Shown: positions 1 to 35,556 of the stretch, piece by piece
How the letters are laid out: each line of letters opens with the position of its first letter
Position numbering within the stretch: the first letter of the stretch is position 1
Notes under the pieces: model-generated
Seen by the model: the letters and a program-made list of their open reading frames with translations, nothing else
What the model was told of the DNA's origin: nothing
The model's database searches: none
Translations under genes and position numbers: made by a program
DNA from: a virus
IMG/VR virus record: IMGVR_UViG_3300047546_001061
Coordinates: 1-35,556 of that record
Direction: 5' to 3' (one strand)
DNA length: 35,556 nucleotides

Positions 1-35
1 TCAAGCGTAAGCTTTTCAGGATTAAGTGCTGTCAT
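1..35 (-). CDS. N-terminal fragment of an unidentified phage gene
   Basis: Only the first eleven codons (MTALNPEKLTL) lie in the window; the gene runs off the left edge. The start is supported by a good ribosome binding site, GGAGGA, seven bases before the ATG, and by a promoter-like element further upstream at 99-127. The fragment is too short to assign a family. Confidence 0.6.
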   Translation of the reverse strand, partial: MTALNPEKLTL

Positions 36-98
36 GTTACAGTCCTCCATAAAGATACACACCAGAGGATGATCCGCGCGCGATCACCGTGGCCTCAG

Positions 99-127
99 CT
101 TATACGTGAGGGCTGGTAGTGTGTACG
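99..127 (-). promoter_or_regulatory. Sigma70-like promoter for the left-edge gene
   Basis: On the minus strand CGTACA (122-127) and TATAAG (99-104) are separated by exactly 17 bases. The -35 is a poor match to TTGACA but resembles the TGTACA found at 748-753 and 29961-29966. Transcription would start near 92 and leave a leader of about 57 nt before the start codon at 35. A short inverted repeat (CCTCA/TGAGG) overlaps the -10. Confidence 0.4.
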
Positions 128-134
128 TTTATGG

Positions 135-154
135 AGGACGGCCGTAGCCGTCCT
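135..154 (-). terminator. Stable UNCG-tetraloop hairpin after the 162-668 gene
   Basis: A perfect 8-bp stem (AGGACGGC/GCCGTCCT) closes a TACG loop read on the minus strand, so the RNA has the extra-stable C(UACG)G tetraloop. It starts 8 bases after the stop codon of the upstream gene, as expected for a transcription terminator or 3'-end stabiliser. No U-run follows, so termination efficiency is uncertain. The rest of the gap between 36 and 161 holds only this hairpin and the promoter at 99-127. Confidence 0.55.
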
Positions 155-161
155 ACCTAGA

Positions 162-668
162 TTAGCCTTCGAGGTGCGCGTAACGCGGCACCTGATCGAT
201 CAGCTTCTCGTCACGAAGGATCTGGTCGACCTCTTCGCGAGCCAGACGAGGATCGAAGTTGGCGACACCCTCGCCATCGTCCTTGGCGACCTTGCCGACA
301 GTGTAGTCGCGAACCTTACGGTTGGCCTTAGACACTGCACGCATCGTCTCAAGGTTCTTAGCCTTGATCGCTGCGATCTCGGTCGCATTCAACTCGACCG
401 ACTTGATGATCTTGTCAGCTTTGGCCTTAGCCTTCGCAGGCTTTGCCTTCACCGACTTCGAAGTGGAAGCTGAACGCTTACCACGACCCCAAGTGATCTC
501 GATACCTTCGACCTTACCATTGTGCACCATGTACTGGTAATATGCACGAGCTGCCTTGTTGGTGATGCCGAGCTTTTTCTCGATCATCGCCGACACGACG
601 TCATAAGACTTGTCACGGTTACGTTCCATGATGTCGATGACAGTTGCTGACTTTTCACCACGTTTCAT
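162..668 (-). CDS. Putative DNA-binding protein, helical N-terminus and basic middle
   Basis: A 168-residue protein starting MKRGEKSATV. I chose the start at 668 because GGAG lies eight bases before it; an in-frame upstream extension to 821 would run through the promoter and lacks a binding site. Residues 1-60 look like a small helical DNA-binding fold, with a segment rich in Ala/Tyr (AARAYYQYMV) typical of short phage regulators. Residues 65-90 are Lys/Ala rich (KAKPAKAKAKADK), as in histone-like tails. The C-terminus is acidic. It is transcribed alone from the promoter at 725-753 and followed by a strong hairpin. The exact family is not recognised; a role in nucleic-acid binding is inference. 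Confidence 0.75.
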   Translation of the reverse strand: MKRGEKSATVIDIMERNRDKSYDVVSAMIEKKLGITNKAARAYYQYMVHNGKVEGIEITWGRGKRSASTSKSVKAKPAKAKAKADKIIKSVELNATEIAAIKAKNLETMRAVSKANRKVRDYTVGKVAKDDGEGVANFDPRLAREEVDQILRDEKLIDQVPRYAHLEG

Positions 669-724
669 ATTGTAGACTCCAAGTTGTTGAGCACCCTGGG
701 TGCCCGTTTCCAATTTACCCGTAT

Positions 725-753
725 ATCTTACCAAGCTTCTCTGGGAATGTACA
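725..753 (-). promoter_or_regulatory. Sigma70-like promoter, TGTACA-N17-TAAGAT
   Basis: On the minus strand TGTACA (748-753) and TAAGAT (725-730) are spaced by 17 bases. Transcription would begin near 718, giving a leader of about 50 nt to the start at 668. The same -35 hexamer precedes the primase gene, so TGTACA may be a phage-specific early motif. Confidence 0.5.
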
Positions 754-788
754 TAGGAAAAAGCGCCTTCCGAGAGCTTTTCCAAGGG

Positions 789-808
789 CTGTGATATATA
801 TGTCACAG
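789..808. promoter_or_regulatory. Near-palindrome TGTGA-N8-TCACA, possible operator
   Basis: The sequence reads TGTGA (790-794), an AT-only-like spacer TATATATG, then TCACA (803-807), with C and G extending the symmetry. It sits upstream of the promoter at 725-753. The half-sites equal those of CRP/FNR-family operators, but the spacing is 8 rather than the usual 6, so binding by a standard CRP is doubtful. Confidence 0.3.
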
Positions 809-959
809 TGTTACATTCCATGTTACAAAAGCCTAGTACCAGCTGACGCCCTGGGTGGCCTCAACTGTGTATAGTATACAGCAAGTAACTGGGAAAGAGA
901 ACTGCTATTTTAGCATAGCTGAGTAGCTGCCCCTGCATAGCTCCTGGCTATGTAACGGG

Positions 960-1670
960 CTATGTTACACTTCCGTCAAAGGTTTGTAACACTTTCTGTA
1001 CGTACTCGGACTTGGCCTTAACGAACACTTGAGGCTCCGGCTGACCATCCACAGCCACGATGATGACGATCTGTGGGATGACCAGATCCGAGAGCGCCTC
1101 GGCCATCATGCTGTAGCACGTGGCCTGAAGGAAGTAGTCGGTGATCCACTCTTCCTTCTTTGGCTTCAATGAAGTCTTGAAATCGAGGATGCTGGTGACG
1201 CCGTCGAACTCTGCGATGCAGTCAGTACGACCAGCACACTTCAGCTGCGCTGAGTAGAGCGGTGCTTCGATAGCGAAGACTTTGCCTACGTGCTTGTCGA
1301 GAACTGGCTTAATGCACTTAAACGTCATCACGTTAACTGGCATCACGTTATCGGGGTAGTGCTCTTCATTGAGCATGTACTTCTCGGCGATGGTGTGAAT
1401 CGCCGTACCCCTGATTCCTGCTTGTACTTTGATCTTCTCTGCTTCTTCTAAGCCGACTCGTTTGATCCAGTTGTCGAGGTGAGTCTTGTCTTTCTTGGCG
1501 CCGAGGATAGTGGTGACAGATGGGTAAGCGTTACCGTCTGGTGCAAAGTAGTAACGCTTACCATCTATGATCTTGGCTTCAAAGTCTGCGAACTCGTGGA
1601 GTTGGAGTTCGAATGTCTTACCACGTTCGAACTTTGGTTTAAGCCACGATCTTGAGGCGGTCTTTAGCAA
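960..1670 (-). CDS. PD-(D/E)XK exonuclease, RecB/Cas4-like
   Basis: A 236-residue nuclease of the RecB-like PD-(D/E)XK fold. Seen: the early His motif in TAIHTIAE (about residue 92), the acidic metal site in AGRTDCIAEF, the core DFKTS (about 163-167) that supplies D and K, and the downstream Gln motif YFLQATCYSMM (about 179-189). This order matches phage exonucleases that process DNA ends in replication or recombination. The start is TTG at 1670, with AAGGA placed eight bases upstream; no in-frame ATG exists near the conserved region. It overlaps the end of phoH by 32 bases, so the two are probably translationally coupled. Confidence 0.88.
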   Translation of the reverse strand: MLKTASRSWLKPKFERGKTFELQLHEFADFEAKIIDGKRYYFAPDGNAYPSVTTILGAKKDKTHLDNWIKRVGLEEAEKIKVQAGIRGTAIHTIAEKYMLNEEHYPDNVMPVNVMTFKCIKPVLDKHVGKVFAIEAPLYSAQLKCAGRTDCIAEFDGVTSILDFKTSLKPKKEEWITDYFLQATCYSMMAEALSDLVIPQIVIIVAVDGQPEPQVFVKAKSEYVQKVLQTFDGSVT

Positions 1671-2379
1671 TGATGTATTCCTTCACCATAGAAGATCGAA
1701 CAATATCGTCTTCTTTGAAATCTATATAAGAGAACGACTTCATCCTGTCTAAGATCCTCATGAAGTCGATAAGACCGCTCTTCTCATGTTCTCTGGTGAA
1801 GTCCGACTGTCTAAAGTCGCCACAGAAGATGATGCGGCAGTTCTTGCCCACACGAGTGATTACAGAATCTAACTCGTGTAGAGTCATGTTTGCTATTTCG
1901 TCAACAACAATAATGCAGTCATTGAGAGTAATACCACGTATGAAAGAAGTACTGATGAAATCGACAATACCCTTCGACTTAAGGTATTCATAAGCGTCTC
2001 CTCTTCCAAAGAGCTCTGTGAAGATTGCTTGATACGGTGCTTCATAGACTTTTGCTTTGTCTTTGTTACTTCCGGGGAGGAAGCCCATGTCTCTTGTGGG
2101 AACGACTGAGCGAACGACGACCAGTTTCTTGTATCGGTCTGCATCGCTGAGGACTGACTGCAGTCCAAGATATATTGAGAGGAAGCTTTTGCCAGTACCT
2201 GCGATTCCATGCAGGAGGAGATTTTTTCCGTCATGATATTTCTCAAACGTTAGACGTTGATTTTCTGTCAGTGGTGTTACATGCTTTAGTTGAAAGTTTA
2301 ACCTTGGATTGTTCTGTTGCTCTCTCGTTTGTTGATCTTGGATTCTGCGCTGCTTTCTAGTCAGTCTTTTTGTAGTCAT
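1639..2379 (-). CDS. phoH: PhoH-like ATPase
   Basis: A 246-residue P-loop NTPase of the PhoH family. Walker A GIAGTGKS lies at residues 58-65 and Walker B CIIVVDE at about 155-161; the arginine-rich RSVVPTRDMGFLPG segment (90-103) typical of PhoH is present. PhoH-like proteins are very common in marine T4-like phages and are thought to act in RNA or phosphate-stress metabolism, though the phage role is not settled. The basic N-terminus (first 30 residues) is variable in the family. The gene precedes the RecB-like nuclease and follows an FmdB-like gene by 13 bases. Confidence 0.92.
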   Translation of the reverse strand: MTTKRLTRKQRRIQDQQTREQQNNPRLNFQLKHVTPLTENQRLTFEKYHDGKNLLLHGIAGTGKSFLSIYLGLQSVLSDADRYKKLVVVRSVVPTRDMGFLPGSNKDKAKVYEAPYQAIFTELFGRGDAYEYLKSKGIVDFISTSFIRGITLNDCIIVVDEIANMTLHELDSVITRVGKNCRIIFCGDFRQSDFTREHEKSGLIDFMRILDRMKSFSYIDFKEDDIVRSSMVKEYIIAKDRLKIVA

Positions 2380-2392
2380 TCAGGCTCACTTT

Positions 2393-2635
2393 TTAGAAAG
2401 TGTTAACGGTCGACCTACTGATTCCTCTCGAGTTTTCTCTCTTTACTTTCTTTAAGACGTCTCTGAAACCTGCATCTGGCTTTCCAAGACCTCGGCCAGA
2501 ATGGATCAGCGGCGCTCCGTTAACGAGTTGAGTTACGTTAGGGTTTTCTTTTAGATACTGTTCTAAAGCAGAGATACTCATGAAGTCCTCATACTCTATA
2601 CCAGTATCATTATTTATGAACCTGTAAGTTGGCAT
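2393..2635 (-). CDS. FmdB-like small phage protein lacking zinc cysteines
   Basis: 80 residues from MPTYRFINNDTG. The start resembles the FmdB/CxxC zinc-ribbon family (MPTYxF..C..C), but the cysteine positions are Asn/Asp/Thr, so no metal site is present. The body (FMSISALEQYLKENP, then a GKPDAGFRDVLKK segment) matches a small protein common in T4-like marine phages of unknown function. Start at 2635 is preferred over an upstream start at 2659 because GAGGGAAC lies nine bases before it. It overlaps the 2610-2849 gene by 26 bases. Confidence 0.8.
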   Translation of the reverse strand: MPTYRFINNDTGIEYEDFMSISALEQYLKENPNVTQLVNGAPLIHSGRGLGKPDAGFRDVLKKVKRENSRGISRSTVNTF

Positions 2636-2849
2636 CGTCCGTTCCCTCGATAATTTCATTTGTCCAGATGTCGTCTTCGACGTCCATAGGATCTAGTCCT
2701 TCTTCTTCGGTCAGAGCGCTGATGTCTCTGGTCCTAAGCGCTCGATCGAACCTGCGTTCTTTGCGCTTGTCTTTGCTCTTGCGCGTATCGACGAAGTACT
2801 CGTCTTCCATGTAGTCTCTATCGTCGAGAGAATAACGGCGCTTCTTCAT
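2610..2849 (-). CDS. Small charged hypothetical protein
   Basis: 79 residues with a strongly basic first half (KSKDKRKERRFDRALRTRD) and an acidic second half (TEEEGLDPMDVEDD). No domain recognised; likely partly disordered. It begins one base after the stop of the 144-residue gene upstream and overlaps the FmdB-like start, typical of the tight minus-strand operon. The ribosome binding site (GAGGAG) is about 13 bases from the ATG, so coupling to the upstream gene is likely. Confidence 0.75.
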   Translation of the reverse strand: MKKRRYSLDDRDYMEDEYFVDTRKSKDKRKERRFDRALRTRDISALTEEEGLDPMDVEDDIWTNEIIEGTDDANLQVHK

Positions 2850-2850
2850 T

Positions 2851-3285
2851 TTACTTTGCAGGCTCCTCTACTGGCAACAGATCAGGAAAGGCTTCGCGCA
2901 CCATGTCTTCAGTGATGCCCTTCCAAGGCAGTTTCTTTTCTTTGATTGCTAAGATCATATCAGCATCGGCTGGAGCCAATGATTCAAGAAACTCGATGAA
3001 CATAGTCTCACGCTTCAGAGGCTTGAGATTTGGTCCACCCTCTACGAAGTACACTAGCTTACGAGCGTCCTTAATGAGGACGTTCTCTTGATCTACCAAC
3101 TCGCTCTTCTTGAACGGCGGTACTCCAGGCGGAAGATTAAACTTCACGCGCGGATCGTATGCAGCTTGCAAGATGGTACGAAGGACAAAGCTGTCGTTGA
3201 ACTTCAACGCTTCTACCTTGTCTTCTTTCTTTTTAAGCTTGCTGACTTTATCAAGAAACTCAGCTACACCAACTCTCATTCCCAT
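2851..3285 (-). CDS. Conserved T4-like phage protein (DUF6433-like)
   Basis: 144 residues. The pattern DKVSKLKKKEDKVEAL, then NDSFVLRTILQAAYDPRVKF, a YFVEGG segment and a C-terminal LPWKGIT segment is one I recognise from a conserved family in cyanophages and pelagiphages (DUF6433, from memory). Function unknown; it sits beside replication genes. The start at 3285 is supported by GGAG seven bases upstream and shares its A with the stop codon of the RNase H gene (TAATG). Confidence 0.85.
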   Translation of the reverse strand: MGMRVGVAEFLDKVSKLKKKEDKVEALKFNDSFVLRTILQAAYDPRVKFNLPPGVPPFKKSELVDQENVLIKDARKLVYFVEGGPNLKPLKRETMFIEFLESLAPADADMILAIKEKKLPWKGITEDMVREAFPDLLPVEEPAK

Positions 3286-4094
3286 TAAAATTCTCCGATA
3301 TGTTCCATTAAATGTTTAAGTTTGTTTGCAATGAAGTAGTTGAACATCTTATCACGGCTCTTGTCAGTCTGAGACTCGTAAGACTCGATGATCTTAGCTT
3401 TCAGATCTACTGGTGTGTAAGACAGATCGATCAGCTCGCGATTACGAAAGTAGTTGCGCTTGATCATGGAGTCTTTGATGTCTTCACCCTCTGACAGCAG
3501 AGCCTCGATCTTCTTCTGAGTCATAGGTTTTTGACGTTCGCCGACAACAAAACAATTGTCAGCAGAAAGTACGTTAGGAACGCCATCACCAGAGTCACCC
3601 TTCAAGATATGTTCTTGCAAGAAGCGTACGGGATCTTTATGCGAGATCCACTTCTTACGTACGGGATCATATTGCTTGACCCACTGATTAGTATGTAGCT
3701 GAATGAAGTCCTTGTCACCAGACAGGATAAGGATGTCTTCGTCGTCGGCTTCTGCACTCTCGATGTCTACGACTCGATACGGGAAGTAGTCCTTGAGTTC
3801 TTGACGAATCTTGCCAAGGCACTCGAAGATGGCTTTCCAGTCCATCTCAGACTTCTCTTGGTTCTTCTTACGATTCGCTTTATAGTAGGGAAAGATCTTC
3901 TTGCGCCATACGTTGGTGTTGTCACAGGCGATGACTAGATCGCCGTACTCATCACCAAACTTCTGTTTGTACGAGCGCAGAGAGTTGAGGACCATGTGAC
4001 GCACCATGTTCTCTTCGATCTGAGCGTTGGTATGATTACCAAGCTGCATCATGAGATTAGACAGCATCACTTGCGAAAGATCAACGATGATCAT
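3285..4094 (-). CDS. rnh: T4-type RNase H / 5'-3' exonuclease with an internal deletion
   Basis: 269 residues, FEN-like nuclease that removes RNA primers and processes lagging-strand flaps. Seen: D5 near the N-terminus, CDNTNVWRK (58-66), KIFPYYKANRK (66-76), AEADD (114-118), SGDKDF (125-130) and GDSGDGVPN (166-174), the usual order of acidic metal ligands. Compared with T4 RNase H, where D132 and D155 are 23 residues apart, the matching Asp residues here are about 10 apart, so roughly 13 residues (a helix) between AEADD and the SGDKD strand are missing. Either the enzyme is altered or a 39-base deletion occurred. Start ATG lies 3 bases after the upstream stop. Confidence 0.88.
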   Translation of the reverse strand: MIIVDLSQVMLSNLMMQLGNHTNAQIEENMVRHMVLNSLRSYKQKFGDEYGDLVIACDNTNVWRKKIFPYYKANRKKNQEKSEMDWKAIFECLGKIRQELKDYFPYRVVDIESAEADDEDILILSGDKDFIQLHTNQWVKQYDPVRKKWISHKDPVRFLQEHILKGDSGDGVPNVLSADNCFVVGERQKPMTQKKIEALLSEGEDIKDSMIKRNYFRNRELIDLSYTPVDLKAKIIESYESQTDKSRDKMFNYFIANKLKHLMEHIGEF

Positions 4095-4097
4095 GAT

Positions 4098-4484
4098 TTA
4101 GTGGCTTTCGCCTTCACCTTTCTCTTTAAGAACTATTGAGAGATTATCTACCAACATCATAGCACCGTCTGGCTGTTCATGAAAGAGAGCTTCTGCCAAG
4201 TTTATGAACGGATGATCCATTCCATAGATCTTACACAGAAGTGCTCTGATAGCTTCTACAATCAGAGCACCCTCTTTTATGTTAAGACTCTCTTGGTCGT
4301 CTTCTGAACCAAGATCGAATCCAGCCAATTCCAAGTTAGTAAACAAGAGAGGAATCACAGCACCAAGCGTCTCATTGATGTGGTTATGCTTAATCATGTT
4401 TACGCCTAGCGTTATGTCAGTTTCGTTAGGAACCGGTCTCTTGTTCTTCTGTGGAAACGGGATAACGTTGTTAGTCTTTTCCAT
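4098..4484 (-). CDS. Conserved hypothetical phage protein, probable leaderless mRNA
   Basis: 128 residues beginning MEKTNNVIPFPQKNK, a form of N-terminus seen in small phage and alphaproteobacterial proteins. The middle is helical (NHINETLGAVIPLLFTNLE; EGALIVEAIRALLCKIYG). No domain recognised. There is no clear ribosome binding site, and the promoter at 4493-4521 would start RNA within about two bases of the ATG, so translation from a leaderless transcript is likely. It is the first gene of the operon running through rnh, phoH and the exonuclease. Confidence 0.8.
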   Translation of the reverse strand: MEKTNNVIPFPQKNKRPVPNETDITLGVNMIKHNHINETLGAVIPLLFTNLELAGFDLGSEDDQESLNIKEGALIVEAIRALLCKIYGMDHPFINLAEALFHEQPDGAMMLVDNLSIVLKEKGEGESH

Positions 4485-4492
4485 TAAATGCC

Positions 4493-4521
4493 ATTCTACA
4501 TTGGAGAGCAGAAAATGTCAA
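4493..4521 (-). promoter_or_regulatory. Strong sigma70 promoter, TTGACA-N17-TAGAAT
   Basis: On the minus strand a perfect -35 TTGACA (4516-4521) is followed after 17 bases by TAGAAT (4493-4498), five of six to consensus. The predicted start is about 4486, two bases before the ATG at 4484. The -35 overlaps the 3' arm of the hairpin at 4519-4547. It should drive the early DNA-metabolism operon. Confidence 0.8.
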
Positions 4522-4547
4522 CTCGCTGGTATTTATCCGGCGAGTTG
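4519..4547 (-). terminator. Terminator-like hairpin with a late promoter box in its loop
   Basis: An 11-bp stem (CAACTCGCCGG/CCAGCGAGTTG, one G-T pair on one strand) with a 7-base loop lies just after the glycosyltransferase stop at 4556. The loop contains the minus-strand late-type box GATAAATA (4530-4537). It probably ends the sugar cassette transcript, while the loop motif may serve late transcription of the next operon. No long U-run follows the stem. Confidence 0.6.
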
Positions 4548-4555
4548 CTCTAAGA

Positions 4556-5602
4556 TTAAGATGTCTTATAGACGAATTCTTTTGGAAGCTCGCGACCAGC
4601 AGGGAACTTCCTAGATTCTGCATCTGGATATGCTTCCAAGAGAGAACCGATAAGCTTCTGCCACTTCATTGAAATCAGGGTAGGATTAAACCTAGTATCC
4701 ACGTATGACTTATTGAACATGAGCCTGTTTTGAACGGTCTCTTCGTCTTCGCGCCATGCATTGATGGCTACCTTGAGATAGCTCATGAATGTAGCAGCGT
4801 GTTTGTTCAAGTCATTAGATCCATCGTACATGAAGTTGAGGCCGCCACTAGTATCAGGTAATGCACCAAAGTTAGGATGCACACTCATCATACCTGCTGA
4901 CATACCTTCAATGATCTGTCGACATGCAGTCTCTTCCCAGATAGAAGGATATGCGTTGATGTGATACTGCTTCATGCGTTCGCACAGTTCGCTGTACTCA
5001 GTGTAGCCATGATATGTAATCTGTGGATGGTTCTTACACTTCTCGAATATATGCTTATATTGATCGTCTGCGTTGTCCCAGCCATAGATCTTAAACGAAG
5101 AGTGCACATGAAGGTGAATGTTCTTATCTTCTTCAGCTAGCGCTTCGAATACCGGCACGAGGATCTCGAGGCCTCGATGAGGAGTAGTCATATAAACGAT
5201 GTTGACCATCTCTTTAGCACTTGGCTTCTCTTTGATCTTAACACTGCTGGGTTCGATAGCGTGTTCGATCACTACACTCTTGATGTCATAAGGAAAGCCG
5301 ATCTTGTTTCTGTATTGCTGATACTGCCAGTTAGAAACGAATACGAACTTATGGAATTTGTCGCGATACCATTCTCCAGCGAGCTTCTGCGATTCGGGAT
5401 CTTCTGGTAGATCATGAAGAGTCAGAATGCGGATCTTCTCTTCATCGAGTGTTCTGATACGAGAGGGAATGATCTGAGTCTGAAGAAGCATATCTCGCGG
5501 AATAGTGTTGCCATCGTATAGATGACGCATGAACAGCTCTGTACCGCCGTTAGCGTTCTTACTTGCCTCGTTCTTTTCAATGAGATCCCAATTGTTATTC
5601 AT
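4556..5602 (-). CDS. GT-B glycosyltransferase (GT4-like)
   Basis: 348 residues with a retaining GT4-type C-terminal half. Seen: NGGTELFMRHL near residue 20, FVFVSNWQ (about 87-94), NIVYMTTPHRGLEIL (about 134-148, the start of the nucleotide-binding domain) and AYPSIWEETACRQIIEGMSAG (about 217-237), which carries the E-x7-E pattern of GT4 enzymes. Donor and acceptor are unknown. It is the last gene of a three-gene sugar cassette (nucleotidyltransferase, HAD-like protein, glycosyltransferase) joined by overlaps, so it may use a sugar nucleotide such as an ADP-heptose-like donor to modify host surface or phage components; that is inference. Confidence 0.88.
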   Translation of the reverse strand: MNNNWDLIEKNEASKNANGGTELFMRHLYDGNTIPRDMLLQTQIIPSRIRTLDEEKIRILTLHDLPEDPESQKLAGEWYRDKFHKFVFVSNWQYQQYRNKIGFPYDIKSVVIEHAIEPSSVKIKEKPSAKEMVNIVYMTTPHRGLEILVPVFEALAEEDKNIHLHVHSSFKIYGWDNADDQYKHIFEKCKNHPQITYHGYTEYSELCERMKQYHINAYPSIWEETACRQIIEGMSAGMMSVHPNFGALPDTSGGLNFMYDGSNDLNKHAATFMSYLKVAINAWREDEETVQNRLMFNKSYVDTRFNPTLISMKWQKLIGSLLEAYPDAESRKFPAGRELPKEFVYKTS

Positions 5603-6131
5603 CCTGTGAAAGCTCCTCGATCAGGCAGGCAGCGTGTAGCGTGCTCTGCGCCATAAAGTCCGGTTGTATGTCTTTGTATTTTTCTGGAGTGAAGTACTCT
5701 TCACCAATGAAGATGGTAGTGAGCTTAGACTTATGACCAGCGACGATGTCTTTCCACCTGTCGCCTACCATGTAGCTCTGACTTCTATCTATTTTATATC
5801 TCCTCACCAGCGTCTCTATCATGCCGTTATGAGGTTTGTACCAAGCTGATCCTCTTTCGAAAGCGACCAGCGCATCATGGATGCCTATCTCTAAACACAT
5901 TCGCATCATCTTTGCCAGCTCATTGCCAATGAGATTGCCTTCATATACATCTGGCTGATTGGTAACTACGAACGTCGCGTAGTCTAAGTCTCTGCATATC
6001 TCTACTGCAGTCTGCGCACCTGGAATAAACGAAAACTCTTCCATGCAATATGGTGCTGTCATCTCTCCGTTTGATCTCTCTACAAGGTTCGTCAATGTGC
6101 CGTCTCTAGCAAAGAAGACTGCTTTAGTCAT
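5595..6131 (-). CDS. HAD-superfamily protein, GmhB-like, nucleophile Asp replaced by Ala
   Basis: 178 residues resembling histidinol-phosphatase/GmhB phosphatases: motif I region VFFARDGTL (5-13), motif II VVTNQP (55-60), motif III Lys in WYKPHNGM (about 97-104) and motif IV MVGDRWKDIVAG (about 121-132). In the family motif I is DxD, with the first Asp as nucleophile; here it reads A8-R-D10 (codon GCT at 6108-6110). The enzyme is therefore predicted to be catalytically impaired as a phosphatase, unless it has adopted another role. The GmhB zinc cysteines are also absent. It overlaps both neighbours by 4-8 bases, consistent with a sugar-nucleotide pathway. Confidence 0.85.
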   Translation of the reverse strand: MTKAVFFARDGTLTNLVERSNGEMTAPYCMEEFSFIPGAQTAVEICRDLDYATFVVTNQPDVYEGNLIGNELAKMMRMCLEIGIHDALVAFERGSAWYKPHNGMIETLVRRYKIDRSQSYMVGDRWKDIVAGHKSKLTTIFIGEEYFTPEKYKDIQPDFMAQSTLHAACLIEELSQDE

Positions 6132-6520
6132 TTCATCCTGTCTCTGAGTTCTTGCGATGACCAGTTATGATCTCTGGTAGTGTAGATGAGCTCTATGCCT
6201 CTGCGAGTCAGATAGTACTGTTCGTTGTCATCGCTCTGACTCTTGACCCCGTACGGTACAAAGAACCGATGCATGGGTATAGAAGAGATGACCTTCATAA
6301 GATCTTTTTCGGATTCGTATGGAATGATCTCGTCGACCATCTTACAAGCTTTGAGTTGCATCCAACGTTCAAATGCCGATTGAACACATTCTTCGTCATG
6401 CGTCAATAGGCCGACGACCAACATGTTACACTGCTCTCTGGCTTCCTGAAGAAGAGTGATGTGACCAGGATGCAACAGGTCAAAAGATCCACATACGAAC
6501 CCGATTACGTTATCGCTCAT
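6128..6520 (-). CDS. HldE/TagD-like cytidylyltransferase-fold nucleotidyltransferase
   Basis: 130 residues, the usual size of a stand-alone cytidylyltransferase-fold enzyme. Seen: FVCGSFDLLHPGHITLLQEA (9-28) with the HxGH signature, and the C-terminal TTRDHNWSSQELRDR that corresponds to the ISTS-R motif. The family joins a sugar or polyol phosphate to CMP or AMP (glycerol-3-phosphate, ethanolamine phosphate, or heptose-1-phosphate in the HldE C-terminal domain). With a GmhB-like protein and a glycosyltransferase next in the operon, a heptose-like route is the natural guess, but the substrate cannot be read from sequence. Confidence 0.87.
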   Translation of the reverse strand: MSDNVIGFVCGSFDLLHPGHITLLQEAREQCNMLVVGLLTHDEECVQSAFERWMQLKACKMVDEIIPYESEKDLMKVISSIPMHRFFVPYGVKSQSDDNEQYYLTRRGIELIYTTRDHNWSSQELRDRMK

Positions 6521-7067
6521 TCTCTACGGCCTTAGCTCTCAGGTAGTTTATAATTGTTTCTGGTGATGATGCACCGTAAGGATCAGTCTCACAGTTGTCT
6601 TCGAAGCCAGGCTCTTCGAACCATTTAGTGATTATACCGTCGTCGACGATGGCTGCATAACGCCACGAACGAGAACCAAAACCGAGGTTCTGTTTCCATA
6701 CGAGCATGTTCAGACCCTGAGTAAACTCTGCGTTACCATCAGGAATGACTTTTACTTTATTGATGCCCTGGCTCTTTGCCCATGCGTTCATGACAAATGC
6801 ATCGTTGACGGACAGACAATAGATGTCGTCGATACCATGTTCTTGTACGAACTCATCGTATAGGTTCTCAAAACCAGGAAGTTGATACGTCGAACAAGTA
6901 GGTGTGAAAGCGCCGGGAAGCGAGAACAGAATCACGCGTTTCCCGGCGAAGTAGTCAGCAGTAGTCTTCTTTTCCCATCTAAAGGGATTAGGACCATCAA
7001 TAGTCTCATCTCTTACACGAGTACGAAAGGTAACTTCGGGAACTCTTGTACCAACATGATCTACCAT
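6510..7067 (-). CDS. Peroxiredoxin, Prx5 type
   Basis: 185 residues. The peroxidatic cysteine is C58 in PGAFTPTCSTYQLPGF, the Prx5/AhpE-like signature; a second cysteine in EDNCETDP (about 164) fits the resolving Cys of two-Cys Prx5 enzymes. The family reduces hydrogen and alkyl peroxides using thiol donors. A glutaredoxin gene lies 1 kb downstream in the direction from which transcription comes, and the pair could work together. A phage might use it to protect the infected cell from oxidative stress; this is inference. It overlaps the nucleotidyltransferase start by 11 bases. Confidence 0.92.
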   Translation of the reverse strand: MVDHVGTRVPEVTFRTRVRDETIDGPNPFRWEKKTTADYFAGKRVILFSLPGAFTPTCSTYQLPGFENLYDEFVQEHGIDDIYCLSVNDAFVMNAWAKSQGINKVKVIPDGNAEFTQGLNMLVWKQNLGFGSRSWRYAAIVDDGIITKWFEEPGFEDNCETDPYGASSPETIINYLRAKAVENER

Positions 7068-7080
7068 AACAAAACTCCTG

Positions 7081-7446
7081 TTAGGCTTGACGAGTCAGAT
7101 AGTTAGGGCGCACGTATTTAGCGCCAAAGTACTTCTTAACAAGATCGATGACGACCTGATCGTCGTACTCTTTACAGGAGAAGACGTCGAGGTACATAGC
7201 ATTGCCACCCATGCCGTCGTCAGGAACGAAGTGAGCGCAGATGTTCGAAGTCTCGATCAACTGGACGAGAGTGTATCCAGCTTTGTTACCAGAACCGAAG
7301 TTCACGATCTGAGGCTCACCGTATGCGACCATGTCGATGTCCTTGACCAGCTGCTTAGCGAAGTTATAGATGTTAACGCCGTCATTGATAGCATTGCCGT
7401 CAAGTTCTGCGCAATCGAGCATAAGATGAAATCCCCAGTAGCTCAT
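7081..7446 (-). CDS. speD: S-adenosylmethionine decarboxylase proenzyme
   Basis: 121 residues, size of the short bacterial SpeD/SpeH class that self-cleaves to a pyruvoyl enzyme and makes decarboxylated AdoMet for spermidine synthesis. Seen: LIETSNICAHFVPD (63-76), aligning with the LSESHxxIHTWPE cleavage region with Ser67 as the pyruvoyl precursor and His72, and LDVFSCK (86-92) with the conserved Cys91. The residue before the Ser is Thr, not the usual Glu, so cleavage kinetics may differ. SpeD is a known auxiliary gene in marine T4-like phages. It lies 13 bases upstream of the peroxiredoxin gene. Confidence 0.9.
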   Translation of the reverse strand: MSYWGFHLMLDCAELDGNAINDGVNIYNFAKQLVKDIDMVAYGEPQIVNFGSGNKAGYTLVQLIETSNICAHFVPDDGMGGNAMYLDVFSCKEYDDQVVIDLVKKYFGAKYVRPNYLTRQA

Positions 7447-7447
7447 G

Positions 7448-7741
7448 TCATTCGTTCTCCTTGTAATCTATCTTGTTGACTAAATTAAGTTTTTGTTCTT
7501 TAGTCCAACTCTGCAAATAGTCGTTGTCCTTGTCGAACATCGCGAGATACTCTTCTTCGGTAATCTCGTAATGATCGATAAGGACCGATGGTTCTAGATG
7601 TTGTTGGCTAAACTCTTTGAAGCTAATATCGTTCTCACGACATATATATTCATCCACGGCATGATCGATGTCATCTTTTACTTCGACAGCATATCGAATA
7701 CGGTGCTGACTCAGCACTTCTACCATGACCAACTTCTTCAT
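7448..7741 (-). CDS. Conserved hypothetical phage protein
   Basis: 97 residues starting MKKLVMVEVLSQHRIRYAVEV, then an acidic helical body (EYICRENDISFKEF; YEITEEEYLAMFDKDNDYLQSW). It resembles small single-domain proteins of T4-like marine phages but I cannot name a function. One base separates it from speD and one from the SH3-like gene, so it is part of the same operon. Confidence 0.78.
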   Translation of the reverse strand: MKKLVMVEVLSQHRIRYAVEVKDDIDHAVDEYICRENDISFKEFSQQHLEPSVLIDHYEITEEEYLAMFDKDNDYLQSWTKEQKLNLVNKIDYKENE

Positions 7742-7742
7742 C

Positions 7743-8021
7743 TCAGTATCCGTCTACTTCCTGAACGTAGTCTACAGAGTCGACACGGAACGAACGCCAA
7801 CCATTGTTCTGAACGTCCCAGCAAGCGATGACTTCTTGATTCTCGGTCTTAGCATGTTGCTCGTCTAGATGATTGATCTGTTCTTTTGTGATCGGTGGCA
7901 TGTATCGAGGATCAAGAGTGCAACGCATGACACGACGCTCTCCGTTGACCTTCGTAAAAGTGACCTCGCAGACTGCCTGCTTTAAGTCGTTTATGATAGC
8001 TTGTCTTTGATAGTTGCCCAT
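7743..8021 (-). CDS. SH3-like small protein (DUF2693-like)
   Basis: 92 residues. CEVTFTKVNGERRVMRCTLDPRY at 18-40 and VIACWDVQNNGWRSFRVDSV at about 64-83 match a small beta-barrel family common in T4-like phages (DUF2693, from memory), which is a probable nucleic-acid or protein-binding module. No catalytic residues are apparent. It lies between the glutaredoxin and a hypothetical gene in a continuous operon. Confidence 0.8.
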   Translation of the reverse strand: MGNYQRQAIINDLKQAVCEVTFTKVNGERRVMRCTLDPRYMPPITKEQINHLDEQHAKTENQEVIACWDVQNNGWRSFRVDSVDYVQEVDGY

Positions 8022-8036
8022 GATATAAACTCCATT

Positions 8037-8315
8037 TTATAGCGTGATCTGCTCATTCAATAGTTTGCGTTGATCTTTGAACTCTTCGTTTAGCTTCTGT
8101 TCCAGCTGTGTATATCCGCCGATGTAGAAACCGTCGACCACTACGACTGGAAATGACCTAGCTGTAGGATACATCTCTAACAGCTGTTCTCTCGTGAAGT
8201 CTTTATCTAGCATCATCTCTTCAAACTGAATGTTAAAGTTACGAAGGATGCTCTTGGATCTAAGACAGAATGGACAGTCGGGCTTGGACCAAACTACTAC
8301 GTGCTTAAAGTTCAT
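8037..8315 (-). CDS. grx: Glutaredoxin
   Basis: 92 residues with the thioredoxin-fold active site CPFC in WSKPDCPFCLRSKSIL (9-24), the cis-Pro segment ARSFPVVVVDG (52-62) and the GGY motif IGGYTQLEQ (65-73). It can serve as electron donor for ribonucleotide reductase (nrdA/nrdB are in this window) or for the peroxiredoxin. Its ATG overlaps the stop of the 49-residue gene upstream (ATGA). Confidence 0.93.
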   Translation of the reverse strand: MNFKHVVVWSKPDCPFCLRSKSILRNFNIQFEEMMLDKDFTREQLLEMYPTARSFPVVVVDGFYIGGYTQLEQKLNEEFKDQRKLLNEQITL

Positions 8316-8461
8316 TTAAGTTTCTCGCTCCAGTACTCTTCTACGTCTGCTTTATCCATGTAATCATAACCAGCATAAAGCATTTCAATCGCTACCATCT
8401 TCTCCAAGTCGCTCATCTTCATGTCGTTCAAGATGTCGATCTCTACTTCCCACTTTGCCAT
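8312..8461 (-). CDS. Small helical acidic protein, 49 residues
   Basis: Begins MAKWEVEIDILNDMKM and ends WSEKLK. The start has an ideal binding site (AGGAG, six bases from ATG), the stop overlaps the glutaredoxin start as ATGA, and a perfect sigma70 promoter lies about 80 bases upstream (8547-8575). These make it a real gene although it overlaps the neighbouring 64-residue frame by 77 bases. No family recognised. Confidence 0.75.
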   Translation of the reverse strand: MAKWEVEIDILNDMKMSDLEKMVAIEMLYAGYDYMDKADVEEYWSEKLK

Positions 8462-8579
8462 CTTCTACTCCTATGTATACGAGCTCACCACAGCGGTAGA
8501 GCCTGTAGATAGTCTTTCCATTTTCATACGTTACTTTTACTTCTTCATTATACTCGTCTTCGTGACTTTTGTCAATCAT
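8385..8579 (-). CDS. Small hypothetical protein overlapping a promoter and the next gene
   Basis: 64 residues (MIDKSHEDEYNEEVKVTYENGK...). The first 42 residues look protein-like (KTIYRLYRCGELVYIG), while the last 25 are read in another frame of the 8312-8461 gene and look low-complexity. Its ATG overlaps the stop of the nucleotidyltransferase gene (ATGA), which supports coupling. Its codons 2-11 coincide with the consensus promoter at 8547-8575, so transcripts from that promoter cannot express it; it would depend on upstream transcription. Confidence 0.55.
   Translation of the reverse strand: MIDKSHEDEYNEEVKVTYENGKTIYRLYRCGELVYIGVEDGKVGSRDRHLERHEDERLGEDGSD
8547..8575 (-). promoter_or_regulatory. 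Perfect sigma70 promoter, TTGACA-N17-TATAAT
   Basis: Minus-strand TTGACA (8570-8575) and TATAAT (8547-8552) match consensus 12 of 12 with the ideal 17-base spacer. The predicted start near 8540 gives an 80-nt leader to the 49-residue gene and then glutaredoxin, speD, peroxiredoxin and the sugar cassette. It lies inside the first codons of the 64-residue gene. Confidence 0.88.
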
Positions 8580-9784
8580 AGACTTAGAGCTTTATCCTTG
8601 AGAGACTGCTCATATCTGTTCATCTTGTCTAAGTAACCACGATTACGAAGTTCTTTGAATACCAAGTTCTCGAAGGAAAACTCACCGCCCTTAGCTATTG
8701 CAGCTCCTCGCATGTTCCTGATCTTGGCTTTGATGTCTCTAATTGAATCGATGTCCATCTTATCTCTGATCGCTTGATCTATTAGTCTCTTGTAGAAGAG
8801 GACTTTTCTTTTGAGACCTGGATCGTCTTTGAAGTTATAGCTTCCCTTATTCGGGAATTGTATCCATCTATCACGGACGAGGGAATACACTCCCTGGTTA
8901 GCTGGGTACCTGTCCACGTTGTCTTGAGTGTAGGGTTCAAGGGAGTAGCCGAGTATGCTGATGTCGTGCGTAAGGGTCCATAGAACCTTCTTATCCTGGA
9001 AATACTCATCGATCAGATCCTTAGGAGTACCGGGAGCAAACGCGTAACGATCCATAACCAGATGGACGTCGATGTCTGACTTGACCGTGTAGTTGTAGTT
9101 CGCATTGCCACCAGTCATGATTACATCTAAGATAGAACTGCGTTGAATCTTAGCAAAGTCTGCCCATGCATATCCAAACTCAAGAAGCTTTTGTTTGACT
9201 TCGGGCTTCAAGCGACCGCCATCCCACAGCTTTGGATTCAACTCACTATGATATTCTAAACTGATCTTCGTCTCTTGTAAACTGTTATCTTCTTTGATTA
9301 TGCTGCGAAGAGAACTAAGTAACTTCTTGTCCTTCTCGTCTCGATAAGGAGTCAGATCCAGATCATGTGGTACGAGCTGTATGTGTTCTTTAGATACTTG
9401 CTTGATGAAAGGATCCAAGTGATCGCAGTACTTTATCCAGTTTAAACCGGCTTTCTCTACTGCCTGTCTCTCTACGTGGTTTGCCACCTTATGCGCGTGC
9501 TGATAGTCTAAGTCGAACAGATCAATTGCAGCTTTCTCGGCCACTTCATGAATACGAATGAACTTTGATATGTCCTTACCGTTGTATCTGCAATTGAGAT
9601 GGCGATCTATGTAGACTCTCTTACCGTCCTGCGAGTAACCGCCGAGATACGGGACGTCGTACTTCTTATCGATAGGAATGGACGGTGCTTTAGCTAGTCG
9701 AGCTATGAACTGCGAGCTCGAGATGATCTTTCTGATCTCTGCGCTGGGTGTAGCTGAAGTCTTTCTATGAGTAATGTGAGGCAT
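8576..9784 (-). CDS. Two-domain protein: HEVAE-containing N-domain and nucleotidyltransferase-fold domain
   Basis: 402 residues. The C-terminal part has the DNA-polymerase-beta-like nucleotidyltransferase signature: GGNANYNYTVKSDIDVHLV (225-243), a GG motif followed by DxD, with a further acidic strand expected near 270. The N-terminal part holds IHEVAEKAAI (78-87) and YQHAHKVANHVE (94-105), an arrangement of His and Glu that could bind a metal but is not enough to call a protease. The substrate is unknown; related folds add nucleotides to RNA, proteins or small molecules. Preceded by a late-type box at 9812-9819. It overlaps the GNAT gene by 20 bases. Confidence 0.72.
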   Translation of the reverse strand: MPHITHRKTSATPSAEIRKIISSSQFIARLAKAPSIPIDKKYDVPYLGGYSQDGKRVYIDRHLNCRYNGKDISKFIRIHEVAEKAAIDLFDLDYQHAHKVANHVERQAVEKAGLNWIKYCDHLDPFIKQVSKEHIQLVPHDLDLTPYRDEKDKKLLSSLRSIIKEDNSLQETKISLEYHSELNPKLWDGGRLKPEVKQKLLEFGYAWADFAKIQRSSILDVIMTGGNANYNYTVKSDIDVHLVMDRYAFAPGTPKDLIDEYFQDKKVLWTLTHDISILGYSLEPYTQDNVDRYPANQGVYSLVRDRWIQFPNKGSYNFKDDPGLKRKVLFYKRLIDQAIRDKMDIDSIRDIKAKIRNMRGAAIAKGGEFSFENLVFKELRNRGYLDKMNRYEQSLKDKALSL

Positions 9785-10448
9785 TGTAAACTCTGGCTAT
9801 ATCTTCTATCGTATTTATGCTAGAGTCGCGCGCACATATCTCTCTGTATTTTTGTAAGTCGGTCGACCATTCTTTACCAGTCCACCATTCAAAACCAGGA
9901 TAGTCTGCTTTGTATGCGCTACCCTTCTCGTATCCTTGACCTATGTAAAGATAGTTCAATCCTATAGATCTAGCGTACTCTACTTCTTGATCTACTATCT
10001 TTTTTCCAAGCGACATCTTTGGCTTATGATAGTTCCAGCAAGTAAACTGACTTTCTAGTCCACCGTCATACTTTATGAACTTAGTAAAAGCTACTGGCAC
10101 ACCTTCGTCGTAAGCTATTAACCAAATGGAACGATCCGGATCCGTGTGTATATTAAAGTCTTCTTCAAACTTCTTATAAGTCTTGTATTCTTTGTATATC
10201 TTATCTATCGGATCCGGATCGTAGCTGGTAAAGTTATATGATATACCAGATAAAACACCCTTTGATCTATACTTATTCAAGTCGATTCTTGTACTACGAG
10301 ATGCATACCACTTTTTGTTATAGATCAACCAACCGTTCTCTAAAGCTTCAGCTTCATTCAGATCAGTAGTATCCAACTCTAGTCTAATTAGTTGGAGATC
10401 GTGCTTTTCTTGAGAACCATAAAAGTGATCGTGCTTTATGTTTAACAT
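9765..10448 (-). CDS. GNAT-like acyltransferase
   Basis: 227 residues. The C-terminal half has the shape of a GNAT fold: SIWLIAYDEGVPVAFTKFIKYDGG (strands 4-5), a helix KIVDQEVEYARSIGLNYLYIG, and a conserved YKADYPGFEWWTGKEW segment seen in phage GNAT relatives. No clear Q/RxxGxG/A acetyl-CoA loop is visible, so the donor could be acyl-CoA or an aminoacyl-tRNA. Acceptor unknown. Located between small membrane proteins and the nucleotidyltransferase gene. Confidence 0.65.
   Translation of the reverse strand: MLNIKHDHFYGSQEKHDLQLIRLELDTTDLNEAEALENGWLIYNKKWYASRSTRIDLNKYRSKGVLSGISYNFTSYDPDPIDKIYKEYKTYKKFEEDFNIHTDPDRSIWLIAYDEGVPVAFTKFIKYDGGLESQFTCWNYHKPKMSLGKKIVDQEVEYARSIGLNYLYIGQGYEKGSAYKADYPGFEWWTGKEWSTDLQKYREICARDSSINTIEDIARVYNASHYS
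9812..9819 (-). promoter_or_regulatory. Candidate late promoter box CATAAATA
   Basis: One mismatch to the T4 late consensus TATAAATA, on the minus strand, ending 28 bases before the start at 9784. It is inside the 3' end of the GNAT gene. Position relative to the downstream start resembles other boxes in this window. Confidence 0.4.
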
Positions 10449-10685
10449 TTACTGCAATGAGCCTATGATACCCATAACATATATGATAGACACAGTCATC
10501 TGAATGACTATCAACGACCACTTTTTCCAAGCTATTGCGACGACTGCCCAACCAAAGTTGCCTGCCAGACACCAGTAGATGTTTGCAGGATACACGTTCA
10601 TCGCGTTTAATGCACACCCGATTAGAAGAACGGTCGTGGAGATCCACTCCAACCACCACACCCAATCTTTAGGAAGGTTCATCAT
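10449..10685 (-). CDS. Small three-helix membrane protein
   Basis: 78 residues with three likely transmembrane segments (about 13-30, 36-53 and 58-76). The pattern NVYPANIYWCLAGNFGWAVVAIAW is seen in small phage and marine bacterial membrane proteins (DUF6552-like, from memory). Function unknown. I chose the ATG at 10685 because it overlaps the upstream stop as TGATG and has AAGG eight bases before it; a GTG at 10688 is also possible. Confidence 0.75.
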   Translation of the reverse strand: MMNLPKDWVWWLEWISTTVLLIGCALNAMNVYPANIYWCLAGNFGWAVVAIAWKKWSLIVIQMTVSIIYVMGIIGSLQ

Positions 10686-10834
10686 CACCAGTGCCTTATG
10701 ACGCCGGCGACGATGAACAAATTCGTAATGATGTAGCAGAGGACGATAGCTGTCCTGATGAAAGCAATACGATCAGCTTCTTTGTCGTCTTTTCCATGCT
10801 TTTCACCAAGAGCTTTAGCCCAAAGTCTCCACAT
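10685..10834 (-). CDS. 49-residue phage protein with one membrane segment
   Basis: Starts MWRLWAKALGEKHGKDDKEA and has a hydrophobic stretch IRTAIVLCYIITNLFIVAGV before a final RHW. The layout (MW.LWAKALG, basic segment, one membrane helix, HW end) is one I recognise from small proteins of T4-like cyanophages. It overlaps the methyltransferase stop and the next start by a few bases. An in-frame ATG at 10837 would add one Met. Function unknown. Confidence 0.8.
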   Translation of the reverse strand: MWRLWAKALGEKHGKDDKEADRIAFIRTAIVLCYIITNLFIVAGVIRHW

Positions 10835-11529
10835 CATTCACCCTTTTTATAACTCGCTTTGATCTTACCCTTCTCGAGTAATTCAAATCCGCGTTCGAAC
10901 AGCTGCTTCTCGAACTTATCGTGATCGTACATCCAGATGTCATCGAATACATAAACACAACCCTTAGGAGCTCTGCTCAGGAAGAACGCAAGCTCAGTAT
11001 TTACTGCATCGTTAGTATGAGGACCATCGAAGAATACGAAAGCGTAGTCGTTGACCAGTGATTTAACTTCTTCGTAGACTGGAACGCCGTTGTAGTAGCG
11101 ACTAAAGAACTCAGTGTCTTCGAGACAGAAGAAGGTAAAATTCAATCCGCGGCTGTATGCATAATAGTACAGAGACGGGATGACTCTGTTGCGCATGACG
11201 TTGTCGTAGTCGTGCTTGATGTTGTTGACTATCTCAGTCGAGTCCGGATCACCCTCTTTTTCGATGTGAGGGCTAAAGACTGTCAGAGCTTTATTAGTCT
11301 CTGGATAGTCGATGTTTCCGTACGGATCGATGCAGAACATTGGACGATCGGTGTCTTTGTTCTCTTCCAATGCATCAATGATAAGCTTGGCAGATCCACC
11401 CATGCGGGTACCGATCTCTACTACTGCACCTTTAACACCCTTGATCTGGCGTGCTGCATTGTACAGGATCTGATATTCCTGAGAGTCTGTATTGAAGACG
11501 TCTCCATCACTAAACCTAATAACACCCAT
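10834..11529 (-). CDS. Class I SAM-dependent methyltransferase (Methyltransf_24/TylF-like)
   Basis: 231 residues. Motif I is GAVVEIGTRMGGSAKLI (34-50), followed by FCIDPYGN (65-72) for SAM binding and YAFVFFDGPHTNDAVNTEL (about 162-180) as the post-motif metal-binding region typical of TylF/macrocin-like O-methyltransferases. Likely acts on a small molecule or sugar; the target is unknown. It starts 12 bases after clpP and overlaps the following 49-residue gene. Confidence 0.82.
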   Translation of the reverse strand: MGVIRFSDGDVFNTDSQEYQILYNAARQIKGVKGAVVEIGTRMGGSAKLIIDALEENKDTDRPMFCIDPYGNIDYPETNKALTVFSPHIEKEGDPDSTEIVNNIKHDYDNVMRNRVIPSLYYYAYSRGLNFTFFCLEDTEFFSRYYNGVPVYEEVKSLVNDYAFVFFDGPHTNDAVNTELAFFLSRAPKGCVYVFDDIWMYDHDKFEKQLFERGFELLEKGKIKASYKKGE

Positions 11530-11541
11530 TTTATATTCTCC

Positions 11542-12114
11542 TCAATAGAACTCTACGATTTCGTCTGCTATGCCAAACTTAACAGCTTCTTGTGCAGTCA
11601 ACCACACGTCTTCAGCTGGAAGTAAGTATCTCTTGATTTGTCTTTCATCTAGACCAGTACAACGCTTGTAGTGATCGACGATACGCTGATGCGTGTTCTT
11701 GAACTCTTTCACCTGCGCCATGAGTTCGTGATCTTTACCAGAAGAACTCCAGCTGTACTGATGAGAGAGAATAGCAGTATTGCGGGTGATAAATCTCTTA
11801 CCCTTGACTCCGGCAATAAACGTCATCAAGCCGCAACTCGATATCTCGCCTAGTCCGTAAGTGTATACTGGAACGTGTGATCCCCTGATAGTATCTATCA
11901 AAGCGAACGCAGAGGGAATATCACCGCCTGGTGAGTTGATGATCATCTTAATGTGCTTCGGGCGATCTTTACCCTCCATCAAGTTGCGAGCTATGATGAA
12001 TTCGATAGCTTCGCCCGAAGACTCTAAATCAAACTCTTTATTAAACAGCAAATAGTGATGTTCTGCGATATCTGGAATTATACTCGATCTATCATAATAA
12101 TCTCTATATCTCAT
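11542..12114 (-). CDS. clpP: ClpP-like serine protease
   Basis: 190 residues, the normal length of ClpP. Catalytic residues are in place: Ser93 in GEISSCGLMTFIAG (89-102), His118 in AILSHQYSW (114-122), Asp169 in AEDVWLTAQEAV (167-178). The NSPGGDIPSAFALIDTI segment (60-76) forms the oxyanion region. There is no Clp ATPase in the window, so it either joins the host ClpX/A or acts alone, for example in prohead maturation or turnover of host proteins. The family call is firm, the target is inference. Confidence 0.92.
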   Translation of the reverse strand: MRYRDYYDRSSIIPDIAEHHYLLFNKEFDLESSGEAIEFIIARNLMEGKDRPKHIKMIINSPGGDIPSAFALIDTIRGSHVPVYTYGLGEISSCGLMTFIAGVKGKRFITRNTAILSHQYSWSSSGKDHELMAQVKEFKNTHQRIVDHYKRCTGLDERQIKRYLLPAEDVWLTAQEAVKFGIADEIVEFY

Positions 12115-12129
12115 AATGTCTCCAGTATA

Positions 12130-12909
12130 TCAAGCTACCGATGCTGTTCTATATCCTATAACCTGCGAAGCAGGGAAATAAGCTACGCTGACTTCTTTGT
12201 TTTGATTACCGCCAAGAACTTTTACGTACTTGACTCCGTCATACCACTCGTAGCCTACAAAGAATCCTACGTGACCAGCCCACTGACTGCGTCCACGCTT
12301 AAGAACGACTACGTCACCCTCTTTTGGATCAGCAGTTCTCATTCCCCAAGACAAGAACGAACGAGCCATTAGACTGTCTGTTCCGTCATATCCCTCTCTA
12401 CGGAGTATTGCGTTAGCGAACGCTGCACACCAAGGAGTGTGAACTGGATCTACTGGACCTTGACCAGTCGAAGCAAACAGAGATTTAAGTTCTTGCTTGT
12501 TCTTCTTCGCGTGCTTGCCTTCCCACTTCTTTGCTTCTGCTACGACTGTAGCAGCAGCTTCAGTGCAATAGAACCAGTTACAAGTCTTTACGACTTGCTG
12601 ACGCTTATCTTCGCGAGTGGGTTTGCGTTGCTGTGTGGAAGCTACGACTTGTGGATGCTGTTTAGCGTACTCTTGACGCCAAAAGTCTCCAGCAGATTCT
12701 TCTCCAGAAGAAGTATACGTTACAGGAGCATCTTCTCTCAAGAAAGCGTTGTTTTCTTTCTTTACTCTAACGTGTTTGACTTTCTTCTTGACTTTCTTTT
12801 TCTTCTTTACTGTGTGTGTTTGCTCTGTAGAAGTTGGTTTTGCTGTCGCTGTAGCAGGAATGCTAAGCATTCCCAGAGCCACCACAGCAGCTAAAATTGC
12901 CTTATACAT
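12130..12909 (-). CDS. Secreted NlpC/P60-CHAP-like peptidoglycan hydrolase (TIGR02594-like)
   Basis: 259 residues from MYKAILAAVVALGMLSIPATATAKP, a classical signal peptide. A Lys-rich stretch follows (about 35-52, KKKKKVKKKVKHVRVKK), then a linker and a C-terminal domain with PWCAAFANAILRREG (Cys nucleophile, about 159-173), GDVVVLKRG and GHVGFFVGYEW (His, about 213-223), and KVLGGNQNKEVSVAYFP (about 229-245). This matches the TIGR02594 amidase/peptidase family. The start at 12909 shares its A with the RlpA stop (TAATG). An exported lysin is a likely lysis function, alone or with RlpA. Confidence 0.86.
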   Translation of the reverse strand: MYKAILAAVVALGMLSIPATATAKPTSTEQTHTVKKKKKVKKKVKHVRVKKENNAFLREDAPVTYTSSGEESAGDFWRQEYAKQHPQVVASTQQRKPTREDKRQQVVKTCNWFYCTEAAATVVAEAKKWEGKHAKKNKQELKSLFASTGQGPVDPVHTPWCAAFANAILRREGYDGTDSLMARSFLSWGMRTADPKEGDVVVLKRGRSQWAGHVGFFVGYEWYDGVKYVKVLGGNQNKEVSVAYFPASQVIGYRTASVA

Positions 12910-13292
12910 TATTCTCTTCTCCAAGGAAGAACTTCGATAAGCAACTTGGCTGTCCCGAGGTTCATGAACCCTAGCGCCTGTGCTCCGCCCCGTGAGACGT
13001 CGAGTTCTTTTGTTCTGACGAACGGACCCCTATCATTGACTACAGCAACGATGCTGCTGCCATTGGTCTCATTCGTCAATCTTAGCATCGTACCAAACGG
13101 GAAGGTTCGATGCGCTACTGAGTATTTATTAGGATCGAACTTACTACCGTCAGCAGTTCTCTTACCCTTAGCGTACCATGTGGCGGTACCGTGGTATTTC
13201 TTTGACGGAGTCATGTCAAAGTTATTAGCCTCGCCAGTCGTAACGCAACCGGCGAGGACTAAACACAGACATATGACTGCGACGCGAGACAT
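12909..13292 (-). CDS. rlpA: RlpA-like double-psi beta-barrel lipoprotein
   Basis: 127 residues. A lipobox LVLAGC places Cys at residue 16, so the protein should be an outer- or inner-membrane lipoprotein. The mature part is a lone RlpA domain: GTATWYAKGKRTADG (35-49), YSVAHRTFPFGT (57-68) and VVNDRGPFVRTKELDVS (84-100), carrying the conserved His and Asp pair expected for lytic transglycosylase activity on peptidoglycan. There is no SPOR domain. It forms a two-gene unit with the secreted hydrolase; together they look like a wall-degrading lysis module. Confidence 0.88.
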   Translation of the reverse strand: MSRVAVICLCLVLAGCVTTGEANNFDMTPSKKYHGTATWYAKGKRTADGSKFDPNKYSVAHRTFPFGTMLRLTNETNGSSIVAVVNDRGPFVRTKELDVSRGGAQALGFMNLGTAKLLIEVLPWRRE

Positions 13293-13381
13293 TACTTCTT
13301 ACGGTTGTTTCTTGCTTTACGCTTCTTAGATCCGATCTTACGACGACCCTTACGAGGACGATTCTTATGCGGATGTGCCAT
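13292..13381 (-). CDS. 29-residue highly basic peptide
   Basis: Reads MAHPHKNRPRKGRRKI then SKKRKARNNRKK-like Lys/Arg repeats; more than half of residues are basic. AGGAG lies six to seven bases before the ATG, and the stop overlaps the rlpA start (TAATG), so this is a genuine short gene. The tRNA-Met gene is just upstream. A nucleic-acid or ribosome-binding role is plausible from composition only. Confidence 0.75.
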   Translation of the reverse strand: MAHPHKNRPRKGRRKIGSKKRKARNNRKK

Positions 13382-13404
13382 GATATACTCCTGCGTTGTG
13401 AAGA

Positions 13405-13479
13405 TGGTGGGCGCGGTAGGACTCGAACCTACACTCAGACCGTTATGAGCGGCCGGCTTCACCTTTAAGCTACACGCCC
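13405..13479 (-). tRNA. tRNA-Met (anticodon CAT), CCA encoded
   Basis: Acceptor stem GGGCGTG/CGCGCCC with one G-T pair, D-arm GCTT...AAGC, anticodon stem GGCCG/CGGTC with loop CTCATAA, T-arm GTAGG TTCGAGT CCTAC, and discriminator A followed by encoded CCA. The G1-C72 pair argues for an elongator rather than a bacterial initiator; a CAT anticodon could also be a lysidine-modified Ile tRNA. Confidence 0.95.
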
Positions 13480-13486
13480 TTATTAC

Positions 13487-14185
13487 TTATTCCTTCTTGT
13501 CGCCTAACAGTTGAAGAAGGCTTACAAAGATATTGATGAAGTCCATATAGAGTTGAAGAGCACCGATTACGCCGGCCTTTTCACGTTCGTCTCCAAATGT
13601 TCCATCATATGTTTCTTTGATCTCTTGCGTATCGTATGCAGTCAGACCAGTGAAGATCAACACGCCGAGACAGCTGATCGCAAAAGCGAACACCGAACTC
13701 TGCAAGAACAAGTTGACTACGCCGGCAATGACCAACCCTAGAGCACCCATTATAAGAAAAGAACCGAAAGTTGTCAAGTCCTTTTTAGTGGTGTAGCCAT
13801 ATAAAGACGCTGCGCCGAACGTAGCAGCACTGATGAAGAATACTTGTGCGATGCTTGCACTGGTATAGATAGCAAAGATCGAGCTAAGACTTAGTCCCAT
13901 AGCAGCAGCGAAGACCATCAAAAAGACTTTTGCTCCAGAAGCGTTCATGTTTCCAATCACACCTATGAACAGCAAGCTTATGCCAAGTGGCAAGAAGATA
14001 GCTACCCACTTGAACCAAGTACCCCAAATGAAAGCCATTGCAGCTGACGAAGATGAGATACCGATGGAAACTAAACCACTCACGGCGAGTGCAAAAGTCA
14101 TGTAGTTATAGACCTGCAACATGTACTTGCGCAGACCCTCGTCGTATTCTAATGCCGATGTTCTCGGCTCTGCCCAAACTTCCAT
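13487..14185 (-). CDS. Bax inhibitor-1 / YccA family membrane protein
   Basis: 232 residues with seven predicted membrane segments. N-terminal MEVWAEPRTSALEYDEGLRKYMLQVYNYM and the conserved C-terminal GLTAYDTQEIKETYDG (about 181-196), which carries the TAYDTQ signature of BI-1/YbhL proteins, are diagnostic. The family forms pH-sensitive calcium leak channels or stabilises membranes; in bacteria some members interact with FtsH. In a phage it could delay cell death or regulate lysis timing. It follows the SDR by 11 bases and carries an internal perfect promoter. Confidence 0.92.
   Translation of the reverse strand: MEVWAEPRTSALEYDEGLRKYMLQVYNYMTFALAVSGLVSIGISSSSAAMAFIWGTWFKWVAIFLPLGISLLFIGVIGNMNASGAKVFLMVFAAAMGLSLSSIFAIYTSASIAQVFFISAATFGAASLYGYTTKKDLTTFGSFLIMGALGLVIAGVVNLFLQSSVFAFAISCLGVLIFTGLTAYDTQEIKETYDGTFGDEREKAGVIGALQLYMDFINIFVSLLQLLGDKKE
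13749..13777 (-). promoter_or_regulatory. Perfect sigma70 promoter inside the BI-1 gene
   Basis: Minus-strand TTGACA (13772-13777) and TATAAT (13749-13754) match consensus 12 of 12 with a 17-base spacer. RNA would start near 13742, run through the 3' part of the BI-1 gene and read the tRNA-Met, the basic peptide, RlpA and the hydrolase. Confidence 0.85.
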
Positions 14186-14196
14186 TTCACTTCTCC

Positions 14197-14973
14197 TTAG
14201 CGTTTACGAATTACGTACTTTATTCCAAGTTTCACTATAAGAAAATATAACCAATATGGCATGATATTAGTTAACTTCATGAGAAACACGCCAAACTTAG
14301 GGAACGTTATCTCAAACTTATTGCTATTTAATCCATCCGCGATAGTTTTAGCGGCTTCTTCTGCAGTTACAATAAACGGCGTCTTGATAACTTTTCGGGG
14401 AATTAGAGTCGTAGAGACAAAACCAGAACATACCACCTGTACATTGATGTTTCTATCTTCAAGTTGTTGCTTCATCGATTCTGCTAAAGTAATGGTAGCA
14501 GACTTAGAAACGATGTAAGCTGGATTGAATAGAGGAAGACCACCGTATCCAGATACGGAAGACATGAATACGATCTGACCCTTCTTTCTCTTCAACATCT
14601 TTGGTAACAAGAACTCTACGCAGTTCAACGCACCATAAAAGTTTAAGTCCATAGACTTTCTGAATGAGTCACCGAACATGTCGCTACCGGCCATGAAATG
14701 TCCACCAGCATTCAAGAAAGCTAGACTGATAGGACCGATGATGATCTCTATCAAGTCAACAAGAGCTCTCATAGAACTTCGATTGGTAACGTCAGCTGCT
14801 ATATAGTTGATGTTCTCATGACTGTTAGCTAAGTCACGAAGCTCGCTCTCGGTTCTGGCAGTGACGACGACTTTGTAGCCTCTATTAGCTAGTTCGATCG
14901 CCGTCGCTCTGCCTATTCCTCGAGAAGCGCCCGTTATCCACACTACGCCGTCTTCTGGCTTAGCTGTGTACAT
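14197..14973 (-). CDS. Short-chain dehydrogenase/reductase
   Basis: 258 residues. Rossmann glycine motif TGASRGIG (14-21), Asp of DVTNRSS (about 61), NAGG (88-91), active-site Ser of SSVSGYGG (about 138-145) and Y-x3-K in AYIVSKSA (about 152-159). C-terminal residues 225-258 are hydrophobic and basic, as in membrane-associated SDRs that handle lipids (3-ketosphinganine reductase-like). The desaturase nearby makes a lipid substrate attractive, but this is inference. It overlaps the YkuK-like gene by 14 bases. Confidence 0.9.
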   Translation of the reverse strand: MYTAKPEDGVVWITGASRGIGRATAIELANRGYKVVVTARTESELRDLANSHENINYIAADVTNRSSMRALVDLIEIIIGPISLAFLNAGGHFMAGSDMFGDSFRKSMDLNFYGALNCVEFLLPKMLKRKKGQIVFMSSVSGYGGLPLFNPAYIVSKSATITLAESMKQQLEDRNINVQVVCSGFVSTTLIPRKVIKTPFIVTAEEAAKTIADGLNSNKFEITFPKFGVFLMKLTNIMPYWLYFLIVKLGIKYVIRKR

Positions 14974-15439
14974 TAAGGATGTCTTTCAGACGATCTGCTG
15001 CGTACGATGCAGCGAAAGCTTCCGGCTTGACCTTTGGCGCGAAGCCGCACATGCCACGAATGTAGCCAGTTGCTTGTTGAATGACGCAAGACGATCCATG
15101 CATCTCGTCTGGATTGATGTCGAGGTGAACTTCGCAATGACGATCGCCGATAGCATCAAGCAGATCAAGATACATCTGAGAAGCGCGATACACCTCGTTC
15201 ATAAGACGAACAGCAGGACGATCGTGGCGCTTGTCATAATCACGTTCGGTGTCAACTTTTCCGAATACACGACAGCCTTTAGATGAGTCCATGTGTATAA
15301 CAACAGCAACTGTGTAGTCAGCGTACCACTGTTCATCCCTACCACGGTAACGTTCACTATCTGCTCCAATATAGATGGAGGTGGCAGGCGAAGAATCGCG
15401 GATATATTGAACCACTTCATCAAGATTAAATTCTCTCAT
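14960..15439 (-). CDS. RNase H-like YkuK family protein
   Basis: 159 residues from MREFNLDEVVQYI. Conserved features are YIGADSERYRG (26-36 region), DYTVAVVIH, and EVHLDINPD near residue 105, matching the YkuK/DUF458 RNase H-like fold with Asp residues that could bind metal. An in-frame ATG four codons upstream (15451) is possible; I prefer 15439 because GAAAGAAG precedes it and homologues begin with MxxFxxxEVVxYI. The tRNA-Leu gene is 30 bases upstream. Confidence 0.8.
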   Translation of the reverse strand: MREFNLDEVVQYIRDSSPATSIYIGADSERYRGRDEQWYADYTVAVVIHMDSSKGCRVFGKVDTERDYDKRHDRPAVRLMNEVYRASQMYLDLLDAIGDRHCEVHLDINPDEMHGSSCVIQQATGYIRGMCGFAPKVKPEAFAASYAADRLKDILNVHS

Positions 15440-15468
15440 CTTCTTTCTCATTGTTACACAGTGTTTAT

Positions 15469-15551
15469 TGGTGGGCGCAGACGGACTCGAACCGTCAAGC
15501 CGAAGCGTCGCATTTTAAGTGCGATGAGTTTACCAATTTCTCCATGCGCCC
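15469..15551 (-). tRNA. tRNA-Leu (anticodon TAA), CCA encoded
   Basis: Acceptor GGGCGCA/TGCGCCC, anticodon stem TCGCA/TGCGA with loop CTTAAAA giving anticodon TAA, a short variable arm CGCTTCGGCTT, T-arm GACGG TTCGAGT CCGTC, discriminator A and encoded CCA. It reads UUA codons. Its 5' two-thirds overlap the 3' end of the HNH gene (15495-15551). Confidence 0.94.
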
Positions 15552-15974
15552 TCTTTTGAACCTAAACGTCGACGTTTGTGAATGACAATTAGGACAAAGA
15601 ATTCTTAAGTTGTCTAAGGAATGATTTTTACTGTTTCCATCAATGTGATCAAGTTCACAGTTTAATTGTTTGCCATTCCATTCGGAAATACCACACTCAT
15701 CACACACATTTTGCTTAATTTTTTCATTAAAAAGTCTTTGTTTAAGCTTATATGTCTGAAATTGAGGATATTTGCCATCAAATATTTCCTGTAGCGGAAT
15801 AGCTCTTTCTGAAACCCATTCTTTTTTTGCGCCTTTACTACCTTGATTAGGATTATAGCAACCAAGTTTTATGGCACGTCTTTTGAAGGTATTAAAGTGT
15901 ATGCCAACTTCTGCTGCTGCTTTCGACATAGTCTCACTAGTTTTGACTATTTGTATGAATTCTTCATCGGTCAT
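15495..15974 (-). CDS. HNH homing-type endonuclease
   Basis: 159 residues. N-terminal helix-turn-helix (MSKAAAEVGIHFNTFKRRAIKLG, 16-38) for target binding, then a zinc-stabilised HNH: CDECG (about 91-95), CELDHIDGNSKNHSLDNLRILCPNCH (about 106-131). The last twenty or so residues are encoded by tRNA-Leu sequence, so the C-terminus reads through the tRNA gene. The body is AT-richer than its neighbours, consistent with recent mobility. Ribosome binding site GGAGG lies next to a hairpin with a late box (15985-16012). Confidence 0.9.
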   Translation of the reverse strand: MTDEEFIQIVKTSETMSKAAAEVGIHFNTFKRRAIKLGCYNPNQGSKGAKKEWVSERAIPLQEIFDGKYPQFQTYKLKQRLFNEKIKQNVCDECGISEWNGKQLNCELDHIDGNSKNHSLDNLRILCPNCHSQTSTFRFKRGRMEKLVNSSHLKCDASA

Positions 15975-15979
15975 GTCAT

Positions 15980-16012
15980 CCTCCTATGTTTATTCTATTT
16001 ATCAAACATAAG
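15980..16012 (-). promoter_or_regulatory. Late promoter box in an RBS-adjacent hairpin (HNH gene)
   Basis: On the minus strand CTTATGTTT (16004-16012) can pair with AAACATAGG (15983-15991), the last two G of which belong to the GGAGG ribosome binding site. The loop contains GATAAATA (15996-16003), one mismatch from the T4 late box. Transcripts from this box would start after the 5' arm and so leave the binding site free, while readthrough RNA folds it away. The same logic is known for T4 homing endonuclease I-TevI. Confidence 0.55.
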
Positions 16013-16054
16013 AGTTTAATAGTCTCCTGCCTCTGCCTGTTGGGCTACGTGGGC
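16007..16054 (-). pseudogene. Possible tRNA 5' remnant next to the HNH gene
   Basis: The minus strand reads GCCCACG TA GCC then AACAGGCAGA, GGCA and GGAGACTATTAAACTCT, which resembles a phage tRNA acceptor, D-arm and anticodon arm (GGAGA/ACTCT with loop CTATTAA). No T-arm or 3' acceptor strand follows; the sequence passes directly into the late box and the HNH leader. It overlaps the end of the GIY-YIG gene. This could be a tRNA cut by insertion of the endonuclease gene, or chance resemblance. Confidence 0.3.
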
Positions 16055-16467
16055 ATCAGGTGCTTGATATGTGACTTCTGTATCTTGCAACTTATCCAGC
16101 TATTATACCATGCCTCGTTCAAAAGTACATCATTTTCGAACTGGTACTTGGCTTCGTAGTAGCTGCATTCTCCCTTAGTCTTACAGAGTCTTAGTATCTC
16201 TCGCTTGAAGTTATGTATACCAAGATTAGCTACGTCTTCCTGAAGTTCTTTATTAGACCCATAGTAGTCTTGCCAATCAGACGCGACTCTAAGCTTCTTT
16301 TTCTTACCTTTAACTTGTTTTGTTTTGGATTTAGTAAAGAGCTTCTTGCCGATGTACTGCTTATTGTTGGATAAGTTAGTTATATTATAAACGAATCCAA
16401 CGTAAGTGTCAACTTGATCGGGCTCTACTATCTGACCATTATGTAGCCAAGGATTATCATAAGACAT
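16045..16467 (-). CDS. GIY-YIG endonuclease, SegE-like
   Basis: 140 residues. GFVYNITNLSNNKQYIGKKLF (24-44) is the GIY-YIG core (G-F-V-Y and Y-I-G), followed by DWQDYYGSNKELQEDV (65-80) and the ECSYYEAKYQFENDVLL segment (about 99-115), the pattern of short T4-like Seg-type endonucleases. Lone GIY-YIG proteins of this kind are homing or repair nucleases. The start codon sits against a hairpin (16468-16484) whose loop holds the ribosome binding site. Confidence 0.85.
   Translation of the reverse strand: MSYDNPWLHNGQIVEPDQVDTYVGFVYNITNLSNNKQYIGKKLFTKSKTKQVKGKKKKLRVASDWQDYYGSNKELQEDVANLGIHNFKREILRLCKTKGECSYYEAKYQFENDVLLNEAWYNSWISCKIQKSHIKHLMPT
16102..16129 (-). promoter_or_regulatory. Tentative promoter TGTACT-N16-TATAAT for the HNH gene
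   Basis: Perfect -10 TATAAT (16102-16107) with a TGTAC-type -35 (16124-16129) at 16 bases, inside the end of the GIY-YIG gene. RNA from here would include the full hairpin in front of the HNH gene, so it would be poorly translated until late transcription begins. Confidence 0.35.
16384..16412 (-). promoter_or_regulatory. Perfect sigma70 promoter inside the GIY-YIG gene
   Basis: Minus-strand TTGACA (16407-16412) and TATAAT (16384-16389) match consensus 12 of 12 with a 17-base spacer. It lies within codons 19-28 of the endonuclease gene (predicted start near 16377) and would read the HNH gene and tRNA-Leu. Confidence 0.8.
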
Positions 16468-16493
16468 GGGGAATCTCCTTCCCCATATTTATT
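16468..16493 (-). promoter_or_regulatory. Late promoter box plus RBS hairpin (GIY-YIG gene)
   Basis: On the minus strand AATAAATA (16486-16493) is followed by a 6-bp hairpin GGGGAA/TTCCCC (16468-16484) whose loop GGAGA holds the ribosome binding site, ending right at the ATG. Late transcripts starting about 6 bases after the box would lack the 5' arm and free the site. This mirrors the HNH and fibre genes. Confidence 0.55.
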
Positions 16494-17243
16494 TTATTTC
16501 TTAAAGAACTTCTCAATAAAGATTCCCATCAAGTCAAACTTACCGTTCATGTTTTGATGGTAGCTCTTTTCGAACTTATGATGAGTGTTATGATTGCTAG
16601 CGCCAAATGAGATCCAAGCCAACAGCGGTATGTCTGAACCCGGTGCATCCTCGTATGTCTTGTACTTCTCGTCCATGTGACCAAACACGTTGACTGCCAT
16701 CAGAGCATGATAGAAGATCACTACACCTAAGATGAAGAAGCAAAAGAAGAACGGCGAGATCAAGAACATACACAAGTCCATCAGAAGAACTATGGGTATG
16801 TAGTACCTCGTGATGAAGACCTGTCTCTTATCTTTGTACATGTCTCTCAAGAATCTACGCGGAATGGTGTACTTGTTCCAGTAGAACATCCATATTCTAA
16901 ATGGTCCAGCAAAGAACGGACTGTGAGGATCTTTTTCAGTATCAGCAAAAGCATGATGCATTCTGTGTGTACCCACAAACCACAGCGGTGGACCTAAGTA
17001 CACGAACAAAGATAGAACTAAAAGAATGTGATCTTTAAATGTGGTAGTCTGAAAACTCTTATGAGAGAAGTATCTATGAAGAGCTATCTCGTTCGCCATC
17101 AAACAGACGAAGTACGAGAAGAACACGACCGCAGCAGCAGTCCACGAAAAGCCATAAAAGACTAGTCCGCAGACCGCCACTACATGATGATACACTTCAA
17201 CGACTCTTAAGTAATCTACTCTATAATCGAGATCTAATTTCAT
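16494..17243 (-). CDS. Fatty-acid desaturase, acyl-CoA delta-9 type
   Basis: 249 residues with the three histidine clusters of membrane di-iron desaturases: HRYFSHKSF (56-64, HxxxxH), HRMHHAFADTEKDPH (93-107, HxxHH) and HNTHHKFEKSYHQN (218-231, HxxHH), with four membrane helices between. The family introduces a cis double bond into saturated acyl chains and needs ferredoxin or rubredoxin/cytochrome electrons. The small zinc protein upstream resembles a rubredoxin but its spacing is not classical. Could change membrane fluidity in the infected host. Start at 17243 overlaps the upstream stop as ATGA. Confidence 0.94.
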   Translation of the reverse strand: MKLDLDYRVDYLRVVEVYHHVVAVCGLVFYGFSWTAAAVVFFSYFVCLMANEIALHRYFSHKSFQTTTFKDHILLVLSLFVYLGPPLWFVGTHRMHHAFADTEKDPHSPFFAGPFRIWMFYWNKYTIPRRFLRDMYKDKRQVFITRYYIPIVLLMDLCMFLISPFFFCFFILGVVIFYHALMAVNVFGHMDEKYKTYEDAPGSDIPLLAWISFGASNHNTHHKFEKSYHQNMNGKFDLMGIFIEKFFKK

Positions 17244-17389
17244 TCGTCGTCGTACTCTAAATCTTCGTCTTCGTCTTCTTCTAGTTCAGCGGTAATAAGG
17301 CCGCCACAAAATGGACAGTACTTTGGATTTTCAAGACTATCTGTAATTATTTCAAATTGTTCTGAACAATCGTCGCACTCAAATTCCAT
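17240..17389 (-). CDS. Small zinc-ribbon protein, acidic tail
   Basis: 49 residues: MEFECDDCSEQFEI, then YCPFCGGLI and a run of acidic residues (EEDEDEDLEYDDE). Two CxxC knuckles (C5/C8 and C25/C28) form a zinc ribbon. It begins with AAGGA seven bases upstream and its stop overlaps the desaturase start as ATGA, so the two are coupled. Electron transfer or protein binding for the desaturase is only a guess. Confidence 0.82.
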   Translation of the reverse strand: MEFECDDCSEQFEIITDSLENPKYCPFCGGLITAELEEDEDEDLEYDDE

Positions 17390-17419
17390 CTTTGTTTCCT
17401 TCTGCTAATTTTTTTTTTA

Positions 17420-17731
17420 TTAGTATGCGCTTCCGTTAGAACCCGCACCGCCCATCGGTCTATAATCTGAACTAGCTACCGTTGTGGCAGTTATTCTAGT
17501 CGGACAATTAGGATGATGACAAACGTATCCCCAAGGACCAGTTCCAAACTCGATACCACAATGAATGCATCTTGTATTTGGTACAGTAATAGGCATTGTT
17601 ATTGGCGGCTGCGTAATTGTTGGGTTCTGTCTTTGAGCAGCCTGATAACCGTCATACCACCCACGCTTATATTCGTCAGTTTCTGGTTTTGAACCATAGA
17701 TCATCTGTGTTTTTGGATCTAATTCAGTCAT
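17420..17731 (-). CDS. Hypothetical protein with a C-terminal Cys/His motif
   Basis: 103 residues. A Pro/Thr-rich middle (NPTITQPPITMPITVPN) precedes CIHCGIEFGTGPWGYVCHHPNCPT (about 55-78), a likely zinc-binding unit (CxxC and CHH..C). The N-terminus has KRGWYDGYQAAQR, a form seen in small phage proteins. Function unknown. It starts after GAGG within a short upstream ORF and ends before an A-rich run, where no hairpin with a T-run is visible. Confidence 0.7.
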   Translation of the reverse strand: MTELDPKTQMIYGSKPETDEYKRGWYDGYQAAQRQNPTITQPPITMPITVPNTRCIHCGIEFGTGPWGYVCHHPNCPTRITATTVASSDYRPMGGAGSNGSAY

Positions 17732-17732
17732 A

Positions 17733-17834
17733 TCAGTGTGTCCTCAAATATTCCATAGTTTTAGAAAAACGCTTCATAATATCTAGACATTTTTGTCTAA
17801 TCCACTGTCTGACATGTGCATCATGCTGTGTCAT
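17733..17834 (-). CDS. Very small protein between nrdB and the zinc protein
   Basis: 33 residues, MTQHDAHVRQWIRQKCLDIM then a helical basic end. Its ATG overlaps the nrdB stop as ATGA and its stop is two bases before the next start, so the spacing supports a coupled gene. No family recognised; could also be merely a translated leader. Confidence 0.5.
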   Translation of the reverse strand: MTQHDAHVRQWIRQKCLDIMKRFSKTMEYLRTH

Positions 17835-18946
17835 AGCGAGAATCCTTTGAATGTATCTGCCGATACGTCTTTCTTCACACCACCGACTACATAAGATGTA
17901 ATCTCAGTCTCCTGCGGCGCTACCTGCACTTCAGCTCCACTAATCCACTTCTGTGTCCATGGGAGTGGATTGCTACCTCCCTTATAAGGCGTAGGAAGAC
18001 CGACAGCCGTCATACGCTTATTAGCAATCCATTCTATATATTCGCTCAGAAGAACTTCGTTGAGACCAACCATCGATCCGTCCTTGAATAGAAAACGTGC
18101 CCAGTCTTTTTCTTGTTCGACAGCTGCAACAAATAGTTTGATTGATTCTTCTTTAGTTTCTTCTGCGATCTTAGCAAAGTCATCATCTTCTTTCTGGAGC
18201 GCCTTGAGTAACTGTTGTGTGCCAGCGAGGTGAAGATTTTCATCCCTGGCAATAAACTTAATGATCTTAGCGTTACCTTCCATTTTCTTGACTTCCGCAA
18301 ACGCCCAGGAACATGCGAATGAGACATAGAATCTAACTCCTTCAAGGATGTTTACAGACATAAGAGCAAGCCAGAGATATTCCTTATGTTTATATCGAGC
18401 TAATTTAGGGTTACCCATATTTTGATATCCCAAATATTGTTGACTTGTATTCAGATCAATTAATTGATCATAGTACTTACTAATATCCTTAGCACAATGA
18501 ACAATCTCTTCAATGTCCATTATCTCGTCGAAGACTTTACTAGGATTTGGATAGATGTTCCGAATAATATGCGTATAACTTCTCGAGTGGATTGTCTCGG
18601 AGAAAGTCCAGGTTTGTATCCAAGTCTCAAGCTCTGGAAGAGAGCAAATTGGCCCAAAGGCGGCTGTGGGTGCTCTACCTTGAACCGAGTCCAGAAGTAT
18701 CTGTCGTTTGAGGTTCGAAGTGAAGATATGTTGCTCATGTTCCGTCAGATCCTTAAAGTCCTTAGCGTCTTTGTAGATGTCTACTTCTTCAGGACGCCAA
18801 AAGAAGCCAAGTTGCTTATCAGTCAACTTCTCTAACCACTGGTACTTCACTTTATCATATCGAGCAATAGTAGGAGCGTCGTCAAAGAAAGCTTTGACGG
18901 TCATATGATCTTTCTTATTGTTCGAATCGAATACAGAATACGTCAT
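17831..18946 (-). CDS. nrdB: Ribonucleotide reductase class I small subunit
   Basis: 371 residues, the R2 subunit with a di-iron tyrosyl radical site. Helices carry the usual ligands: EQHIFTSNLKRQ (70-81), SETIHSRSYTHIIRNIYP (116-133) and RDENLHLAGTQQ (about 233-244, with the E-x2-H ligand). The C-terminal tail ending DTFKGFSL would dock to NrdA. It makes deoxynucleotides for phage replication. Stop overlaps a 33-residue gene; a strong internal promoter at 19043-19071 lies just upstream in the gene before it. Confidence 0.96.
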   Translation of the reverse strand: MTYSVFDSNNKKDHMTVKAFFDDAPTIARYDKVKYQWLEKLTDKQLGFFWRPEEVDIYKDAKDFKDLTEHEQHIFTSNLKRQILLDSVQGRAPTAAFGPICSLPELETWIQTWTFSETIHSRSYTHIIRNIYPNPSKVFDEIMDIEEIVHCAKDISKYYDQLIDLNTSQQYLGYQNMGNPKLARYKHKEYLWLALMSVNILEGVRFYVSFACSWAFAEVKKMEGNAKIIKFIARDENLHLAGTQQLLKALQKEDDDFAKIAEETKEESIKLFVAAVEQEKDWARFLFKDGSMVGLNEVLLSEYIEWIANKRMTAVGLPTPYKGGSNPLPWTQKWISGAEVQVAPQETEITSYVVGGVKKDVSADTFKGFSL

Positions 18947-19131
18947 CAGATCTTCCTACTATACTTCTTTTTGTCGTATTCAAGATAACCATCTGGAATT
19001 TCAATGATCATCTTGTTATCATTATCATATAACTTAGGTTCCATTGTACTCTTTATATAGACGATTGTCAAGTTACCAAGAAAGATTTTGTTGTAGATCT
19101 CTTCGAATTGCTTCTCGTTTAGATCTTGCAT
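18946..19131 (-). CDS. Small hypothetical protein between nrdA and nrdB
   Basis: 61 residues from MQDLNEKQFEEIYNKIFLG to KKKYSRKI. Start chosen at ATG 19131; an upstream in-frame TTG at 19140 is less likely. It overlaps the end of nrdA by 13 bases and its stop touches the nrdB start. Carries promoter 19043-19071 in its coding sequence. No domain recognised. Confidence 0.7.
   Translation of the reverse strand: MQDLNEKQFEEIYNKIFLGNLTIVYIKSTMEPKLYDNDNKMIIEIPDGYLEYDKKKYSRKI
19043..19071 (-). promoter_or_regulatory. Sigma70 promoter upstream of nrdB
   Basis: TTGACA (19066-19071) and TACAAT (19043-19048) with a 17-base spacer, 11 of 12 to consensus. Predicted start near 19036 gives a 90-nt leader to nrdB. 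It gives nrdB transcription independent of the nrdA promoter. Confidence 0.75.
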
Positions 19132-21410
19132 GCTTCGCAATCTTCTTCGTTGACTGCACCAACTTCCAATTCTGGCAGCTTTACTTCGATCTCACCAGCA
19201 CCATCATAAGTGTTAAAGTAATAGAGCTGCTTGCCACCATACTTATAGAACATGAGAAGATGCTTGATCATCTCGCTCATCGGGATCTTTTCATCTTCGT
19301 AGAACCTCGGGTTGTACGACGTATTGACCGAGATACCTTGATCGATGAACTTTTGGAGAACAGCGACGATCTTGAGATAACCTTCGGGCGACTTCTGATC
19401 CCAAAGTAAGTCATACTTGTTTTTGAGTTTCCTAACCTCGGGGACCACTTGCTTAAGAACTCCATCCTTGCTCTGCTTAACGGATACAAGCGACCTTGGT
19501 GGCTCGATTCCATTAGTCGCATTGCTAATCTGTGCTGATGTCTCAGACGGCATAAGAGCCATGAGGGTAGAGTTGCGTATTCCGTGTTCCCGCGCTGCGG
19601 CAGCCAATACTCCCCACTGAAGAGCGTACTCTGGCTTTGCCAGTTCGTCCACGTCTCTCTTATACGTGTCAATAGGGAATAGACCCTGTCCATACTTCGT
19701 TTCCTTCCACTTGGTGCACGGACCCTTCTCTTTAGCGAGATCGATCGATGCCTTAATCAAATAATAAGACCACGCTTCAGCGTACTGATGAAGCTTGTTT
19801 AGCCCATCAACATCAATGTGCTGGTAATTAAGATCATTGCGAGCGAGCCAATAAGCGAGGTTAATAATACCGACACCAAGAGGACGACGAGCCATAGTGG
19901 AATTTCTAGCTGCAAGCACAGGATAGTCTTGATAATCAAGTAACTCATCAAGAGCACGCACAGCAAGAGTGCAAGGACGCTCAAAGTCAGTAATATCACG
20001 AATCTTCCCCCAGTTGATAGCTGCTAGTGTACATAGTGAAATCTCTCCATTTTCGTCATTGATGTCATTCAAAGGCTTTGTAGGAAGATCAATCTCAGAG
20101 CAGAGGTTAGACTGCTTGATAGGTGCGAGTTCTTTGATGAAAGATCCGTGGTCGTTTGCGTGGTCGACATTCTGCAAGTAAATTCGCCCGGTGTCTTTTC
20201 GCTCTTGCATGAAAGCTGAAAAGAGTTCGATGGCAGGAATTGACTTCTTTCTGAGCTTCGTATTTCGTTCATACTTTTCATAGAGTTCTCTGAAAAGATC
20301 AACGTTAATAAAAAAACTATCATAGAGATCGGGAACATCATGGGGACTAAAGAGTGTAATGTTTCCACCCGAAAGAAGTCTTTCATACATGACTTTATTG
20401 AATTGAACGCCATAGTCGATGCCTCTAATACGGTTATCTTCAGTACCCTTGTTGTTCTTTAGAACCAGTAGATCTTCAACTTCCAGATGCCAGATAGGGT
20501 AGTAAAGAGTTGCTGCACCGCCGCGTACACCTCCCTGTGAGCAGCTCTTAACGGCGCTTTGAAAGTGCTTATAAAAGGGAATGACACCAGTATGTGTAGC
20601 ATCGCCAGCGCGAATAGGAGAACCGATAGCACGAATACGACCAGCACCGATACCAATACCAGCTTTTTGAGAAACATACTTAACGATTGAGGCAGCTGTC
20701 GCAGAGATTGAATCGAGGCTATCGTCTGTCTCGATAAGTACGCACGAACTGAACTGCTTTTGAGGCGAACGTAGACCAGCCATAATAGGAGTTGGCAGCG
20801 AAATCTCAAAAGTAGATGTTGCATCGTAGAGGTCCTTAATCCATTTTAATCTGTCTTCTTTATAGTTGCGGAAGAGTACCATAGCGATGAGCATGTACGC
20901 CATCTGAGGCGTCTCAAAGATCTTGCCTGTAGATCTATTCTTTATAAGATACTTACCACGAAACTGTTCCATCCCAACGTATGCAATAGAAAAATCACGC
21001 TTGTGATCAACAAAGCCATTAAGAACATCCAAGTCAGCATCAGTATACCAGTTGAGAATATCCTTATCATAATATCCAGAATTGATAACATTGTGAATAT
21101 GATCGCGAAGGTGAGGAATATTGAAATCACCGTAGACTTCCTTTCGCAAATGATAATTGATCAAACGACCAGCTACGTACTGATAAGCTGGAGAGTCTTC
21201 GCTGATAAGATCAGCTGCTGCTTTGATGAGAGTTTCTTGAATGTCTGTGGTCTTGATCCCGTTATAGAACTGGATATGAGACTTGATCTCGATCTCAGAC
21301 TCAGATACTCCGTTTAATCCCTCACAAGCCCAAGCGACCACTCTATGAAACTTGTTAAGATCCAGTGGTTCTTTGCTTCCGTCTCGCTTGGTTACTTGGA
21401 TTTGGCTCAT
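19119..21410 (-). CDS. nrdA: Ribonucleotide reductase class I large subunit
   Basis: 763 residues, full-length class Ia R1. The N-terminal ATP cone is present (VTKRDGSKEPLDLNKF, residues 6-21, and the helical DIQETLIKAAADLI region), then the ten-stranded barrel with the catalytic cysteines FSSCVLIE (about 220-227) and KQSNLCSEI (about 432-440), and a C-terminal EEDCEACKI redox pair. It reduces ribonucleoside diphosphates with NrdB. The start has AAGGAG six bases upstream and a strong promoter at 21434-21462. Confidence 0.97.
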   Translation of the reverse strand: MSQIQVTKRDGSKEPLDLNKFHRVVAWACEGLNGVSESEIEIKSHIQFYNGIKTTDIQETLIKAAADLISEDSPAYQYVAGRLINYHLRKEVYGDFNIPHLRDHIHNVINSGYYDKDILNWYTDADLDVLNGFVDHKRDFSIAYVGMEQFRGKYLIKNRSTGKIFETPQMAYMLIAMVLFRNYKEDRLKWIKDLYDATSTFEISLPTPIMAGLRSPQKQFSSCVLIETDDSLDSISATAASIVKYVSQKAGIGIGAGRIRAIGSPIRAGDATHTGVIPFYKHFQSAVKSCSQGGVRGGAATLYYPIWHLEVEDLLVLKNNKGTEDNRIRGIDYGVQFNKVMYERLLSGGNITLFSPHDVPDLYDSFFINVDLFRELYEKYERNTKLRKKSIPAIELFSAFMQERKDTGRIYLQNVDHANDHGSFIKELAPIKQSNLCSEIDLPTKPLNDINDENGEISLCTLAAINWGKIRDITDFERPCTLAVRALDELLDYQDYPVLAARNSTMARRPLGVGIINLAYWLARNDLNYQHIDVDGLNKLHQYAEAWSYYLIKASIDLAKEKGPCTKWKETKYGQGLFPIDTYKRDVDELAKPEYALQWGVLAAAAREHGIRNSTLMALMPSETSAQISNATNGIEPPRSLVSVKQSKDGVLKQVVPEVRKLKNKYDLLWDQKSPEGYLKIVAVLQKFIDQGISVNTSYNPRFYEDEKIPMSEMIKHLLMFYKYGGKQLYYFNTYDGAGEIEVKLPELEVGAVNEEDCEACKI

Positions 21411-21429
21411 TTTCTTCTCCTTACTAAAC

Positions 21430-21437
21430 TATAAATA
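21430..21437 (+). promoter_or_regulatory. Perfect late promoter box TATAAATA, plus strand
   Basis: Exact match to the T4 late consensus, 39 bases before the ATG at 21476. It overlaps the -10 of the minus-strand nrdA promoter (21434-21439), so early leftward and late rightward transcription would exclude each other. Confidence 0.75.
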
Positions 21438-21462
21438 TACCATGTATTTCACAAAGTGTCAA
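21434..21462 (-). promoter_or_regulatory. Strong sigma70 promoter for nrdA
   Basis: Minus-strand TTGACA (21457-21462) and TATATT (21434-21439) spaced by 17 bases, 11 of 12 to consensus. Start predicted near 21427, 17 nt before the ATG, with AAGGAG between. Confidence 0.85.
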
Positions 21463-21475
21463 CACGGGTGCTCTT

Positions 21476-21763
21476 ATGGACGTTAATTCAATCTTTAAAC
21501 TAATAGCAGACGTCGGATTTCCTATAGCTGCCGCGATAGCCGGCGGATATTTTATATTCCTCACCATGAAGTTCATTCTCGCTGGTGTCATGAGCTCTGT
21601 AAAGGGTCTCAGCGGAATCATTACCGCTCTTGATAACCGTGTCAAGACCATGAACCACGACGTCATAAGAATCGACACCCTTGTATCTAATGCTCTGGGT
21701 GTTAAGCCTGACATCGATCGCATCGCGCGAGCCGACGGCAAGAACGACGCTAGGAGAGATTAA
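21476..21763 (+). CDS. Small single-helix membrane protein, first of a tandem pair
   Basis: 95 residues. N-terminal helix VGFPIAAAIAGGYFIFLTM (about 13-31), then an amphipathic coiled-coil like region (SGIITALDNRVKTMNHDVIRI) and a charged C-terminus. The GFPI..A...GYF pattern resembles YvrJ-like phage membrane proteins. It is on the strand opposite to all other genes and behind a perfect late box, so late, lysis-related or membrane-anchor functions are plausible. The binding site is weak (GGGTG). Overlapping shadow frames on the other strand lack such support. Confidence 0.78.
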   Translation: MDVNSIFKLIADVGFPIAAAIAGGYFIFLTMKFILAGVMSSVKGLSGIITALDNRVKTMNHDVIRIDTLVSNALGVKPDIDRIARADGKNDARRD

Positions 21764-21765
21764 GA

Positions 21766-22119
21766 ATGGATATTGCACAGCTAATTTCAAAGTACGGTTT
21801 TCCAATTGTTGCTGCCGTAGGACTTGGTTATTTTGTTTACTATGTATGGGAATGGGCGACCAAAGAGATCAAGCCCGTTTTATCTGATGCCAACACTGTA
21901 CTTATAGCACTCATTGACCGTATCCGTATGTTAGACAACGACCTGATTAGATTAAATCAAAAGGTTAACATAGTACTTATGCTTCGTGAAATGCAACACG
22001 ACGAACTACTAGCAAAAGCGAGCGAGTTCAGAAAGGCTGAGAGTGTGGCCAAAGAGGTACCACATAAAGAGCCCGAAAACAAACCAGACGAACCAAGCAA
22101 AGAAGTAAAGAAGAAGTAA
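21766..22119 (+). CDS. Small single-helix membrane protein, second of a tandem pair
   Basis: 117 residues, clearly related to the preceding gene: MDIAQLISKYGFPIVAAVGLGYFVYYVWEWA has the same GFPI..A...GYF helix, followed by an alpha-helical region (TVLIALIDRIRMLDNDLIRLNQKVN) and a Lys/Glu-rich tail (EVPHKEPENKPDEPSKEVKKK). Two bases separate the genes. The tandem duplicates converge on the cyclase gene, ending one base before its stop. Holin or spanin-like roles are inference. Confidence 0.78.
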   Translation: MDIAQLISKYGFPIVAAVGLGYFVYYVWEWATKEIKPVLSDANTVLIALIDRIRMLDNDLIRLNQKVNIVLMLREMQHDELLAKASEFRKAESVAKEVPHKEPENKPDEPSKEVKKK

Positions 22120-22120
22120 C

Positions 22121-24184
22121 TTATTTGCTAGTCGCACGATAGATTCCATCCCAATCATTACCTGGAGGATTCTTAATGAACTCCTCCACTCTCTCCATCA
22201 TCATGTCGTAGTACTCTTTCAATTCGTTACCAAAATACACTTGAAGATATGGGTAATATTCTTTACACTTATCCCATCTCTGACTTCTGTAGAATTCAAT
22301 AAATTCCATGTGAGTACGTGACTGCACTTTGTTCAGCTTGGTGTTAGGAACGATCGTATAGATGTTCACACCCTCTTTCTTTCCCTTAACAGCAATGCAG
22401 TCTAGTTCGAGACACAAGTACTCGTCTTTTACCAACTCGTAAGTACGTTGTCCAATGACGAGTTTGACATGATAAGGCTTCGACTGTCCCTCAAGACGTG
22501 AAGCGAGATTAACAGAATCACCGAGGCAGGTATAGTCGAAACGCTGGGAGCTTCCCATATTACCCACAACGACAGAACCAGTATTGATTCCAAGGCCCAT
22601 TCCAAAAGCAGGTACACCTTCCACCGCAATCTCTCTATTAAATCTGTCCAAGTCACCCAGCATCTCCAGTGCAGTCTTGACTGCGTTTTTAGCATGATCA
22701 GCGTCGTCTAGTGGAGCGTTCCAAAAAGCCATCTGCGCGTCGCCGATGTACTTATCTAATGTGCCCTCGTTCTCGAGAATCTTTTGAGTCATGGCCGTCA
22801 TGTAACGGTTCATGATCTGAGTCAAGCCCTGAACGTCAGCGCCATAATGCTCAGAAATAGATGTAAAGCCACGGACATCAGTAAACATAATCGAAAGTTC
22901 ACGAGTCTCTCCTCCAAGCTTAAGTAAGTCTGGATTCTCCTGTAACTTCTCTACCATCTTAGGCGACAGGTAAGTTCCAAACTGTTTCTTTATCTGCAGC
23001 TTCAGTCTGTTCTCTCTGGCGAAGTTATTGTACACCAGATGAAAGAACACCATAGTTCCAGATAAAACTATATAGCTAGGATTCCACAACTGAAGGTGTG
23101 TGTGGAATAAGTAGTAAGAACCACCGATAACCAGTCCAATAAAGAGAACATAAAATGGGACAGTCAATCGTACAGACACTCGTGGCACTAGGACAACTAA
23201 CATCAATAATAGTATTGCTGTTATTCCTATCTCTACTAAACTCGCATATGAAGCTCTCGAAACAGAAGTCCCGTCGATCAGAGTCTGAAGGGTCTGAGCT
23301 TGAACCTCATGAGCCCACTTCTCGCCGACCGGAGTAGCTATTATACCACCGACTCCCTCGATTGTTAACCCTAAGACAACAACTTTCCCTTCGACATCTG
23401 TCTTACGGATTTCAGTTGCTTCAACTTGTCTGAACTTATTGTTCCAGGTCGTCCAGACGCGACCGTTCTGATCTGTAGAGATGGCTGGGAAGGCAGGGAT
23501 ACGGACGGCTTCGACGCCTGCGTCACCTGTCTTGATTTGATAGGAGGGGTCTCCAGCAGCTGTGCGTAGGGTTTCCAGTACAAGTGAAGGATACAGTGTA
23601 TTCCCAATGCGAGCCAACATAGGCACGCGACGAACAACACCGTCGCGCTCGGGAGCAACAGCCAAGAGTCCAACGCCGTCTGCATTTCCTGCAAGACTTG
23701 GAAGAGGAGGGATAGCCCCGCGCCAAGTAAAGAGATATGGAGCAGGATCATTACCGATAGCAGCAAACCCTCTGCGAGCAGCATCTGGGTTTCTGGTCTG
23801 AGAAGTTGGTGTCTGTGATATAACGATGCCACCGCCAGCGATACTCTTTTCAAGAGCGGAGTCGCCACCAGCACGATCTTTTTCAGAAAACAATATAGGA
23901 ACTGCAATAACGGCTGCACCGTTCTCGCGAAGCTTGTCGATAGTCTTAGCGATGTCTCGACGATCGAACGGCCACTGACCAAAACTCTGTACAGACTTTT
24001 CACCGAACTCAACAAGTACTATCTCCTCTGACTCTTTACTGTCTAGTGACGTAATGAAGTAGTCAAAGGTCTTCAGTTGTAAAGTTTCAACGACGGTTGG
24101 ATTCCATACTGCCACAGCGATAAAGATCATCGCTGAAATAACAGCTGCCCACCTGCTGGTAAGAATGATGCCTAACTTTTCCAT
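22121..24184 (-). CDS. CHASE2-domain class III adenylate cyclase
   Basis: 687 residues. A signal-anchor helix (11-29), an extracytoplasmic CHASE2 sensor (about 35-305; LVEFGEKSVQSFGQWPFDRR at 58-77 and the DGVVRRVPMLARIGNTLYPS region), three membrane helices (about 317-334, 341-360, 369-386), then the catalytic domain 400-600. Cyclase residues are intact: D436 in MFTDVRGF, K478 and D482 in DKYIGD, the FDYTCLGDSVNLASRLE segment (549-565) with N559 and R563. K478 with T552 predicts ATP as substrate. The protein should span the inner membrane and turn an extracytoplasmic signal into cAMP. It is the last gene of the curli-like operon, two bases after the small curlin gene. Confidence 0.93.
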   Translation of the reverse strand: MEKLGIILTSRWAAVISAMIFIAVAVWNPTVVETLQLKTFDYFITSLDSKESEEIVLVEFGEKSVQSFGQWPFDRRDIAKTIDKLRENGAAVIAVPILFSEKDRAGGDSALEKSIAGGGIVISQTPTSQTRNPDAARRGFAAIGNDPAPYLFTWRGAIPPLPSLAGNADGVGLLAVAPERDGVVRRVPMLARIGNTLYPSLVLETLRTAAGDPSYQIKTGDAGVEAVRIPAFPAISTDQNGRVWTTWNNKFRQVEATEIRKTDVEGKVVVLGLTIEGVGGIIATPVGEKWAHEVQAQTLQTLIDGTSVSRASYASLVEIGITAILLLMLVVLVPRVSVRLTVPFYVLFIGLVIGGSYYLFHTHLQLWNPSYIVLSGTMVFFHLVYNNFARENRLKLQIKKQFGTYLSPKMVEKLQENPDLLKLGGETRELSIMFTDVRGFTSISEHYGADVQGLTQIMNRYMTAMTQKILENEGTLDKYIGDAQMAFWNAPLDDADHAKNAVKTALEMLGDLDRFNREIAVEGVPAFGMGLGINTGSVVVGNMGSSQRFDYTCLGDSVNLASRLEGQSKPYHVKLVIGQRTYELVKDEYLCLELDCIAVKGKKEGVNIYTIVPNTKLNKVQSRTHMEFIEFYRSQRWDKCKEYYPYLQVYFGNELKEYYDMMMERVEEFIKNPPGNDWDGIYRATSK
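23340..23368 (-). promoter_or_regulatory. Possible internal promoter in the cyclase gene
   Basis: TTAACA (23363-23368), 17 bases, TATAAT (23340-23345), 11 of 12 to consensus. RNA from here would encode only the membrane helices and cyclase domain without CHASE2. No matching start codon with a ribosome binding site was identified, so it may be accidental. Confidence 0.3.
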
Positions 24185-24186
24185 TA

Positions 24187-24450
24187 TCAGTACTGTGTAA
24201 TTGTATACGGGCTAGTGGGACAGCTACTACCACAATCAATAGTAATGCTGTAACTTTGATTAGTCGTTCCACTTTGGGATCCAGAAAAAGTAATACCATT
24301 TCCACGCAGGTCCACACTAGCAGAATGGCTTCCACCGCTTTGAGTAATAGTAACATTTTGATTCGTTCCTTGCATATTCACAGTAGCATTGTTTACGGTC
24401 TGTGCATGAACAGATGTAGAGATCAAGAGTAGCGCGATAAGTATCTTCAT
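24187..24450 (-). CDS. Small secreted curlin-like protein
   Basis: 87 residues with a signal peptide cleaved after SVHA (about residue 16). The mature part has strand-like repeats with Gln/Asn and Gly turns: VNMQGTNQNVTITQSGG and VDLRGNGITFSGSQSGTTNQSYSI, the pattern of curlin repeats, ending in TITQY. A CGSSC pair (C73, C77) near the end has a counterpart in the larger curlin. It may act as a minor subunit or nucleator as CsgB does. Start overlaps the FecR stop as ATGA. Confidence 0.75.
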   Translation of the reverse strand: MKILIALLLISTSVHAQTVNNATVNMQGTNQNVTITQSGGSHSASVDLRGNGITFSGSQSGTTNQSYSITIDCGSSCPTSPYTITQY

Positions 24451-25565
24451 TGGCTCTGCTTTATAGTTATAGTTGTAGTGCCGGGACCATTGATCACTTG
24501 CTTGACAGTAATACCGTCTTGACTCAGATTCAAAGTAGCCATCCTAGTAGTGCTCAAAGTGACTTCTGCGTAGTGGCTAGCAGTCTCTCTGTAAAGGGTG
24601 ACGTAGTCGTTGTCGACGAAGTACTTAAGTCCAGTAGTCTTATCGTATTTAGGTAGAAGAGCGTTGAACTGATCTAGTTCATTACTCAACATCTGCGCAG
24701 CAGTCACGTCCAGATAGTTTAGAAGGTAGTCTTCATAGGCAAGATAGTTCTTATCCAGACCAGTCGGTCTGTCCAGAGCGTTCTGTTCAAGAGCCGTATA
24801 CTTCAAGTAGTCTATAGAAAGAAAGTCTTGATCTAGGAAGTTAAACGCTTTTGTTATACCTCTTGTCTGTTCTTGTCTAGCTTCTCTTGGTGGAGTTACG
24901 ATCAGCATGTTGTTGATCTGATCGAGAGAAAGATTTAAGAGAGCAGACTTTGGTTGCTGTATTCCAGTACTAACTGTAACTGACTCAAAGGCTTTAGTCA
25001 ACAAGACCGTACCAGTCATCGTAGTAACTGTGATATTGCCGACCGTGCAGTCTCTCTGTAAGTTCTTCCAACCTGCTGGACACGAAGGCAACAAGATGAT
25101 GGTCGACTTACCAGTCTCGTCTACTGTACCAGAGAAGTCCGTACCTCGTACGCCGATAGTAGCCGTCGGAGTCTCTACTACTACTTGTTGTGGATCGTTC
25201 TTTGCTATCTGACCAGAAGCGTACTTGATAGTACCAAGAGCCATCTTGATACCTAACTTACCAGTCTTCTTCTCACCATCATAGACAAAGTTATCTATCA
25301 CGAGACGAGAGTGTTCCGTGATCTGTACTTTAGTATCGTCTTTGAACGTGATGCCTGCCTTTGAGTTGGCAGTAGTCACCACGTCGTTCATCTCTATCTC
25401 CGACTGAATCTGAGAAGGAACACTAGAGTTGTTCCTCTTTATTTCAGTCGGTCCTGTCTGCTCAGTTACTCTACCGATGTCCGCCTTAGTTGTGGTTGGA
25501 CTTAATAGTAAGAGTGTTGCTAGAGCCAGTGATAGTAGCGTTAACCTTTGAATCAACTGCGCCAC
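24447..25565 (-). CDS. Secreted FecR-domain protein
   Basis: 372 residues. A signal peptide (about 1-28: MAQLIQRLTLLSLALATLLL...KA) is followed by a FecR domain (30-160): VTEQTGPTEIKRN, AGITFKDDTKVQITEHSRLVID (about 70-91), VVVETPTATIGVRGTDFSG (about 127-145), which is the FecR core. Residues 230-330 are helical; the last 40 (ATLNLSQDGITVKQVINGPG...TITIKQS) are strand-like and resemble a curlin repeat. FecR domains are found as periplasmic signal or adhesin modules. Its first 80 bases overlap the 3' end of the curlin gene in another frame. Confidence 0.86.
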   Translation of the reverse strand: MAQLIQRLTLLSLALATLLLLSPTTTKADIGRVTEQTGPTEIKRNNSSVPSQIQSEIEMNDVVTTANSKAGITFKDDTKVQITEHSRLVIDNFVYDGEKKTGKLGIKMALGTIKYASGQIAKNDPQQVVVETPTATIGVRGTDFSGTVDETGKSTIILLPSCPAGWKNLQRDCTVGNITVTTMTGTVLLTKAFESVTVSTGIQQPKSALLNLSLDQINNMLIVTPPREARQEQTRGITKAFNFLDQDFLSIDYLKYTALEQNALDRPTGLDKNYLAYEDYLLNYLDVTAAQMLSNELDQFNALLPKYDKTTGLKYFVDNDYVTLYRETASHYAEVTLSTTRMATLNLSQDGITVKQVINGPGTTTITIKQSQ

Positions 25566-26160
25566 CCTGTCCTATAGTCGCCGTATTAAGTGCACCGTTT
25601 ATAGTAAGATCAAGCGAATGACCAGTAGTGCTAGCTGCACCGGTCTGATCTACAGTAACTTGATTTCCGTTACCACCAGATATATCGATGTTATTGACTA
25701 CGCCAGATGAATTTGACGAGTTGTTAGTCATAGTCACGGTGTTGTTATCAGAAGATACGGACACATTAGTAGTAGCAGCACCGTCGTTCTGGATCGATAC
25801 GGTATTGCCATCACCAGTTATGGTCTTATTAATAGTAGCACCAGTACACGAGTCACAGTTTATAGTAGATTGATTCGAACTACCAGTTACGCTGCTAGTC
25901 ACAGTAGCACCGGCACCGTCTACGTTTATGTTAGTAACGTTCGAATCGCCTATCTGTTGAACTGTAATACTGTTGTTGTTGCCGTTAATAGTAGCTCTGT
26001 TTAATGCGCTACCAACCTGATTTCCACTGCCAGTCTGCGTGATCGAGATCGTAGAGCCATCACCTATTTGATCCATATAGATGCTATTGCTCGCCGCATT
26101 TGCATATTGAAACATAATCAAGAATGACAAAAACGCCATCATTCTTGTTATTAGTTTCAT
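25486..26160 (-). CDS. csgA: CsgA-like curlin, major amyloid subunit candidate
   Basis: 224 residues. Signal peptide about 1-22 (YANA then ASNS). The mature protein is almost wholly made of short repeats with the curlin layout S/T-x5-Q-x-G-x4-N: IYMDQIGDGSTISITQTGSGNQ, ITVQQIGDSN, VTVDQTGAAS, ATIGQGGAVD. A CDSC pair (C102, C105) is unusual for CsgA. Classical curlins form beta-solenoid amyloid fibres outside the cell after export through CsgG. It begins one base after csgG. The last 80 bases are also the start of the FecR gene. Confidence 0.87.
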   Translation of the reverse strand: MKLITRMMAFLSFLIMFQYANAASNSIYMDQIGDGSTISITQTGSGNQVGSALNRATINGNNNSITVQQIGDSNVTNINVDGAGATVTSSVTGSSNQSTINCDSCTGATINKTITGDGNTVSIQNDGAATTNVSVSSDNNTVTMTNNSSNSSGVVNNIDISGGNGNQVTVDQTGAASTTGHSLDLTINGALNTATIGQGGAVDSKVNATITGSSNTLTIKSNHN

Positions 26161-26964
26161 TTATTTCCCTTTCTTAAAACTCCAGATCTTTCTCTTTGCT
26201 CCTTCTTTAATCATGTCTGTAACGGCTGCTTCAATCGCTATTCTCACTGCATAAGTCGTAGGTTCGTTTATGGTTGAACCCGCTTCTAGCTCTACTGACT
26301 TAGTACCAGCATCCACAAACTTCATTACGTTTGCACTCACGCCAGTACTGTAAATCGTCTTAGTCGAACCTGTAGAGAGAAGTATCTCTCCGGTGTTTAC
26401 CGAGATGAGTCGCAACATGATCGTGACTTCATCTTTTCTGTACTGCTGATCTGCGCCTACTCCAAGGAATCTAGCGCCCATACCACCAGTAGCGATATTA
26501 GTATCGTAACCCACAATTCCACCATCTATCATCACTCCCGCAACGATTAGAGGCACGAGTGGTTTAGCTTGATCTTTCTCATACGTCTCACGCTGAGAAC
26601 GAATCAGCTGCCTCTCTTTGACTAAGTTCTCAAGCCCAACTCTCTCGACAGGTTGAAACCACTTACCCTTACCAGCATCTTGTAGAGCTTTGATCAAGAA
26701 GACTTCGCCGCCTTGAGTTACTGCTGAACTGAGAGACGCGTAGTTGCTGTTTGGCTTACGCTGACCAGTCATATCATTGAAGCGATACACGGCGATCGGG
26801 ATTACAGGACCGTCCGGAGCTGTTATGTTAACGAGCTCGTTGAATCGCTTATGCGTCACTATCTCAGGACCATCTACTTCTTTTTCAATAGTCTTCTGCG
26901 TGATGCCCTTACCAGCACATCCGGAAAGGACTAACGCTAAAGCTATAACGAAGGCTCTTACCAT
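26161..26964 (-). CDS. csgG: CsgG-like outer-membrane amyloid secretion channel
   Basis: 267 residues. Lipobox LVLSGC (Cys16). Family motifs are clear: PIAVYRFNDMTGQ (56-68), FQPVERVGLENLVKERQLIRS (102-122), IVAGVMIDGGIVGYDTN (about 140-156) and GARFLGVGADQQYRKDEVTIMLRLISVNTGEIL (about 163-195), as in E. coli CsgG. The constriction segment equivalent to Y51-N55-F56 reads S..S-L, so the pore ring differs. CsgG is a nonameric barrel that exports curlin subunits. It overlaps csgF by 7 bases. Confidence 0.94.
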   Translation of the reverse strand: MVRAFVIALALVLSGCAGKGITQKTIEKEVDGPEIVTHKRFNELVNITAPDGPVIPIAVYRFNDMTGQRKPNSNYASLSSAVTQGGEVFLIKALQDAGKGKWFQPVERVGLENLVKERQLIRSQRETYEKDQAKPLVPLIVAGVMIDGGIVGYDTNIATGGMGARFLGVGADQQYRKDEVTIMLRLISVNTGEILLSTGSTKTIYSTGVSANVMKFVDAGTKSVELEAGSTINEPTTYAVRIAIEAAVTDMIKEGAKRKIWSFKKGK

Positions 26965-27395
26965 GCTAAACTTCCGTACGGTACGACAACCTGCGTTGTA
27001 CTACCGCCGGCGTCAGTTATAGTCAGAGTGATGCTGGATCCATCGGATGACCACTGTAGATGGTTACCCTGTATGTCAAAAGCACCAGATGTCGCACCAC
27101 CGTCTTTGAACAACTCAGCAGCTATGTTCTGCGAGATGGTGGCGTAGATGCGACTCTCTAAGTTATTTAGGAATTTAGCTAAGTTTGTGTTCTTAGCGTC
27201 AGCCGCTGCTTTGGCGGCTTCTGCCTTCTTGTCGTCTATGATCTTCTGCTTTCTGGTCTGTTCCAGATTGTCAATAGTAAGAACATGAGACGAAAAACCC
27301 ACGCCGTTGAATGCAGGACTCTTGAACCCAAACTGCAATTCAGAGGCGTGGGAAGCAGAAGAAATTAGTAAAAAGGCTATAACTAACTTCTTCAT
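26958..27395 (-). CDS. csgF: CsgF-like curli assembly factor
   Basis: 145 residues. Signal peptide ending SHA (about residue 17), then SELQFGFKSPAFNGVGFSSHVLTIDNLEQTRKQK, which matches the CsgF N-terminus (FxFxxPxFGG, hydrophobic, AQxQ) that inserts into the CsgG pore. The C-terminal half (LQWSSDGSSITLTITDAGGSTTQVVVP) forms the beta tail. Longer helical middle than E. coli CsgF (KKAEAAKAAADAK). First gene of the operon, GGAG seven bases before the ATG, with a perfect late box at 27415-27422. Confidence 0.88.
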   Translation of the reverse strand: MKKLVIAFLLISSASHASELQFGFKSPAFNGVGFSSHVLTIDNLEQTRKQKIIDDKKAEAAKAAADAKNTNLAKFLNNLESRIYATISQNIAAELFKDGGATSGAFDIQGNHLQWSSDGSSITLTITDAGGSTTQVVVPYGSLAW

Positions 27396-27414
27396 ATTGC
27401 ACTCCGGTTTTAAC

Positions 27415-27422
27415 TATTTATA
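27415..27422 (-). promoter_or_regulatory. Perfect late promoter box TATAAATA for the curli operon
   Basis: Exact T4 late consensus on the minus strand, 20 bases before the csgF start and overlapping the thyX stop codon. Predicted RNA start near 27408 leaves a 12-13 base leader with GGAG. No sigma70-type promoter was found in front of csgF, so the operon should be expressed late. Confidence 0.72.
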
Positions 27423-28077
27423 ACTCGAGAGCGTCCTTGAGGCTAGGGAACTCATTAACTATCTTTTCCCATGCCAAAGATGCTACTTCACGATGTTCTT
27501 TTTGAGTCTCTGGACCCATACGAAGCTGACAGTAGTGGATCCAACTACGGAGAGTACCGTTCATGTACAAGCGAGAAATTGTCAGGCCTTCAGGAAGGAT
27601 TGCTCGAGCCTGTTCTTTGGCAATACCACGCTGAATAGCTTGTGTATAGAGCAATTGTGCTTGTTGTTGAGAAATAGTTTGTGCTACACTCCACCATTCC
27701 TGAATATCATCGTCATTAGTCTCAATACTATTTTGTCTGTTCTTCTGATCCTGAAGACGCGCTTCGCGAACAGTAAATCCAAGATCAGAAGTAGGATCTG
27801 CATAACGCTGACTGAACTCTTGAAAGTGGAAAGAGCGGTGACGAAGGATCTGACGAGCGATGTCGCGTGTCGTCTCGATCTCCATGACTACGTTGACCAT
27901 CTCAAATGGTGACCAGTGCTTATGCTTAGCGAGATAGCGAAGTAACTTAGGTGCAGTCTCAGTATTATTTTGATTAGATGGATTAGAGACTCGAGCTACG
28001 TAGGCTACGAACTCGTCGACGGTCATCTGCATTCCTTCAACCGGTCGTGTTACACCCTTAAGGATAACTCTATTCAT
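27418..28077 (-). CDS. thyX: Flavin-dependent thymidylate synthase
   Basis: 219 residues. The ThyX motif RHRSFHFQEFSQRY (78-91) is intact, with HWSPFEMVNVVMEIE (54-68) and the C-terminal LRMGPETQKEHREVA (about 185-199) for FAD and dUMP binding. It makes dTMP using FAD and folate; common in marine phages. It starts by overlapping the small gene upstream by 8 bases. Confidence 0.96.
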   Translation of the reverse strand: MNRVILKGVTRPVEGMQMTVDEFVAYVARVSNPSNQNNTETAPKLLRYLAKHKHWSPFEMVNVVMEIETTRDIARQILRHRSFHFQEFSQRYADPTSDLGFTVREARLQDQKNRQNSIETNDDDIQEWWSVAQTISQQQAQLLYTQAIQRGIAKEQARAILPEGLTISRLYMNGTLRSWIHYCQLRMGPETQKEHREVASLAWEKIVNEFPSLKDALEL

Positions 28078-28282
28078 TGTTCTTTTCCTTTAGCATCTTG
28101 TAGATCTTTGCTGGACTCTCTTCAACGTACCACACTTCACTCTTCGGTCCGCCGTATAACCAAGTCACGATACCACCGCCATCTTCTGCTGGCTTCTCAT
28201 GAATAGTCATGATCTGATCCATGTTAACATAAATCGGATCACCCTTAAGAGCACCGAACATATTAGTCAGTTTAAGAAACAT
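28070..28282 (-). CDS. Small FlbD-like protein
   Basis: 70 residues, MFLKLTNMFGALKGDPIYVNMDQIMTI, then a beta-rich middle and a C-terminal VWYVEESPAKIYKML helix. The order resembles FlbD-type small proteins (strand, IN.D.I..I, WxVxES). Function unknown in phages. It overlaps thyX by 8 bases and the upstream gene by 11. Confidence 0.7.
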   Translation of the reverse strand: MFLKLTNMFGALKGDPIYVNMDQIMTIHEKPAEDGGGIVTWLYGGPKSEVWYVEESPAKIYKMLKEKNNE

Positions 28283-28526
28283 ACTTTGATTCCACTTCTT
28301 TGATTAGCATCGTCGACATATTGTGTAGTGTACATACATATTCAGCGAGTTGAACGTCATGACTAGGGATCTTACAGATCACTTGCTTACCGCTCACGAT
28401 AGAGGGATCACCACCGTCTGGCCAGTCAATACGCCAGATACTAGTGCTGTTACCCGTCATCTCTTTGAATGTCTTGAGGTGACGTAGGTTGTAGAACAGG
28501 TCGTTCTCCATCTTTTCCAAGATCAT
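28272..28526 (-). CDS. Small hypothetical protein
   Basis: 84 residues (or 79 from an internal Met at 28511 with GGA nearby). Contains FYNLRHLKTFKEMTG and a middle with WRIDWPDGGDP and KQVICKIPSHDV. No domain recognised. Overlaps the next upstream frame by 77 bases, unusually long but both frames have ordinary amino-acid composition. Confidence 0.6.
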   Translation of the reverse strand: MILEKMENDLFYNLRHLKTFKEMTGNSTSIWRIDWPDGGDPSIVSGKQVICKIPSHDVQLAEYVCTLHNMSTMLIKEVESKYVS

Positions 28527-28686
28527 TGACTCTTCTCTCCAGTTCTTCGATGTAGTTAGCTGCTTCTGACCATAAATTGTCTACGTGTGCTTCTCCATAG
28601 AAAGCCCATCTACGAAGTCTAGCTTTTATCTCTTCAGTAGTTAGTTTGTTCGGCTTACATCCGTAGCCGAACGGTTTATCAGCCAT
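28450..28686 (-). CDS. Small hypothetical protein, helical centre
   Basis: 78 residues from MADKPFGYGCKPNKLTTEEI; the middle (IKARLRRWAFYGEAHVDNLWSEAANYIEELERRVNDL) is strongly helical and the C-terminus is polar. An ATG two codons earlier (28692) is possible. Its ATG overlaps the upstream stop. No family recognised. Confidence 0.65.
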   Translation of the reverse strand: MADKPFGYGCKPNKLTTEEIKARLRRWAFYGEAHVDNLWSEAANYIEELERRVNDLGKDGERPVLQPTSPQDIQRDDG

Positions 28687-28894
28687 GTTCATTTGTTAGC
28701 ATCGCGATCATGAATTTGTTGAAACCGGGTGATAGACTATCTATCTGATTGATAGACATCGTATACGCGGAAGCGATGATGTGTGCTAGTCGAGGATCGT
28801 CTCCATGACTCTTTACGATCTTCTTGATAGCCGTCACGAACTCGTTGTTGAGTTCCATTACTGTCTCTACTCTTGCCATGTCAAGTTCGTTCAT
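28679..28894 (-). CDS. Small helical protein after the primase
   Basis: 71 residues, MNELDMARVETVMELNNEFV, helical throughout (TAIKKIVKSHGDDPRLAHIIASAYTMS). GGAG six bases upstream of 28894 and an ATGA overlap with the primase stop favour this start over 28906. Function unknown. Confidence 0.75.
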   Translation of the reverse strand: MNELDMARVETVMELNNEFVTAIKKIVKSHGDDPRLAHIIASAYTMSINQIDSLSPGFNKFMIAMLTNEHG

Positions 28895-29913
28895 ACTCTG
28901 CTCCATTTATTCAGTGCTAGTTTCGCGGCCAGATCTCTATAGGTGTTCTTGTCGATGATGTGTTTGATAAACTCGGGTGAAAGACCAGCCAACACCATGT
29001 CATTGACGTCCTTATACTCGAGGTTATCTGGCCACACACATACTTTGTAGCCGTTGAGAATAGCTTTATCGATCTTCTTGATAGTCTCTTTGTTACGCGG
29101 CTCGTTGTCGTATACGATGACCATACTATCTTTCGCAAATGTGGAGACCGCGGAAATAAGATCACCACCTGCAGTAGCGATGCTGTTAGGAACAAACATG
29201 CTATCGATAGGACCCTCAAAGACGTATACAGTCCTATTCCAGTCAACACGATCAAGTCCATAGACTTTTGGTACAGATTCATCGAGTACGATAGTAATGT
29301 ACTTGACTGCCGAATGACCCAACGCTCTACCCTGAAAGGCGTGCACGTTCTTATTAGCATCCATAAAGGGTATAAGAAGACGAGTCTCATCGCGTTCAAG
29401 AGAACTAGACTCAAACTTGCCAGGAACCAAATTATTAGTATACCGCTTAAAATTAGGGCAGGAAAAAAGGACGGCGTGGAATGGGTTAGGGATTCGGCGA
29501 GATTCCACAAACTTCTTGACCCTATGATCTGATGGTAGTTGAGATACTTTCTTGAGACCCTTAAGAGGGCCGTTCGATAAGAACTTCGGCTTCTTCATCT
29601 TCTCTACGAAGGTCTCGAAGTCTTTCTGATCGTCCGTCTTCTCACCCTTCAGCTTCTCCATCATCATCTCGTTGTAGAGAGTCTGATCGATCATCTTAAT
29701 GAACTTGGGGACGTCTGTGGTAACTCCACAGTTATGACAATGGTACAGCATCTTGCCATTTTTGTCAAAGATGTACCCACGGGCTTTACGCTCGTTTGTA
29801 GCAGAGTCTCCGCAGATTGGGCATGAGAAGTTGTACAGTCCGGATGACTTACGCCTGTAGTTACGCAGTCTGTTTGATACTAATCCGATGTACTTGTGAT
29901 CTAGCCAGTTCAT
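28891..29913 (-). CDS. T4 gp61-like DNA primase
   Basis: 340 residues. Zinc-binding N-terminus CPICGDSATNERKARG (31-46) and CHNCG (59-63), then the TOPRIM core: YVFEGPIDSMFVPNSIATAGG (about 229-249) with the Glu, and VYDNEPRNKE (about 267-276) with the Asp pair. This matches gp61 of T4, which makes pentaribonucleotide primers with the gp41 helicase. Promoter 29938-29966 and GGAG support the start. Confidence 0.93.
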   Translation of the reverse strand: MNWLDHKYIGLVSNRLRNYRRKSSGLYNFSCPICGDSATNERKARGYIFDKNGKMLYHCHNCGVTTDVPKFIKMIDQTLYNEMMMEKLKGEKTDDQKDFETFVEKMKKPKFLSNGPLKGLKKVSQLPSDHRVKKFVESRRIPNPFHAVLFSCPNFKRYTNNLVPGKFESSSLERDETRLLIPFMDANKNVHAFQGRALGHSAVKYITIVLDESVPKVYGLDRVDWNRTVYVFEGPIDSMFVPNSIATAGGDLISAVSTFAKDSMVIVYDNEPRNKETIKKIDKAILNGYKVCVWPDNLEYKDVNDMVLAGLSPEFIKHIIDKNTYRDLAAKLALNKWSRV

Positions 29914-29937
29914 TCAATACTCCATGAAACCAGTATT

Positions 29938-29966
29938 ATTATACTGTCTGGAGAGCTAGATGTACA
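29938..29966 (-). promoter_or_regulatory. Promoter for the primase gene, TGTACA-N17-TATAAT
   Basis: TGTACA (29961-29966) and perfect TATAAT (29938-29943), 17-base spacer. Start near 29931, 18 bases before the ATG. The -10 sits in a small hairpin CAGTAT/ATACTG. Shares the unusual TGTACA -35 with the promoter at 725-753. Confidence 0.65.
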
Positions 29967-29970
29967 TGCT

Positions 29971-30360
29971 TTAATGAAATACTTTGAAGATATTTGTTAT
30001 GTTAGTCATGATCCAAGTAAGTACCATTCCACCGCCGACTGCCATCCAGATGAACTTTTCAAGTTGATTGATCTTGCTAGTCAACTGCTTGTGGGCTTCT
30101 TGAGACTCTTCTCTAAGATTAGAGATCTCTCTAAGAATGTTATTGTCTTGATCTCTCATAGTATCGTACACGTCTTTCAGTTTATTGTCAAGCTCTTCTC
30201 TGCGCTTCTCGACAGTTACTTGGATGTCGCCTGTAGTCTTTTCTTGCTTGTTGAGTCTCTCTTCATGAACAGCAAGCATAGACTTGAGCTCGATAGAGAC
30301 CGTCGTAAGCTTCTCTATAGCTGCTTCTATACGATCACTTACCTGAGCCACGAATATCAC
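29971..30360 (-). CDS. Coiled-coil membrane-anchored protein
   Basis: 129 residues. A long heptad coiled coil (about 8-98; SIELKSMLAVHEERLNKQE, EISNLREESQEAHKQ) is followed by a C-terminal membrane helix FIWMAVGGGMVLTWIMTNI (103-121). This resembles XhlA-like/DUF7201 phage proteins. A GTG start at 30360 is used; it overlaps the 59-residue gene by 26 bases. Role perhaps in lysis or membrane attachment, inferred. Confidence 0.78.
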   Translation of the reverse strand: MIFVAQVSDRIEAAIEKLTTVSIELKSMLAVHEERLNKQEKTTGDIQVTVEKRREELDNKLKDVYDTMRDQDNNILREISNLREESQEAHKQLTSKINQLEKFIWMAVGGGMVLTWIMTNITNIFKVFH

Positions 30361-30514
30361 TCAGAGTCTTACGTGTGATGATAGTACGAAGCTTCTTCTT
30401 TGGCTTCTGTAGAAGTGGATCATAGGTGTCGATTCCGCCAGTTCCAGCTGTAGAACTGGATCCGCCCATAGCGTTTGCGGGAACACCAGATTCTGTCTCG
30501 TTTAACTTATCCAT
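30335..30514 (-). CDS. 59-residue conserved phage protein
   Basis: MDKLNETESGVPANAMGGSS, then GGIDTYDPLLQKPKKKLRTI. Small proteins with this NETESG..PANAM and IDTYDPLL layout occur in T4-like phages, function unknown. Its ATG overlaps the stop of the 133-residue gene by 8 bases and it ends inside the coiled-coil gene. The frame is clean and starts next to a coupled neighbour, so I take it as real. Confidence 0.72.
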   Translation of the reverse strand: MDKLNETESGVPANAMGGSSSTAGTGGIDTYDPLLQKPKKKLRTIITRKTLSDIRGSGK

Positions 30515-30905
30515 TCCTGATCTCTCTTAGAACTCTTACTATGTTCTCGTCCATAGGGATCAAGTCCGTATCTATGAACTCTTCGTCGTTTACATTCAAA
30601 ATAGTCTTTGGTAATATATTTAATAGTATCAGAAATGGCTTGATGTACTCAAACTGACTCTTCATCTTCAAGTAAAGTATCTTACACGTGTGCTCTGGAC
30701 CAAAGACGTTGTTGAGAATTGTTAGATGATTTAGAATCAATCTTTCTTTCAACTCACCGTTCTCAACGTATCTAGTTACCAGTTTCTTGATGTACTTGAT
30801 TCTCTTCAAATCTTCTAGAAACTCGTCAGTACTATGACAGTTTGGATTATCATAATACTTCGCACAATATATCAAGAACACATCTTCATTCAAAGCTTCA
30901 CTCAT
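30507..30905 (-). CDS. Conserved T4-like phage protein (DUF7207-like)
   Basis: 132 residues from MSEALNEDVFLIYCAKYYDNPNC. Pattern AKYYDNP.C...DEFLEDLKRIKYIKKL, then GELKERLILNHLTILNNVFG, is familiar from T4-like marine phages (a DUF7207-like family, from memory). Helical, no catalytic motif. Start at ATG 30905 chosen over a GTG one codon upstream. Follows the AMP-binding gene with a 4-base gap. Confidence 0.8.
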   Translation of the reverse strand: MSEALNEDVFLIYCAKYYDNPNCHSTDEFLEDLKRIKYIKKLVTRYVENGELKERLILNHLTILNNVFGPEHTCKILYLKMKSQFEYIKPFLILLNILPKTILNVNDEEFIDTDLIPMDENIVRVLREIRNG

Positions 30906-30909
30906 CACA

Positions 30910-31608
30910 TCATCTATTTTTAGTGATTACCAGCCTTCCGTCAGCTGTAAGATAACCCGTATCACCTGGATAGAACCAACCGTTACGGAAGTGAACAGCA
31001 TCCATCTCTGCAAAGTCGAGATAGTTTTCAGCCATAGTTGGCGACTTAATTCGGATATAACCTGCATCAATTTCTACAGTAATACCTTCAAGGGGCTTAC
31101 CTACGCAGCCGTCAATATCAGCAACTTCTTCAGCTGTACCAGAAGCTATAGTTCCAATTTCAGTGCAACCATAACCAATTTGAAGATCTTTACCGAGCCA
31201 CTTTTGAACATAAAGTGCATCAGCTCGAGACATAGTTGAGTGACCAGAAATAACCTGCTTAAGATCGGCTGACTTGCCAGTAGCTTCAAATATTCTAGCG
31301 ACCATTACAAGATAACCTGGAGCTGCGTCGATAGCATCTACTTTTTCATTAGCAAATGTTTCTATAATTTTATCTGGTTTAATTGCAGAAACAATCTTTT
31401 TATTTCTTGCTTCAGCCCATGCTTTCCAACGTTGGAATGAAGAAGAACCAATAGCTTTTGCTACGTATACGACTTTACATTCGGTAATATTTTTGCCCTT
31501 GCCAACGTCAGTCATATCGACACGAAGCTTCATAATTTCAGGAGAAAGCGCGAGCTGTTTGCCCATACCGCCCGATGTTCCAGATGTTGATACGATAATG
31601 TCTGCCAT
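30910..31608 (-). CDS. Minimal AMP-binding (ANL-superfamily) protein
   Basis: 232 residues, much shorter than normal 500-600. It begins right at the P-loop motif (MADIIVSTSGTSGGMGKQ) and ends directly after the hinge motif (GDTGYLTADGRLVITKNR). The core GYGCTEIGTIASG (about 145-157, A5 motif) and DAAPGYLVMVA are present. Missing are the N-terminal subdomain before A3 and the whole C-terminal lid with the catalytic Lys. AAGGA upstream of the ATG marks a genuine start, so this is a naturally truncated unit and not a sequence break. A normal adenylation reaction is doubtful; nucleotide or acyl binding may remain. Confidence 0.85.
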   Translation of the reverse strand: MADIIVSTSGTSGGMGKQLALSPEIMKLRVDMTDVGKGKNITECKVVYVAKAIGSSSFQRWKAWAEARNKKIVSAIKPDKIIETFANEKVDAIDAAPGYLVMVARIFEATGKSADLKQVISGHSTMSRADALYVQKWLGKDLQIGYGCTEIGTIASGTAEEVADIDGCVGKPLEGITVEIDAGYIRIKSPTMAENYLDFAEMDAVHFRNGWFYPGDTGYLTADGRLVITKNR

Positions 31609-31617
31609 TTTTTATCC

Positions 31618-32883
31618 TTATGAATTTACATATACATTACAACCGCGACCTTGAAGAGTCGCTACATCAGTAAGACCTTGTGCTGAAGGAATAGCATTTG
31701 TGCCATAGTGGAGATAGACGTTACGATTTTGATACAAAGTTGTTCCGTTCGTACCATCTAGAGATACGAGTTTAGCAAGAACAGCGTCTATGGATGACTC
31801 ATCTAGTGCACAGTTTTGGAAATTAACATCTCCGCCTATTGATTTAATTACAGGTAAAAATGTTCCTACAGTAGTCATACTAGTGCAGTCGTATGCTTCA
31901 ATACCACCATTGAAAATATTTTCAAGAGCTGGAAGTGATGGGAAAGCAGGCAATGAACTATTGCCATAAAACTGAATCCAATATCCTACAGTAGTTAAAT
32001 TGGTAAATTCAGGAATACTTGTCATATTATCATTACCATAATACTGAAGATAGCCAGGAACTGTTATAAGAGCTGGCGCTCCTGGACCACTATAATCGTT
32101 TTCGTTACAAAAATTATTATAAAATTCAAAAGACCAATCTACACGTTCTAGTGAAGTAAATTCAGGATATGAGTTAAATGAATTTTGATAAATTTGTATC
32201 GATGAACCAACTGCTTCTAAAGCAGGAAACGATGGAGCAGCAGTATTTGATAATCCGTTATATTGATTGTTATAATCAATATAAATGTTGCTGGCTATTA
32301 ACTGAAGACTAGGAAATTCTAAATCTGGTCCATCAGTAAATCCATTGCTGTATATTTCTAATGTACCACCAATAAATGAAAGATTATTTGCTGATACTGT
32401 TTGAAGGACGCCGCCAAATCCAGATAGATAAAAACTATCTTGCACAATAGCCAGATCTCCAAAGTCAATACTTTCAAGAGCTAATTCTGATTTGTCAGAA
32501 AAATCAAGATAGTCTGTGATACCGCCAATGTTATTGAACGAAATCGACTGTAGAGCGCTGAGATCATAAAACTGGTCGTCAAATCTCTGATCTAACCAAT
32601 ATAGATTTGAACTGTTTGCAAATGTGTTGTTTGTTGTTTGCAGAAGCTTCTTTGGTTCTGCAAATACCCAGTAAGTTGGTTCGCCACCAAATGTTCCAGT
32701 ATATGTGATGCTTGGCATTGGAAAACCACCAGAGATATAAGGAAGATCAGTCCAAGCTGTGTTACCATTACCAAGTTTCAAACCATTAGTGGTGGTGTCG
32801 ATTGCAGGTTCGCCCTGAGCGAGGACCGCATTAGCTGTAGCCCAGTTAGCGGCTGTGTCTCTGCGTAATTTAATCTGTGTCAT
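31618..32883 (-). CDS. Leucine-rich-repeat-like tail fibre or adhesin
   Basis: 421 residues from MTQIKLRRDTAANWATANAVLAQGE, a phage tail-fibre N-terminus (LRRDTAANW...GEPAIDTTTNGLKLGNGNTAW, 1-45). The rest is a repetitive solenoid: LQSISFNNIG, LESIDFGDL, LIASNIYIDYNN, LERVDWSFEFYNN, LITVPGYLQYYGN, a leucine-rich-repeat or receptor-L-like fold of about 20-25-residue units. This is a candidate host-recognition tip. Start at ATG 32883 follows the previous stop by one base; the GTG three codons earlier is less likely. AT-richer than neighbours. Confidence 0.85.
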   Translation of the reverse strand: MTQIKLRRDTAANWATANAVLAQGEPAIDTTTNGLKLGNGNTAWTDLPYISGGFPMPSITYTGTFGGEPTYWVFAEPKKLLQTTNNTFANSSNLYWLDQRFDDQFYDLSALQSISFNNIGGITDYLDFSDKSELALESIDFGDLAIVQDSFYLSGFGGVLQTVSANNLSFIGGTLEIYSNGFTDGPDLEFPSLQLIASNIYIDYNNQYNGLSNTAAPSFPALEAVGSSIQIYQNSFNSYPEFTSLERVDWSFEFYNNFCNENDYSGPGAPALITVPGYLQYYGNDNMTSIPEFTNLTTVGYWIQFYGNSSLPAFPSLPALENIFNGGIEAYDCTSMTTVGTFLPVIKSIGGDVNFQNCALDESSIDAVLAKLVSLDGTNGTTLYQNRNVYLHYGTNAIPSAQGLTDVATLQGRGCNVYVNS

Positions 32884-32884
32884 A

Positions 32885-33697
32885 TTAAGCACCGCCTCCG
32901 TCTACGGTTATCTCTGCTGTTGGGGTCGTGAACGCGTTGCCGCCGTCTATCTGACCGGTACCAACTATCGATACACCGTTTATCTGATAGTCTCCGCCTT
33001 CTGGTAAATTAAATACGGCGTTTACGTTGTAAGTTAATCTTTTGTAAGTGGTACCATCGCTGTGGCCAATAAAAAATATTCTATCTGTTTCTGAAGTAAC
33101 ATACATTTCAGAATAGATTTCTTCGTCACTATTTCCTGTAATGTAAGTTCCAAATTCTGCGTAACCATTGCTATAATTTTGATCTTGATAAACCCAAGAA
33201 TATGCTTGTGTATGTCCGCCACCCCAAAGATTATTAGCATCAGATGTAGCGGACATCTGAACAAGCCACTGACCACCTATCTGGATAGCGCTATCTGGAT
33301 TATGAATGAATATTTCAGCGCCAGTATCTTGTGAAATAGTCGTATTATTAAAAGTAATATGACCGGTATTAGCAGTACCGCCACCCGTCACGCTGATCAT
33401 GCCGTTGGCATCGACGGCGATGCCAGATCCGATCTTGACGACGCCAGTTACTGTATCTGATGCGACCGGAAGCGGAGCGGTAACAGTACCGTTAGCTGCG
33501 ACTGAGAGACCCGGTCCTATCTTGATGACACCGGGTACAGTGCTGTTAGCTATAGGAAGATAAGTCGTTAAATTGCGTACAGTTATCGTCTGTACGTTAG
33601 CACTGGTATTCGGATTAGTGAGTACCAGCACTCTATCGTTAGCGGATACAGTGCTGGTTATTCCTAATTCGGATACTCTCCTCGAGTCAGTCGTCAT
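32885..33697 (-). CDS. Tail fibre / structural protein with repeat motifs
   Basis: 270 residues. Contains two copies of a fibre repeat, TVPGVIKIGPGLSVAANGTV (53-72) and TVTGVVKIGSGIAVDANGMI (83-102), common in long-tail-fibre and baseplate-attached proteins. The N-terminus (MTTDSRRVSELGITSTVSANDRVLV) resembles short adaptor segments. The C-terminus is beta-rich. Preceded by a hairpin holding the binding site and a late box. Confidence 0.84.
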   Translation of the reverse strand: MTTDSRRVSELGITSTVSANDRVLVLTNPNTSANVQTITVRNLTTYLPIANSTVPGVIKIGPGLSVAANGTVTAPLPVASDTVTGVVKIGSGIAVDANGMISVTGGGTANTGHITFNNTTISQDTGAEIFIHNPDSAIQIGGQWLVQMSATSDANNLWGGGHTQAYSWVYQDQNYSNGYAEFGTYITGNSDEEIYSEMYVTSETDRIFFIGHSDGTTYKRLTYNVNAVFNLPEGGDYQINGVSIVGTGQIDGGNAFTTPTAEITVDGGGA

Positions 33698-33704
33698 TTA
33701 CCAG

Positions 33705-33742
33705 CTCCTGAAAGAATAGTTCTTATTCTTATTTATCAGGAG
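33705..33742 (-). promoter_or_regulatory. Late box within a hairpin masking the fibre-gene RBS
   Basis: On the minus strand CTCCTGA (33736-33742) pairs with TCAGGAG (33705-33711), and AAGAATA with TATTCTT inside it (33712-33718 and 33724-33730), a total of 14 base pairs with a 5-base bulge. The 3' arm includes the AGGAG ribosome binding site, seven bases before the ATG at 33697; the 5' arm includes the stop codon of the upstream gene. The bulge overlaps the late box GATAAATA (33730-33737). Late RNA starting near 33724 would drop the 5' arm and free the site. Confidence 0.65.
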
Positions 33743-34716
33743 TCTGGAAGGATAGTGTCGTCGCTTGCATCGGCTGTAGTAGCAGCTGTACCGTAGGCAG
33801 CTGACTGCTTGCCGAGAGAACCCATTGCTACGAGAGTCTCGTACTGAACGCGACCTGCACGACCGCCAGTTCCCTCGCGACGAACGACCCAACCAGCGTG
33901 AGCGATGCCGGTACCCTTGTTACCGCCAGATACTACGTAACCCTGAGCAGTTTCGCCCTGAATGGTCGCGCCGCCTGCAGACGTGCTGTCGCCGGATGCT
34001 TTAGCAAAGTTGATGTTTGCAGTGCCCGGAGAATCTGAAAGCTTAAATCCGCTGGTATTAGCAAAGCTAATGTAGTATGCGCGTTGATTTACGAGCGTTA
34101 CTGGTGTTGAAGTTGCATTACCAGCATAAACGACTTTATCATTGACCTGTAGATAAGAGTTTGCCGATGCGTAAGCAACGAATGCGCCAGTTGAAGTATT
34201 TGGTGTTACGTCGGTATTACCGTTGAAAACGATAAGACCCGGAGCAGCGATTGCAATAGTTGGATTGGTAATGTAACCAGAACCGCCCGTCTGAATGTTA
34301 AGCTGATCGATACGACCGCCTGATGCGTGCGCGTTGACTACACCGGATGTACCGCCGTTAGTGACAGTGATGGTTACAGCTGCATTTGCTAGATAACCTG
34401 AACCAGCTTTAGTAATATATGCTTCAGCGATCGGACCGCCGGTAACTGCAGTAGCTTCAGTAGCGTCTACGCCGAATATACCGACTGCCATGTTAGGAAT
34501 GAACGCGCCGACAGTAGTGTTGCCGAACATGTTCTTATCCACACCAGCGCGTGAGCCGGGAGAAGTGTTGCCGAAGTGAGCGTTAGCGCCGTCGACGCGA
34601 TTGACCTGATCACCCTTGACGAGAGTGTAAGTGCCGATAGGAGCTCCGTTAGAAGTCTCCTTAGTAGTAGTGCTGTTGGCAGTAACAGACTGATCGTTTC
34701 TACCCCATTGTGCCAT
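33736..34716 (-). CDS. Conserved phage structural protein
   Basis: 326 residues starting MAQWGRNDQSVTANSTTTKET. It has repeated beta motifs (ITKAGSGYLANAAVTITVTNGG, IQTGGSGYITNPTIAI) and a well-conserved end: HAGWVVRREGTGGRAGRVQYETLVAMGSLG, then TADASDDTILPDS. I recognise this protein from cyanophage and pelagiphage structural gene clusters; its exact virion location is not certain. Start has AGGAGG eight bases upstream and a perfect late box 35 bases upstream (34751-34758). Confidence 0.88.
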   Translation of the reverse strand: MAQWGRNDQSVTANSTTTKETSNGAPIGTYTLVKGDQVNRVDGANAHFGNTSPGSRAGVDKNMFGNTTVGAFIPNMAVGIFGVDATEATAVTGGPIAEAYITKAGSGYLANAAVTITVTNGGTSGVVNAHASGGRIDQLNIQTGGSGYITNPTIAIAAPGLIVFNGNTDVTPNTSTGAFVAYASANSYLQVNDKVVYAGNATSTPVTLVNQRAYYISFANTSGFKLSDSPGTANINFAKASGDSTSAGGATIQGETAQGYVVSGGNKGTGIAHAGWVVRREGTGGRAGRVQYETLVAMGSLGKQSAAYGTAATTADASDDTILPDS

Positions 34717-34750
34717 TAGAATATCCTCCTAGGAAAGCAAATCTTGTCTT

Positions 34751-34758
34751 TATTTATA
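34751..34758 (-). promoter_or_regulatory. Perfect late promoter box TATAAATA for the structural gene
   Basis: Exact late consensus on the minus strand overlapping the stop codon of the 105-residue gene. Predicted start near 34745, 28 bases before the ATG at 34716. Confidence 0.72.
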
Positions 34759-35071
34759 GTTTTTCCACGGTCAACATGTCTCGCATGTATTGCGAACGTC
34801 TTACCACTCTCTTCGTGATCACTGCTTCGCTGCTCTGAGTAGGCTGCTGAACGTGTTCTGGTTCTGAATCTTGTTCTGACTCTGGTTCTTGTCTCGAAGT
34901 CGAGACGAGCGGTGCGGCTTCCATCGGGTTGTAGATGAGAGGCCTCTTACTGGCTACTTCAGCTTCTAGCTTCCTGTTAACGAGCTCGATGAAAGAGATT
35001 GGCTCTGCTGGTGGAGTTTCTCTTACCGGTGCCGGCTGTCTCGTGTTGATGCGATTAGCTATTAATGCCAT
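34754..35071 (-). CDS. Hypothetical Pro/Glu-rich protein
   Basis: 105 residues. N-terminal MALIANRINTRQPAPVRETPP, a helix (SFIELVNRKLEAEVASKRPLIYNP), an acidic Glu/Ser-rich middle (QEPESEQDSEPEHVQQ) and a basic end (ITKRVVRRSQYMRDMLTVEKL). Probably partly disordered; no domain recognised. Overlaps the upstream gene by 17 bases. Confidence 0.65.
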   Translation of the reverse strand: MALIANRINTRQPAPVRETPPAEPISFIELVNRKLEAEVASKRPLIYNPMEAAPLVSTSRQEPESEQDSEPEHVQQPTQSSEAVITKRVVRRSQYMRDMLTVEKL

Positions 35072-35556
35072 CTTGGCTCTTTCTCTGAGCGGCAGCTGCC
35101 TCGCGATCTCTGACCTTCTGCTCGCGATCGCTCTTAGCGCGATCTTTTTCTCGCTGAGCCATCTTGTCTAACTGAATTCTGCGAGCGTCGGCAGCGTGCT
35201 GCATTGAGTGCGCAGCGGTCGGCGATCCCTTAGTGCCGGTATGACCAGAAGTCTTCATGCTAACTGGAGTGATCCTAGTCTTGCCTACGCCGGCGATGAC
35301 TTCGTTGACTGGCTTGGGCGTCTTGATGAATGCTCTTCTGACAGCTCTCTGCAGAGTTGCGTTGGCTACTGGAGTCTTGGAAGGCTTGTTCTGAAGAGCT
35401 CTCGCCTTGTTGACCTTGCCGATCAACTTGTCAGAGATCTCCATCACTACTTCTTCTTTGATCTTGCTGTGCGGCATGGGTACAGCAGCGTAGCGAGCGT
35501 CCTGCTTGATGATCTTTCTGACGGTAGCCACGCGCTTCTGAGGAGAGTTCTTCTCC
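35055..35556 (-). CDS. 5'-truncated basic phage protein at the window edge
   Basis: The frame stays open to the right edge, so the N-terminus is missing; residues before the GTG at 35531 read EKNSPQKR. Visible part: basic helical stretches (VRKIIKQDARYAAVP, KVNKARALQNKPSKTP) and a coiled, very charged tail (LDKMAQREKDRAKSDREQKVRDREAAAAQR). No domain recognised. Possibly a scaffold-associated or DNA-binding protein, only from composition. Confidence 0.7.
   Translation of the reverse strand, partial: EKNSPQKRVATVRKIIKQDARYAAVPMPHSKIKEEVVMEISDKLIGKVNKARALQNKPSKTPVANATLQRAVRRAFIKTPKPVNEVIAGVGKTRITPVSMKTSGHTGTKGSPTAAHSMQHAADARRIQLDKMAQREKDRAKSDREQKVRDREAAAAQRKSQDGINS

Follow-up and report, generated by a model that had tools for sequence, protein, structure and literature searches.

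Why does a T4-like phage carry genes that seem suited to exporting a curli amyloid, and why are a FecR-domain protein and an adenylate cyclase encoded among them? The question is raised by a minus-strand operon at positions 22121-27395 (csgF, csgG, curlin-1, fecR, curlin-2 and a gene for a CHASE2-class III cyclase, in this order), located within a 35.6-kb (35,556 nt) IMG/VR virus record of a T4-like phage. The whole of this stretch of DNA was analysed and is referred to as "the window" in this study. An earlier note on the same DNA had described these six genes as one minus-strand operon for a secreted amyloid, and all of them are present at the position and on the strand that it gave. However, its six-gene block is not the full extent of the module, as two plus-strand genes at 21476-22119 (TM1 and TM2) were overlooked, and its account of the gene content missed the curlin-like tail of FecR. 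The end coordinate that it used, 27422, is the exact outer edge of a late-promoter box.

The six-gene block and most of the uses suggested for it have already been published, in 2020 and 2022. A curli operon was described in pelagimyophages (PMC7029224, 2020), a lysis role was proposed for CsgGF of Methylophilales phage Melnitz (PMC9004378, 2022), and FecR, adenylate cyclase, both curlins and a "histidine kinase" were named in pelagiphages (PMC9599517, 2022). Two points appear not to have been noticed before: TM1/TM2 as partner genes, and the fibre-like tail of FecR. The reading proposed here, to which we give nearly even credence, is that of a late phage curli (type VIII) export module coupled to a trans-envelope signalling relay. 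The features of the window that bear on it are:

21430..21437, plus strand: late promoter box TATAAATA, located 38 nt upstream of TM1
21476..21763, plus strand: TM1, small membrane-type protein, 95 aa (PHROG 18771; hydrophobic segment; curli linkage)
21766..22119, plus strand: TM2, a 117-aa paralogue of TM1, likewise small and of membrane type (PHROG 18771; curli linkage)
22121..24184, minus strand: adenylate cyclase of class III with a CHASE2 sensor domain, 687 aa (138 bits for Pfam CHASE2 and 77 bits for Guanylate_cyc)
24187..24450, minus strand: curlin-2, small curlin-like protein, 87 aa (Pfam Curlin_rpt 16.1 bits, below the cut-off)
24447..25565, minus strand: fecR, FecR-domain protein secreted to the periplasm, 372 aa in the longest frame (Pfam FecR 49 bits, cut-off 24 bits)
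25486..26160, minus strand: curlin-1, secreted curlin-repeat protein, 224 aa (Pfam Curlin_rpt 21.7 bits, just above the cut-off of 20.7 bits)
26161..26964, minus strand: csgG, outer-membrane curli pore lipoprotein, 267 aa, lipobox LSGC (Pfam CsgG 182 bits, cut-off 20.8 bits)
26958..27395, minus strand: csgF, encoding a curli assembly factor of 145 aa (62 bits with Pfam CsgF, cut-off 25.8 bits; PHROG 35372)
27415..27422, minus strand: T4-type late promoter box TATAAATA, located 19 nt upstream of the start codon of csgF

Genome context of the module

The window carries a T4-like gene set, in which nrdA, nrdB and thyX are found together with PhoH-like, primase-like and tail genes, the last three groups being named from their own sequence. 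Comparison of NrdA gave no taxonomic placement of the phage. An Rfam scan of the window returned two tRNAs only, with no riboswitch and no tmRNA.

As curli operons elsewhere are mostly bacterial, the block might have arisen by chimeric assembly of bacterial with phage sequence, a concern already raised in the earlier note. Nothing in the data points to such a chimera. The GC content is uniform, with 44.9% for the module versus 44.0% for the rest of the window, and the arrangement of thyX, module and nrdA is repeated in independent contigs: in a 99%-identical csgG locus from a different sample (L004) and in seven further contigs (L005, L008, L010, L014, L031, L032 and L123), the block is preceded by thyX and/or followed by nrdA. 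An assembly chimera was rejected on these grounds, and we regard its probability as negligible.

Relatives in other phages

Among 50,697 phage records, CsgG matches were obtained in HTVC008M (two records), four Melnitz strains and one 1.5-kb "Salmonella phage" fragment. The six genes recur in identical order in Pelagibacter phage HTVC008M (NC_020484) and phage Melnitz (MZ577097). Their CsgG proteins are 44-48% identical, and their cyclases 41-43% identical, to those of the window. The loci nevertheless differ in several respects. Curlin-2 has 87 aa in the window as compared to 441 aa in HTVC008M and 338 aa in Melnitz; TM1/TM2 are convergent beyond the cyclase gene in the window but lie upstream of csgF in the other two; and the GC content is 44% in the window versus 33.5% at the HTVC008M locus and 37% at the Melnitz locus. 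In view of this higher GC, the phage may infect a host other than SAR11 or OM43. The module of the window is a divergent new representative, and its host is, judging by GC, probably not SAR11.

IMG/VR was then scanned with CsgG, FecR and TM1, and the ORFs were annotated by profiles. The order csgF-csgG-curlin-fecR-(curlin)-cyclase was seen almost everywhere among the viral loci, the window included. In the 30 viral loci with enough downstream sequence, curlin-1 and the cyclase were always present (30/30) and were in line in 29, while curlin-2 was found in 24. A scan with FecR only recovered csgG in all 69 testable loci, and more than 550 FecR-positive places were obtained in one viral scan.

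The phage modules share CsgF, CsgG, the curlin repeats, pore homology and the lipoprotein signal with bacterial curli systems (csgBAC/csgDEFG in E. coli and csgF-csgG-curlin in Alphaproteobacteria). They differ from them in being without CsgE, in having FecR and a cyclase added, and in containing TM1/TM2, a pair that true bacterial loci lack.

A pair of small membrane-type proteins linked to the curli genes

TM1 and TM2 are further members of the module, and they constitute an obligate pair linked to the curli genes. Matches to TM2 among the 50,697 phage records were confined to six records, all of them curli phages. When a scan was carried out with TM1 only, and hence blind to the curli genes, curli genes were found in 34/34 loci with full flanks and in 38/44 truncated loci. 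The pair lies directly before csgF on the same strand in 48 of 108 loci, and it is present elsewhere nearby in another 28, typically convergent beyond the cyclase gene, as in the window. It was not found in the remaining 32 loci, several of which are cut by contig ends. Bacterial curli loci were without the pair, except for two short contigs of viral appearance.

A "histidine kinase", sometimes two, has been placed before csgF in pelagiphage modules (PMC9599517). This place is filled by TM1/TM2 in many loci, although both proteins are too short for a kinase and have no kinase domains. Judging from place and number only, the published "histidine kinase" is probably TM1/TM2.

Predicted late expression of the module

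The sequence TATAAATA is the late promoter box of T4. It is present at three sites in the window, directly upstream of a gene in each case. Two of these sites precede csgF and TM1 (see the list above), and the third precedes the gene with its start ending at 34716. As three or more sites were also obtained in 14 of 100 shuffles of the window, the promoter evidence from the window alone is weak. Across the related loci, however, the box was found at -120 to +40 of csgF in 35/112 cases, as compared to 0/112 in antisense orientation and 1/411 before internal genes; if boxes preceding a TM pair that lies upstream are included, 56 of 113 operons have one. In addition, one sigma-like protein of 192-222 aa, approximately the size of T4 gp55, is encoded in 7 of 11 other curli phages. 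The enrichment of the box before csgF and the presence of a gp55-size protein point to the expression in late infection that the earlier note had assumed, as far as can be predicted from sequence.

Pore proteins and curlins

The assignment of CsgG and CsgF as pore proteins is borne out by their Pfam scores (182 and 62 bits) and by the match (E 3.6e-50) of CsgG residues 2-264 to solved structures of E. coli CsgG. A phmmer search of CsgF against the PDB gave no CsgF match. The periplasmic adaptor CsgE is a feature of enteric curli and is dispensable in alphaproteobacterial curli. No match to CsgE (PF10627) was obtained in the window, in 11 related phage genomes or in genome G001, with the E. coli control being detected, and the absence of CsgE noted earlier for the window thus holds for the related phages as well. 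Curli modules of Alphaproteobacteria are likewise without CsgE (PMC9599517).

Curlin-1 is predicted to form a beta-solenoid (AlphaFold pLDDT 86.6, pTM 0.79), which agrees with the fold expected for the curlins in the earlier note. A VIA fold search with this model returned many beta-solenoids, the best being SufB-SufD (Z 18.5); these matches support a solenoid rather than kinship. Foldseek of curlin-1 against the PDB gave nothing with E < 0.001, and the solved CsgA was not listed. Curlin-2, when compared to the NCBIfam model for CsgB, gave an E value of 2.3e-4, far under that model's cut-off. Even though it is sub-threshold by itself, its position and C-terminal motif are kept among relatives. 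Curlin-1 contains a conserved Cys pair; viral curlins mostly have two or four Cys residues, and bacterial curlins mostly have none.

AlphaFold readily draws solenoids from repeats like those of curlin-1, and this counts against the solenoid and fibre reading.

FecR and its curlin-like tail

The GTG start of fecR overlaps curlin-1 by 80 nt, and the true start may be located further in. In the protein, a signal peptide is followed by the FecR ectodomain; a linker predicted at low confidence and a helix then lead to a six-stranded C-terminal domain. Its best fold matches are the anti-sigma ectodomains of PupR and BDI_1681 (Z 14.4-15.4 over residues 58-227; rmsd 2.6-2.7 with 135-136 aligned residues). 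A cytoplasmic anti-sigma domain and a membrane anchor before the FecR domain are absent, the signal peptide being followed by the FecR domain. Without this cytoplasmic part, the label "iron-dependent regulator" is unsupported. A role of FecR as an iron or anti-sigma regulator was rejected on its architecture, that of a secreted protein with the ectodomain fold only.

The tail domain (residues ~312-372) contains strands at 314-370 that are predicted with a block pLDDT of 90-94, falling to 73 in the block of the last two residues. Its strands at 321-364 are spaced by ~11 residues, the same as in the predicted curlin-1 solenoid. A phi-x-phi-x-Q motif is present at the extreme C-terminus of 85 of 90 viral FecR proteins and 92 of 171 viral curlins, as compared to 2 of 548 other viral ORFs. 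A curlin-unit profile scored above 3 bits in 92% of the FecR tails, and the share fell to 6% when tails were shuffled, to 3% in other pieces of FecR and to 0.2% in other C-termini. The curlin-like tail is retained even in a very divergent FecR of 850 aa, and the bacterial FecR proteins listed, including that of L051 (a bacterial locus described below), have tails without such an end. As the FecR tails alone gave no matches in Pfam and NCBIfam, the curlin likeness rests on the custom profile and the predicted strands. From these, the tail appears to be a curlin-like beta domain that is present in viral FecR and missing from bacterial FecR.

The CHASE2 cyclase and the bacterial FecR-cyclase pair

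The earlier note had reported intact metal- and base-binding residues in the cyclase. Six residues were checked and all are present: D436 and D482 (metal), K478 and T552 (base), N559 and R563. In 73 viral cyclase homologues, both metal Asp residues, the Lys and the Arg are invariant.

FecR beside a CHASE2-cyclase is a bacterial pair. A related FecR was found in 37 of 398 genomes of one bacterial order, and a CHASE2-cyclase adjoins a curli-free FecR in 8 of 29 bacterial loci (L051 excluded), in which the flanks extend for only ~1.5 kb. In the 12 bacterial loci examined, the product of the gene before FecR has a Phe at or close to its C-terminus, a feature of outer-membrane barrels, and in one locus it gave a weak match to SlipAM. 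By analogy, these curli-free neighbours lend support to the suggestion that the phage FecR and CHASE2 cyclase may form an envelope-sensing pair. As a precedent, the outer-membrane-associated NsrA of S. meliloti is reported to work with CHASE2 adenylate cyclases (PMC7529298). The phage module has the same adjacency as the bacterial pairs, which often follow an outer-membrane-barrel-like gene, but here the curli pore is the probable partner in the outer membrane, and FecR has the curlin-like tail. A search for cNMP-binding domains gave no match in 19 curli phage records, and in the Pelagibacter family such a domain was present in just 9 of 147 genomes. This scarcity of canonical cAMP receptors in the phages and in the Pelagibacter family is a weak point of the relay model.

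Proposed mechanism and alternative explanations

In the proposed export module and relay, CsgG and CsgF would form a pore in the outer membrane, and curlin-1 and curlin-2 would reach the periplasm, be exported and stack into a beta-solenoid amyloid. FecR would be a soluble periplasmic protein with the FecR domain as its signalling part, while its C-terminal curlin-like domain may bind, cap or template curlin at the pore, possibly taking over the job done elsewhere by CsgE, CsgB or CsgC. The CHASE2 domain of the cyclase would read FecR, leading to cAMP production upon a change of export or fibre state, and TM1/TM2 would serve as an obligate inner-membrane partner. A more specific version, which we hold with greater reserve, is an eight-gene late fibre-export checkpoint, in which the curlin-like domain of FecR engages the amyloid, the CHASE2-cyclase reads FecR, and TM1/TM2 complete the machine. 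The benefit to the phage would most likely come at or after lysis, by holding cells, debris or virions together, rather than from early exclusion.

It has instead been proposed for Melnitz CsgGF that these proteins act in lysis, and its authors saw no clumping, which counts against the fibre reading (PMC9004378). Extended to the whole module, this would mean that the CsgG/CsgF pore and holin-like TM1/TM2 open the envelope or time lysis, with the curlins gating or plugging and no fibre being made. TM1 and TM2 would fit such a role in being small, membrane-type proteins that are strictly linked to the module and have their own late promoter box in the window, and TM2 has a weak match to a PHROG "holin" (E 2.6e-4, residues 2-19). 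However, Pfam finds no holin family for either protein, and a holin would be expected in curli-free relatives too, whereas in loci with full flanks the pair was never seen apart from curli genes. A lysis role also leaves the retained curlins, the curlin-like FecR tail and the CHASE2 cyclase unexplained. We consider it unlikely.

Known T4 exclusion genes are early, whereas the curli operon has a late promoter box, and superinfection exclusion is for this reason less likely among the uses suggested in the earlier note. The broader idea, that the module alters the host surface and thereby excludes other phages or protects the infected cell, has been suggested for pelagiphages (PMC9599517), and T7 is known to attach within the curli layers of biofilms (PMC8346279); we find the idea rather improbable. 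More improbable still is that FecR and the cyclase make up a transcription switch of the iron-citrate or CsgD/Crp type acting on the curli genes, as proposed in PMC9599517 and as the names FecR-domain and adenylate cyclase would suggest. FecR is secreted, with a signal peptide and an ectodomain fold but no cytoplasmic anti-sigma part; the sigma-like proteins in related phages are only single ones of T4 gp55 size; and cNMP-binding proteins were not found in the curli phage records and are scarce in the Pelagibacter family.

Curli modules are common in phages, and if FecR binds curlin and signals to the cyclase, as in the export and relay reading, the pairing of an amyloid exporter, a regulator and a cAMP enzyme would constitute a testable mechanism. 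TM1 and TM2 are two new genes for such testing, and the late promoter gives a narrower time window. Of the published points, two would need revision: the view of FecR as an iron regulator, and the statement that FecR and cyclase are never found in bacterial curli operons.

Occurrence in a bacterial locus and in large contigs

The second of these points is contradicted by L051, a locus on a 705-kb contig of a Hyphomonas sp. TMED17 MAG, which is the only one among the fetched bacterial curli loci with fecR and cyclase in line. Here, csgF-csgG-curlin-fecR-cyclase lie in line among TonB-receptor-like genes on a chromosome-like contig. In a quick tree of CsgG, L051 falls inside the viral clade on a long branch, a position that gives no transfer direction. 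The module is also carried by contigs of 337-349 kb.

Curli loci on contigs filed as bacterial

On a 705 kb contig of the Hyphomonas sp. TMED17 MAG (L051, positions 9471-15494), csgF, csgG, a curlin gene, fecR and the CHASE2 cyclase gene form a single operon. Ten other contigs are filed under bacterial MAGs (L040, L041, L042, L044, L045, L052, L058, L080, L097 and L107), and the bins holding them include one Pelagibacter MAG and one Synechococcus MAG. These ten look like mis-binned phage DNA, because most encode a CsgG that clusters with the viral ones, and the TM1/TM2 pair of small membrane-type proteins, which is linked to the curli module, is present on several.

Curlin cysteines and the fecR start

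Bacterial curlins mostly lack cysteine, whereas most viral curlins have an even number: two are present in 79 of 97 viral curlin-1 proteins, and at least two in all 63 viral curlin-2 proteins. In an amyloid that is exported unfolded, a disulphide would be unusual.

In the window, the longest fecR frame (GTG start, 24447-25565, minus strand) overlaps curlin-1 (25486-26160, minus strand) by 80 nt, and a comparable overlap is seen in most of its close relatives. Either this stretch is dual coding, or the true fecR start lies later.

Cyclase variants

An alignment of 73 viral cyclases revealed two residue types, whose residues covary almost perfectly (one exception): the base residue is either Thr/Ser, together with Asn (n = 49), or Asp, together with Ser replacing that Asn (n = 23). 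Loci noted for these types are L003, L132, L145, L159, L194 and 18 others. The activity of the Asp/Ser type may differ from that of the Thr/Ser-Asn type.

At five loci, separate proteins of 108-138 aa match the cyclase over its C-terminal ~110 positions only:

L131, 6185-6556: separate cyclase-C-terminus-like protein
L137, 6883-7239: the same
L198, 8026-8403: the same
L291, 4482-4835: the same
L293, 3973-4305: the same

The gene for such a protein often directly precedes csgF or TM1, an arrangement that would fit an additional action of the cyclase's C-terminal domain in trans.

Other genes in the window

The phage also carries genes for a short-chain dehydrogenase (14197-14973) and a fatty acid desaturase (16494-17243). 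At 11542-12924 a CHAP-domain protein adjoins a ClpP-type protease, and tail-region genes adjoin a 232-aa protein (30910-31608) that matches the AMP-binding enzyme profile over the profile's C-terminal part only.
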